A stretch of DNA of 64,000 nucleotides from assembly GCA_029706075.1 (NCBI GenBank), contig JAINUG010000087.1:3466929-3530928 (forward strand), written 5' to 3'. The translations under genes and the position numbers were made by a program. Positions 1 to 64,000 of this stretch are shown here, one piece after another. The number at the start of each line of letters is the position of its first letter. Within the stretch, counting starts at the first letter, position 1. The notes beneath the pieces are model-generated. The model had not been told where the DNA came from and did not search any database. It worked only from the letters and a program-made list of their open reading frames with translations. The stretch comes from Aldrovandia affinis. Its lineage: Eukaryota > Chordata > Actinopteri > Notacanthiformes > Halosauridae.

Positions 1-2426
1 AAATGTCAATGTAAATGTAAACCCCAAAAATGGGTGGAGCTACCATATGCTGTCACCTACGGACCAATCAAAAGACTACTCTCCACCATACAACACACCA
101 TAAATCATTCTTATCAGTGAGCCACTGATAACCCTGCTCTTCTTGTGGTTTACGATGTGTGCTCATTGCTACTCATGCCTGTTCATTCACCCCGCACCAC
201 AAATTGGGGATGCAAAAATTCAGCACAGGGCCCTCCCTAGCCAACCAAATCCTTTAAAGCTTTCATGGCATTTCCCATATAATAAACTGACTTACTGAAT
301 GATTGTATGGGAGATAAAGAAAAGTATATGGAGTGTCGCCAGTTGCAAGCCAGTCAAATTGAACAGGTGGAATAAGCAGTCACGTTAAGGAAGGTCATAC
401 AGTCACAGTCACAGGTAACAAGATGCAGAGAATCAGTCCAGGTGGCCTGGACAGAGCAGAACTATACCTCAGACACAAAAAGGGTACGGGGGTCGATCAC
501 ATCCAGGAAGTGTCTCAACCTGCCGGAGAAACAGCCCTAAAAGAGAGGATAGCCTGTTAGCTCTTTACGCTACGAACGTGTTTACAGAGATGCATGAGTG
601 GAAAGAAAGCAAAGATGTCATCATACCATGAAAGCACTGGCCTAATTTCCACTGTTCCGACTCAACAAAGAGTACATCTGTACACTGTACAAGAATACAG
701 TTTAGTTTAAACATTTGGCATACTGGCAGTAACGTTTTGCAAGGTATAAACAAAGATGTACAGGTAACTGCCAAAATAAAGAAAACGTCATCATAAAGTG
801 TCTTAATAGGGCGTTGGGCCACCATGAACCACCAGAACAGCTTCAGTGCACCTTAGCATAGATTCTATAAGTGTCTGGACCTATATTGGAGGGATGCAAC
901 ACCATTCTTCCACAATAAATTCCATTATTTTGTGTTTAGTTGATGGTGGTGTAAAATGCTGTCTCAGGAGATCTGGTGACTGAGATGGCCATGGCATACA
1001 TTGTTTTGTCTGGTAAGTCGCTCTGGATAAGACATCTAATTCTAACATTTAAGATGTTTAAAATGTAAAATGTTTTCAGGCTTATGAGACCATTCTGCTC
1101 GTGTCCTGCGGATGGGGGCATTGTCATCCTGGAAGAGACCACTCCCATCAGGATAGAAATACTTCACCAAAGGATGAAGATGATCATTCAGAATGGCTTT
1201 GTATTTATTGGTGTTTACCTTGCCCTCTAAGGGGTTGAATGGACCTAAACCATGCCAGGGAAATGCACCCCACACCATAACAGAGCCAAACACCATAATT
1301 TACTCAAGTGTTTCCTTTATTTTGGCAGTCACCTGTATATAAGGTGCAGGCAGCAGTACTGTATCCCTTTTACAGAGTGAGTATTTATGTAAATTTCATG
1401 AGAAGTATGCTAATCACAAACTGGTATTGCATGATAATGACAAAACTGGTAAAACCCAAATAAACAGGGGAGGCAAGTAAGCAAATGACAATCTAGTGTC
1501 AGTGAAATGACGTCAGTCCAGCAGTGTGATGGAAGATGTATACATTAGCATAGCCTCAAGGGTTTGTCACTGTGAAATCACTCCAGCGAGGCTCTTCATC
1601 AGCACTTCAGTTGTGAATATTCTATTCTATGGCCACTCAGGAATGGGTCAGGCTAGGCTGCAAGGAGAGAAACGCTTTCCCTTCCGGCCAACTGTAACCA
1701 CGATCTCACTAAAACAGACGGCTCGAGTACCATCTCCCCGTACAAATGAACGACTCTCCCTCAACTATAAGGCCACAGGCTGAAACTAGGTATTTTTCAA
1801 CTTACACAGATATCTTTTTATCATTTATTTATAACATTTGTACACACATAAAAATTGTAAAAATGGTCAACAAAGAGCAAACTTGCAATAATGTGATGCA
1901 ATTTCTCATCTATTCAACTAAAGAATGATTCAATTAAGATTCATGCTGCTGGTCTGATCTCCTGCATATTTTTTTTTCTTAACTATGTTTGGACAATAGG
2001 ATTTAATACTGTATTTTGTCATGAAAGCCTCGCATGAAATGACTTGCTAAATGGTTTCATAGCAAGCACAAATATTTCTCAATATAAAGCCTATATTTGT
2101 ACTTGACCCAGAGCGTTCTTCCTTCAAAGTTGCATTGCTATGGCAGCCATCTCAATGAAGAATAATTACACTGTAGCGCACGCACTGGTTAAAAAAATCT
2201 ACAAGACTGACTAAAAGTAAAAGTGTCATACAACGGATAAGGTTAATTTGAGTGAATTAAAACAAAACAATAAAAACAACACTATTCAAAGGAACTTTTA
2301 CTTATGCGCACCGATCAGCGGACCGAAAGAGCTTTCTCTAACAAATAATGAGATTCTCAAAACAAGCAAATCATGCGCTTGGTAAAATAAATAAATAAAT
2401 AAAACCCGTCTGAAAATGTGTTTTAC
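1..2426 (-). other. SFXN5 intron 1 (partial)
   Basis: This is non-coding sequence downstream of the SFXN5 exon 1 donor. Apart from the Tc1-like relic at 761-1335 it holds AT-rich unique-looking DNA. No open frame here resembles a sideroflexin exon on the minus strand or any gene on the plus strand. Confidence 0.6.
761..1335 (-). mobile_element. Tc1/mariner-like relic, 575 bp, with target-site TA and nested SINE tail
   Basis: The ends are inverted repeats: CAGGTAACTGCCAAAATAAA at 761 and its complement, with one or two changes, ending at 1335. Each end is flanked by TA, the Tc1/mariner target duplication. The minus frame at 1042-1296 reads like a Tc1 transposase core, including VMVWGAF and FQDDNAP around the second catalytic Asp. 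Most of the transposase is missing. A stretch at about 1010-1076 (GTCGCTCTGGATAAG...) is the tail of a SINE inserted inside. It is a dead, non-autonomous copy. Confidence 0.85.
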
Positions 2427-2483
2427 CTGGTCATAACGAGGTATTCCCAGCTGGAATGTGGGACAGGCTGCAGATTCCGCCAT
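2427..2483 (-). CDS. sfxn5: SFXN5 (sideroflexin-5), first coding exon, partial gene
   Basis: The minus strand starts ATG at 2483 and encodes MAESAACPTFQLGIPRYDQ (19 codons), then meets a consensus donor (CAG|GTAAAA) at phase 0. The segment FQLG-PR-Q resembles the start of human sideroflexin-5 as I recall it (FQLGKPRFQQ), the conserved entry to the sideroflexin fold. Sideroflexins are multi-pass mitochondrial inner-membrane proteins; SFXN1 carries serine and SFXN5 has been linked to citrate/amino-acid transport. No further SFXN5 exon was found in 1-2426, so the rest lies beyond the left edge; the human gene also has very long introns. Its position downstream of RAB11FIP5 in the same orientation matches the human order I remember. 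Little sequence is available, so the call rests on this short match plus synteny. Confidence 0.72.
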
Positions 2484-3079
2484 GACGCCGAAGAAGTATT
2501 ATTTATTAATGAAGTGAATTGCAAAACAGAATTTTAAAGAGGCGAACTACTCATTCACCGCTCCACTGCGAAACTAGTGGAGTAGTGATTAGCAATGGAT
2601 CATGGGAAATGAAGTTTATTGCCTCAGCTGTCTTCAGAGAAAAGACATAACAGTCGACGGACACAATGACTACAGGTCCCGCGCTATACCTTTGTATGCA
2701 GCATTGTGGAATATGTAGTTTGATTGCAGACATCGCTTCCGAATTCAGCCTGAACCCGGTCAGCGCTGGATTTGTCTCAACACGGTTGTGTTTTGGAGAG
2801 TGCTGTGAATGAATAGTTGTATTACTTCTTTAATGATTGATTTCATGATTTTTCAAAAGGAGATCTTCCTAAATCTCCTTCTCCTTCCGAAACATATTTG
2901 CAACAGTGATTACAGTGAAATAGAAATAGAAAGTGTAAATCAATAAGCAGCTGGATATTCTGCAGACAAGATATATATGAGAAATATATGAGCAAGAGAT
3001 TAGGGAAATAACAATAAACACATTTATAACCAATCATTTCCTGGGTAATATAACACAATGTTTATTGACTCTGTCCATT

Positions 3080-3480
3080 GTTGTTAATCATTCGTGATTG
3101 TTTACGGACCTGTTTGCACAGCTTACAGCCGGCTAGAAGGAGAGAGTGACAGAGAAGGAAGGAGAAGTCTTTCGGATGGGACATTAAACTAAGGTCCTGA
3201 CTCACTGTGGTCACTGAAGATCCCATGGCACTTATCGCAAAGAGTAGGGGATTCCCCAGTGTCATGGTGAAATTCCCAACATGCCTCTTTCAATCTGCCA
3301 CCTAATCATTCCGTTTAAATTGACTCAATAATGCCCTCCCCTCCACCTCAGCTGATGTGTGTTGAGCGTTCTGGTGCAAAATGACTGCCGTGCATCACCC
3401 AGGTACCTGCTACACATTGGTGATTGTTGAGGTAAGGCGCTTTGGGCTCCTTGAAAGGCACTATGTAATGTTCTATCTAA
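3080..3480. repeat. Interspersed repeat, LINE/SINE tail type, unclassified
   Basis: The block runs from the 'ACTGAAGATCCCATGGCACTTATCGC' neighbourhood (3217 on) through 'GCGCTTTGGGCTCCTTGAAAGGC' (3438 on). I recognise it as a repeat often seen in fish and other vertebrate genomes at the 3' end of retroelements. The family name was not determined. Confidence 0.5.
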
Positions 3481-4769
3481 GTTGACAGTGGGGAAGCCAA
3501 TGGAGGAGAGAAGCACTCCAAGGTCAGTTGTCCAGTCATCTCGTAGCACAGAGAATGAAGCTACATCCACATTATTTTCCTCAATTTTTAAACGAATATC
3601 ACACATTAGTGCTCCTGACAGTTATAAAAAAGGGGTATTTCACAAAGCAGGATGAAGGAGTTTGCTAAAATTTTGGAAATATTTTTGAATTGGATGAAAT
3701 CCAGTTGAATGAAGTCCTGAGTTATTGCAATATATTTCCTTAAGTTAGCCGGATAAGTCCTTAATCCTGCTCGACCCTTCCAAAAGCAGGACCACATTAT
3801 AAACTCTTTCTCTCTTCCTTGCTTTTCCAGAAATGTTTGACTGAACTGAGGCACCCTCTTCGAGTACGTTTTGTAAGTCTGTAGGAATGACACCAGAGGA
3901 GCCAGGCATTCACTCAAACATGACAGGAACAAAATCAGTCACTTATTCTGGACTGGCTGCGGAGAAACTCGCCAAAGAATCACTCACCAGAAAACAGTTT
4001 GCAAGCTTTCCTGTTCAATTTTACACCCCGGTACAGGGGATGGTTTGAAATCATTTGCAGTATTGGGTCACGTTTTCTACTCCCATACGGCAGGACAGAT
4101 CTAGTGTTTTTCTTCACAAACAAAGGAACAAAATAGAATTTGTTCAGGAAGAACATTATTAGTGAAACTCTATAGTGTAATATATCCCATTTGATGTTAT
4201 CTATGGATCAATTCCGTGATGATTTTTGTCAAATCCATGTCCAAAAGTCACATGAAATTCATGTCAGGTGTATGTTTGAGTTTTCAGATCATGGTGAGGC
4301 CAAACCTTGTCAAGTTTCTGTTCAAATCCATGTGCTGCAGTGTGCGTGACCTTTATTCAATGTGACCGCTGAGTGTTCATCCTCACCAAATGTTTAAAAA
4401 TGTATTTTACTGAATGTCTAATGTGCATGGGACTAATGTGCAAGTGGTGTTTAATGATTACTTACAATTTGTAACTGTAACAGCACTTATTTAAAATGTG
4501 CCATTTTTATCTTGTGTTAAATTTGTCATGTTTTTACAATTTGCTAAAGCAGCAAACATTTAATTCAAGGTAGGAATGAAGTCTGCTTATATTGTTTCCT
4601 GTGGGGAAATTATGGGGAAATTATGACAAAAACCACTGAACCAGGATCTACTGCACCAGCGTAAAACTGTACTCTGACATAATTAGTGTTTGATGACAGG
4701 TTATATATCAAAAAACATTGAGCTGATCCAGTCAGCAGCAATTTGATCAGTTCTTGAGGTCTACACTGC

Positions 4770-5449
4770 CCTCTTGTGGATGCCAAGAGAATACCACACC
4801 GGGTTCCATTCATGTCAGCTAAGGCTACAGTGGCACAGGCACAGGCTCACCAAAACTGGACAGTTGAAGTTTGGAAAAACGTTGCCAGGTCTGACAAATC
4901 TCGATTTCTGCTGGATGCAGATGGTAGGGTCAAATTTGAGAATGAATCCATCCTGCCTTGTGTCAACGGTTCAGGCTGGTGGTGGTGGTGGTGTATGTCT
5001 TGGCACACATTAGGCCCCTTAATACCAATTGAGCATTGTTTAAATGCCACAGCCTACCTGAGTCTTGGCTGACCAGGCACAATATATGGCCAGTCACCAA
5101 ATGGCTACATCCAGCAGGATAGTGTCACAAAGCACACGTCATCTCAAGCTGGTTCCACGAACATGACAATGAGTTCAGTGTACTCCAATGGCCTCCACAT
5201 TCACCAGATCTCAGTCCAATAGAGCACTTTTGGGATGTGGTGGAACGGGAGATTCGCAACATGAATGTGCAGCCGACAAATCTGCAGCAACTGCGTGACG
5301 CTATCATGTCAACATGGACCAGAATCTCAGGAATGTTTCCAGCACCATGTTGAATCCATGCCACAAAGAATTCAGGCTGTTCTGGGGGCAAAAGAGGGGT
5401 CCTACCGAGTACTAGAAAGGTGTACCTAATAAAGTGGCCACTGAATGTA
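4770..5449 (+). pseudogene. Broken Tc1/mariner transposase (3' half) with right end
   Basis: The plus-strand frame starting near 4776 shows a Tc1-type run with WKNVARSDKSRFLL (catalytic-D region). After a frame change, the sequence from about 5171 reads WPPHSPDLSPIEHFWD, the hallmark around the final catalytic Glu of the DDE triad. It ends with GGTGTACCTAATAAAGTGGC, a terminal motif common in one fish Tc1-like family, at 5420-5439. The 5' half and left inverted repeat are missing and frames are disrupted, so it is not functional. It sits between SFXN5 and RAB11FIP5. Confidence 0.85.
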
Positions 5450-5601
5450 TTTCATAACCAAAATGATTGGTTTGTACTGAATTTTTCACATTATTTTTCA
5501 TTCTAGCTTGGCTTCATTTCATTGCCCACATTTGTGAGAATCAGTTTAAGTTAATCCTTCTGCACATTAAATACCATACACTTAAGGGTGAAAAGCAGTT
5601 C

Positions 5602-5607
5602 TTTATT
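5602..5607 (-). terminator. Candidate polyadenylation signal for RAB11FIP5
   Basis: On the minus strand an AATAAA hexamer is followed downstream by a moderately GT-rich stretch, about 2.8 kb past the stop codon. A second AATAAA lies near 6505-6510 and would give a 3' UTR of about 1.9 kb. Neither can be chosen without transcript data. Confidence 0.3.
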
Positions 5608-7127
5608 TCACACCACAGTGCCTAAGTCATACATTTGTTGTGTATGAGAACCATATCCTGGGAGTGTCATATACAACCAACATAGAGAAAATTGAACACT
5701 GAACGCATGGGATTCTGGGAACACGAATGGCTGAAAAAAACAGTCCAACAAAGATTGAATAAAAATAAATAAATTATACATTTTCTCATGTGTTTAACCA
5801 TCTTAACTGCAGGGCACTAAAGGTAACTGACGTTTGAAAATGACGCATATGCTACACTACAACATTTCCATTTTCGAATGCTGTCCCTGATACATGACTG
5901 TACTCCCAATTTTCATATTCAGGGTTCACACAGCCTGCGGTGACGGACTTGCCACATGAAGGCTGATATTATTTGCAGACAACTGAAATAAAACGTGTCT
6001 GGAAATATTCCAAATTAGTAGCTTTTCCAAATTAATGAACAATGATGTAGGGTTCATTTCACTTAAAAGTGCACACAATAATTTAACAAAAAAAAAAAAA
6101 GGGTTTCACATTGGTGTATGTCACAAAGAATACGTGCATGCTACAACAGTAATGTGCATCGATAGTAACCTTACATTTGCATCATTACCGCAAGGCCATG
6201 AGTGTCAGGAGACCAAATGAGACACACAGACCGAAGTGAAAAAAACAAACACAATCGAAGTCTGCACAAGGGGGTGTGGTGGCTCTTTTGAGGACTCCAT
6301 CGCAAATATCCTCAGAATCTGCAGGTTTAATCGCTTTTTAAAAGGAATACAATCATAAAACAGGTAACAGAATCCAAACCTAAACTAACCTAACTAGAGT
6401 TGTGTTTCTAACAAGAGCTGTGTGTAATGGGAAACGTAGAGTAGTCAATGCATCTGCATCCCAAACCAAACTTGGATCGAGGAAATAACATCTAATTGGA
6501 AGCCTTTATTTGCAAAGTGCTGGAGAGAATTTCAACAAAGATAAACAGTTAACAAACATGAATGAACTGAAAGAAAATATACCGTGTAACAGAATCACAT
6601 TAACGCTTAATGTGACTTCATTCAACCAAACCCACTTGTTCCTCACCCTACATGAATTCCCTGGACCACATAAACAAAATGGCCAAACTAAACTGCACAG
6701 TATAACTGGAGACAAGCATAGATTCCGTTTCTTAATGGCTATGTTATCAAGAGGCAGCTGCTGTTGCAGTCACTTGGTTGAAAGTGGTAAGTAGCTGGTC
6801 ATTAAGACCCTTTAAAGCACCTTATTGTGTGATAAAATTGTACAAAAAAGGCAACACAACTACTGCATTTGATTTTGGCCTATGCTGCATACATTGCAGT
6901 TTTAAAAAGCGCAATCAGGAGTGAAATAGGCCTCCAACACCAACATACCTGCATGGGCCTTTTATGTATAAATAGGAATTAATACTGTGCCAACACATAT
7001 ATACCATACATACACCGTAGTTGAGGTTACAATTTTTACAGTGAATTTTTGGGATAGATTACGATGCACTTTTAAGTGCGTTGTTCTATTTCTGGAAGCA
7101 TGGAAGGGAGGTAGTGAGCAATAAACA

Positions 7128-7155
7128 AAATAAAAATAAAAATAAAAATAAAATT
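7128..7155. repeat. (AAATA)n-type microsatellite
   Basis: Five to six short A-rich units (AAAATAAAAATAAAAATAAA) lie in the presumed RAB11FIP5 3' UTR. Confidence 0.8.
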
Positions 7156-8428
7156 ATACATTTATATACATTTTGACATGGAATGCATATAATCTTGAGA
7201 AAAGAACCATCGAGTAAAAAAACAATCAAAAAACAAATATCTTTTCAACAAAAACCCCCATTATCATTCACAAAACTTGATGTTTTGTAAATGTGTAGGT
7301 ATCATTCAACTGTAAATTCCCCAGTACTGTATCATACTTTGCATATTCAAAGTATGGCTTCATTTATAGGCTCAGTCACATATTCTTAGAAACACAGCCA
7401 GGTGCTGAACTATTGCATCAAATGTTCATAAATCAAATGTCAAATAAATAAACAAGAACCAACAAAAATATAAAATAAGGCAGCATTTGGCAATTCCATA
7501 TGGCATATATGGTATTAAACATCTACCTTCCTTTTTGTACACATGAAAGCATGGAAAGCGATAGACGTGCAGGCAGGATAGGGGGCGTGTTCAAAGGGGA
7601 GGGATGCAGAGCCAGCCAATCACAGCCAGTTCTGAGACCTTTTGCTAGAATTGTACAAGAGCTGTGTCAACAGTGCAGGGGAAATACCACAGGAAGCAAA
7701 GGATTTAGACTTGGAGAGAGGCTCCGGTGGACAATGCATCTCTGTATCACAATGTCCAAGTGCATCCCAGAGGTTGTGCACTCCACGTGTTGTTTTTTTA
7801 GTTTTTAGGCAAACAAAATGAAATGAAGGAAACAAAATGAACAACGAAATGAACGGGCCTTGAGTGAAACAAAGACTTAAGACTTAAGACTATGTGAATT
7901 ATTCCCCCATGAGCAGAGATCTAAGAACGCTGTCTGAGCTCTGGGGATTTGAACGAGGGTTTGGTGCATGTTTGGCACGCAATGGCTCATTTGGGCTTGA
8001 GATGAGATATTTACAAAAGCAAAGGGTGGCCAGTCGCTTCAGAGGGCAAGGAAAAGCAATGTTAATAAAGTTCTTATTTTTTTAACAGGGAAGAGCCCAC
8101 CGATGTTAGTGCTTGCTTGACCACTAACATCTGAAAACTGTGCGTTTAACACAGTGTGGTTAACACAGCTGGGTAATGTAATGAAAACGAATCATTTTCA
8201 TCTGGACCGTCGATGTCATCCAACCACCCTGATCCCTCCCCTCCTCCCGCAGTAACCCGACCTCCTCTACATCCATACCCTTCATAAAAGCCTAATGCCA
8301 AGGAGGTAAGCATGCAAACTCATTTCTCCTATCCTGAGTCCACATTGAAAGGGCAGTATAGTAGTAAGGAAAATAGGGGTCACAAGGTCAGTGGGTGTGG
8401 CTTTGGGCCCCCGCCCCAGCCCCTGCCC

Positions 8429-8686
8429 TCACTTGAACCTGGAGCGCACTTGCAGCAGCGTGGGCGTCTGCTCCATGATGCGCACCAGCAGCCGGTCGAT
8501 GTAGTCCTCCATGTCCCGCACTTGTAACTTCATCTTCTTCAGCTCCACCTCCCGTTTCTCCAGCAACACGCCCTGCTTCTCAAACTCCTCCCCCTGCTTT
8601 TCGAGCTCCGCCTCCCGCTGCAGCAGCAGAGCGACGATTTCGTTGTTGGTCAAGTGGCCATACCGGGCGGTGCTCTCTGAAAGAGA
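8429..8686 (-). CDS. rab11fip5: RAB11FIP5 exon 6 (Rab11-binding domain, stop)
   Basis: The acceptor GAACAG|TCTC at phase 0 leads into 85 codons and a TGA at 8431-8429. [15 protein letters not shown] and [19 protein letters not shown] form the C-terminal Rab-binding domain, a parallel coiled coil that binds two Rab11-GTP molecules. Between them runs a charged helix with residues spaced every seven (L, F, L, L at exon codons 28, 35, 42, 49). This segment looks 21 residues longer than in human FIP5 as I recall it. The protein ends VRSRFK. Confidence 0.93.
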   Translation of the reverse strand, partial: SLSESTARYGHLTNNEIVALLLQREAELEKQGEEFEKQGVLLEKREVELKKMKLQVRDMEDYIDRLLVRIMEQTPTLLQVRSRFK

Positions 8687-11600
8687 CTGTTCAGGTGGGA
8701 TGGGGACAGAGACGTGTATTTAGAGACGTTCACCGTCACAAACAGGGGTTACTCATCTTGAGGCAACATTGCATTTTGCTGGATAATTATTGGGTGATCA
8801 CCTCTGCAAGCAAGATATTTATTCATTCTGTTGTTCTGTTAATAAGCTAATCATGCATTCAAGTTAAACATTCCGAACTCAGCTCATATATGTTTCACAT
8901 AGCTCATGGATGTCGTCTTGCACTTTGGAGACATACAGGTTCTCTAGAATTGCGATATTGCTCAAGGGTCAAGCTACTGGCCTACTTGGCTGAGGGGAAA
9001 CATACTGTACATAGACAAGAAAGTGTTCAATGTGGAATGGTTTGCCAGTTTTATCGCTGGCCCATTGTCACGGTGAAACAGATCCATAGAAGTAGGTCAC
9101 TGGCTTTTAATTAGCAAGCTGAGGAAGAGAATGCCCAGGGGTCCCGTCAGTCAGTGAGCCACACAGCCTAATGAAAAAACACTCTCCTTTCTGAGTCCTA
9201 CTCACCCACTACACAGACTTTACACATATCAAGAAGCCTCCTTTGTTTATCCAGTAATTCATCCACCAGCTAAAAGCGGACAACATTAAATGATCTCAAA
9301 CAAGTAATTAATCATATAACAAAAAGCGGTTGACCTTAATTCATGTCAGATCAGTGATTAATAGAGTAACTAAGACTATGCTGTTCACAGACACTAAATA
9401 CATTTGTATAAATACACACATTCTTAGCGCATAATTAATCATTTTATTAATGCTATGTGTTTAAATTAGGAAATGTGGCAATACTTTGAAAATACTCCAT
9501 ATTTTGGATTTCATATTTTGCAATACACTGACATACAGGTACCTGCCAAAATAAAGGAAACACCAACATAAAGTGTCTCAATAGGGCGTTGGGCTACCAC
9601 AAGCCACCAGAGCAGCTTCAATGCACCTTGGCATAGGTTCTACAAGTGTCTGGAACTCTACTGGAGGGACGCAACACAATTCTACCATGAGAAATTACAT
9701 AATTTGGTGTTTTGTTGATGGTGGTGGAAAATTCTGTCTCAAGCACCGCTCCAGAATATCCCATGCGTGCAATTGAGACCACTCAACTCTACAACAGCTT
9801 CAAGGCCTACCTTATTCCTCTCAGCCTCAGGCTCGCCTTGCTGGGACGCCCGCCCAGGGTGAATGGTGGACTTGAGCTTCTCCAGTCCGCTGGCGAGGAC
9901 TGAGCGGCCCTCCGGCTTCTTTTCTCCCTGGGGGGCTGGAGCGTTCAGTGGCTTCACTGGGTGGGGGCTGAAGGGGAAAAGTTACTGAGGATAAGAGTGG
10001 GAATCGGACACATTGCCATGGAAACAGATCCCAGCCAAGCTTAGCTCAAAGAAACTATTGAGCTAAGCTTCATAGTCTTTCTTAAGTAGAACATGGGAGA
10101 GCAGTTCCAGGCCACATGACAGATTTGATAAATACAGAAACTTTCGGTCTGCAACTCCCGTGGTATGGAATATCATGTCACATTATGGCATGCAAGAATC
10201 AGATTTGGAGTGGAGATAAAAAAAGACACCCTCCATCCCTTTCAGACCGGCACTGCTCACCCATGACTTTAGAGGTACCCAGAAATCACAAATGCATTGT
10301 TTTTCTCCTGACCGATGCTAATGAATCAGAGAGAGAGAGGGTGAGACAGAGTGAGAGAGAAAGAAAGAAAAACTAAAAAGAGGGAGAGAGAAATAAAGAG
10401 TAGAGTGAGAGAGGAAAAGACTAATAAAGAGTGAGTTTGACAAAGACATAATGTGGGCAAAAGAGAGAGGAGGGGAGAGAGAGAGAGAGAGAGAGAGCAG
10501 AGAGAGCAAAAGAGGTGAGCCTGGTGATTAGAAAAGCAGGTTGTTGAGCCAGTGAAGGTTGGAAAGAAAGATGCTGAGGAAGGAGGCGGACCCGATGCTT
10601 GATTGACAGCTCTGCACAATGGATGTCTCTTGTTCCATGCGCCAAGTGCACAGGGATCAATATAGCACTTTGTGAAAACACAATAACACAGCCCTAAGGT
10701 GAAATAAGCACAGCAAATAAGCACAGAAATTGACAATTGAAAACCTTCCACGATTCAACATTCACTGGAAGTTCACTTGACATTGATGGGTGAGACATTC
10801 ACCAAACACAGGGAGTCAAACTATTCCTTTTTGCGCAGCAGAAACAGGCAGAAATCAGAAGTATAAACATTTATTGCACAGAATATGGAACCATTGCAGA
10901 CTAAACCAGCTGTAAGCACACAATAGTAAACCCAGTGGCTGCTGCATCTATGCTTATAACTTTTAAAAGTACATTTCCAGATGGTGTTCCCCAAGCTCAT
11001 AGAGGGTGACCTGCATACTCACTGTGTCGGAAGAGTACACTTAATATGGCAGCTGGTGCAGGCAGACTGCAGGCGCCCGACCGCCCACAGGAGGCACTGT
11101 TGTGCAAGGAGATGAGGACATTCTTGCTGACTGAGCCCCTCCCTCTCTGGATTAACCACTTAACCGTGAACACATTATGGCTTGAAAGACTAACTAGAAT
11201 CAGTTATGTGTGTGCTTCAATCATCCCCTGTTCAACGTGTCATTCCACCGCAGGTATAAAATGAGTCTCTAAAACCTTCAGGACTGTGGATATCCAGGAC
11301 GAGGACCTTCTGACCCCGACCCCCCTAGTGGTACTGGTCAAAGAATTATGATCCGTCACAAATCTGTCAAAAAGCAATTTCCAACTAATGTGCATTCACA
11401 GCCTTCACTCAAATAATGAACAACTACACTGTTTTTCGATCCAATCAGCTCCTTCCTGCAGCTCAGGGCAATAAAAAACATTAACTCCCCCAATTTCTAC
11501 AGTCATCACATATATTATATCTTCCCGTCCAAAAATCAGATACTCTTTCAGCTTTCAGGACAGTGCTCAAATGCTCAAATTGCTCAGTGTCCAATAAAGA

Positions 11601-14600
11601 ATTCAATGTACTTACGTTTTTAACAATTTCCGGTATGTCCAAAACATCAAGCTTCATATGGTTGTTGTGTTTAGAAATATGATTATTAAACCCTAAAACC
11701 CTATTATATAAACCCTAAAACAAGGCCCTTTTTAACATGTTTGCATATTGCACAGTGTTCTCTTGAGACAAATAAATTGTCTCAGACAACATATTATTGG
11801 CCCACGTGTCTGTATGCTTGTCTTTCCTCTGTAAAAAAAACAACAACAAAAAACTAGGACAATGCCAAGCCCAAGACTTTGATCCCTCCCACTCTTAAAT
11901 CATTGACACTTGAATGGCCTGGTGTTGAAGGACACATCAGTGGGTGGGGATTGGCTGGAACAAAGACACTGGAAACACAGTGCTAAGGGAAGCCAGTGGT
12001 GCACAAATTCGGTCATGGACCCCTGCCACACCAGCTGAACTCAGTGGCATAAATAAAGGACAGGAAGTGCCTTTGGGGAAATATAAGAATTCTGCACTCA
12101 CTCAATTTAGAACATTACTCAAAAGCACATCCCATTAAAAGCATAAAAACACAGGAACAAAACATGTAATATTGACCTAAAAATGGTAAAAAGTGTAAAA
12201 TGGTAAAAATGTTTTTTTGCATGAAAAAATTTGCATGAAAGAAATGAAAAAATACTTTTTGTTCAATAAAAATGAAATTCTGTGAAGGCAATACTGTGTT
12301 AAAACTGTGCCCTCTGTCACCAGTGTAGACGTATCTGTTACTGGTGCCAAAACTCACCAGTGCTCACCTGCAGAGTCAGGCCTCCACATGCAGAAGTGTT
12401 CACAAGAACAATCCTTGGAATGTCAGTGTAATTAAATATAAAAATATTATAATTAAATGAGATGGCTGAAATTAAACCATAAATTTGACCTACCTGCAAA
12501 TCATAGATTAAAATGTTTAGTCTTTTAGCAAATGAAAATGTTACAAACTAATTAGCCTTTTACATCTAGTGTGTGCTGTATTTGTTTTTGCATGTGAGTC
12601 AGATATTTAATCTGGCCCAAAATTAACCTTCACAAAACAATATAATATTAATGACCAACAATACAATTTGACTCAATGATTTCACTGACATATATGCATT
12701 TTGACATATGCAATAGTCCAGGTTATTTTTTCCTATCAAGAAGCAACAATTGTCAATAACCTGTGCAACACTCCAGCTATGTGCAACCATGAATGTGCAG
12801 ATGATGATGCAATGTACGCTGTGCTTGTCGCCATGCACCACAACTGCAATAGCTGAAATAGATGGATTGGGATAAATCAAAAAGGGAGTGGGGAGGGGGT
12901 GGGTGGCTCGCCCCTTAGGGGGGCGTTTGCACGTGCTCTCACCTGCTCTTGTGACTGGACAGGGAGCTGGTAGCCGGGCGTGTCTCCTTGGGCAGAACCG
13001 TGTGCGCTGAGCCAATCACAGGTGGAGCAGCAGAGGAGGAGGGGGCGGCGGCCTGGGTGGTCCCTGCTGGTGGCCTCACGCTGGGGGGGGTTGGGGTGGG
13101 CAGGGGGAAGGGGGTGGACGGGGCGTTAGAGTTAGCCACTGGGGAGGGGGCGGAAGAAGCCCGAGGGGCAGAGCCATGCAGAGGGAGCCCAGGTGACGTC
13201 CGATCGATGCCAGATCGATTTCTCAAGCTCGGGGCCACTTTGGCATGGAGGTCCTCGAAGCTGATCTTCTGAGTGCCTTCCGATAAAGGATATTCCACAC
13301 CAGGCTCTGCACATCCGTCCTCCCTGCAAAACGAGGCCTCCTGGCTTGCTTCAGGCCCCTCGTTCACCTGATGGTGACCCGACGACATGGGCTCGTTGAA
13401 AAGCCTGGGCGGTTTGGGGGGCGGCTCACTCACTTCCTCATTGTCGCATTCGCCCTCCCGCGGTAGCTCAATGAGCAAAGGATCAATCGGGCAGCATGCA
13501 TCGTTCAACAAAGAGCCATCCTTTGCCTCAGAATCTAAAAGAACAATGACGTCACTGGTGGAATTTGTCAGAGGCTGGTGAATGCATTCCGTCTCCGTGG
13601 TTTCCCCGATGATCCCATCTTCAGCAGGAGTAGAGCAGTGAAGTTCACCTGTTTCATTAATAGTTCCAGGCTCATTTTTCTCTGGACAACCAGCAGCTAA
13701 AGGTCTGCTAAAGGGTTCAAAATGATTTGATTTTCCATGTTCCTCTTCTTTGAGATTTCCTTGAAATGTGTTATTGAGATTCAAGTCACTGCACGGTGCA
13801 GTGAACACAATGGTAGGCAGTTCAAGGGTGCTATCTGAGCCCACTTCTGTAGTCCAGGCCTTGCAGGGTGACTCTGAATCAGTCTTTTGCTCTGTGGGTG
13901 ACCATTCTGTCTGGGAGCATTGTTTGAAATCCTTCCCTGTGTGAGCGTTTCCCAAGTGAGCATTTTCCATGTGTGCTCCAGTCAGAGATGAGAGAGGAAG
14001 GCTTGAAATACCTCCTTCGGCAGCAGTCTCAGGAGGACCCCAAACCTCAGAAGAAAGAGTTTCCACTGGTTGTGTAGAAACAGCTAAATCTGACTCCAGG
14101 ATCAGAAGTTCAGCTGCATTTATGGTAACTCCAAACTTAGATCCCACAAACGGAGCGGAAGCAAAGGGCGTGCAGCCACCTTCGTCGCCACAATCCACTG
14201 ACACCACAGCAGCGGTGTTTGAGAAGACGTCCGTGATCAAGCTGTGGGATTTCTTCGTGTGCACTTCGGTAGGGAGGAGTCTGGGAGACTGGGACAGGTT
14301 AAAATCTTTGTCTGTGTTGTTGTTTATCTCGAAGACATCAATCATTGCAGGTGGAGAACAAGCAGAGTCAGTATTGGCAAGCTGTGAATCACCAAAATTA
14401 TTATTGTGAACTTGTTTGTTAACTTCCAAATCAATGACTTTGGTCCCATTAGTGCTTGGATGGACAGTGGCAACATTAGGAACAGGCTCAAGTGCAATAG
14501 CAGTAGTGACATCTGACTTCTCCTGGTTAGCTGTACAGAATCCGTGTGCTTGAATAGTGGCAGTGGAATGAGGCTCAGCTCCTTGAGTCTCTCCGGGAGA

Positions 14601-17600
14601 GATCTTTGAGTTATTAGTGTCCATTTCCCACAGAAGTGAAGGAACCTTGTCTTCCACTTCTTCTCCAAAAATACTGCTAGTGGTATCTTCTCCATCGAAT
14701 TCTTCAGAGCCCTCTAAGGAAAAGAACTCAAGTGTGCTGTTCAGGATTGATTCATTGTCAAGTTCTGGTGCCACAGAAGCTGGTCCCTGCTCAAGCCCGT
14801 GGCTCCACACCAAGCTCTTGGCGTCGCCTCCCGAAAACCTCAGACCCCCGTGGCGTTGCAAAGAAGCCGACTTGCCAGGGCACCTTTTCGCGGGACACTC
14901 CTGCACGCGCCTTGAGGACGGGTCGGAGTCGGAGGGCTTCGCGAGCGGCTTTGCCACTTGGGCTATCTGCACCTCTCGGTCCGAGAGGGATGAGCAAGAG
15001 GCGTTTCTCCTGCGTCCCCCCTCCCTGCGGTGGAGCATGGACGCTGCGTCCGTCTGGGACAACAGACATGCCTCCTTCTTCACCGCCAGCTCCTGCGCTC
15101 TGTCCAGCCAGCTGTCCCGGCGCACCTCTTTCACCGGCGTCCGCACAGGCCTTCGCGGCGGCAGGGGCGGGGCTTTCGCGGCCAGGGCCAACGGCTCATT
15201 TGCCTCGTTGATTTCCTCTGCGATGCCACCCACGGGCCACTCCTTGTGGCCAGCGTTTGTTTTGTGGCTGGGGCCTCGCGGTGACTTCAGCCTGCTGGTG
15301 GCGAAGGCCTCGAACGAGTCGTCCCACTCGCAGCCGCTCTCCGACAGGGAGCGCGTGGTGAACGGGTTGGCAGAGGAGTTCGACATTCCGGAGAGCAGCG
15401 CGGGGAGGGACCTCTGCCGGGACACGCACATGGGGCGCTCCCTCTGAGCGATTACTCTTTCCTGAGGTATGGCATTGAGGCTGGGGCTGGGGGTACCAGA
15501 CCAGGAGGGGGAAGCTGCGGAGGGCCAGAGGGGGGAGCTGGAGGGGCGAGGGGTAGTAGGTATGGTAGATCTTAGCGCCTGGTCGGCTAGGAGCTCCTCA
15601 TAGAAGGGGTTGCACTGCAGGCGGGTGAAGAAGGGGTTGGAGGGAGATATGGGTGGGGTAGCAGGGGAGGGGGTGAAGGGATTAGCGCTATGCACACTGC
15701 CTGGTGAAGCGGAAGCAGGAGAACAGCAAGGGGGCAGGTGATTGGAAGAGCGAGGTGTGGTGTGGAGTGCATCTGTGCTGGTTTCTACCATAGGAGACAC
15801 TTCCTGGCTGTGGAGGGAAGGCACACATGGTCCTCATGGTTAGTTGTGCGTCAAAGGGAATATTGCAGGATTTTCATTTATCAAGGTCAACAACAAAACT
15901 GCTGGGCTGATAAGCAGCCAATTCCCACAGCTGAAACAGCATTGCCAAAATACGAGCTCTCCAAAACCATCTTAAATTCTAAAAAAAAAAAAAAAATGGA
16001 GGTAATAGTATTTGCTACAGTTCGCTACAAACATAGCCCAGGGAATAAAGGGAAAGAATCCCCCCCCTCAGAAGACCAATTTACCAGTTTACATCCAGGT
16101 AGCCTGGTACACCCTCCACGATTTTAGACCTGATCCAGTTCTTTTAAACTGTCATTCCAATTTTTCCACAACTCCTGGTGAAACTTGGCGTGTGCACGCT
16201 AACACCATACCTCAACCTTAACTCCTGCAGTGTGTCAGGTCCTTCAAGTCACAATTTCCAACAACAAGTGGCTTTTGGATATCAAAAAGTTTTTAAAAAA
16301 TCCCCTCAGTCTTTGCAGAGTATCAGGAGTATCATCTTTCAGGAGCCAGGGTGGCTAATCAACATCATAACTGCACCAAGCAAAATATATCTATTTTCTG
16401 CAAAAATATATCTATTTTCTGACAATAATATGACTGTTTATTTTAAAGTTCAAACAGCTGTTTTAATATGTGTTCTAGCATACACTGGATAGACTTTGAG
16501 TGGAAGATGAGGATTTTATTGAGCCGTGACAATAATATGACTGTTTATTTTAAAGTTCCAAACAGCTGTATGTTTCTGCTTCATGATGAGGGTTGTTTTT
16601 CTTTTCAGATATTTGTACAGCCTACTTTTGAAAAAAATCACAGGTCCCTCCATTTTGAAAGATCACAATTGTGCACCAGGCTTCATTAATACAACATTTG
16701 AAAACAAGCCAAAAAAAAGCACTGTAAATAGTGGCACGCACAGAGCAAAAACTGTGAAAAATTTCCGATCTAGTTTTTAAGCTCCCAATTTAGTGGCTAA
16801 TTATGGTATATTTACACCCTGTTCTGTTCTTGTGAGCAGCTTTAATTTAGCCACTCCCCCCTTGCATGTTTGCACAAAATGTTGTGGCTTGTTGTAGTCC
16901 AAATCCATCATACATCTCTTTATGAGATATGCATTCATACAATAAAAGTATGTAATTCTTTGAAATTTTTATGAATTCAGTTATTTTACTTAATTTAAAA
17001 TATAGCTTTGCTTTTCCCCCACATTATAATGAGTAAAAAACAGCCTCAAATACCTGTTAAAATGAAGTTTCCATTTCACTCACACAATTTATGAATGTCA
17101 TATAAATCTTAATGGGGGTGGGGGGGTGTGAAATGGAAGCAAACGTCATTGGTATGATCTGTTCCCAATTAAAATAAAAGAATGTGCAATGTAATGCAGC
17201 TGATACCTACAACAGGAATTTATTTCCACCCGATTACATACTGTTCTAAGAGTGGAAGCTGACACCAAATTAATGAGGTTTCTAAAATAGAAAAAGTCAA
17301 TTCAAGGAGACGAAGAATCATTTTGCCAGCATCAAGTTCCACTCATTTCGTATGCCGACGCCACAATAGGAAGAAATAACCTCTAGCCGTGTCTCTTGCT
17401 CTTACTGGAAGAATTTTAGATTCACCTTTCACTATCACTGAAGGCTTTGCCTACGACAGACAAATCCATGTTGTGGTGACATGGCCCCCAAACGACAACA
17501 AGAAATAATTCCAAATTACTTCCACTTTCCCTAAAAAACTACAAACATGCACAGGATACTTTAATCATTGACCGAGTCTTCATCGTTCTAGATAAGTGAC

Positions 17601-20600
17601 CAAATTAATAAGGAACTTTTTTACATTTTTATTATTAAATTGGTATATTCTGTGATTCTGTTATATGTTTGTTTTGTATGTCTGCAACTTATTGTTTTCT
17701 TGCTGCCTGTCTTGGCCAGGACACACTTGAAAAATAGATTTTTAATCTCAATGTGGCTTTTCTGGTTAAATAAAGGTTATATTAAAAAATATATATATAA
17801 ACCATAAGCAAACTTATTTAACATAACCTAATCTCTCAGTCACAACTAAACTGTTTTAATCTAAAGTACATAAAGATAATTCTGTAGCATTAGACACAAT
17901 TAAGTGAAAAGGAATCAGCTGCTGATGCGTGATAGTTAGCCACTAACACATGGCTGTTGGTCATGAAATAATTTAAATATTTTGTCATTTAGACTATATA
18001 CGGTACCCGCCAAAACTATTCACACCCTTTATAAAGATGAGCTAAGAAGATTGTATAAAATAAACAATACTGTATATTGTATGGTAAAAAAAACTGGGAA
18101 ATGTATTCTTTTATATTAATACAATTGCTAAAAAAAAATGACATTTTGTCTAACAAGTAAGTTTTTGTCAAATCACAAATTTTCGATTGGGTTCAAGTCT
18201 GGAGACTGGTCAGTTAACCATTTCTTAGTTGATTTTGAGGTACAGGACCATTGTCATACTGAAAGATCCAATTGCAGCCAAGTTTCAGCTTCCTGGCAAA
18301 GGGAACCAGGCTTAAAACTATGATTGGGGTTTGATTATATATAATTATAGGAATGTGAAATGCATATTTTGGGCAAAAAAATATAACTTAAACAAAGTAA
18401 AACTGTAAAAATACAGTAAGACTTGGAGGATACTGTATTTTTACATTTTGTAAGTCGTTTAATTCAGTATATTTAGCATTTCATATTTTGACATGATATC
18501 ATGGTGTATCAACAACACATTCATCTCAAAAGAAGGCTTGCAGAGCACAGACCAATCAAATGGAGGATGAGGAATTGGAGATGGTGTTAAATAAAGTTGG
18601 AGCAGCTAATCAGGGCTAATAACACATGGGAAGGCCCTACCTGTGATGCTGATACTTTTATAGAACTGACCCAAGTACAATGTACAACCAGGCAATAATC
18701 CTGGTTTCTAGATAAGGCTTCATATAAGAACATAAGAGTACATAATGATGAGAATGGGCCATTCAGCCCATCTAGGCTTGTCATGTCCTAATCTAAAGAG
18801 TATCTGGTACTGCATCTAGCCTGGACTTGAATAACTCAAGTGTTTCTGCCTCTACTACCTGCTCCAGACATTGACAACTCTGTGTGAAAAACTACTTCCT
18901 AATATCCGTGCAGAATTTGCCTTTCATTTCCACCCGTGGCGTCTTGTTCTGCTAACCAAATTTATCTTAAAAAATCGTTGGTAGATTTTTGTATATGCAG
19001 TTGTACAGTATGTTTCAGACTACAGTACGTTTAGTAGTCTTTTTCCCACATCATTGCTTCTCTGACAATGTACACTCAAGAATGAAAGTAAGCCATTTAT
19101 CATTTACCAACCCATTCAGGAACCTGTTGGATTGTCCCTCCAGTTCAAACAATTTCTGCAGTTTGATCATCCACGTTAAAACAGATTATGGCCGGCCTCC
19201 CGCGTGGCCCAGTGGTTACAACGCTCTGGCCGGGAGCGCCACCAGGCTGTGCTTAAGAGTGGCCCTGTAGTACCGGGTCACGGTCGACACTTGGCGAGTG
19301 CCGTCTCGGAAGATGCGTCAGGTCGCCTTCGTCACTACCGGTCGCAGGACTACGGCAGCGAAATCACATTACTAGGGGGGGATTGACATCTAATTGGCAA
19401 ATTGGGCCACATCAGGCCATTGATTTTGACATTTTTGTGTATGAGAGTGAGTGTGACCAGATCTCAACTCAATTGATCACATACGGGAGATTGTAGAACG
19501 ACGCCTGTGTAGCATTGTATCACGCGCCCCGTCGACTCATTAATTTGTTCTACAAGGCAAACTAAGTGTAACTGCTCAGTTCTCAAAGCTATGAGATCAC
19601 TGACAATTACATCCCATTATGTCTTGAGAGAGTACCACAGTCTGTCATACTCACCTTGGCTTGTTGTGGGAGTCCTTGGCACTAAACCATCCCTTGTGTC
19701 TCTCCTCTGGAAGGGGCCGGCCCTGTCCCTGCTCCACCTTGGGGGCGTCTGACTTCCCTGCCGACTCGCTCCTCCCTTGGGAGAACAGGTTCCTCTTCTG
19801 CTTCTTGCCCTCGCCGGGCGGATCTGCCCCCGCTATCGCCGTGACGGCGGGCGCGGGGGCCTGCGCGGCCTGGCTCGAGGGGGCGGCCGCCGCCTGGGCC
19901 GTCTTGTCCTCCTTCCCGCCGCGGTCGAACGACCAGCGGCGGCCCGAGCCGGGGCTCCTGCGGGGGTCGTCGGCGCGCCGGCCGAGGTTCTGCAGAGAGC
20001 GCGAGAGCGGGGCGCACTTCTGCAGCAGGCCCAGAGACGCGGGCAGGGTGCTGGCGCTGCCCGGCCCCAGGGACTCGGCCCCGTACACGTGGCTCCCGTT
20101 GATGCAGAGCGAGGAGCGAGACAGCGCCCCGCTCTGCGCCAGGAGCGTCTCCACGGCGCGCGGCCTGGGCAGGGCCACGGTGATCTTGCTGGCCTCGTCG
20201 CTGAACGCACGCTTGTGGGTCATCTGCTTCGGGGGAGCTTGGACGGGGTGCACTGTGGGGGGGGGGGGCAGAGAGAGAGGGAGACATGGAGAGAGAGGAG
20301 AGAAGGAGACAAGAGAGAGAGGGAGATTGGGGAGGAGAGGCAGAGATGGGGGTAGGAGAAATTGAGAGAGAGGTATAGACCAACAGATGCACACAGAGAG
20401 AGATGGGGAGGGTGAGGGAAAGAAAGAAACATTTAGTTGGACAAACCAAATTGTTTACAAAGATGAGAGGGAGACATGGAGAGAGAGAGAGGGGTGAAAG
20501 AGAGGAGAGAAGGAGACAAGAGAGAGAGGGAGATAGGGGAGGAGAGGCAGAGATGGGGGTAGGAGAAATTGAGAGAGAGGTATAGACCAACAGATGCACA

Positions 20601-23600
20601 CAGAGAGAGATGGGGAGGGTGAGGGAAAGAAAGAAACATTTAGTTGGACAAACCAAATTGTTTACAAAGATGAGAGAGGGAGACATGGAGAGAGAGAGAG
20701 GGGTGAAAGAGAGGAGAGAAGGAGACAAGAGAGAGAGGGAGATAGGGGAGGAGAGGCAGAGATGGGGGTAGGAGAAATTGAGAGAGAGGTATAGACCAAC
20801 AGATGCACACAGAGAGAGATGGGGAGGGTGAGGGAAAGAAAGAAACGTTTAGTTGGACAAACCAAATTGTTTACAAAGATACACTGAGGTATACATGTCA
20901 AAGGCAAAGTGAGTGATGAGTACAGCCCTAGGTGCCCATTCAATTTCAACAGGTGAGTCTCACACACAAGCTCCGCCCCACGCCTCTCACCAGGGCTGCT
21001 GTCGGCGGGGTGGTTGCTGTTTTCGCTGGGCGAGTTGGAGAGGTCCGACACCAGCATGCTGATGCCAGCGGTGGGGCTGAGGCTCCCGCCAGGAGACGAG
21101 GTCACACTGCACTCCGAGGCCAGCGACGTGCTGGACTGCGCATCCGACGCCCTGCGCAACTTGCCCTTGAGGAAGAAGCTCTTCACCTTGCCCCGCCGGC
21201 CCTCGTCGTCCTCCCCGTAGTCGTCGCCAGAGAACCGCCTCCCCCCGCCCGACAGGACGGCGTAGCCCCCTGGGACGATGGCGGAGGATGTCTCAGACTC
21301 GCCCCGCTTCTTGCCCGTCACGCGGTCCTTGAGCTTGCCGAAGGCGGAGCGCGGCTTGTCTTTGACCGAGAGGTCAAACATGCTGGCCGTCAGGTTGTTC
21401 CGAGTGAACTGGACCGTTACCTGCAGCTCCCCTCGCTCCTTCTCCTTCCTGCCTGACTTTGAGCGCAGCTTGTACCACCTGGAACCACAGAGAGGGTGAG
21501 CGTGGGAGGGTGAACAGAGGGGCAGCATTTCATTCCGATTCCAACATTCCACACTGTATAACACAAAGAAAGTACATTTGAAATATGCAGCACTTAACCC
21601 AGAGGTGGGTTGAGTACTTAAAATCGTAGGTAGTAAAGATACTTTCCTAACCACGAAGGTCAACCTACACTCCTGTTCAGCTGTTTTGGGGGAGTTGGTA
21701 GGTGTACTGACATCACCGAATTTCTAGCAATTAAGTGTTCTGATTTTCATTCACAGGATGGAATGTTATAGAATGAGTATTTATAGAATCTAGATGTTTT
21801 GCTGTCTGTGATAAATGTTTACAATGAAGGATGCCTTGCAGTGTGGCGCTAGCTAAGTTAGTTGGCTAGCTAGCATCAGCAATAGCTTCACATGCAAGCT
21901 AGCTACAGCTACATTTTGTAGCCTACCAATGGAAATATGAAGCAGCAGCACTAACATTGGGCAGACCTCCGCAAACAGTATTCAACTGTACGACCACTTG
22001 TCAGGGTCAGAAGGCAGCTCTGAGGATGGAGGTGAAAGCTAGGTAGAGATTATCTGACAGGGATAAAAATGAATGAAAGAAGAAGAAGACGTTATAACCT
22101 AGTTTTTAATTGGTCTCCTGAAGATATTTGTTTTTTACAGTTTTTTATAAGAACCATATTCAGTATTCAGTTCAAGATTTGTACCAATCCTATCATACTT
22201 TGTATTCATAACAATGCAGTGCAATTTTGTTACCTTTTTTATTGTTATCTTTTTACTTTTATTAATGTAAAGACATATTTCTATAGAGTTGTAATGGAGT
22301 TGGTTCTGCCTGCAGCGAGTTTTGAACCAAGGATCTCAATGTGACAAGAGAGCGATTTAAATATAATAAATAAATAAAATATATGCTATTTAGCAGACGC
22401 TTTTATCCATTTTTCAGTATATGTGGTCCCAGTGGGAATTTAACCCACAACCTAAGTGTTGTCAATGCCATGCTCTACCTACTGAGCCACAGAAAAGACT
22501 CAAGTCTCTAACTCCGGGAACTAATCACACTCTTATCCACGTCACTTTCTGTAGTGGACGCTCCACATACCGGAGCATCACCGCTACATTCTCCCCCTCA
22601 AACTCCCAAGTCACGGCACCATTTTAACAGAGTTGGTTCTGCCTGCAGCGAGTTTGAAACCGAGGATCTCGACACGACAAGAGAGACGATTAGCCCGCTG
22701 AGCTAAAGACTCAAGTTTCTAACTCGGGGAACTAATCACACTCTTATCGATGTCACTTTCTGTAGCGGGCGCTCCACCTACCGGAGCACCACTGCTACAC
22801 AGTCCTTAGGTTTATGGTCAGTTATAAGTCAGCAACACCACCGAGTGTGGGTTATACCTACCATGCAAATTCTCACTTGGTGCCCGTTGACCTACTTTAA
22901 TTTTGGCCTGGCATTGGCACATTTGCATGCATGAGGCATGCACTAGATGTAAATAAACATTAGTTTTTATTAAAAAGACTGTCACTGCAAATGCAAAAAA
23001 AGAAATTGCTAGAAAGATTTAAAACTTTTCAAATGTTACTAGGAACTACGTATATACTCCATTCATTACATGTGTCGAAGAGGTCTGGTTTACCCCCCCA
23101 AGGAGCTGAAGCCTAAAGTAGGTTACAAGCGTGTTGGCTATTAGAGTTTTACACAGATTGACACAGCTGGGATTTCTGGGAGTGCTCTACAGAAATGCCT
23201 TGCACTATTTGACCTCTTGATCCTTTCCTCATCCCTCATTTTTGGGTTTGCTTTGTTGATGATAATCTGTAGTGTACCTCAAAGGGTTTCGTGCCAAAAG
23301 ACCTATTACCCTTGTTATTACATTAACAAATATTGCATTGTCTAGTGTGGCTTTCAGTGATAAATACACAACCCTACGTTTTTACGGCCTTGGCAACAAA
23401 CCGACTCCCCGCTGTTTGGCCCAATCAGGAGACGCGGTTTGGTGGAAACTGCTTCTCTGCCAGATTCTGATCCATAGGATGAGGTCGCTATGGATTTACA
23501 AACTGTAGTTTGCCTGCCAAAATAAAGGAGGACCTGGTGGTGCTGTGCGCACTTTGCGTGACCCCGCTCTGAAAGTGCAGCTGTGGAATGGCTTTGCTTC

Positions 23601-26600
23601 AGCTGACGCACATTTGCGCACACTTCGTTATAACAGCGCCATCCTTCAGACTCCGGGATGAGAAAAATTATCAGGGTCGAGCCGAGCAGCTGTTCAGAAT
23701 GTGCTGATCTGTCTCCCTGCTGAATTCCAAAGCATATTAGTGGATGGACGAATACACTACATATATATAAAGCTTTAACCATTTTATTTATATTTTTTTC
23801 TTCAAAATGCACACTTTGGCCACTCACACTGCCGTTTATATATAGCATGTTCCTGTTGCTGATACAAAGGAATTAAGAGGACTTATAAATGGTATCAGAG
23901 ACTGTGAGAGTGAACACATTTCAGATTTTTCCATTGAACCACTTAAACTTCACTCCCCTTGGTTCTGACAGTGTTAGTAGTTGGTAGCAGAGTCATACAA
24001 CCTGTTTGGTTTTTTCTTGTTCAGGGTAAAGTCTTTGGATGTTGAACTTGGACTTAGCAACCAATCCCCAAACTCCTCTCTTCAGTAACTATGTAGTATT
24101 TCTGACAACAGATTCTAAGATTCAACATGCCTTAAGCAAATGCTAGAAAACAGCATAGGCTAATAATTGAACAAGTGTAGTTAACAGAGATTCAGAGAGA
24201 GAGAATTCTTACATTACCTAACTGCCTAGCAGATGGCTTCATTATATTAAATTATGTAGCTCACAGTTTTTGCATATTGACCATTATAAAGCTTGAACTA
24301 AATTAGCTAACCCTCAACCTCCAAATCCCATAGCTTGATGCAGTCCCACACGTGAGGGCTCCCAGTATACCATGTGAGCGTCCAAAAGCTCTGTGCTGGG
24401 ACCTGCCACACAACAAAGAACAGAAAGTTCAGAGGCCGCTGCACAGACCTGGCTGAGAACCTGAAATGACTCAAGATTCTCTTCTTCCAAAGGTCACCGT
24501 GACCACACAGGAACCTTAACTGCACTACAAAGCTTCTACACTCAGGCAACTGGTCAGCTTGTGGGTGCCCGGCAAAGGCTTTTAGGCCCCTGTCTGTTCT
24601 GCCAAAAAGAGCAGAGCTCTCACTGTGCAAAATAAAATGTGGTCAGCAGATAGCAGTAATTCAAGTGTCTGATGACAGCCATCCCCAAGACAAGCCCAGT
24701 CCTGCCAATTACACTGGTTTTAGGTCCTATTTCGTCTTTATAATTATATTTCTGTTTTTTATTTATCTGCTTCTCATTCCAACACTTTATCATTCTGTGT
24801 CCTTCTGCCTGTTCTGCATCAATTCTTTTCTTCTGTCCATCGTTGGCTGCACAAAGTTAGCCATTATCCTGGGAGTATTTTGCTTATCATTCTTATTGTA
24901 AAATATATTATTTAGCAGACGCTTTTATCCAAAGCGTCTTACAGTAGTGAATGCATATATTTTTCAGTATATGTGGTTCCAGTGGGAATTGACCCCACAA
25001 CCTAAGCGTTGCCAACGCCGTGCTCTACCTACTGAGCCACACAGAACCACAGTCCCACATTATTCTGCTTATCATTTTTATTCATTTCTTGCTATATTAG
25101 GTAGCAGGTAACTGACTGATTAACAGAAATGCCTCCACTCTCACTGACTAAACTAGGGCTAATATACCACAGCCACAGTTCCACAGGGCAACTCAATCCT
25201 GGTACTGGAGGACCATGGCTTCTGAGACATTTTGCTTTCAATGTCTATTCTAGATCTACACTACATTGTTTTAGTTGTGCATGACTAAGCCCTGAATGCT
25301 TGTGGATTCAAGGTCATCGGAGTGCATTGGTTGCAACAAACAATGCCCTGAAGCCATTGCAGGGTAAAGGATGCATTTAGTGCTGTCAGGAAGACAAGCC
25401 CCAGAGACACGTAGGAGAAATTCTGCCAAGCAAGGACAACCTCCTCGACTGAACTCTCAGCCAAGCTCTCACCCAACTTGCTTTGAGAAGGCAGCAGGAT
25501 TCTATTCTGGTTGTGAAAGGCAGCCAAACCAAAAAGAACCAAAACAAGGCCCAGACAATGATCCCAAACATAGACTAAGTTCTAGCCTGAGTACTGTCTT
25601 TCTGATGGAGGGAAGACAGTTAGCTAACAGTGCTTTCAAACAGACTCCAATGGGCTCTCGGACGATGGCCTATGATGTAATCCCCTTATCAATGAATCAG
25701 GAATCATGGATACTCTTATTGTCCAATGATGGGGGTCAAGTGTCAACTTTGTGACAGAGCCCCTCTCGTCTACACCTGCTATACCATCATGGATGGATTA
25801 CCTCTTCACCAAACAAGCCATATATTTTGTTGTGATTACTGATGTGATTACTGTGAACACTGACATCCGCCCATTAGCACAAAGCAGACACAAGCTACGA
25901 CCGCAAGAGTTGTGCAAGACAGCTCTGTCAAATGAATTCCATGTGGCCAGAATCACTCTGACAATAAGCACAACCCTACAGGGAAAAAAGGATCGCCACA
26001 ACACATGGACCAGATTAATACAGCACTGCTTAAAATCTAATTGCAAACACGCTTTATGTATTTGCCAGAAAAGTAGAAACTGGCAAATATCACATACCCC
26101 TTAATACAGACAGAAACTGTGAATATTCCTCTGGCTGTGCTGAGATGAATGTGAATATTGAACAGGTTTTGCTATTAACAGCATTTGTATGGGTTTTGGA
26201 TACGATACGCAAAAGAGGATATTAACAAAATATATCTTTATTCCCAAATTTGTTGCCATCAGAGCTCAGGCGGGAACAAACTTGGGAATAAAGAGATATT
26301 TTGTCAATATCCTCTCTTGCTTATCAGCAAATTTGAACAGGCGGATACTGAAGCTCGTCCTGTAACTATGCTACTTTGAATCACGTCCTTATATGAGGTT
26401 ATTGATTTCCCCATAAGCACCTGGCAAAATCCATTACACTAATTACTATTATGGCTACAACTTCAATTGTCATCTACATTTTACACTCATTTTACATTTT
26501 TAGGCATTTAGCAGACACTCTTATCCAGAGCGACTTACACAGTTTTTACAGTTCTATACATACAATCCATTTATACAGCTGGATATTTTACTGAAGCAAT

Positions 26601-27902
26601 TCAGGTTAAGTACCATGCTCAAGGGTACAACAGCAGTGCCCCACCTGGGAATTGAACCTGCAACCTCTGAGTTACAAGCCCAGCTCCCTGACCATTACAC
26701 TACACTGCCAGTCATCTCTCACAGGCAAGTGAAGTTACTGTCCAAATGAGGAGTCTGTCATGCAATCTGACATGGAAATAATGCAGAAACAGGACAGGAA
26801 TCTATACCAGGGTTTTTCACCTCCAGCACAGGAGAGCCAATGGGTGTCGGATAAACAAACTTTTAAGTACAATTTAAATTTGGCTATCAATCAAAAAATA
26901 TAACTAAGTTAAGCTATATCCTAATCAAAGTTAAGCCATATCATAATCAAATGAATTTACTCACTATCCATTTAACTTATCGATAAATAACAGAAGTTAT
27001 AAAATGAGCTGTAATCATTCCAGCTGAATCGAAATGCTGCTTCAAAAATGCCACTGCTTCACATTCTGCTCCACATTCAGCTTTTCTGCAAGTTTCCCCT
27101 TTGAAAAGGGTCTTGCCACAATGTTCTGAGCTAAAGCGGCATCGTCAGCTTTAGTCTGAGATGAAGATGCCATCGACTTCAGCTAAATCTCATTAAAACT
27201 GCACCAAAGCTAGCTAGCCAGCAGTGACTAACACTCTAGCTCACACTGGCCTGTCTGTGCCACTTCCGCCTTAAGCCCCTCGTAACAACGTGGCACTCTA
27301 GCTCACACTGGCCTGTCTGTGCCACTTCCGCCTTAAGCCCCTCGTAACAACATGGCACTGGGGATTGTAAATTATCTTGAGAAATTGAAAGGGGGATTAT
27401 GGTTTTCATTTCTATGCTTCTATTGTTAGAGAACTTCAAAGGTATGTTTAACAAAAACTATTTAGGAGAGAATGTAGAAGGCAATGTATAAGGTGTTAAG
27501 ATGGTGAAAATAAAATCACTATTGCTGAATTTAATTTCTATATAAAATTATGAGCCTAAGCTTTATTGGGGTTACATGTTTTTAGTTTGATGAATGCGTA
27601 ATTGCTCTCAGAGGGTGCCTATATCAACTGATTTGGTACGACTACGCTTAGTCTAAATATATGGTTGCCAAATATTTGATGAATGACTTGTGAACATCCC
27701 TGCCTGAACTTTGGAGTTCCATTCCTCTTACAAACTCATTTAATTGTCAAGGACAGATTTTAATAAAGAACCCATCCTTTTACAACTTGAACTCTGAGCT
27801 TTCATAAAACACAAAAATCTCATTTCAAGATTTTTGGACATGTGCCTCTATTTTGCCAGAGCCAGCCACATATGTACTCACATTCTTTCTTTCTTGTGCA
27901 AA

Positions 27903-27960
<58 letters not shown>

Positions 27961-27974
27961 TCTATCTGTTTAGT

Positions 27975-28010
<36 letters not shown>

Positions 28011-28034
28011 TTTCCATTCTCTCTGTTTATTGCA

Positions 28035-28075
<41 letters not shown>

Positions 28076-28099
28076 TCTCCATTCTCTCTGTTTATTGCA

Positions 28100-28145
<46 letters not shown>

Positions 28146-31100
28146 GCCAAGAACTAAGAACCGGAACCCGCAGTGGCTGTGACTCTGTCCCACTTGTGTC
28201 CCACAGAGTCTGTCATTCATTTAGCTTCTGAATGCCATTTCATGGATCCTCATTTTCGGTGGTTAGTGTTTGGTTTTCACTTTCTTGAAGAGCATTATTT
28301 TCTCAAATGGAAAGCAATATAATGAAAGGAATTTTGGAGGACCTTTGTGGAATGATAAAAATTCTATGAGTTAAACAGGGATGCATAAAAATATCAGACA
28401 AATGCCAAATAAGCCAAGCCTTTTAAAACGCCAATCTATCTACAATCTCTGATAAATTTCAGACGAACGTGAATATAGTAAAATAGCACATCACAACATG
28501 ACGCAATGATAGGCACTGAAATGATAAGTAAAATCATTGCTTGGCATCTCCTCATGGATGCCACCGGTGGAGAAAATGGAGAAAATATGAGTTCTTGTCA
28601 GTTGAGAAATACCATTTTGGAAAGTTGCTTTTTGAAACAGCAGACAAGCCTACCAGTGGATCACAGACAGAGGGCAGAATGCAATACCTGTTCCTCTTGT
28701 ATTATAAGCAAATGATAAATATGTTCACAGTAAAAACTTCCCACAGAAGGTCGCTGAATAAGATCTCTTGGGGTCACCATGGTTCAGTGTCAATGGCTGG
28801 ATTCGGTTCACAACCACAGGACGAGCACAGACAGAAATGGAGCCACAGAGTGAGTGTGACCTTCAGGTGACATTGCCTGTGACCTTCAGGTTATTACAGT
28901 GACATTTCTTGAGACTACAGTGTTTCACATTCACCAGCGATGGTAACCACTGGCCAAATAAACACCATATGAAGTATTAAGAGATTCAGTCTAAAAAAAA
29001 AAAAAATGCTACTCCCTGTGGCCTCAGCAATATACCAAACCTGGCTTTGAAAACATATTTTAATATGTAGCATTGTACCTGTCTGTATGCTGAACAAAGA
29101 ATGCCAGATGGGTTATTTAATTCAGCCGGATACTTTCCGGTGTCGGCTCACCAGCGGGCCCAAACAAAGGACATGTTGCACCTTTCTGCCCCAAAGTTCT
29201 TTGTAAAATGTTTGTAAAAGAAAAAAACAACATGAAGAAGACAAGCAGATGGGTTAAGGACAGGGCAGGTGTTTCCATCTTGCTGGGAAAAGATATAGCA
29301 CAGAGGCCCACTCCCTGTGCAGCTGCATTGGATGCTATGGCAATCTGGGGTCCTGACAGAAATGTGCTGATCAAGCAAATCCAGCAAAAGTGCACGGTGT
29401 GCAAGAGGAAAGAGAAAAGGGGACGGAAACTAGGAAACGGCAGATTTTCAAAACAATTTTAAAGTCCCATTGGCTTTTTTTCGCTTTTTCGTACTCAGTT
29501 CCAACCCCTAGGGAACTGGCGCATACCAGGGGGCCGTGCTCAGCGACCGCAACGTCTCTTCGCTTTACAGGCACAGCCCGGAAATGTTCTCTCCACCCGC
29601 CTACTCCCCTGCAGAACAGAACGGAACAATGGGGAACATATGTTCCGAGGCCAAGACAAACCACTGCTCTTCCACGTTCTCGTCTCTGCTTTGGGCCGGC
29701 GCGGGATAGAGGTGGGTGTGGAATTAAAGCCAGATGTGTGGTGTGGCCTCACTCCCTGGGCCCCACAGGGTTGGGGAAGAGTGCTCTTGATTGGCTGGAT
29801 CTTGGAGTGTCGTATGCATACTGGGCAATTTCCTGTCACGTGCCTCACCGACGGTCACTCAAACTCAGAGAGACACAGTGGTATTTCAGGGTGAACACTG
29901 AGGTTTTCCATCAGCCGCCTGGTGAACACAATTTCCACAGGCCACAGAATAATTTCAAGCAGCATCCATCTCTATTGCGAGTCCTAGTATTTCTAGTCTG
30001 GATTAAGCCAGGACTTCAAGCATGTGCACCACTATCGAACTCAAAAATCTGAGATCAGAGAGGCTAAAGGCCAATTTATGCTTTACGTGACAAGTGTCGC
30101 ACGACACGTCGCGGGACAAATGCGATGTCAAAAGGACAGAAATGTGTCGCAGAGAAGTGTCGCGGAGGGTGTTGCGTCCAAAAAAATGAAAGGTTGCAGA
30201 CGGCGTCATAAAATGTCACATAATCTGTTTGGTTGTAATGACGAGGTAAACTCCATTGCCATGGAGATATCGAATACTACTTCCATCTGACTTTGTTTTG
30301 TTGTTTTCATGTTATTGCAATGGACGGTTTTGAATAATTGTTTGCGGAGCAGGTGAGGAGGTATCCTCAAATGTATAACTCCTGAAGAAATTATTATAAA
30401 GACCCCATAAAGACGGCCAATTCATGGGGGGAGATTTCAAGCAATCTCAACAGAGACTAGCTGCAATGCAGATATAAGTGGAAACAGTTGCGAGACAGGT
30501 AAAATATCTATGTTAACGTTAGCTAAGCAAAACTATCGATATCTAGCTAGCTAGCTAGCAACCTGGTATCATGGCCAAATACGTTCGTATTTTTTGTCAA
30601 AGTAAATAAATGTCAGTTTGCTCAGCTGGTTACCATAGAGACGATGTGACGCTGATGCTGAGTCATGGAAAGTATGAATGCTCAAAACTCGAAACGTCAC
30701 GCAACACTTGTCGCGTAAAGCATAAATTGGCCTTTAAATTCTAAATTAAATCCACAGCATCCACCTGCTATCTTATTCTGCCCAAATTCCCCTGCGTTGG
30801 GCTACGGAAACCCTCATTTACTGTTGTAACAACAGACACATTGTTCAAAGTGCTCTGTATTTACACACACCACTCTAGCCAGCATGGCAAAGCTAAGCAG
30901 CGTCCCCTGCAAACCTTCCCCCGCACCGCATTACGCAGATATTAAGGCAGGCTGGAGAGGTGGGCAGCCGCTGCCACGGGGGAACCCAGGCAGAGTTTAT
31001 GGGATATGTAAACACTGAACATTCCAGAGCTGACTGCAAACCATGCTGTCAGACCTGCCATCTCCCAAACAGGAAGCCTGGCCCATTTGGAACTCATTAC

Positions 31101-34100
31101 ACAGTGTCCTACAGCCAGTCACGGGCCCACCGTCTCTACTGGGGAGGAAGGTGAGGTGTCCCGGCACGTCGGGAGTTCCGCGTTGGGTTTGAAGCGAGAC
31201 GCTTCAGTAGTCTTTGGGTGTCACGCTTCCATCAGAGCGAGTGGCCTGCAAGCAGTGGAAATGTCTGGCTCAATACTTACTGCAGCTTCTATTATATTAT
31301 TATAGTAATTAGTAAAGACGTTCACCATGAGCGCAGGCTTGGCCCTACAGCCTAGACATCGCAGATTTGAGCCTGGGCTGCGTCATTGGCTGACTGTGAC
31401 TGGGGATCTGCAAGGCGGGACGCAATTAGCTCATATATAGCCCTCATGACCCCCACCACACCTTAAAATTCACAAATTAATTTTCCGTATACCTTCTTCC
31501 CTCACTCCCTCTACCTCCCCGCCGGCTTTTCCACACATGGCAGCAGCAGACCTATCTAGTACAGTATGCAGTGCTCTTGTCAGCAGGCTTACGATGACAT
31601 GAGAAATCCAGGCTAAATTATATTGTGTAATAAAGATATGAAAATATAGATCGGGATTATACGACAGGAATGTGGCGAAATGCGTCCCAACCTCAGGATT
31701 TAAATGGGAATGGGTAAAAATGGATATTAAGAGGATTCTGGGTATTTTCTAAGTAATCCTCCAACTTCCCTTATATTTCTCTCATTTATCCACTAAGCTG
31801 GTTGTGATTTATTTTTCTAATTTGATAGTTGGGCTATGTTCACTCTGGACACATGGTGGTATTGAGTCAGGTTGCCTTTTTTTTTGGAATGCCCAATATC
31901 ACTGGAAGCTACTTCAGAAGCTGTCGCTGTTTTGACGGTCAGAAATGCGTCACTTAGGCCACAAATGCGGCATGCTGTGATCTCTCCCCACATCTAAGCC
32001 TCTGCGTACTATTACAGTATATCAGTGACCCATGAGCCATGCACACTGCACACATACTGAATACAAGCTGTATGCACTTTCTTTAAGGCCTGACTCACAA
32101 TCATTTGAACGTTACACTGCTCAGATGAAATGAAATGTACTTTCCACATTGTTTTTTATAAAATGGATTTGAAGGTCAGGTTTGTAATCCCAATCTCATT
32201 TAAAGTGGCAATATTAATTTACTTCCATCGATAGAGGTATTTACATGATATGGCATCTCTCTCTCTCTCTGCCTCATTCCTCCTCTCATCTATCTTTTCA
32301 TTTATGCCAATCTATAGAAAATCACAGTCTCTCTCACTCTCTTATCTTCTCTCTCTATCAGTATCATGGAACTCAAAAGACAGGAAGCAGCAAACTATTA
32401 TATTCTTATAATTATATCATTCTAATTATGGTATACATGTATATTATGCAAATATTGGTTTATTATTCATTGTAAATGAAATTATTCCGACATTAGATAT
32501 AGCTTTAGAATTCACCTCAGAAGTTCTGAGCCTGGATTTACAAATACATTCTCTAGAGCAGAAAAGACAATGGTGCACCCTCTTTTGCAGAATATTACAA
32601 AATGCTTTTATATTGTGTAAATGGTAATGAGCCAGGATTAGCCTAATACGTCTGGCAAAATAAAATGTGCCAGCTGGTTTGCGGACCGCCCCCACCTTGA
32701 ACTCTTTTAACCATGGGGGGTTGGGGGTGGTCTGGGCCCTACTGCCACATCCACCTGGTGACAATTTAGTCAACGCCTACCCCTGTCCAGACCTAACAAA
32801 AGCCATACAGAACCCCCATCCCCAACTCCTCTACACAACAACAACAACCCTCTGATTTGCGAAGTGGAGATCCCAGTTCAGTCACTCTCTGTCTGGATGG
32901 CCATGATTCAGCAAACGGAGGGAAGAAAATTGGCTACAACCGCACACTGTAAGACAATGCATCTGAAAAAGGCAAGCAATCAAAAACAGTGGGTGATCCA
33001 CTCATCCAATCAAAAACAGTGGGTGATCCACCCATCCAATCAGCATGCAGTAGGTGGTTCTCACTACGTAAGGGACAAAGGGTGACAAGCAATGCTCCTC
33101 CCTGCAGCTAGCAGCTGTCGAAGTGCACTTATCTCAGCTAAGTGCACGGTTGCCACCAGACGTGCATGAGGCTAGCTGATCAAGGCAGGGGCCTGATTCC
33201 CAGCCAATCAGTTAGGCTAGGGGCCAGTGAGGTCACACAGCCAATCTCAACTGCTTCCCTGTCGCATCCCTGCTCCAGGAAGGGCAAGAAGATCCAAGAA
33301 CAATTGTGCACAGTTTAGGATATGTTCCACAAGTTTCAAGTCCCAGTTTAAAATGCTCACCTTGCATTTCTAATAATATAACACCATAAATTCACAGAGA
33401 CACCTGAGCTGACTAAGAAACTGCACGGTATGCTGACTACTAAAGGGCAGTACGTTTGCATCATGTTTTCCACTTGGCTTGTACAGATAATCTATTTAAT
33501 ATACTATATACAAATGACTAAGTAATTGTTTTCATGCATTATATAGTACACCGGTGACTAATTTAGGCTAAATGTAGGTTAACAATGACTTGCTTCTCTC
33601 ATATGTAATATGGCGGTTCTGCACGGCTCAGTAGGTAGAGGATGGTGTTGACAACGCTTAGGTTGTGGGTTCAATTCAGGTAGGTTGCTTTGGATAAAAG
33701 TGTCTGCTAAATGGCATATATTTTATTATAAGTAAGTACGATTGAATACTATGGAATATTTGCTTATTAACCATGTGTTATTAACTCACCATATAGTATA
33801 ATTCATCATAAATACAGCAAGCTAATGTATTTATTTAAGTTAATTTATAAGTTTAATCTTCCCCTGACACCCACAGATTAGGAATCGGACAGTTGTTTTT
33901 ACATTGTGTCCCTCAAGAGTTTCAGTTGTCAGAGTAGTACAAGTTTGCTTTCTCAGTAATCTGAAATATTTTATCCAAAAACATGGTAAATACAGGATGC
34001 ACGGTATGAAACCGGAAAAACTGCCAAAATGTAGCTGCCAGTCATGTCCGATTCCTAGCACAGTTGTCTTTAATTACTTGCGTGGAATTTTTCTATCATA

Positions 34101-37100
34101 GCTTACGCTCTGAAAAGAACAGGTGGTAGTTGTAGATAGGCCTGTCTGTCTACGAGTGAGTGAATGAGTGGGTTAAAGAGTAAGTGACCGTGTGCAATTA
34201 AAAATATTCATCCATCCACCCATCCATTATCTAACCCGCTTATTCCTGGTCAGAGCCTATCCCAGCATGCATTGGGCGAAAGGCAGGAATACACCCTGGA
34301 CAGGTCACCAATCCATCGCAGGGCACATACACCATTCTCTCATACCTACAGGCAATTTAGACTCTCCAATTAGCCTAACATGCTAGGGAGGGACCACGTT
34401 AGCCTAACGGGAGGAAACCAGAGCACCCAGAGGAAACCCACGCGGACACGGGGAGAACTCCACACACAGAAAGGCCCCGGCCGGGAATCGAACCCTGGGC
34501 CTTCTTGCTGTGTGGCAGTGCTACTGCACCACAAAAAATATTCATATTATACCCAAGTTAACCACAGGCTACTTATATTGACAGTTCCAGGACATGTGCA
34601 CTACATTAAACATCAAAACATAGAACATTACAAATATCAAATTATAGAAATCTGGGAGCGTTCCCATTTAAGGTGGATAATTTAGAATTCTCATTGGGAA
34701 GATTAGGTCTATAATAAAAACTCAAAAAACATAATCAAGAAACACATTCAGTAAGAAATCAGGTATGGCGAGAAAATACCCCATTTCTTCCTGCCACTCA
34801 GGTTTTGTCAGGCTTCTCATCAAAGCGCTCTAACAACTCCGTACAATTCAAATTTTGTCCATAACAACGGACATTTTAGTTAGCCCTTTAGACAGAACTA
34901 CAAGGTTTCATTACAAGTGAATGCACCCTGAATGTGATCCTACAAAGTGAAATTTTATTTCACACTAATTAAGTCCTACTGTATATCGCTTCAAGACAGA
35001 AAAAATGACAGAGCTGTGCATTTTTTTGCACTAGTGTGTTTTAATAATGAATATTCTAATGACTAACAGGAGAACATGCCAGGTTATTCATTTAAGCATG
35101 GATATAATATAAATAACATATGAATATAACAGCCTGGATACTGCAGATGTTCTCTTCAGCGCCAACAGCGTGGAAGGGCAGCTGATTTTGAATATAGCCT
35201 ATTCACAGAAGGGCTGAATCCGTGCAGTCTGTTTATTATAATGGATTCCTTTCAACAAAATTCCCAGACAAAAGGTCACAAGGAGAATACAGATACAACA
35301 TCGCAGGACAGAGGTTTTGACAAAAAACACGAGCAAAAAAAAAAAGAAACAAAAAAAAAAAAAAAAAAAAACACAAGTCATATCCGCCTTGTATGTTTGT
35401 CAGTGATTATGAAATATCGTTCTCGGAAGAAGCATCAGGGTGGGGCACAGAAATACTGTGAGGAAGGGAGCCACAAACCCATGAAGAAGCCTCAGGATTA
35501 TTTTTGTACTGCCGCTCTCAAAAACATAATATTTGTTAGTTTGTTCTTTATTTGGCAGACGCTTTTATCTGGGGTGTGCTACGGATCAAAGCTGAATCAT
35601 GTGGTTACAACATCGCACCCAGCATGTTAGAGCAAAAGCCAAGGCGAAATTGACGATAAAAACATACACGTGCTTTAAAACAGCAGCAGTGGGCACTTAA
35701 GCTACAGGAATTTCACACGGTCCGCACAATTCCAGAGACACCGTGTTGGCCTAGCAAAACTAGCGCTGTTAGCTTGTGACAAGGCGCACTATGAAACCAA
35801 TTTAACCCATCACCCACCACAACAAACAGTCCGAGTCTGCAATTGCCAGCAATTACTTTTATATTCTCCCACCCAAACCTCAAAAGTATTTACTGACGGA
35901 CAGTGGCTTCTTCTTCTAAATCAGCCATGCTGCATCAAATCTGGGTCACATGGACGACTGCTGTGCAACTCCAGCTTTAGGAGGAATCAGACCTAATCAT
36001 CATGAATTTGTTACAGACTGCAAACAAGGAGGGCAGTGAGTGCAAGGCACAGGGCTGTGAGTATTGGTCTTGGTCAGGTGCATTTTCACACTACGACCAC
36101 AACAGGACAGCAACGTACTGTAATTCAGGGGAATCATGAACTTGTATACGATTCTGAAAAATATTCCAAAATACAGCTTGTTGTCAATCACAATCATGAC
36201 CACTTCCTGGCTCTTCTAGAAAGGCCCTTGGACCTTTTAAGATGTATGTCATGGACGGAAGAAAAATGGCAAAATAGACATAGCTCTTACATGACAGACA
36301 TCAAGCATCAGAGCCTGGTCGTTATCTGAATGTGTGATAACTAAAAGTAAAAGGGGACAAATGCAATGGTCAGCAGGTCAATTTTGAATGCTGCGGGCAC
36401 ATTTAAGAAATGCCCTTCAACAATCATCGCTTTAAGAGCTGTGCATTTAAGATTGAGAATGAGGAGCCTGTGGAATCTGCTGAGGATCCACTGAAGAGAA
36501 AAATACATGAAGCTGTCAAGGTGACTGAAATACACCACCATCTGCCTTAATCTGTATGACACAGGTAACTGCCAAAATAAAGGAAACACCAACAAAGTGT
36601 CTTACTAGGGTGTTGAGCCACCACGAGAGGCCAGAACAGCTTCAATGTGCCCTGGCATAGATTTTACAAGTGTCTGGAACTCTATTGGAAGGATGCAACA
36701 CCATTCTTCCATGAGAAATTCCATCATTTGGTGTTTTATTGGTGGTGGTGGAAAACTATGCCTCAGGCATCGCTCCGGAATCTCCCATAAGTGTTCAATT
36801 GGGTTGAGATCTGGTGACTGAGACGGCCATGGCATATGGTTTACATCGTGACCACTCATGCCTCATGGGGCATTGTCATCCTGGAAGAGACCACTCCCAT
36901 CACGATATAAATGTTTCACCATAGGATGAAGGTGATCACCTCTAAGGGGTGAGTGAACCTATAACATGCCAGGAAAGCACAACCCACACCATAATAGAAC
37001 TGCCAGAACCATTCATTTACTCAAGTGTTTCCTTTATTTTGACAGTTACCTGTAGATGCTAAAAGTTCACAATTGCAGACTGTTAAATTCAAAAACAAAA

Positions 37101-39037
37101 AAACCACTTCACCCACCAAACATGCACACAAACATATACACACAGACCCACGGACACATTCAAATACAAGATCTTGCATATCAGGACCATTTTCCTGAAA
37201 ATTGTGGACACACCACATAGGAACCATAGTAAATGAAATCCCTGTGGTCCCGGTGAGATGAGTCAAGATGAGGGACAGTGTCTGTGCTAGACATATAATC
37301 CATCACGAGTGAGTGAGCTGTTTTTACCACGTTTGCCCCAAGGATGAAGCAATGACGGAGCCCCACGTGTCCGTTTCCGACAAACAATCCTGTCACCCAC
37401 AATGCACCCTGGCTCCCGCACAGGCGGCTCTGAGCGCCTCCTGCCCTTACAACAAACCCACCCAGGATCGCCTAACCCACCTCGAATCCTAAACCAAACT
37501 CTTTTGTGTAAAAGGGTGGTGAGTGACCCAGGGTCAGTGCCCTGGGGAGCAGAATTGTTCTACATCATACAAGCAGTCAACCTATACAGGTGTGGACCAG
37601 CTGCAAAAACACACATATGATAAAACTTGTTTTTTTCTCACTGCCACCCACAAAGCCCCCTGTTAAATACAAAAAAATCACCCGATTGCAGCACTTGCAA
37701 TTGTCACTTTTACAACCATCTCGGACCCAGCGGTTGAACTGCTTAGTGCACGGCACAACCTACATACTGTTGGCTTCAACATAAAGGACAAACAAAGGTG
37801 TCATGTCTTTCGCAGTACCGATACAGTACCCACGGTGTATGCTGATTTTTACTCACGTCCAATCTCGGCTAATCAGGTCTGCTGAAAAACTACTGTCAGG
37901 TGTAAGGTGTCACTGTTTCCCATGTAAGAAAGTCATTTCTAAGACATTTATTGCCTTTTTCCAAAAAGTGCTAAATCTATTTCAAACTCAATTTCGATTC
38001 AAGGTAGGCTACATATTAAATTACAACTGCGAGTTTAAATACTGACACTCCGGCAAACGTTTAAATATACATTCAAATTAGCATTTTACAAGTTAGCTAG
38101 CTAACGTTAGTTGTAACGGTCATCTTCAACGGCAAATCTACGCGTGCAGGCAGACATATATTTGTAACAGAAAAAACAAAGGAGGAAAGTCATGAACCAT
38201 ATTAGTTCAATGGAATCGAGGCCCTGATCGTTTCCATCCTCGTCTAAAATTATTTGGGGGGAGACATAACGTTGATATGAAGGGAGAGTCTCCCAAACCT
38301 AGTTCGAGATTGCGCCACAAATTGCAAGATTTCTTTTTTCTAAGTAACGTTATAACAATGGCGAGGTTTCGTGAGTCGTTTTCTACTGCCATTGTGAAAA
38401 AGGATACTAAAAAATTATTGACGGTCAATAATACGTAAACGTGTAATTAAAAATATATGTTTTTTAAGTGATCCTCAATCTATGTATTGTCACTATTCGA
38501 ATAACGGCACCAATCATCATGTGCTAGCGAACCAAGCTAGCTTGTTGTACTTAATCAGGCGGCTAGCTATATGGCTAACGCTACACGTGATAAGGGGTCT
38601 GCTATAACAAAAACGACGAAAGCGCAGAACAATGAGCAGAACAAAGGAAAACAAACCCACTCGTTTCTCAGGCATAGCCTGTCTTCGAAGACTTTGTCCA
38701 GGGGCAGGACGACATGTCCGAGAAATGCATCAGGTCCGATCAAGGCTCGGTGCATCACAGTGAGGACCAGGTCGCTGCTCCCGGAGGGATAGGCGCCCTG
38801 CCCCCCTACCTCCAGTACTCCGGGTAGTAGCTCGAAAGAGCATTCCTCTGTCCACTCCGGAGCAGTAGTCTTTTCCACCACACCAGTAGTAAATTTCTCC
38901 TTCCCCACTTGAATAACGGTGTAAACGTCGCTGGTTCCATGCTTGCCCTTCGCACGCAGTCCCCTGCCCCGCAGGACTGTTACCTGGACATGCGTGGGCA
39001 CCCATCTCTGGTCATCATCTAGATTTATGAAAGACAT
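8429..39037 (-). CDS. rab11fip5: RAB11FIP5 (Rab11 family-interacting protein 5, Rip11/Gaf-1), six coding exons
   Basis: Class I Rab11 effector that links Rab11-GTP on recycling endosomes to membrane traffic. Exons in transcript order: 38661-39037, 20991-21478, 19655-20252, 12943-15807, 9811-9967, 8429-8686. All introns are GT-AG and phases (2,1,2,2,0) close exactly: 1580 aa with the large exon, 625 aa without. Order: C2 domain (about residues 12-140), the FIP signature around [18 protein letters not shown], a Ser/Pro-rich middle, then the Rab11-binding domain ending [37 protein letters not shown] and [10 protein letters not shown] match FIP5 as I remember it, better than FIP1 or FIP2. Human FIP5 is about 653 aa, close to the short form. 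The neighbouring SFXN5 supports the call. A teleost duplicate (a or b) cannot be told from one locus. Confidence 0.93.
8687..9810 (-). other. RAB11FIP5 intron 5
   Basis: Intronic, 1124 nt, GTAGGC...CAG. Contains the Tc1-like left-end fragment at 9536-9775 and otherwise no recognisable feature. Confidence 0.75.
9536..9775 (-). mobile_element. Tc1-like relic fragment, one end only
   Basis: Begins after TA at 9534-9535 with CAGGTACCTGCCAAAATAAA, then follows the same sequence as the copies at 761 and 36562 (GGGCGTTGGGCTACCACAAG..., GGCATAGGTTCTACAAGTGT). It is cut off near 9775. The opposite inverted repeat is missing. Confidence 0.85.
9811..9967 (-). CDS. rab11fip5: RAB11FIP5 exon 5
   Basis: 157 nt between acceptor TTCAG|CCCCC and donor AAG|GTAGGC. 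Encodes [20 protein letters not shown], then [17 protein letters not shown], the FIP5 SSGLEKLK signature, and ends ERNK at phase 0. It links the disordered middle to the Rab-binding coiled coil. A Tc1 fragment lies only about 35 nt beyond its donor. Confidence 0.92.
9968..12942 (-). other. RAB11FIP5 intron 4
   Basis: Intronic sequence of 2975 nt between the large exon and exon 5. It includes the GA-rich tract at 10327-10512; the rest is AT-rich with no recognised element. Confidence 0.75.
10327..10512. repeat. (GA)n-rich low-complexity tract
   Basis: About 185 bases of purine-only-leaning GAGA/GAAA repeats on the plus strand, so CT-rich in the RAB11FIP5 transcript. It lies in intron 4 roughly 360 nt upstream of the exon 5 acceptor. 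Confidence 0.85.
12943..15807 (-). CDS. rab11fip5: RAB11FIP5 exon 4, large symmetric (cassette) exon with NPF motifs
   Basis: A single open frame of 955 codons (2865 nt), bounded by acceptor CCACAG|CCAGG and donor AG|GTGAGA. Both borders are phase 2, so it can be skipped without changing frame. The residues are disordered and Ser/Pro/Glu-rich. Four NPF motifs occur (long-isoform residues about 530, 545, 554 and 635), three of them within 30 residues; NPF is the ligand of EHD-protein EH domains. Proline motifs PPLPPRRP and PPPKPPRLF could bind SH3 domains, and WDDSFEAF is adaptin-like. A long FIP5/Gaf-1 splice form exists in mammals as far as I recall, so this is probably its fish counterpart. 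No domain fold was recognised within it. Confidence 0.9.
16381..16575. repeat. Local tandem duplication, about 107-bp period
   Basis: GACAATAATATGACTGTTTA occurs at 16421 and again near 16528, each followed by TTTTAAAGTTC(C)AAACAGCTG. A 23-bp duplication (AAATATATCTATTTTCTG) precedes the first copy. Confidence 0.85.
17640..17800 (+). mobile_element. LINE 3'-end-like fragment
   Basis: The run TCTTGGCCAGGACACACTTG ... TTTTTAATCTCAATGTGGCT ... CTGGTTAAATAAAGGTTATA is a familiar 3' tail of fish non-LTR elements. No coding part remains. Confidence 0.55.
18720..18965 (+). repeat. Interspersed repeat ('GGGCCATTCAGCCCAT' type)
   Basis: Starts ATAAGAACATAAGAGTACAT and continues through GGGCCATTCAGCCCATCTAG, a repeat seen in many ray-finned fish. 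Family assignment uncertain. Confidence 0.5.
19190..19560 (+). mobile_element. SINE-like element with tRNA-type A box
   Basis: Starts with GCGTGGCCCAGTGGTTACAA, similar to a Pol III A box, and is unusually GC-rich against AT-rich flanks. It ends in an AATTGGCAAATTGGGCC tail like the tails at 40672 and 56165. The B box is not convincing, so the SINE call is moderate. Confidence 0.5.
19655..20252 (-). CDS. rab11fip5: RAB11FIP5 exon 3 (FIP5-specific Ser/Pro region)
   Basis: The acceptor CACAG|TG is preceded by a C-run and hundreds of bases of pyrimidine-rich repeat; the donor is AG|GTGAGT. The exon is 598 nt, residues 289-488. [13 protein letters not shown] and [14 protein letters not shown] identify FIP5. 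It is GC-rich and low complexity in the middle ([18 protein letters not shown]) and ends [14 protein letters not shown]. Joined directly to exon 5 it reads [14 protein letters not shown], mirroring the human junction I remember, [10 protein letters not shown]. Confidence 0.92.
20253..20990 (-). other. RAB11FIP5 intron 2
   Basis: Short intron of 738 nt, about 84 percent of which is the tandem repeat listed separately. Donor GTGAGA, acceptor CCCACAG. Confidence 0.85.
20262..20880. repeat. About 208-bp tandem repeat, three copies, GA-rich on plus strand
   Basis: AGATGGGGAGGGTGAGGGAA recurs at 20401, 20608 and 20817, a period of 207-209 bp. Each unit holds a GAGA-rich part and a unique part with TTAGTTGGACAAACCAAATT. 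Copies are nearly identical, so the expansion is recent. In the RAB11FIP5 transcript this is a long CU-rich array directly upstream of exon 3. Confidence 0.95.
20991..21478 (-). CDS. rab11fip5: RAB11FIP5 exon 2 (end of C2, FIP signature)
   Basis: The acceptor CCAG|GTGG and donor CTG|GTGAGA give 488 nt, residues 126-288. It carries [38 protein letters not shown] and a basic [12 protein letters not shown] stretch, all strongly conserved in FIP1/2/5. [20 protein letters not shown] follows, matching the FIP5 KGFFLRNKLRKSS region as I recall. The Ser-rich tail has likely phosphorylation sites, which is inference. Confidence 0.93.
22292..22800. repeat. Two copies of a tRNA-like unit, first interrupted by a SINE
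   Basis: GTTGGTTCTGCCTGCAGCGA occurs near 22293 and 22632. Each copy is followed by GGATCTC..., GACAAGAGAG and later by GAACTAATCACACTCTTATC (22519 and 22731). The minus strand of the second copy reads GCTCAGCGGGCTAAT and GGTTTCAAACTC, Pol III A- and B-box-like. The first copy is split by the SINE at about 22373-22497. Confidence 0.75.
22373..22497 (-). mobile_element. tRNA-derived SINE, family 1
   Basis: The minus strand reads a tRNA-like head (GGCTCAGTAGGTAGAGCA) followed by a B-box-like GGTTAAATTCC and a tail ending in GGATAAAAGCGTCTGCTAAA. Relatives lie at 24898, 33615 and 59583. Confidence 0.8.
24898..25047 (-). mobile_element. tRNA-derived SINE, family 1 (best copy)
   Basis: The minus strand shows an A box at 25038-25021 (GGCTCAGTAGGTAGAGCA), a B-box-like GGGGTCAATTCC, a central ACATATACTGAAAAATATAT and the tail AAGACGCTTTGGATAAAAGC. 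About 150 bp with clear Pol III promoter parts. Confidence 0.85.
26490..26712 (-). mobile_element. tRNA-derived SINE, family 2
   Basis: The minus strand begins GGCAGTGTAGTGTAATGGTC, has a B box GGTTCAATTCCC, a middle ending TATAAATGGATTGTATG and the tail GTCGCTCTGGATAAGAGTGT followed by CTGCTAAATG. About 220 bp; a degraded relative lies at 52255-52440. The tail is shared with family 1. Confidence 0.85.
27233..27357. repeat. Two tandem copies of a 62-bp unit
   Basis: TCACACTGGCCTGTCTGTGC starts at 27241 and 27303. The copies differ by about one base (AACAACGTGG vs AACAACATGG). Confidence 0.95.
27905..28142. repeat. Composite (CA)n / 65-bp minisatellite
   Basis: Four CA runs are separated by spacers. 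Two spacers are near-identical (TAGATT-TCCATTCTCTCTG, then TTTATTGCACGTA, at 28006 and 28071); the first is a diverged form (TCTATCTGTTTAGTGCAC at 27961). Confidence 0.95.
30064..30737. mobile_element. Non-autonomous DNA transposon with terminal inverted repeats (MITE-like)
   Basis: TAAAGGCCAATTTATGCTTT at 30064 is repeated inverted at the right end (AAAGCATAAATTGGCCTTTA, ending 30737). The similarity continues inward for about 40 bp through the GTCGC-rich parts. It has no coding capacity. The terminal sequence and 3-bp-type A/T-rich flanks suggest PIF/Harbinger, but I could not fix the target duplication. Confidence 0.8.
32970..33045. repeat. 30-bp tandem duplication
   Basis: ATCAAAAACAGTGGGTGATC occurs twice about 30 bp apart, each followed by CA-TCATCC-like spacer. 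Confidence 0.9.
33615..33725 (+). mobile_element. tRNA-derived SINE, family 1, short copy
   Basis: A box GGCTCAGTAGGTAGAG at 33625-33640 and B box GGGTTCAATTC at 33667-33677 are followed almost directly by the tail GCTTTGGATAAAAGTGTCTG. The central segment is deleted compared with the 24898 copy. Confidence 0.85.
34205..34535. repeat. Common fish interspersed repeat ('CCATCCATTATCTAACCCGC' type)
   Basis: It contains GGAGGAAACCAGAGCACCCA, GGACACGGGGAGAACTCC and GGCCCCGGCCGGGAATCGAA, phrases shared by a very common ray-finned-fish repeat. It includes the B-box-like CCGGGAATCGAACCC. Class not determined. Confidence 0.6.
36562..37052 (-). mobile_element. Tc1-like relic, 491 bp, internally deleted
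   Basis: Inverted ends CAGGTAACTGCCAAAATAAA (36562) and the complement ending at 37052, followed by TA. The minus frame at 36605-36859 contains [16 protein letters not shown], the region of the last catalytic Glu of Tc1 transposase. The middle of the gene is missing, so it is non-autonomous. Confidence 0.88.
38661..39037 (-). CDS. rab11fip5: RAB11FIP5 exon 1 (start, C2 domain)
   Basis: Starts at ATG 39037 ([20 protein letters not shown]) with a purine at -3; no earlier in-frame start is supported. Encodes 125 codons plus 2 nt, most of a C2 domain: [35 protein letters not shown] and [18 protein letters not shown] are typical class I FIP strands. FIP C2 domains bind acidic phospholipids such as phosphatidic acid and PIP3 and help dock vesicles at the plasma membrane. 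The donor is GA|GTGGGT; joining to exon 2 restores [11 protein letters not shown], as in the family. Confidence 0.92.
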
Positions 39038-39600
39038 CTCTAGTTGTCAAGTCAAAAATATCAGGGGGCGCGGGAATGAGACAATAATAGCAGAGCCGGT
39101 ACCCGCCGCGTCCCCCGACGGAGCAGGCTGAGCTGTCAGAATCCTTCGAGTTTACAGTTGCGCATTATGTGATCCACCTCCCGAAGTTTTCCACGGTGTC
39201 CTGTCGCCCCCGCCCTATAGCGCCTGAAAGATTGTTGTTCTTGCTTGTCACTACCGCTATCCTCCGCTCGGAATCCCGTTCTCTGCAGAGGCACTCCAAA
39301 AAAATCCGCTGAATGGCTACAGAGCCCAAAGCATTCGCCGACGTCACTCTTTGAGGAAGTGACCACAGCCCTCGACACTTTCGCTAGCTCAAATTTAGTA
39401 GCTAACATAACCGGTTGCTAACTTATGACATGATCGAACGTTGATGTTTTTGCCACCACTCAGGCTCTCCCCCCCCTTGATCGTCAACGGACAGATCTTG
39501 TCACGTTTTGTTTAGTCTCAGACTTTCGCCTGCAGTTTCTTGACCCACCCCTCCACAAAGAGACCCGCAGAAGTACTGCGGAACTGTATGGAACGCTGTG
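39038..39600 (-). promoter_or_regulatory. Probable RAB11FIP5 leader and promoter region
   Basis: Just upstream of the start codon the AT-rich background gives way to a GC- and CpG-richer stretch (for example CCGCCGCGTCCCCCGACGG at about 39105-39123). This is expected for a housekeeping vertebrate promoter. No TATA box or transcription start was identified. Confidence 0.35.
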
Positions 39601-40565
39601 CCGGGATGACATAACGTTGCAGATGGTAAAGTGCGCTGCGTTAAATGTGTGCAAATACTAATACTCTTAAAAATAATATATAAGAAATGTATTTTAAGAG
39701 AGCATATTAAATGTATGCTTTCTGTGCACTGTCCTCAATCTTCGTATTATTTTGGTTTTTGCATGAACTTGCATTTCGGTAAATCAGGGCGATAGAACGA
39801 TGATTTGCAGTGTGGACAGCATCATTGTCACTGTTGTAGTGACTTCGCGCAGGTAAAGTGTGATACTATACAGAATGCACAAGGGTGGGTCTTGTAGTGA
39901 TCACATGAAGAAACATTCACCAGTGCACTGACCTGTTTTTTTAAACATCTTCATGAAACATCCACGGATTTTGCGGGCAAACTACTTTGTTCTCGTCTAG
40001 AGAATATTTTGCCTTTCAAACTAAAAACTGAAAAAGCCCACACATATCTTACCGAGTGCAAAATCAACATTTATTGTAATTGTAGGCTACAGTACAGTGT
40101 ACTTTTATGAATAATCTCAAGTATAAAACAGAGTTGCTGTTTGGTGCTGAAACAGAGATTCCCATTTGGTTCTGAGATAATGTGATGACAAGAATGTTTC
40201 CAAAACAGAAATTTGTCTCAGAACATATGTATTGTTCCAAACAAGTTTTGTCAAAGTCACAGAAAAACATTCCATACAATGCCACCAACAAAGTATCCAT
40301 CTCCCGATGGTTGCCTTTTTAGTCATGAAACAAAATTATGAAAGATACATGTCAATAACATGTGAAGAATATTCTGAATGTAGGTATTGAAATGTTTAGC
40401 ATTGTTTAACATTGCATTAAAGATGAACATTACCATCCACAATTAGTTTTTTTTATGAACTGCTAAACTGTACATGCAAAGTAAGAAATTCTGGAAATAT
40501 TTCTGTTCTATTTGTCAAATTGAGTGTTAAGCATATTACCACCAAAAGAACAACACGGACAATGG

Positions 40566-40566
<1 letters not shown>

Positions 40567-40601
<35 letters not shown>
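40567..40601. repeat. (CA)n microsatellite
   Basis: About 17 uninterrupted CA units. Confidence 0.95.
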
Positions 40602-40671
40602 TTGCACAGACATTTGATATGGATGAGGTATGTGTTGAATTTTGCAACAAGGATACAACCTTTTTTAAATA

Positions 40672-40830
40672 CTTTTTCCTATTTTCTCCCAATTTGGAAT
40701 GGCCAATCATATTCTAAGCTGCTCAATGCAACCTCCCCTGTCCATTTGGGAGAGCATAGAGAAGCATGTGCCCTCCTCCGAAACACGTGACATCAGCCGC
40801 TGCTCCTTTACACACTGGCTGATTGACTAT
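40672..40830 (-). mobile_element. SINE-like fragment
   Basis: The minus strand carries GGAGGTTGCATTGAGCAGCT, then GATTGGCCATTCCAAATTGG and GAGAAAATAGG, a tail shared with elements at 19190 and 56165. No clean tRNA head was seen. Confidence 0.5.
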
Positions 40831-40834
40831 ATGT

Positions 40835-41740
40835 GACGACCGTGATAAGGACCCAGACGCAGATCAGGGATATGGCAAAAGAGTAGTTTATTAGCAGGCA
40901 GGGGTCAAAACCAGGAATCAGAGAATCGGAGGTACAAAAACACGAGGCAGAGAGAAGTCGAAAACAGGTAGTCAAAAGGTCGATATCAAGAAGGCAGAAG
41001 GGCAAACAATCAAAATCACTAGGCAGGCTCGGAGTCGTAATAAGAAGGATAGTCTCGGGAAATACAAATTACTCTGGCTTCGGAAAGGTAGGCTCAGGGA
41101 AAATTGAATCAACGTACTGACACGGAGAAATGAAAACACTGAACATATATACTGGGAGACACAATGTAAATCAGGTGAGACAATGAGGAGAGAGAGGATG
41201 GAACACAGGGAAGAGACAATTACATAACAAGGGGGAAACGCAAGACACGGACACTGAACCATACAAACATATAGACAATTAACGACCTGGGAGAACAGGC
41301 AGACACGTGCATAGTAAAAGGGGAGGTACGCAAAGAGAAACGTTGCGTGCGTATGAAGAGAGAATAGAAAGCTAATCAGGGATAGGATAATGGGAGAGAG
41401 AAATGAGCGATAGAAATAAGCGTGAGATAATTAGTGATTAGTAGTGTTAGTAACTAAATCTAAATCCCTAACGTTAGTAGATTAGTTAGTTAGTACTGTA
41501 CACATCTAACTAATATATACAAAGTGCGATCACGAAAGTAGGAAAGAAGAAAACGAGAAAATAAGCGAAGGCGGAGGAAACCCGGAAATTCTAAACACCC
41601 GAAGTGCATGACAAGACAGGGAGTGGATCACGAACTAAGACGGAACAGAAACAGACAGGGAGCGGGACGTGACAGAACAATGAAAACACAATACAGAATA
41701 ACGAATAACGAAAGGGAACAGATGAAACATAAACAACGAC
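40835..41740. repeat. Long interspersed repeat, unclassified
   Basis: It starts GACGACCGTGATAAGGACCC and contains GGGGTCAAAACCAGGAATCA and similar A/G-rich phrases that I recognise as repetitive in fish. Near 41640-41670 the minus strand reads TCACGTCCCGCTCCCTGTCT. It might be LTR-derived, but no coding region or terminal repeat pair was found. Confidence 0.45.
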
Positions 41741-42434
41741 CAAAAACCACAGAACAGGGACTCAGAATATAACACTATAGGGCGGTTGCTGGTGTGTGCC
41801 AAGACACTGACAACCAGGCCGATTGGTTCCCTCCCTCTGTGGCTGTTGGCCACAGTCGGCACTGGCATGGTCTGGATACAGCACACTAGAACAGTGCCTT
41901 AACAGGATGAGCCACCCAGCACCCCTTCAATGATTCATGATCTTGCAACAATTGCACTTTATACTTATAATTGTGTACTTTATACTTCATGATAGAATAG
42001 TCAATGAAACATACAAGAGGGTAATACACCATTAGAAATAAATATAGTAAGCATGCTGTTTTCCTATGTGACCAAGTTCATTTATCTATTGGATACATCA
42101 AATAAATTGCCTTAGAAGAGAACTGTCTTTTATCCAAACCACTCTAGATATCTCTTACCTAAAATATGTTAAAGGAGACAAACCTTTTTTCAAATGAATG
42201 GGACTTTCGTTAATGGATGAATTTATTTTCAACGTTCATTAATTAAAAACAAAAAACCATGAATATACTTTTAATTAATTCAAGTTACTGAATCGAGGCC
42301 ATCTGGGTAACCACAAATGGACAATCCCAAGATAGCACTGGATCTTGATGGCCCTGCCTCTGCGGTGGTTTGCACACACCAGGCTGAGGACAATGACTCA
42401 TGACAATGACAATGACGAATCATTGGACCATAGC

Positions 42435-42610
42435 TCATCATACATTTTACATTTTAAGCATTTAGCAGATGCTCTTATCCAGAGCGACTTACAAGATGTG
42501 CATAAATACATGGTAGGAACAATCATAGTTTGTGCAAGAGATCAGTGCAGTAATACAGCGATAGACATCATTGCAGGCAGCTGCATATCATACCTGTAAC
42601 ACTGGAAAGG
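42435..42610. mobile_element. SINE-tail element
   Basis: ACATTTTAAGCATTTAGCAG, then ATGCTCTTATCCAGAGCGAC and a body of about 130 bp closely match the copy at 62335-62525 (GGTAGGAACAATCATAGTT, ATCAGTGCAG, ATAGACATCATTGCAGGCAG). Confidence 0.8.
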
Positions 42611-44159
42611 AAAAGGTTAAATGGAGTAAGCAGCGGTATATAGTGTTGAGGGAGTAGGCAGTGGTGATGACAATTAGCTAGATGTACAGATTTCAGTGGT
42701 TATCATGTCGATGCTTCTCAATTTCATGCTCAGCACTTGGTTCCCATTGACGTTCATGTTTAGTACAAACATGCTGTTAAAAGATGCAAGAACATTCTGT
42801 TAAGATTTGCCTTTAAACCTTGTTCAGATATAACATTAAACTGTGCACAAATATGACATGTGTGGATGCCTGTCATATAATTAGCCTCAAGGCACATTAA
42901 AGTTATTATTCAAGGGTTTATGTCTTTATTTAGTTTTGAAATATTTAAAATGAGTGTATTCAGGATGGCAAACGATGAGCAAACTATTCCAGATTCACAT
43001 CATCCACATACTACTAAGGCCAATTTATTACATCTGTTGGAACAGTGAAGAAAATAGTGAAAATGTCAGTCAGTCAAATGCCCTTGTTTAAGGTTCAGAT
43101 TAACAGATTGAATAAGATTAATAGAACCATTTTGAGCTTAATTTAGGTTTCTGTTGCTAGATTGTGTAATTTGGTTAAAATAATAAAAATGGTTAAAATA
43201 GCATTGGTCTGTAACTTTTGAGATTTACTGTACATTTTCTTTTTTCACCAAAACCATTCTTTTTGTTTGGACTGCTATCCCTTTATAAAGGCTGAAAAGG
43301 AAACTCGACGAACATCTGTGCCCTTTTCTACCCTTGGTTGAGGACTGGCATAGGCCACTATTGCACAATTTCCCCTTGAGGGCAACATATCTTGAGGGAA
43401 GCAAGGCCATTGCTTCCTTCTTTATCTTATTTTACAGTAGTACACAGTGAGTTGGACATTTTGCAACATCCTGATTGGTCAAGCTTTGGAAGAGCTCATT
43501 GGCATGCTGACAGTGTTCCAAACTGACATATAGCATTAATATCAAGCTGGTTGTTTATTTACGTATTTGTTTGTTTGTTTATTTGTCAGGGGACATAGCA
43601 AAAATCATTGTTACAATGTAAAAAAAAAAGCATCAGATGCATTGCATTAAGTGCCAAAGGCTAATTTTGTGCATTTGTATTGCTAAAGTGGCACAGTGAT
43701 ATTGTTAACCTTATGCTCTGGGTTGGACTGTTTGTAATTCCAGGGGTGAGAGAAGCTGTGTGGGTACTGGCGGTGGAAAGCACTGCTGTAGATATCGATC
43801 ACTGTGTGTTTTTAGCTGGTGCGACATTACCAAGAGAGCACTGTGATATACTTGATAAGGCCCCAGAACATCCAGTGCTGGATCCGTTATGGATGAGGAT
43901 CCTTCTTAGAAATACAATACAAAAACAATATTGACTTTATTGACAAGAACGGCTGTATCATTTCCCTCCAAGTCAGCGAGTGCACTCACTTTAGTCCATT
44001 CCCTTTGCCCTGCCAGAAACAGAATAGAATAAAGTACAACTAAATAGGTTGGAGTTTATTTCATTCTTCTGTCTGCATGTGAGAGCATGCACTGGTATAC
44101 TCAATGCTTGTAACAGTAAGCTATTTTGCCATAACTGTTTTTCTGTTTTGTCCAGGTAA

Positions 44160-44400
44160 TGAAGAAAAAAATGGAAACACCAATGTAAACTCATTTAATA
44201 AGAAATATATTGGATGTTGTAAACATGTTGTTTGGCTGTATGCTCCATGGCATAGGCTCCACCAGTGTCAGGAATTCTGCAGGAGGAATTCAACACCACT
44301 CTTCCACAACTCACAATTAGTTGATAGATGCGGAAAATGCTGAATATCCTCAAAGTGGCTGGTGGTGGTTGCCAAAGTGGTTGTAAACTTTGACATATAG
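44160..44400 (-). mobile_element. Decayed Tc1-like fragment
   Basis: GGAAACACCAATGTAAACTC, GGCATAGGCTCCACCAGTGT and AACACCACTCTTCCACAACT follow the order of the copies at 761, 9536 and 36562 but with many changes. No inverted repeat ends remain clear. Confidence 0.6.
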
Positions 44401-45212
44401 ACAACAGTGCCAAGCTTGTGCCACTTAGAAAGACAGCCCTCTCTGCAGGAAGTGCAATAACTGCTTTAACATGGGATGATGAAGCTGACCACTCAGAGCT
44501 ATTAAAGGGGAACACCTCTTTAATTTGATATGTTTTTCCTTACCTCAAAAGAAAATGTAGTTAGGTTTTTTTGGCAGTCTCACAGCTGCTACAGTATCCA
44601 GAACTGTGATGTAGCACAAAGCACTGCATATGTAGTTCAGAGCTCAAAGTCCTGCCTGCTCCCATGTGAAAATATGGGCTGTTCTCATTTTCCTGACAAT
44701 GGTTGCTGTAGGTAATATGTTTAGCAATGAGTAAACTAGTTTGCCTCATTTAGTACCCAACCAGGTATTTAATCAGTATCATATAATTAATCACCAATGA
44801 GTTATGAATTTATTGACACCTTCATTTATAATCAAAGTAACAACAATTCACAATACATTAAGAGTGAAGGATTTAGGAGTTGTTGGACTGGACTATTTTG
44901 ACTTTATATTCCCATGTTTATGTACAGTATGTTATTACCAAACCTCAGTAAATTAGAAAATGCTGCAATGTGTACGTACACAACTAAGCATTATGTTCAC
45001 TAAATTTCTGTGAACGACATCGTCTAGTTGGCATGATTAAAAATGTGCCTACAAGCCCACGTGGAATTTTGGAAATAGTTAGCAGTTAGGAGAAAGCTTT
45101 TATCATGTCTGAACAACAGTGCTAATGTTAGCATTAAGCTAAGGCTATGTTAGCCTGTTAGCTAACGTAGATAACCTACCCTGGCAATTTGAAGTCGAAC
45201 CAAACAAGCAAT

Positions 45213-45863
45213 CAGGGCTGGATTATCGAACGGCCTGTCGGGCACAGGCCCAGAGGTCAGAGGGGCCCTTAATCATGAGAAAAACAATGTGGTCAATGTT
45301 TTTGCATGAAATAGGCAATATTGGTATGGTATGAGATCACATTTTTGTGTTGTTGTTGGCATAGATATTAATTATAACAATGCAGGTATTGATTAGGCTA
45401 ATGCTACTGCCTGTGGTATTTGGCTTCTAGTGCCATCAACTGGTCACCCAGGGAACCTAGCCAGGGGATTTCTTCACTATTTGTGGCGCTGATTTGTTTT
45501 TCTCTCGTTGGTCTTTATGTTTATTATTCTGTTGTGGTTCCCAGCTCCAATACAATAATACTAAATAAATGTTTGATGTCTCCTAAATCCTGTATGATGG
45601 CCTAAACAGGTGTCTTTTAATTTTGTCAGTTAATGTGTTATAACTCGACAATTAAGTAAATTAATGTAGCTTATTGCAGCATGCGTTGATGTAATGTAAA
45701 TCCTGTAGGCTATCTAGGTGGTTTATATGTGTCATGTAAACATGTGGTTGGGAGTGCAAGTTACCTCTTGCTATGTGAGTGTGCATGCGTGCGTGCGTGT
45801 GTGCATGTGGGGGGTAAGGGAGCTTTCATGCCCAGGGGCCCTTGATCTCATAATCCATCCCTG
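45213..45863. mobile_element. hAT-like non-autonomous transposon, 651 bp
   Basis: The left end CAGGGCTGGATTAT and right end ATAATCCATCCCTG are inverted repeats with one mismatch. The flanks CAAGCAAT (45205-45212) and GAAGCAAT (45864-45871) form an 8-bp target duplication with one change, the hAT hallmark. GGGCCCTT(A/G)AT lies inside both ends. No transposase remains. Confidence 0.82.
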
Positions 45864-47879
45864 GAAGCAATATGCAATGGAATAAATTCGCAAATACATC
45901 ACCTAAGGAGACAAAAAATTGTCTGGTTCAACTAAACTGAGGTGGCTCTAAATGAGAAGTGTCATGTCCGTCTCACAAACCCATAAGTTTAGGCATAGGT
46001 GTAGATGTTGTAGGAAAACTGGCTGAACCCCTACCAACTGATGGCACTAGTGTGAACATTAGCAAACCTCTACCTCTCCCGAAACCATTAGTACCCTCCA
46101 TGTTAGAATGAGAAACAAATTAAATGTAAAAAATTAAAAAAGAAAACAAAAATATTTAATAGACTGTGTGTATTATTACGCAATTCCATTGATAAAACCG
46201 ACAGAATGTAAATATTTCCATTGAATGTATAAATAAACAAAATGTATATATTTGTTTCATTCAAATATGATAAGAATGCCTGCCAGAATCACGAAATCAC
46301 GAAATCACTTCAAAAACGAGATAAATTAGGACGCTATTGCCCCCAAGTGGCGAAAAGCGATGCTGCGCTTAATACAGTTCAATACGAATGAACTCATCTG
46401 CAACCACAGTAGGAAACTGGAACGGACGAATCTTCTTCGGAGGTGACGATTCCAGGACGATCACTGCACCACTGTAACAGTACTCTTCTGCGTTGTTAAA
46501 TGAAGAATGGCTTCAACCTGCATCAATCGTCTGTTTATTGTCTGGACATAGAAATGCATGCAATCAGTCATGCAATGCAACGGCGCCACATGCTACTGTA
46601 TGGCGTGCAAAACTCAAAAAGGAATAAGCTTTCGTTAGCTATAAAGCTAGCTTGCAACAGACAACGCACCCAGCTATGATGAGCTGGCTAGCTGGAGATA
46701 CTCTTGCTCATTATTCGACAAAATATTGGAGATTGCAATGTACCCAATCACATTACATTTGGTCAATCAGCATCTATAAAAAGCGTCTGAACATTAGAAT
46801 TCACTACCAACTGAAAGGGATTCCGTAGTTTCTATAATTTCACCTCCAATGTCAAAACCTGGCTCCAAGAAAAACTGATCTGTCAATCTTAACATATTCT
46901 TGTTGATACTCCATACTACTAAACACCCCCAACTGCTTTAACTATTTTAATACAACAATAGTTTAACTTTAATAAATATGCTTGCTCTAATGTGACTCAC
47001 AGCTGCTTTATTTTGCTGAATAAAATGGATGTACTTGTTTGATGTGTGTTATATTTGAGTGGTGTCATTGTCCTGCAGAATTCTGGATGCTGGTAGACAA
47101 TGACATGGCGCTTATGGGATGCACTGGTGGTCTAACTGACCATAGCGGTGTCCAGAGAGAGAGGTTTTCTGTTCTAAGGGTATCCCTGCCACATCACGCA
47201 ACAGCAACTCCTCTGGTCGATCGGTGCCTGCAGTCTGCCTGCACTATCTGCATCAGTTGCACGGTTATCCAGTGCAGTACCTGTGGCAGCTCAGCTGGCG
47301 GATGCATGCATCTATTTCAGATGCATGCAATTTGGAGGACATGCTAAATAATGTGTGCCCGCCTAACTTGACAGAGGTGTTGCAAAGACCCCCACCCCAC
47401 CTTTGTCTCTCTCCCCCAAACAAAAGAGCCCCCCCCTCAATTTTTACCTTTGTCTCTTCTTCCCCAAACCCCAGGTATGGGTTCAAAAATGTAAGTCTCA
47501 TTCCTTACAGACAATTACTTCTGAAATGTCTCCCCCTTCTGTGCAATTTTACCATTACATATTCTTCTGCAATTTAGAAATGTTTTGTTCATTCTTACAA
47601 CTTTCTGATTCATATAAAAATAATAGTAATCTGGTTTACTGAGATTTTCACCTGCAAGCCAGCAGATGGTCTAAAGATCTGATCTGTGTCCCAGAAAAAT
47701 ACATTGAGATGCCCAATCATTCTATGGACTATTATTTTGATATAGTATTGTTTAGCTGATATAGTATTGTGCTAAAATCAAGACTCAGGAAGATTTGCTT
47801 TTCCATAATTGCACTACCAGCTTTATTAGAACAATGCTTAGCAACACAGGGAAGAACAAAGAACACATCAAACTCAAAG

Positions 47880-48500
47880 GAAACTCACAGGGATCACGTT
47901 CCTTACCCAAGAGGCCACACAACTCCTGGTCCAGGCTCTGGTGATCTTGCGTCTGGATGACTGCAATTCCTTGCTGGCAGGCCTACCGGCCTGTGCCATC
48001 AAGCCTTTGCAACTAGTTCAGAATGCTGCTGCGCGTCTGGTGTTCAATCAACCGAAGTTCACCCACGTCACCCCTCTACTCTCCTCTGTGCATTGGCTCC
48101 CCATCGCAGCACGCATCAGATTCAAATCACTGGTGCTTTCTTTTCAAGCGGCTAGAGGAACTGCTCCCCCTTACCTCCAGACACTCATCACACCCTACAC
48201 CCCAGCCAGACCCCTCCACTCAGCCTCCTCTGGAAAACTGACTGTCCCATCCCTCTGGGTGCCCGGCAGCTGCTCTTCACAGTCTCGCCTCTTCTCTGTC
48301 CTGACCCCTCGGTGGTGGAATGACCTTCCGCAATCAGTCAGGACCACGGAATCATCTTCTGCAAGAGACTCAAAACCCACCTTTTCAGACTCCACTACCA
48401 CTGAACTCTGTACATCTACCCAATTGTCATCACCACTGCCTACTTGCTCAACACTTATTGTATATGTATCCCTGCCAACTCATTTAATAATAATAAAAAA
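47880..48500 (+). mobile_element. LINE (L2/CR1-like) 3' fragment, end of reverse transcriptase ORF
   Basis: The plus frame at 47941-48645 reads RLDDCNSLLAGLPACAIKPL, NAAARLVFNQPKFTHVTPLL, VHWLPIAARIRFKSLVLSF and RWWNDLPQSVRT. This is the well-known C-terminal region of fish L2/CR1-type reverse transcriptases. The 5' part (endonuclease and RT core) is absent, as with typical 5'-truncated copies, and the frame degrades after about 48370. An A/T-rich tail (AATAATAATAAAAAATAAAT) ends it near 48500. Confidence 0.85.
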
Positions 48501-48789
48501 TAAATTACTTCCTGGTGTTACAGGTATGGTATGCAGCTGCCTACAACGATGTATTACTGCACTGATCTCGTGCGCAAACTATGATTGTTCCATTCAGGTA
48601 TACACCAGGTTTTCAGACAATACATTCCCAAAGACAGAGGCATGAAATAACACATTTGCATCAAACAGTTCAAAATCATCATGAGACAGGGATACACACA
48701 GGTTCTCAAAACCAGAAGAAAAAACCCCTCCGAAAAAGGAAAAAAAATCATTTTAGTCAGGGAGGCCTGCACAAAGAAAACACAAAAGG

Positions 48790-48870
48790 GTCTTTAAAAA
48801 CAAGAAAGAAAAATAGAGGTTTAGAAAACCAAAAGGGTCTTTAAAAACAAGAAAGAAAAATAGAGGGTTT
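48790..48870. repeat. Short tandem duplication
   Basis: GGTCTTTAAAAACAAGAAAG with AAAAATAGAGG occurs twice, about 46 bp apart. Confidence 0.9.
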
Positions 48871-49539
48871 AGTACCCGGTCTTTGGCCGCCAGAGCGTGC
48901 CTTCTCTGGGGATTGAGCTCTATAAGGAATCAATGTAGATTTGAATTACGGCTATTTGTTTCTCTTATATTATAATTGAATTAGCATTTTACAGAGAGTT
49001 TACTTTGACTCTGAACTTGTGTCTGTTTGTTCCCCCTGGCTTCCGTGGGGGTCTACGACTGCGTTCTTTTGCCAGTCTGCTTCGACTTTGCGTGAAATGA
49101 CGTGTGCTTATCCTCCATTTGTCAAATCCAGCTTCCGTGCATCCTCATGTCATCATCAGTAATGGGTGACACAACATGACCCAGAGAGAATGGCATACTA
49201 CTGATTATTTGGGTGGGGAAATTAAACTTTGATGGAAAGATGACCCTCTATAAACCCCACTCCCCAAGTGTTGCGGCCAGATCGATCCATTCCACAACCT
49301 CGAGGCAAACTGAGAAGTGAGGGAGAGGATATTGAATTGGACTGTTTGTTGAATTTTAACCGTTACTCAAAAAATAGGATTGAGATTAATTGAATTCGAA
49401 CTGAATTAGTGGGAATGACCACCCGTATGTAATTGCTATATTTTCAGGGCCTAAACGTCCATCACAATCAATACAAAACAACAAATAACACATTTATAGA
49501 ACACTTATATTCACTAACTACATTGCATGAAACGCACCT

Positions 49540-49613
49540 GGCCGGTTAGCTCAGTTGGTTAGAGCGTGGTGCTAATAACGCCAAGGTCGCGGGTTCGATC
49601 CCCGTACGGGCCA
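49540..49613 (+). tRNA. tRNA-Ile(AAT)
   Basis: A complete 74-nt tRNA with A box TTAGCTCAGTTGGTTAGAGC, anticodon loop CTAATAA (anticodon AAT at 49574-49576) and B box GGGTTCGATCCC. The acceptor stem pairs GGCCGGT with ACGGGCC apart from one G-G pair, which I recall in vertebrate tRNA-Ile(AAT). It has no intron. In fact it looks identical to human tRNA-Ile-AAT as I remember it. The anticodon A would be edited to inosine and read AUU, AUC and AUA codons. Confidence 0.97.
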
Positions 49614-49620
49614 TTCTTTT
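49614..49620 (+). terminator. RNA polymerase III terminator
   Basis: TTCTTTT directly after the discriminator base supplies the four-T stop used by Pol III. Confidence 0.8.
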
Positions 49621-51870
49621 ATGATTTAGACGAGTAAATTGTGTTGGGTATCTCGTCTCTGAAACTGGAAATGCTCAGTATGTTTCGTATATTTTTATTG
49701 TACCCAAACACATTTTGCAAGTCTGTTGCATATTCAGTGAAATAAAAAAATATTTGTACTTCATGTTCTAAAAAAACTGTCTGGATTCACAAATAAATTA
49801 CATGGCAAATGAATGTGTTGCATTTTCTTATGTTTATCAAACTAATTTGATTAATTTTATGATATTCATGACTGAATTTCACATCTAGCAAGTTTACAAT
49901 TCTCTCACAGGATTTATTTCTTTAAAGAAATTGGGGCCTCGGTGAACAGAAAAGCTGTGTTAACTGTTAATAATAATCAATAAATAAATGTTTTTACAAG
50001 TAAGTACACTTTTTTGTATCATTTATCTGCGTCAACCCACTGGTTATTTTTTAATTGGTTACGGCATTTGGTTATTCTAAACTTCAGAATTCCTTTAAGG
50101 CTTTAGTTCCAAACTTCAGCATTTTTTAGGTCTTATATTCGAAATATTTCTAATTTACAGTATTTTGGAATACTTATCTTATGTTCTTGTTGTTTTTCCC
50201 CCCAGTGGCATTCCACTGTGAGACGGTTTTAAGTTTTAGGCAGTTACATCGGAAAGTAATCATAGTCTGATGTACAATGTCTCCAGTGAAATAATATCAA
50301 GCATTGATCAAGGTACCAAACCATCATGGTCACAATTAAAATATGTTTAACGTTAATCTTACAAGGAGAATAAAACAACATGTGACCTTGATTTAGTTTT
50401 TCACTCATTCTCGCGACAGGTGGTAATATAGACGGGGAGTTCATTTTAATTCGTCATTGTATCGCGTGATTTCCGTCATTTCTATCTACGTTTGCGCAAG
50501 TAGCCTGGTAATGATGGCAGCGGCGAGTACAAGCTAGCTACGGCTCGAATGTAAGATGGACTGAGGTATGCGGAGCAATACTTACAACAGACAGGTAAGG
50601 GTTTCTGCGTGATTTTTCCAGATTATTGAGAACAAAAACATATTTATTAGCATGCGCTTGCCGGGTAGCCAATATAGCTGGCTTGCAAGAACTGATCTAG
50701 CTACCCAACTAGCTAAGTGCATTCGATGTCACGTTTTGGCCGCATTTCTTGCTAGCTTGTTATCATATTGATAACGATAGGTAGCTTATAATAAATTAGC
50801 TGGTGTATTTCTTAGTTGGCGTGACTTGCGAATGTCAATTGAAGTTCGCTAGCTAGCTGTCAATTATGGGGACATATCTAGCTAGCTAACTAATTACCAG
50901 ACGTCATCTGTTTAGAATTTGCGTTAATGGAAAACGTTAACTGGTTTGTTTGTCAGCTAACTTAGATAGCTTGGTATATAACTAACAAGGGAATTATTAC
51001 CTAACGCTAGAATGTGCTAGTTTGTATCAACACCGGCGGTGAGCTTGCAGGGTTTGCGTCAGCTTGCGAGCTTTTTTGTGTCTCCCCAAGATGTCGGTTC
51101 GCTAAGAATTTAATTGAAGTCAAAGTCAACTGTAACGTAATAAGTTGGGTCATTTATAATCCCTAACGTTAGCTGACCTAACTTGTTTAACTAGCTATCT
51201 AGCGTGGCAAACGTCAATATGACTACGTGCGTCCTCAGACTGGTTACAATAGGATAACGTTAGCTAGGCTAGTAAACTAGATTATTAGCCAACTAAGTTA
51301 CCTGGACAGGCATGACATGACAATAATACAGTGCTAAAGTTATTTAGTCTTAAACCTTAGTGTTGCGTTTTATCTAGCTGCATGTCTAGATATATATAAC
51401 ACAGCAATGCGTATGTTTGCGCAAAACCGTGGCAATTGGCTTGTGTACTGTTAAAGAGAGCCATGGACGTAGGTGACTAACGTTAGCTTTCACGATTTAA
51501 TTTGACATGGGAACGACGTAGCAAGCTTGATACATGCACCCGTGTTACTATAACGTCTAGATAAATAACATTGAATCAAACAAGGTTGTATCTTGCTAGA
51601 AGTTGTATTGAAGTTGGCGGAAGGAAGGTTTTTTTAATAATCATTTTGAACGTGTTGGGTTGGACGCAACACATTTTTAGATCTGTCTTGGAAAGTTGTT
51701 GCTGATCACGTTACTTCCTTAGGTGCCAGCTGAAGACTTGTTTGAGAGAACATACACATATGTGACTTACTATTTAGTAAGTCATGAGCTGGCTGTACAT
51801 GTGTTGATTGTAGCGTTTTTGATGTTTTTTGAGCAGCGGTTCCAGCGTTGTTCTCCCAATCCCCGTCAGG
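49621..51870 (+). other. SLC30A9 promoter side, leader exon and 5' intron
   Basis: No protein-coding exon is supported before 51871. The stretch 49621-50450 is AT-rich intergenic DNA. A probable leader exon ends at 50594. The following DNA is rich in CTAGCTAG/AACGTTAG motifs without a recognised element. Confidence 0.55.
50480..50594 (+). other. Probable SLC30A9 non-coding first exon with tiny upstream ORFs
   Basis: The stretch ends in CAACAGACAG|GTAAGG, a strong donor. Upstream it has a CpG-bearing leader with several ATGs that open frames of only a few codons: ATGATGGCAGCG... to TAG, ATGTAA and ATGGACTGA. The start at about 50480 is arbitrary. Possible acceptors before the coding exon are TTCCTTAG (51720) and TTGAGCAG (51836). 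Confidence 0.5.
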
Positions 51871-51979
51871 ATGTTCCCAGGGCTGGCCCAGAGACCGTGG
51901 CATGTATTCTGCAGAGTTTACTTGCAACAAAGGGCCCCCATCTCGCAAAGAGCACCACGAGTGGGACGACCATGCCAGG
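51871..51979 (+). CDS. slc30a9: SLC30A9 coding exon 1 (presequence)
   Basis: ATG at 51871 opens [20 protein letters not shown], similar to the human start MLPGLA as I recall. It has many Arg and no acidic residues, as expected for a mitochondrial targeting peptide. The donor is CAGG|GTGAGT, phase 1. Confidence 0.88.
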
Positions 51980-54900
51980 GTGAGTTTCCCCACATGCCTG
52001 GAGACCTCAAGCTCGTCCCTGCCATTGTTCTGCTGTGCACTGGTTTGGGCTGAGGCCTTTTTGAGGTAGAAATGGGATGTTTATATGCAGCTGTTGTGAC
52101 TTTATCTTTGCTGGTGCCGACTTATTTTGATGTTTATTTTCCATTGGGATTTGGTCAAGTTTATTTATAGTTATATTGAGCCATATGCTAATCTGGCACA
52201 AAGAAACCAGAGTATCAGCATTGCGTATTGAGGCTATGAAAGAGCTTCAGCTACATTACAATTCAAACAACTTGGATTTCCTACATTATAACATATGATC
52301 CATTTGTACAGCTTTATATTTAAAGTAGCAATTTAAGTAAGTTAAGAACGCTGCTCAAACATGCCTTACATAAATTACATACAACAGGCCTTAAGTCTTC
52401 TGGTACAGGTCTCCCAGTATTGTTTTCATGACTGCCACACCTTGCTTTCATTAGCATATCCAGTGCTATAACAGTTGCCTCACTGGCATTTTAAGGGAGT
52501 GCTTACATTGTTTACAGCCACTTATACATTGCTAAATAGGCAGATTGAAAAATAAATTAAAATTGAATGGTCATAAGCTATTTATTTGAGAGTGCCTAAT
52601 GTTCCAACTAAACTGAATTTTCTAGCAAGCTAGTGAGTTACCTAGTTGGTGAGTTTTCTAGCTAGCTAGTGAATTGAAGCTTGTGAATCAGCTAGTTTGC
52701 TCTTGAGTTTGACAGCTAGCCAATGAGTTTCAAGCTTGTGAGTTTGCTCGCTAGCTGACTCACTAGCTAAACATTTGCTAGCAAATGCCAACACAACACA
52801 ATGTGACAACACAATAGCTGGCTAGCTAACTTTTATGGAGTAAAGTGGATGGTTTTGTCTTGATTCATAGTTTTTGCGACCTCCTCACAATTGGTTTTCC
52901 ACAACTGTGTCACAACTGGCTTATGGTGAAAGAATTGAAGTCTGTTTTTATGTGTGCCTCCTACCTCTGTGTCAAAGTTTGTGGGCAGTGGAGGGTGGTT
53001 GCACGCGCCTCCACTAAAAAAACATGACTTTGGTTGCTCTTGTGCATATAGTGTGTATCCTATATATGGTCACTTGGCCCACGTGCCTCAGCATCCACAG
53101 GTCAAGCTGTCCTACCGTTGTTGTCCATAGGGTGGCAGAATGCAGGTGGGATGCACAGTCTCTGGTTTAGTTTCCCCGACAGCCGCGTAGCAGCTCTTGC
53201 AGCGGCTCAGAACCAGTACTACTGCACCGCCGGCGGCAGTAAAGATGGGTCCGGGTCCTCGTCCTCGGGGCCTGATAAACCCACCCCGGCTGAGGAGGCT
53301 CTGGCAGCCAAGCCTTCTCCCAGTGTCTCAGGTAATGATTCTTTCAGTTTTCAGTAACTTTTATAAACCGCTCCAGCACATGCTTGCTCTACTTGATCTA
53401 CTCATGCAAGTAAATGGAACAAAGTACATGCTCTGTATTGTTCAAACTGCATTCTGTTATATAATTTTACACCATTCAGTAATCCGTTGTATATATCCCC
53501 CCACACTTTTTTTTCATGGCTGAACAGCTGGAGATAAATCTGGTAAGTGTTTGATCAGACCAATCTTAAATGTAGCTACTTATTTTATTTTTTTTTTTTT
53601 TTGCCATTCAGTTTTAGAATGCTTTTGAGAAATGTTTGTGGCCAGTTTGGGTTTTATTGATTCAGTCGGTTTCCCTTTGTAGCACAAGTTCCCACAACCG
53701 CAGGTCCAACCAAATTGGAGAATATCCAAGTGAAAGGTAATGTAGTGCAGAGTTTGTATCCTCCGTCTTCGTCTGAGGTCAGTCGTGTTTCAATACCACA
53801 GATGAAGTATGACCTAACCAGATGGTCCACTTCCTCGTTCTAGAAAGTTCTGGTTGATAACATGGAGTACCGCTGCTTTCTGCATTGCTACTCTAGCTGT
53901 TGGTGTTCTGTCTTCAATCGCACCCCTTCATAACTACTCATAATCGAGTCTGCAAATCGTAACACTTTAAGTTTCAACTGTGTCAAAGACAAGGGGTCCC
54001 AAATTCAGTCCCAAGAAGTCAGGTGAGATGTGTTAACTGTGTAAATTGACTACTTTAGTTGTAACAACTAAAAGCAGTACACCTTGTGGCTGTCCAGGAC
54101 AAAGGGTGGGGACCCCTAGAACAGATCGAACTTTCATTGTTAAGAATATAGAACTGACAGTCTGGTTAGTATATAGACTCTGTTTTTATACCTTTGGGTC
54201 CTGGGGTGTCAGAGGGTAAGGAGGCATGATTTGGGAACTTGCCTGGGATACGGAGTAAACTGGCTTTTGCAGTGTAACACGCTGCCTGCCTAAATAACAT
54301 TTTGGGAAGATTCCCCTACAATCACACTTTGATCAATTGTAATTTCTTTGGTGAATTCGGTACACATTTTTGACTCAAGGATGATGTTTAAAGACATCTT
54401 GTGTGGTTTTGTGCAAAAGTAAAATCTAGTGAAAGCAATTCTTTTTTACGGATTTACAAGCCACTAAGGAGCCACTTAACTTGCTACATGCTTAATATAC
54501 CCAACCGAATACGTTCATTTTACATGCCCTGACTGGAATATCTTTAAATTAATTTGAATCCCTGAGTTAGGATCCCGATCTGATCTGTAATTCAAAGGTA
54601 AACCGCACATAATGGTTTCACAGTACAGCCCTAGGTGCCCTTTAACGCTCTGGTAAAAGCCAAAGGCATGGCCCTTCAGCTCTTACCCATGCATTAGGGA
54701 AGGAGACATCTTTAGTTGTCTTGGTTTCTTCATTTCCGTGGCAACGTTATGAACAAGGGACTCTTTCCTCAGTGAGGGCGGTACTGAAGAAGAGGGAGTA
54801 TGGCACCAAGTACACCAAGAATAACTTCATCACAGCAGTCAGGGCCATGAATGAGTTCTGCCTCAAGCCCAGGTAAGACTCGTTTTCAATGCAATGACTT

Positions 54901-57900
54901 GCCTTCATTCAGTCCTTGAAGACACAGATTTGTGGGAGTATCACTTGCTGGCTAATCAGCAACATATGTATGTGTTTATGTAAATGTTTATGTTTAACTT
55001 TACTAGGGTTGCTTATGCGATGTAAATGACTGAAGTAGTTCAATACCTGTCTATAGAGTACAATAGAAGTGTCACTCACAGGGATTTAAACCTGCAAACC
55101 TTCTGGTTTCAAATGTCATTTCTCAACGGCTGTGCCTGCAATGATGCTTTTATGGGGTCGCTGTAATGTAACCTGCCGCTCAGGTTCAGGGTTAGGAGAG
55201 TCTTGGAAGACCTCTTTTCCCAGAAGCAAAACCAGTACAGCCTTATCAAACCAAAAAGTTGGTATTGGCCTTCTATTTACCAGTGAGACTGTCCATAGGA
55301 TCTCTGGTGTCTCTGGGCTCAAGTGTTCTGTGACTCAAACCCACAGAAAATAGACCTCTTAACAAACCTCAGAAGTTGATATATTCCTTCAACCTTGGAC
55401 GAATGAAGCTGTCAAGGAGTACCTCTACGCTCACCCTACACTACGTTTCCCATCAGCACCTCTGAAACATTGTGCAGCATTTTGCCTGCTTTTTGAACTG
55501 ACCCTCTGGCCCTACTGTTGCTCCCTCTCGTTACTGAGGCGGAAGTCCCCAGGCATTATCAGTGTGACGAACGACGTAATGAGCCAGCGCACTGCAGTGA
55601 TTACAGCGTTAACAACAGTGAATGTAGAGTCCCTTCCTGACAAAGGCCGAGCATGTGTTTGAGCCAACCCTGTGCCTCTGCATGTGACATTCCTCCCCCG
55701 CAGTGACCTGGAGCAGCTGCGAAAGATCCGCCGACGCAGTCCCCACGACGACACCGAGGCGTTCACCGTCTTCCTGCGCTCGGACGTGGAGTTAAAGTGC
55801 GTAACCTCGTCATTCCGCCGCATTCAGTGGGCATAGACCCAAATGTGCACAGTGTAGTTCCATCTGCACCCTGTATAATGTTGGATCGAGCTTCGATCTT
55901 ATGAGCCATTGAGGTTTAGTTCTGCCATCTGTACTGTGCACGCTCTTATTTTTATTGGAGAGAAGTGGTCTTCTGATCTGCAGGAATTGAATGCAAGTCA
56001 ATGCAATCACACTGTTGGATCTCTAGAGTCTGCTGTTCTGGGCTCATGCCAGCTCACTAAGCACCCCAGATCACTGTTCTCAGATCAGAAAGTCGAGGAT
56101 TATCCTTTATTTTATTTTTTTTTTGTTTTATTTTTTTGTGTTTCAGATTTTGTCCTGTTTTTTTCCCAATTTAGTGGCCAATTATACCCTCTATTTATTT
56201 TGATTTATCCTCCCCACACGAGTTTGTCGCTTGTCTCTATGAGGCAAACTAATTCCTTTGAGATGGAATTTGCCCACCCACGTTCTGGAGACACCCTTAC
56301 GTGATTCACGGCGTACTCGACCCTCCCCCTCCCCCCTTCCCCCTCCCCCTTCCCCCTTCCCCCTGTGGCGGACACCCAAATGCCGCCTCCGATCAGGGCT
56401 AACGGCCAGGGCCAGTCTGGCAGCGATGGGTTTCGAACTGCATTCCTTGTAGGCAATGCACACTTGCATCGGACCAGCCAAGATTTGGTGTGTTCGACCG
56501 CTACGCTATCCGCCACCACAGGAGGCTACTATTGGTAGTGTCCTGTATTTAGGAGCAGGTTGCTCCATAAATACACCCATGTAAGTGGTTTTAACCTGCT
56601 GTGTAAAAACCTTAATTGTGGTTGTTAAACCTATAAACCTGTCCCTCTAGGAATTTTACTGCCTGTCAGAAATGTACCTTGGGCGATTCTTACAAGAATG
56701 TAACACCCAGAGAAAGTGTTTGGCTAGACCTACCAAACACTTGGGCATCATTAAAGGCCAATTGCTTTGCATGTCCAATTAATACTTTCCCCCAAGAGAT
56801 AATTAAAAAATATTTATCTACTTTTCCAATAAACACAAGATTAATTTCAAGGTTATAATAGATATATTGTTATACAGATAAGTAGTGTTTAACTACTGTT
56901 TTCCCTGTCCTCTTTAGTCATTGACTGTTCTGTCTCTTAGCAGTCAGTGAGTGAGATTTGAGATGTATTGTAGGAGCTTTTAGCAGGCTGCTTTTCTCTG
57001 ACTGTGGTGTGCAGGGCCCTGGAGGTGTGGGGCAGTCAGGAGGCCCTTGCCCGGGAGAGGACCCTGAGGACAGAGGTGGAGAGGGAGTATAAAGAAAGTA
57101 GGTATTTACCACAGATAAACATGTATTTACCATGGATATCTGTAGTTGCATGTAAATACCCATGGAGTTACCATAAATATCTGGATTTACAATAGATGCC
57201 TTTTAGATCTACTATAGGTATCTGAATTTAGATACCCAGAGTATTAACTTTTGATACCTGTGGATTTACCATAGATATTTACATTTGCATATAAATTTGT
57301 TGGATTTACCATAGATGTCTTAATTTACTAATAAATACCTAAGAATTTACATTTGATACCTGTGGATTTGCCATAGATATTTACGTTTGTATACAAATTC
57401 CCATGGATTTTCCATAGGTACCCTTTGTTTTTATTTAAAATAATAAATCTAGTTGTCCCTCCCATTTCCAGATTTATTTCGGAATCAGCAGCTGTTGAAG
57501 GAATACAAAGATTTCTGGGGCAACACAAAGGTGAGTGTGGGTGTCTGGTGTGCATTGCCAAAACGCACCAACAGATATGTATTTAAGCCATGTGTTTAAC
57601 AGGTGCCAGCGAAAGTTTGTGATTTTTAAAGGTTTTAACTTTATATAATGGTTTAAGTTGGGTTTCAGTGTTCGTCCCACATTACATCACATTTTTTCCC
57701 AGTCTTTCATGCTGAGTTACATTGGGTGACAGACGAGAGAGATCCAGGGCTTTAGTCTGCCTGACGTACCCACCCCTCAGTCTCATGACCTTTTACCTCC
57801 ATAGAGTCACAATGTACATTGTTGGCAGCCTATACATGCCACCTCATTGTTTACAGTTCTCTCCAAAGCACTGTTCCAACCAGTGATGGTTTGTGTATAG

Positions 57901-60900
57901 TATTCCTTTGTGTTGCTCTTATCAGAACGTGGTAGAAAGTTCTACACGGCGCTCCATTTTAAGAGAAAAGCATAATAAATGTACTAGATTGACATATGAA
58001 ATGATTAAATAAATCATAATGATCAAAATGCATGTTTGGGGTTATGGGTTGTGATGAATTGCTGTGCTCTGTGATTCACCTCTTCGCTCCCTTCTGTGTT
58101 GTTCACAGCCTCGATCGGGCAAGCGGGCCACGTTTTTACAAGGCCCGGGGAAAGTGGTGATGGTTGCCATATGCATGTAAGTTTGTGAACCAATGAGCAG
58201 AATCCCTGTTCTCTGCCTCTGCCTCACTTATCAGTATACAGCCTGCAAAGCAAATGGGGGGTAACCCCTTGACTGGGCTGGCATACCTGAAGAACCCAGT
58301 CTAAAATGTGTGGTTTGAATTGAAGGGGACAGTCTGCAAGCATAGACTAAGGGATCTGCGGGATCTGTCTGCATAGAGGAATGGTCAAATAACCCCCCAT
58401 ATGTTCACAAATCTCATAAAACACTATACAAGACAACATTTTAATGCAGATTTATTCTTGTTGGATTTTATTTCAAATAGTTGTCATGGGTGGGAATCAT
58501 TTTGATTATATCTTTCTGGAAAAAATAAATATTACTTTTTCTCTGTATTACATTTTGAGTGTACTATATATATATATATATATATATATAGTACACTCAA
58601 AAAATGTAATACATATATATATATAGCTCATTACCTGTACTGTGTACAGCCTTGTGTACCCATTTTTATCTGAGGTGTGAATGATTCTGGAGTTGACTAA
58701 ATGGTATAACAACCTCCCATATTTACATTTTCAGATAGCCATTGACTTCTCTCAGAAAATATGAAATGCATTTAATGCATTAAAAATATATACATAATAA
58801 ATGGTTATTGAGAGGTTTAACTGCCCTTTTTGCTCTTTTTTCAGGTGCGTGTTTTGTCTACAGCTGCAGCTGCCTCGTATGAATGCGTCTAGGGGAGGTT
58901 AAAAATGTGCACGCGGAGAGTGAGTTTAATGGAGCTCTCGGGCCCTACAACCCCACAGTAGGGTCACGAGACACACAACCGATGCAGTTAGCCGATTAGA
59001 TTAGAGTGATTGAGGCGTACGGTTGCATGTGGTCACATGCCTGGGTGGCAAGGACACCAGCCACACCCGTGGATACGGATTTCCGGAAGCACAGCACTTT
59101 ATTTCGTCACAGGGGTCAAAGGACAATTTCTAAGGCAGTTTCTTGGCTGTTTTGTTAAATGAATATTAATGACCGTGTCTCCCTTTTCTCTTCAGAAACG
59201 GGCTGAATTTCTTCTTCAAGCTCTTGGCTTGGGTGTACACTGGATCAGCCAGCATGTTCTCCGAGGCTATCCATTCGCTAGCTGACACCTGTAACCAGGT
59301 GAGCCCCATCTGCGTCTCGCAACATGATTCAAAAAATATATTGGTGTCATTGTCAAGTCATTCTGGATGAGATGATCTACTGAATGTAAATCTCCCTCTG
59401 TCCTCTCTCACTCTCAGGCCCTGTTGGCTGTGGGCATTAGTCAGTCAGTGAAGAACCCTGACGCCGTGCACCCGTAAGAACAGCGATTTCTCTCACCGAC
59501 TCTCACCTTCACTGCTGCATGTGGCACAGAGATCCGCTTGATCTGTCACTGTCAATCAAATCATATTTGATGTCTAGTGCTTCTGTGTGGCTCAGTATGT
59601 AGAGCATGGCATTGACAATGCTTAGTTCAATTCCCATTGGGACCACATGTACTGGAAAAAATGTATGCATTCAGTATCGTAAGTCACTTTGGATAAAATA
59701 AAATGAATAAATAAAATATGCTGAATGGCATATATTATATTGTAGTGCTCTTGGAATTAATTTCACAGAGCATTTGTGTCTCAGATTGCATTACATTAAA
59801 ACAATTCCAGTAATGGCAGCTGTAACCCCAAAACGAATAAGAGATGTCCAAAAGGAACACCACTGATATGTAGACAGTTGACCAATCACAAAAATGACCT
59901 TCTAAAAAAAAGTATTTGCTCTCGGTCCTCTGTGGTAATATCAGTCTCTCTTTCTGGCCTCCTTTCGTTGCTCCCCGAAGGTACGGCTTCTCCAACATGC
60001 GCTACATCGCTTCCCTCATCAGCGGTGTGGGCATCTTCATGATGGGGTCAGGGCTGTCCTGGTACCACGGCATCATGGGACTCCTGCACCCGCAGCCAAT
60101 CGAGTCCCTGCTCTGGGTGAGTCGCCCGCAGACAGGCCCTAGTTGTGTTTTTGACGTAAGAATCGTCCACCGATTTAATCAAGCGTTGTCCTTGGTCCAC
60201 TTTGTTGATTTACGTTCCTGGCGAATAGGGACTCCGCTCAGCATGCAGATATGTGATAACAGATGCTGAGTTTAATAAGACAGGCATTAACGTGTATTTA
60301 TGGCAAAGAGTTGGCGTTGTATAGCTACAACTTTCCAGCAATTTCCAATTTCATTCTCTTGGTCTTCACTTTAGAGCACTGAAAGTGTGAGGGGCCCCCC
60401 TGTGGAGGTGTGAGAGATGTACGAGGGGGGTGGGTTCATGAAGAGAAATTGAAAAATGAGCACAGCATATTTTAAAATGTGCTATTGTGTTATAATAAGT
60501 AAATGGCATGATAATTAACAATGTTTAATAATTAAAATGGTACTTGTTTAGCGTGTCAAATCAAACACTTGCTACCAAATTAGGTAGAGTAAAAGCTGTG
60601 AAAATGGTACAGTATTGGCCATTCACTGAAAAACAATCCACGGCTCATTCCTAGTGACGCTGCGCTGTCTCAGCCGTGATCACTACTGTGATCGATTTGC
60701 CATTTTTTTTTGTGTATTACTGAAAATTTTTTGAAGTATGGAAAATCAATGTTTTATGTTTTCATATACACTCTTGTTAGAATGTGTTATTTGTAAACAC
60801 TAGAATAAGTTTGTCTTTAATAATCATTTGCTGAAGGGGTATCTCAACCTCAAAGTGTTTCAACCTTTTCTTGTGTGTGAGATCCACACACAGGAAAAGG

Positions 60901-61385
60901 TTGCTCAAGGTGTTTTGTATAGTCTTCTAAAGACTTGTTTAAACCCACTTATTTGTGACAGGCTTTATGAGTTGGTAAAGATGTTGTTTGGGGGTGGAGG
61001 GTGACTTCAGTATTCACTGAAGGGAGTCGCTCTATTGTAAAGTTTGAGAACTTCTCTTTATGTATAACAATGAGTATGCATTATATTTTTATGACGTTTC
61101 ATACATTCCTGTTCATTTCAGCTTCTGTGTATGTGTACAAATGCATATAAATGGGATACTGTAAGTTAAGGACAAAGCGTCATATTTTGGCGAGATCGGT
61201 GAAGCCCATAACTTCGCTGTTCTGAGGATTAATGGTCAGAGTTGTGCCGTAGTGTAACAATGTTCTCTGGTTGTTGTGAGGATTAATGGTTAGAGTTGTG
61301 CTGTAGTGTAACGCTGTGCTTTTTCTGTGTTTTGTGCTGCCTCAGGCCTACTGCATACTGGCTGGGTCCCTGGTCTCTGAAGGAG
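51871..61385 (+). CDS. slc30a9: SLC30A9 (ZnT9/HUEL) mitochondrial zinc transporter, 13 exons, 3' part off window
   Basis: Exons: 51871-51979, 53131-53331, 53528-53542, 53683-53736, 54773-54872, 55704-55796, 57015-57097, 57472-57530, 58109-58176, 59196-59298, 59418-59473, 59981-60116, 61346-61385. All GT-AG junctions close in frame, giving 372 codons plus 1 nt; human SLC30A9 is about 568 aa. Order: Arg-rich, acid-free mitochondrial presequence, variable linker, the SLC30A9-specific XPA-like/HUEL domain ([11 protein letters not shown] ... [19 protein letters not shown]), then cation-efflux helices. HSLAD (H287, D291) is the HxxxD metal site of TM2. The protein exports zinc from the mitochondrial matrix and was earlier described as a nuclear coactivator. 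The last helices and C-terminal domain lie to the right. Confidence 0.96.
52255..52440 (-). mobile_element. Degraded SINE, family 2
   Basis: ATCCATTTGTACAGCTTTAT, GAAGT/AAAGTAGCAATTTA and GCTCAAACATGCC follow the order of the family 2 SINE at 26490-26712 with many changes. It lies in the SLC30A9 intron after coding exon 1. Confidence 0.45.
53131..53331 (+). CDS. slc30a9: SLC30A9 coding exon 2 (variable linker)
   Basis: The acceptor CCATAG|GG joins in frame to read [12 protein letters not shown]. It continues [16 protein letters not shown] and a Ser/Pro/Ala linker, and ends TCAG|GTAATG at phase 1. Poorly conserved, but position and phase fit. Confidence 0.85.
53528..53542 (+). CDS. slc30a9: SLC30A9 coding microexon 3 (15 nt)
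   Basis: CTGGAGATAAATCTG lies between TGAACAG and GTAAGT, preceded by a T-rich tract. It adds AGDKS and keeps phase 1 on both sides, so it can be included or skipped in frame. Confidence 0.65.
53683..53736 (+). CDS. slc30a9: SLC30A9 coding exon 4
   Basis: The acceptor TTTGTAG and donor AAAG|GTAATG bound 54 nt, phase 1 on both sides. Encodes [17 protein letters not shown]. Confidence 0.8.
54773..54872 (+). CDS. slc30a9: SLC30A9 coding exon 5 (HUEL domain start)
   Basis: Encodes [20 protein letters not shown] and [13 protein letters not shown], nearly identical to the human XPA-like region. Acceptor CCTCAG, donor CCCAG|GTAAGA, phase 2. Confidence 0.95.
55704..55796 (+). CDS. slc30a9: SLC30A9 coding exon 6
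   Basis: Encodes [20 protein letters not shown] and [11 protein letters not shown]. The donor is GTGCGT, weaker than its neighbours; only this choice keeps frame with ALEVWG in the next exon. Confidence 0.93.
56165..56525 (-). mobile_element. tRNA-related SINE with C-rich tract
   Basis: The minus strand starts GTGGCGGATAGCGTAGCGGT (A-box-like), has AGTTCGAAACCC (B-box-like) and ends with ATTGGCCACTAAATTGGG, then AAAAAA. A (CCCCTTCC)n-type tract at about 56320-56365 interrupts it. It lies in the SLC30A9 intron between exons 6 and 7. Confidence 0.6.
57015..57097 (+). CDS. slc30a9: SLC30A9 coding exon 7
   Basis: Acceptor GTGCAG. Encodes [20 protein letters not shown] and VEREYKE. The donor GTAGGT is followed at once by TAC/ATAGATATT-type minisatellite-like sequence. 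Confidence 0.94.
57472..57530 (+). CDS. slc30a9: SLC30A9 coding exon 8
   Basis: Acceptor TTTCCAG. Encodes [20 protein letters not shown] with a GTGAGT donor at phase 0. Confidence 0.95.
58109..58176 (+). CDS. slc30a9: SLC30A9 coding exon 9 (into TM1)
   Basis: Encodes [20 protein letters not shown] then ICI, the start of the first membrane helix. Acceptor TTCACAG, donor GTAAGT, phase 2. Confidence 0.95.
58555..58622. repeat. (TA)n within a near-perfect palindrome
   Basis: TTTTGAGTGTACTATATATA on the left is mirrored by TATATATAGTACACTCAAAA on the right, with ATTACA/TGTAAT outside. It would form a long hairpin. Located in the SLC30A9 intron after exon 9. Confidence 0.9.
59196..59298 (+). CDS. 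slc30a9: SLC30A9 coding exon 10 (TM1-TM2, zinc site)
   Basis: Encodes [20 protein letters not shown] and [14 protein letters not shown]. The HSLAD (HxxxD) contributes to the membrane zinc-binding site of the cation-efflux fold. Confidence 0.97.
59418..59473 (+). CDS. slc30a9: SLC30A9 coding exon 11
   Basis: Encodes [19 protein letters not shown], end of TM2 and the loop. Acceptor TCTCAG, donor CC|GTAAGA, phase 2. Confidence 0.95.
59583..59735 (+). mobile_element. tRNA-derived SINE, family 1
   Basis: GTGTGGCTCAGTATGTAGAG (A-box-like), TTAGTTCAATTCCCATTGGG (B-box-like), GACCACATGTACTGGAAAAA and the tail GTAAGTCACTTTGGATAAAA, then a TAAATAAAATA run and GCTGAATGGCATATAT. Confidence 0.8.
59981..60116 (+). 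CDS. slc30a9: SLC30A9 coding exon 12 (TM3)
   Basis: Acceptor CCGAAG. Encodes [20 protein letters not shown] and [20 protein letters not shown], then ESLLW. Donor GTGAGT, phase 0. Confidence 0.97.
60862..60903. repeat. Short inverted repeat (19-bp arms)
   Basis: AACCTTTTCTTGTGTGTGA and its mirror (CCACACACAGGAAAAGGTT) match at 17 of 19 positions around a 4-base loop. Located in the SLC30A9 intron before exon 13. Confidence 0.75.
61346..61385 (+). CDS. slc30a9: SLC30A9 coding exon 13 (start of TM4)
   Basis: 40 nt: [13 protein letters not shown] plus one base, acceptor CCTCAG, donor GTAAGA. It is the last exon in this window. A long (TA)n starts only about 50 nt beyond the donor. Confidence 0.95.
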
Positions 61386-61421
61386 GTAAGACCCCATGAT
61401 TGCACATCACACTGCCAGACT

Positions 61422-61555
<134 letters not shown>

Positions 61556-62058
61556 CACACACAGTGCCCCTTTAAATTCTACACCGCGTCTCATAAATTT
61601 CACCTTTTGTTTGCCGTACAGCCTAAAATTAAAACATATTCAATCAGACTATTTCCAACTTTATTTGCACATTTTATCCTACAGCGTCCAAGTGGAACAT
61701 TTTTTTCTCCAAATCTCTGAACATTAATTAAAAATATAAAATGTTTGAAAGTGTGACGTGTTCTTATTTGGTGAGAAACAATTTTTAAAAGATCATAGAA
61801 CGCAAAAATAATTCGTACGAAATGCTAACGATTTTCACTCTTTAATAAAAAAACTTTTACAAACAGATTTGTATGAATTTGAGAGGATTAGTATGAACAG
61901 TCCTTTGCCAAAAAACTGTAATCTACATTGGTGCTGGAACGGCATAAGGAGGAGACTGGTCATTTGGGGATTTTGAATGTAAACGCTGTGCAACCATTAT
62001 CTAAACACTACGTGACCATGCAGTATTTGAAGTTGTGTGTTGTGTGTGTGTATACATA

Positions 62059-63379
62059 CAGTGATGCTTGAAAGTTTGTGAACCCTGCAGGGGTTCCCTA
62101 TAAAATCTTTATCTAAACCTCAATTCTTAACAAAGATATCCCAAATAAAGGAAGGTGAGCAGTGTTGGGACAAACCTTCACGTGGTCTCTCGCAAACTTA
62201 AGACTGGCAGATTGGTTCTTTTTAGACAGCAGAGGCTTCTTCCTGGCTACCCTTGCATGGCAGTTCTTCTTATTGTTGATGGATGACATCAGGTGTAGCT
62301 GAGGGAGGCTTGTAGATCCCTGGATGTTATTCCTGGGTTACATTTTACATTTTAAGCATTTAGCAGACGCTCTTATCCAGAGCGACTTATAAGATGTGCA
62401 TTAATACATTAATAATGGTAGGAACAATCATAGTTAGCGCAAGAGATCAGTGCAGAAATACAGCCATAGACATCATTGCAGGCAGCGGTGTACCATACCT
62501 GTAACACTGGGAAGGAAAAGGTTAGTCATTTTTATTTATTTAAACATTTATTATTTTTTTCTTGTGGCTCTTAGTGATATTTTAGAAGGACCCCCACTTC
62601 TAGGCAGAGTCGCTGTTGTGTTAAACGCTCTCCATTTGTATATTATCTGTCTCTCAGTGGACTGATACCCAAGTCTTTTTGATATGATTTTTTGTCCTAC
62701 TCCAGACTGATGAGCACTCACTACTCTCTTCCTGAGGGTAAGAAACCTGGTCAGTTCAGTGTTACCCATACAGGTGAATGCAAAACACACCATGCCAGGA
62801 TCTAAGGAGACTGTATTTATAAGAGTGCCACCCAAACTCTTTCCTAAAGATCTGACCTTTGACTGGTTAACTTGGTACCCAATTATATACCCACCTGATT
62901 CTACTTACCTAATTGATTTAACTAAGGCAACAGGAGGTTCACTTATTTTTGCACCTTCACTAATTCTTTTTTCCATATTTTTACTCCACTATATGCACAA
63001 TTTCCTCAAAAAGTATGAAATTGGTAAATATAGACGCTTTATTTCAGTTAAGAAAACACTGCTTCTGATTAAGTAAGGATTTTGTGGTAAAAAGTCTAGA
63101 TTTCTATGATTCAGGGATGTGATTTTTCCTGATTATTCAGGAAATGCTGATTTTCTGGTGCTAAATATCTCTGGCTATTTGGCTTTATTTGCTGAACATT
63201 CTCTCCTGCTATCAGCTGTCAAAGAGTGCAACATTTCTTAATGTGTATGCTTATGACTTACACATGTCCACAAGATATCTGTGGTCTGAAAATAAACATT
63301 TCCTGATTAACATTTCCAGGAAAAAAAATCACATCCCTAATGATTGCACCAGGGGTTCACAAACTTTCAAGCATCACTT
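62059..63379. mobile_element. Tc1/mariner-like element, 1321 bp, with nested SINE
   Basis: Both ends carry AGTGATGCTTGAAAGTTTGT followed by GAACCC as inverted repeats, flanked by TA (62057-62058, 63380-63381). The minus frame at 62551-62835 includes SGVGQKIISKRLGYQSTERQ, which resembles the DNA-binding head of Tc1 transposase. The DDE core was not found. A SINE-tail element (62335-62525) is inserted inside. Confidence 0.85.
62335..62525. mobile_element. SINE-tail element nested in Tc1-like element
   Basis: ACATTTTAAGCATTTAGCAG, then ACGCTCTTATCCAGAGCGAC and a body matching 42435-42610 almost base for base. Confidence 0.8.
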
Positions 63380-64000
63380 TATTTGAATAATTTTATGTTT
63401 ATTTTTTGCTAGATTTTTTTCATATTTTGATTAATTTCAAGCTGATGAACAATGAAGACATTTTCTCAGTTTTCCTGTAAGATCAAGCTGATGAACCATT
63501 GCATTTGAATGGTCTGGCCATCTGGGTCTGGACAGGGGTGAAAATCTCTCAATCTTTCACAAGATCTTTCTGAAGGAGCGCCCACGCACCTTTTTATTGT
63601 TCCAACCAATTCCTGGGGATTTAATTTATAACTACCTATGATTCTCTTGGGATTCACTGGCAAACTTGATTTGGGACTTGAATTCATTGGCTCATGATTC
63701 ATTAGTTGGACTTGATATTCAAAGCTCCATGATTCACGACTCATGCTTTGGATCCATTATTCCTGACTGCAGATTTATGGCTCTGACTTGGGAAACGGCA
63801 GTTGGAGCAACACCAACATACACAAGGCCTAAAATGTAACTTGACATCCCCTCGTTTAGCCCAACAGTGCAATAAAGATATATCACTTCCTGTCGAGCAG
63901 GAAATTTGTGAGAACAGAACCAGCACTTTACAGTCATCCACCTATATAAATATCGTTTTTAGATGCTACCAAACAGAAATCCTGTTTGTATGAAGTTTGT

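Follow-up and report, generated by a model that had tools for sequence, protein, structure and literature searches.

Results

A Rab11-FIP gene with a giant, symmetric fourth exon

The window, a 64,000-nucleotide stretch of the Aldrovandia affinis genome, carries on its minus strand a gene that we take to be RAB11FIP5, preferring this name to FIP1 or FIP2 on the strength of what is presumably the human junction. Its exons were assembled by in-silico joining. Exon 1 (38661..39037) starts at the ATG and encodes an N-terminal C2 domain (PF00168, E 8.5e-17, 61.7 bits for a cut-off of 22); it is followed by exon 2 (20991..21478), exon 3 (19655..20252), which ends in phase 2 (AAG/gtgagt), exon 4 (12943..15807), exon 5 (9811..9967), which begins in phase 2 and encodes PHPVKPL, and exon 6 (8429..8686), which contains the Rab11-binding coil (RBD-FIP) and the stop codon. 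The C-terminal RBD-FIP (PF09457, E 5.7e-9, 36.1 bits for a cut-off of 23.3) also matches PDB chains of FIP1 and FIP2, and together with the C2 domain it gives the domain order of a class I Rab11-FIP. The genome contains five FIP-like C2 exons, among which the window gene pairs (82% in C2) with a second complete gene copy, hereafter C902.

Exon 4, which runs from 15807 to 12943, has AG/GT edges (acceptor ccctccacag/CCA, donor CAG/gtgagagc), and its 2865 nt comprise 954 whole codons and a shared Ser codon, with phase 2 at both ends. When the exons are joined, the same Ser codon is restored at each of the exon 3/4, 4/5 and 3/5 junctions, and the predicted protein is 625 aa long without exon 4 and 1580 aa with it. 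The first-pass annotation, which had proposed these coordinates, a length of 955 x 3 nt, phase 2 at both ends, the two protein lengths and an 11-letter protein junction upon skipping, was reproduced on each of these points. In C902, exon 4 lies at the same place and in the same phase, and its 3711 nt (1236 codons) contain no stop. In both copies the exon length is thus a multiple of 3 and the entry and exit phases agree, as expected of a cassette exon; with fitting phases and one and the same Ser codon at every junction of either gene, clean skipping is possible. From this phase and anatomy we infer that exon 4 may sometimes be skipped.

Exon 4 is coding and evolves fast

An open frame of this size could in principle arise by chance in GC-rich DNA; the GC content is indeed 0.56 and an antisense frame is open for 286 codons. 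However, exon 4 has no stop in its own frame, the two remaining sense frames having 28 and 50, and in 300 dinucleotide shuffles the longest open run reached 310 codons (mean 149), vs 954 in the real sequence. Codon-position periodicity was positive in all six sixths of the exon (z 2.0, 6.8, 9.9, 7.1, 6.4 and 3.6), the weakest value being that of the first sixth; among 14 intron blocks used as a control, 12 fell below z 1 and the other two reached 1.9 and 3.2. A genome search retrieved the second copy at E 1.8e-50 (3 matching stretches among 10 candidates, at two loci). For practical purposes, the shuffles, the periodicity and the second copy refute a chance frame, and on these sequence grounds the Rab11-FIP5 gene has in exon 4 a genuine coding exon.

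The two exons are 38% identical over 889 aligned codons, vs 71% for exons 2, 3, 5 and 6, showing that exon 4 evolves much faster than those four. Over these codons dN was 0.60 vs a dS of 1.38, rough values given that dS is near saturation. Selection on a long isoform, as proposed by the first-pass annotation, is supported by this ratio and by the open second copy at the same place and phase. The last 98 aligned codons are nevertheless near neutral (dN 0.43 vs dS 0.53), and part of exon 4 may be a loose spacer. A recognisable folded domain was searched for and rejected: no Pfam family matched at E 1 and a PDB sequence search gave a single match at E 0.58, so the earlier statement that no fold is recognised holds. 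Given its composition and this absence of matches, the insert encoded by exon 4 is probably disordered.

Exon 4 contains every NPF motif of the predicted protein

The first-pass annotation had missed two features of exon 4 that are absent elsewhere in the protein, namely four NPF motifs and proline-rich PxxP motifs. Every NPF of the predicted protein lies within exon 4 in both copies (4 in the window, 5 in C902), and none is found in exons 1-3, 5 or 6 of either copy. Those of the window copy lie in the first sixth of the exon, at residues 530 (15675..15683), 545 (15630..15638), 554 (15603..15611) and 635 (15360..15368) of the long form; the first is kept in the second copy, and the ten-letter stretch that opens with the third reads NPFFVELLAD there. 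The block holding the first three is 81% identical between copies (43 codons, dN 0.11, dS 0.64). When residues were shuffled 20000 times, no shuffle reached four NPF and the best had three. The flank of the third NPF is strongly acidic in the window copy (NPFYEE) and weakly so in C902 (NPFFVE); the flanks of the other three window NPFs are not acidic, so that a clearly acidic flank occurs at one motif and in the window copy only. The NPFs of exon 4 are candidate docking motifs for EH-domain proteins. NPF is a short motif, which counts against a docking reading.

Three further motifs lie in exon 4 on the same strand: WDDSFEAFA (15300..15326), conserved as WDESFEAFA in C902, an SH3-ligand-like PPLPPRR (15150..15170), not kept in C902, and another SH3-ligand-like stretch, PPPKPPRLF (13398..13424), identical in C902.

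In the same genome, two FIP1-like genes have 2 (C1837) and 3 NPF (C1845) towards the end of exon 3, and a FIP2-like gene (C890) has several downstream of exon 2. The occurrence of NPF further upstream, about exon 3, in these three genes indicates that an NPF module hereabouts is usual in the family. Among the family genes compared, its limitation to a skippable exon appears only in the FIP5 copies.

The intron end upstream of exon 4 is conserved

When introns 2-5 were compared between the two copies, the best match (E 5.7e-8; the next was 0.012) directly adjoined exon 4. Apart from this end of intron 3 (15808..15855, minus strand; 49 alignment columns, 84% identity), which had a local score of 56 vs a maximum of 23 in 200 shuffles, the comparison of introns 2-5 revealed no strongly conserved piece. 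Among eight other intron edges, one, upstream of exon 2, scored slightly above its shuffles (29 vs a maximum of 27), and the test is thus not perfectly clean. The stretch is not coding, because the window copy has an in-frame TGA 27 nt before exon 4 and the two copies differ within it by a 1-nt gap. It holds a short pyrimidine tract and an ACTAAC (15839..15844, at -37 in intron 3), a probable branch point. Introns 2-5 of the window copy hold no other ACTAAY; in C902 one occupies the corresponding position, and introns 3-5 contain six more. ACUAAC is also described as the core of the Qki motif (PMC6429586). The window's intron 4 contains no ACTAAY, and hence no downstream ACUAAC of the kind seen with Qki5 at ninein. 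With its single ACTAAC, the conserved intron end is the expected site of a splice choice, but the reason for its conservation could instead be the constitutive recognition of so large an exon. It offers a 48-nt target for finding a splice regulator.

Discussion

We propose, with a probability of roughly 0.55, that exon 4 can be included or skipped without a change of frame and acts as a docking region, gated by splicing, for EH-domain proteins. Skipping would yield a 625-aa protein with the C2 and Rab11-binding ends and no NPF. With exon 4 included, the 1580-aa product would have a long and probably disordered insert, the first part of which would present a cluster of NPF ligands to EH domains (of EHD1-type membrane-scission ATPases or of the Eps15/Reps type) and which would also offer PxxP ligands to SH3 domains. 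Whether the Rab11 effector can itself dock EH-domain proteins would then depend on splicing.

EHD1 is described as binding the NPF motifs of Rab11-FIP2, with a preference for acidic flanks (PMC13282721), and both Rab11FIP5 and EHD1 are listed as members of the FERARI complex (PMC13427840, PMC9359993). A further and distinctly more tentative proposal is that in bony fish, perhaps in vertebrates at large, FIP5 is the sole class I Rab11-FIP with splice-controlled EH docking, the NPFs of FIP1 and FIP2 being always included; inclusion of exon 4 might then let the Rab11 tether of FERARI directly recruit or retain scission ATPases of the EHD1 type and so determine, by cell type, whether a Rab11 vesicle that touches a sorting endosome pinches off or stays docked. 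Rabenosyn-5, another FERARI member, is reported to have EHD1-binding NPF motifs of its own (PMC13282721), so that FERARI need not depend on an NPF in FIP5. Were exon 4 switched between tissues, a single splice event would couple or uncouple, within one protein, Rab11 tethering and EHD-type membrane scission and would provide a simple way to test the need of FERARI for EHD1 docking through FIP5. Studies on the human form of what we take to be 653 aa may in that case have used a protein without the docking region.

Other readings of exon 4 have to be weighed. It is possible, though we consider it unlikely, that the exon is constitutive in this fish, with the long protein alone being made and the short form mammalian or limited to certain tissues. 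Both splice sites fit the consensus well by eye and the exon is kept in both gene copies, but the phases and the Ser codon shared by three junctions permit clean skipping, and the human short form presumably lacks exon 4. Rather less probable is that exon 4 is a skippable, weakly constrained spacer that lengthens the tether between the C2 and the Rab11-binding end, its motifs mattering little. The low overall identity, the difference in length between the copies (954 vs 1236 codons) and the lack of a Pfam domain would suit a spacer; yet a spacer is not expected to keep strongly conserved islands such as the NPF block, WDxSFEAFA and PPPKPPRLF.

We regard as very improbable that exon 4 acts as an alternative terminal exon, in which read-through into the following intron meets an immediate stop (AGC AGG TGA) and produces a FIP5 without the Rab11-binding coil. 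By eye, an in-frame TGA does straddle the donor in both copies, but any phase-2 AG/GTGA donor creates such a TGA, that of exon 3 included, and the intron downstream of exon 4 is not conserved (score 16 vs a shuffle mean of 16.1).

RAB11FIP1 also has a large exon, present in FIP1A/B and absent from FIP1C/RCP. Similarly, the FIP1-like C1837 has a 703-codon open stretch from exon 3 to the PHPVKP exon, with the same entry phase; however, this stretch holds no NPF, 3 DPF and 2 DPW, and the NPFs of the gene are in exon 3. Kinship between the FIP1 and FIP5 giant exons was rejected at the sequence level (BLASTP E 2.9, hhalign probability 0.1%). A long human RAB11FIP5 isoform exists. One paper gives FIP5 as "also known as Rip11, Gaf-1/Gaf1-b" (PMC3770573); domain order makes this the same gene, with a second form named in print. 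Literature searches for Gaf-1b, for a RAB11FIP5 isoform with exon 4 and for the accession NM_001371272 found nothing; RAB11FIP5 was absent among the matches listed for the wider splicing literature, and the excerpts retrieved for RAB11FIP5, NPF and EHD1 contained no statement on a FIP5 NPF.

Rab11-FIP2 likewise is a class I FIP with NPF ligands in mid-protein, which are described as binding EHD1 and EHD3 (PMC13282721), but in the FIP2-like C890 they lie upstream of any large exon, whereas those of FIP5 are confined to the exon that can be skipped. Another giant in-frame alternative exon is exon 18 of ninein (2121 nt), controlled by Qki5 with an ACUAAC motif nearby, and it relocates the protein; its Qki5 site is downstream and favours inclusion, in contrast to the FIP5 ACTAAC, which is upstream at the place of a branch point (PMC6429586). 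The FIP5 long form as such is of a known kind, and what is new here is the confinement of the NPF motifs to exon 4.

Gene anatomy and coding potential of exon 4

A Rab11-FIP gene, taken here to be RAB11FIP5 (FIP5), lies on the minus strand of the window in six coding exons: exon 1 (39037-38661), which encodes the C2 domain (PF00168, E 8.5e-17), exon 2 (21478-20991), exon 3 (20252-19655), exon 4 (15807-12943), exon 5 (9967-9811) and exon 6 (8686-8429), which encodes the Rab11-binding coil (PF09457, E 5.7e-9). GT-AG borders were found at all five introns. Because exons 3 and 4 end in AG and exons 4 and 5 begin with C, all three junctions read AGC (Ser). Splicing in silico yields 625 aa from exons 1-3, 5 and 6 and 1580 aa when exon 4 is added, the terminal stop codon being the only one in either reading. 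The coordinates, junctions and protein lengths given by the first-pass annotation, which had described a symmetric exon of phase 2 at both ends, were thus reproduced in every detail. Exon 4 is plausibly a cassette, with skipping predicted from the sequence.

The exon 4 frame runs for 954 codons with no stop; the other sense frames hold 28 and 50, and the longest open run in 300 dinucleotide shuffles of the exon was at most 310 codons. Codon-position information exceeded that of base shuffles in all six parts of the exon (z 2.0 to 9.9), with the lowest value in the first sixth, where the NPF motifs lie. Control intron blocks gave z below 1 in 12 of 14 cases (1.9 and 3.2 in the remaining two), exons 1, 2, 3 and 6 gave 5.0 to 21.0, and the short exon 5 merely 1.5. 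An antisense open frame of 286 codons within exon 4 (14587-15447, plus strand) is probably a codon-bias shadow.

Elsewhere in the window, a 209-bp tandem repeat (20292-20881, 2.8 copies, 98% matches) occupies most of intron 2 and stops ~40 nt short of where exon 3 is accepted. The exon 6 coil (8534-8619) is ~21 residues, or three heptads, longer than the FIP1 chain 4d0g, measured as a 21-residue shift in alignment offsets whose first alignment part is weak; the surplus also appears against the FIP1-like gene on contig C1837 (gaps of 6 and 15) and is common to the second FIP5 copy. TRF detects a 21-bp repeat here (4.1 copies, 69% matches). By eye, open frames at 1042-1299 (minus strand) and 47842-48645 (plus strand) resemble a piece of a Tc1-type transposase and a LINE-type reverse transcriptase end, respectively.

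A second FIP5 copy retains exon 4

With the exon 4 protein as query against the 1.22 Gb genome, three stretches out of 10 candidates matched. They fall into two loci: the window, and contig C902 (E 1.8e-50 and 9.6e-9). The C902 gene is complete, its C2 exon is 82% identical to that of the window and exons 2-6 have the same phases. Since its exon 4 (3711 nt, 1236 whole codons) also contains no stop, the exon has stayed open across a presumably old duplication, at a guess that of the teleost genome, which supports the selection on the long form suggested in the first-pass annotation. By rough Nei-Gojobori estimates, exon 4 (38% identity, dN 0.60, dS 1.38; 889 aligned codons) is diverging faster than exons 2, 3, 5 and 6 (71% identity, dN 0.19, dS 0.71; 499 codons), and its final 98 aligned codons are near-neutral (dN 0.43, dS 0.53). 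A ~260-residue stretch of the C902 exon (residues ~840-1090) is almost absent from the window copy.

NPF motifs are confined to exon 4

The long form carries NPF at residues 530, 545, 554 and 635, and none occurs in the 625-aa form. Four NPF were reached in none of 20000 residue shuffles, and three in 7. In the C902 copy, NPF stands at exon 4 residues 47, 62, 71, 144 and 401, and none was found in exons 1, 2, 3, 5 or 6. The block with the first three motifs (exon 4 residues 38-80) is 81% identical between the copies (dN 0.11, dS 0.64); WD(D/E)SFEAFA and PPPKPPRLF form further conserved islands. In the window gene, the proline patterns P..P.[KR] and [RK]..P..P are restricted to exon 4; its PPLPPRR is not conserved in the C902 copy.

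EHD1 EH domains bind NPF with a preference for acidic flanks, and Rab11-FIP2 is among the listed EHD1 partners (PMC13282721); FERARI includes both Rab11FIP5, as tether, and EHD1, as the pinching part (PMC13427840; PMC9359993), and Rab11 proximity labelling recovered both (PMC10323252). The long form could itself dock EH-domain proteins, which the short form would be unable to do. Two points count against this proposal: an acidic flank is present at one NPF only, in one FIP5 copy only, and Rabenosyn-5, in the same complex, has its own NPF (PMC13282721). Exon 4 as such is ordinary, as a long FIP5 form is probably already known, Gaf1-b being named in PMC3770573. For the confinement of NPF to exon 4 and the conserved intron edge, no description in print was found in a search of a limited set of papers, few of them from subscription journals.

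NPF motifs in other class I FIP genes

When the C2 exon was used as a genome query, 12 of the 20 candidates scored matched at E <=1, and five loci were clearly ahead (window, C902, C890, C1845 and C1837; E 8.1e-81 to 1.8e-21, next 2.9e-4); exon-intron edges were mapped in part for C890 and C1845. The C890 gene, which we take to be FIP2-like, has NPF within an open frame ~2.4 kb past exon 2 that includes a 39-bp tandem repeat (L024:5395-6022, in a stretch of C890; 15.8 copies, 94% matches). One frame of the repeat reads NPFNPHYKLRYIT, and the reading frame shifts inside the array, which is a minisatellite multiplying NPF in or beside a FIP2-like exon. In the FIP1-like C1845 gene, an open frame of 662 codons begins with exon 3, and three NPF lie close to where it ends.

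On C1837, also FIP1-like, two NPFEE near the exon 3 end are out of frame with the exon start, so the assembly or the gene is broken there, and frames were read separately with the sequence left unmended. Exon 3 and the large exon (~372527-373369 and 377437-379549) seem to switch frame in GC-rich runs, which appears to be assembly error or damage. Exon 3 is followed by an open stretch of 703 codons whose entry phase matches that of FIP5 exon 4. This stretch has no NPF, three DPF and two DPW, and shows no detectable sequence kinship to FIP5 exon 4; beyond it lie a nine-residue match to PHPVKP at E 0.30 and, at E 7.9e-9, the Rab11-binding coil. NPF about the exon 3-4 border therefore looks usual in class I FIPs, and among these genes FIP5 alone looks, from sequence, to have it on the skippable side.

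A conserved intron edge upstream of exon 4

Nine intron edges were aligned between the FIP5 copies. The edge 5' of exon 4 scored 56, and none of its 200 shuffles exceeded 23; that 5' of exon 2 was marginal (29 vs 27) and the seven others fell within shuffle range. The same edge was the top match across introns 2-5 of both copies (49 columns, 84%, E 5.7e-8; second-best E 0.012). It contains ACTAAC at -37, and introns 2-5 of the window copy hold no other ACTAAY; in the C902 copy, one stands at -38 and introns 3-5 hold six more. At the other end of the exon, reading through the donor (12939-12943) gives AGC AGG TGA in both copies, so that intron 4 retention would terminate immediately.

ACTAAC makes a good branch point. 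For the giant exon of ninein, ACUAAC is the Qki5 motif and promotes inclusion (PMC6429586). The conserved edge may therefore reflect regulation, or only what recognition of a giant exon needs. The two systems differ in placement: in ninein the motif lies downstream of the giant exon, whereas in FIP5 it lies upstream of exon 4.
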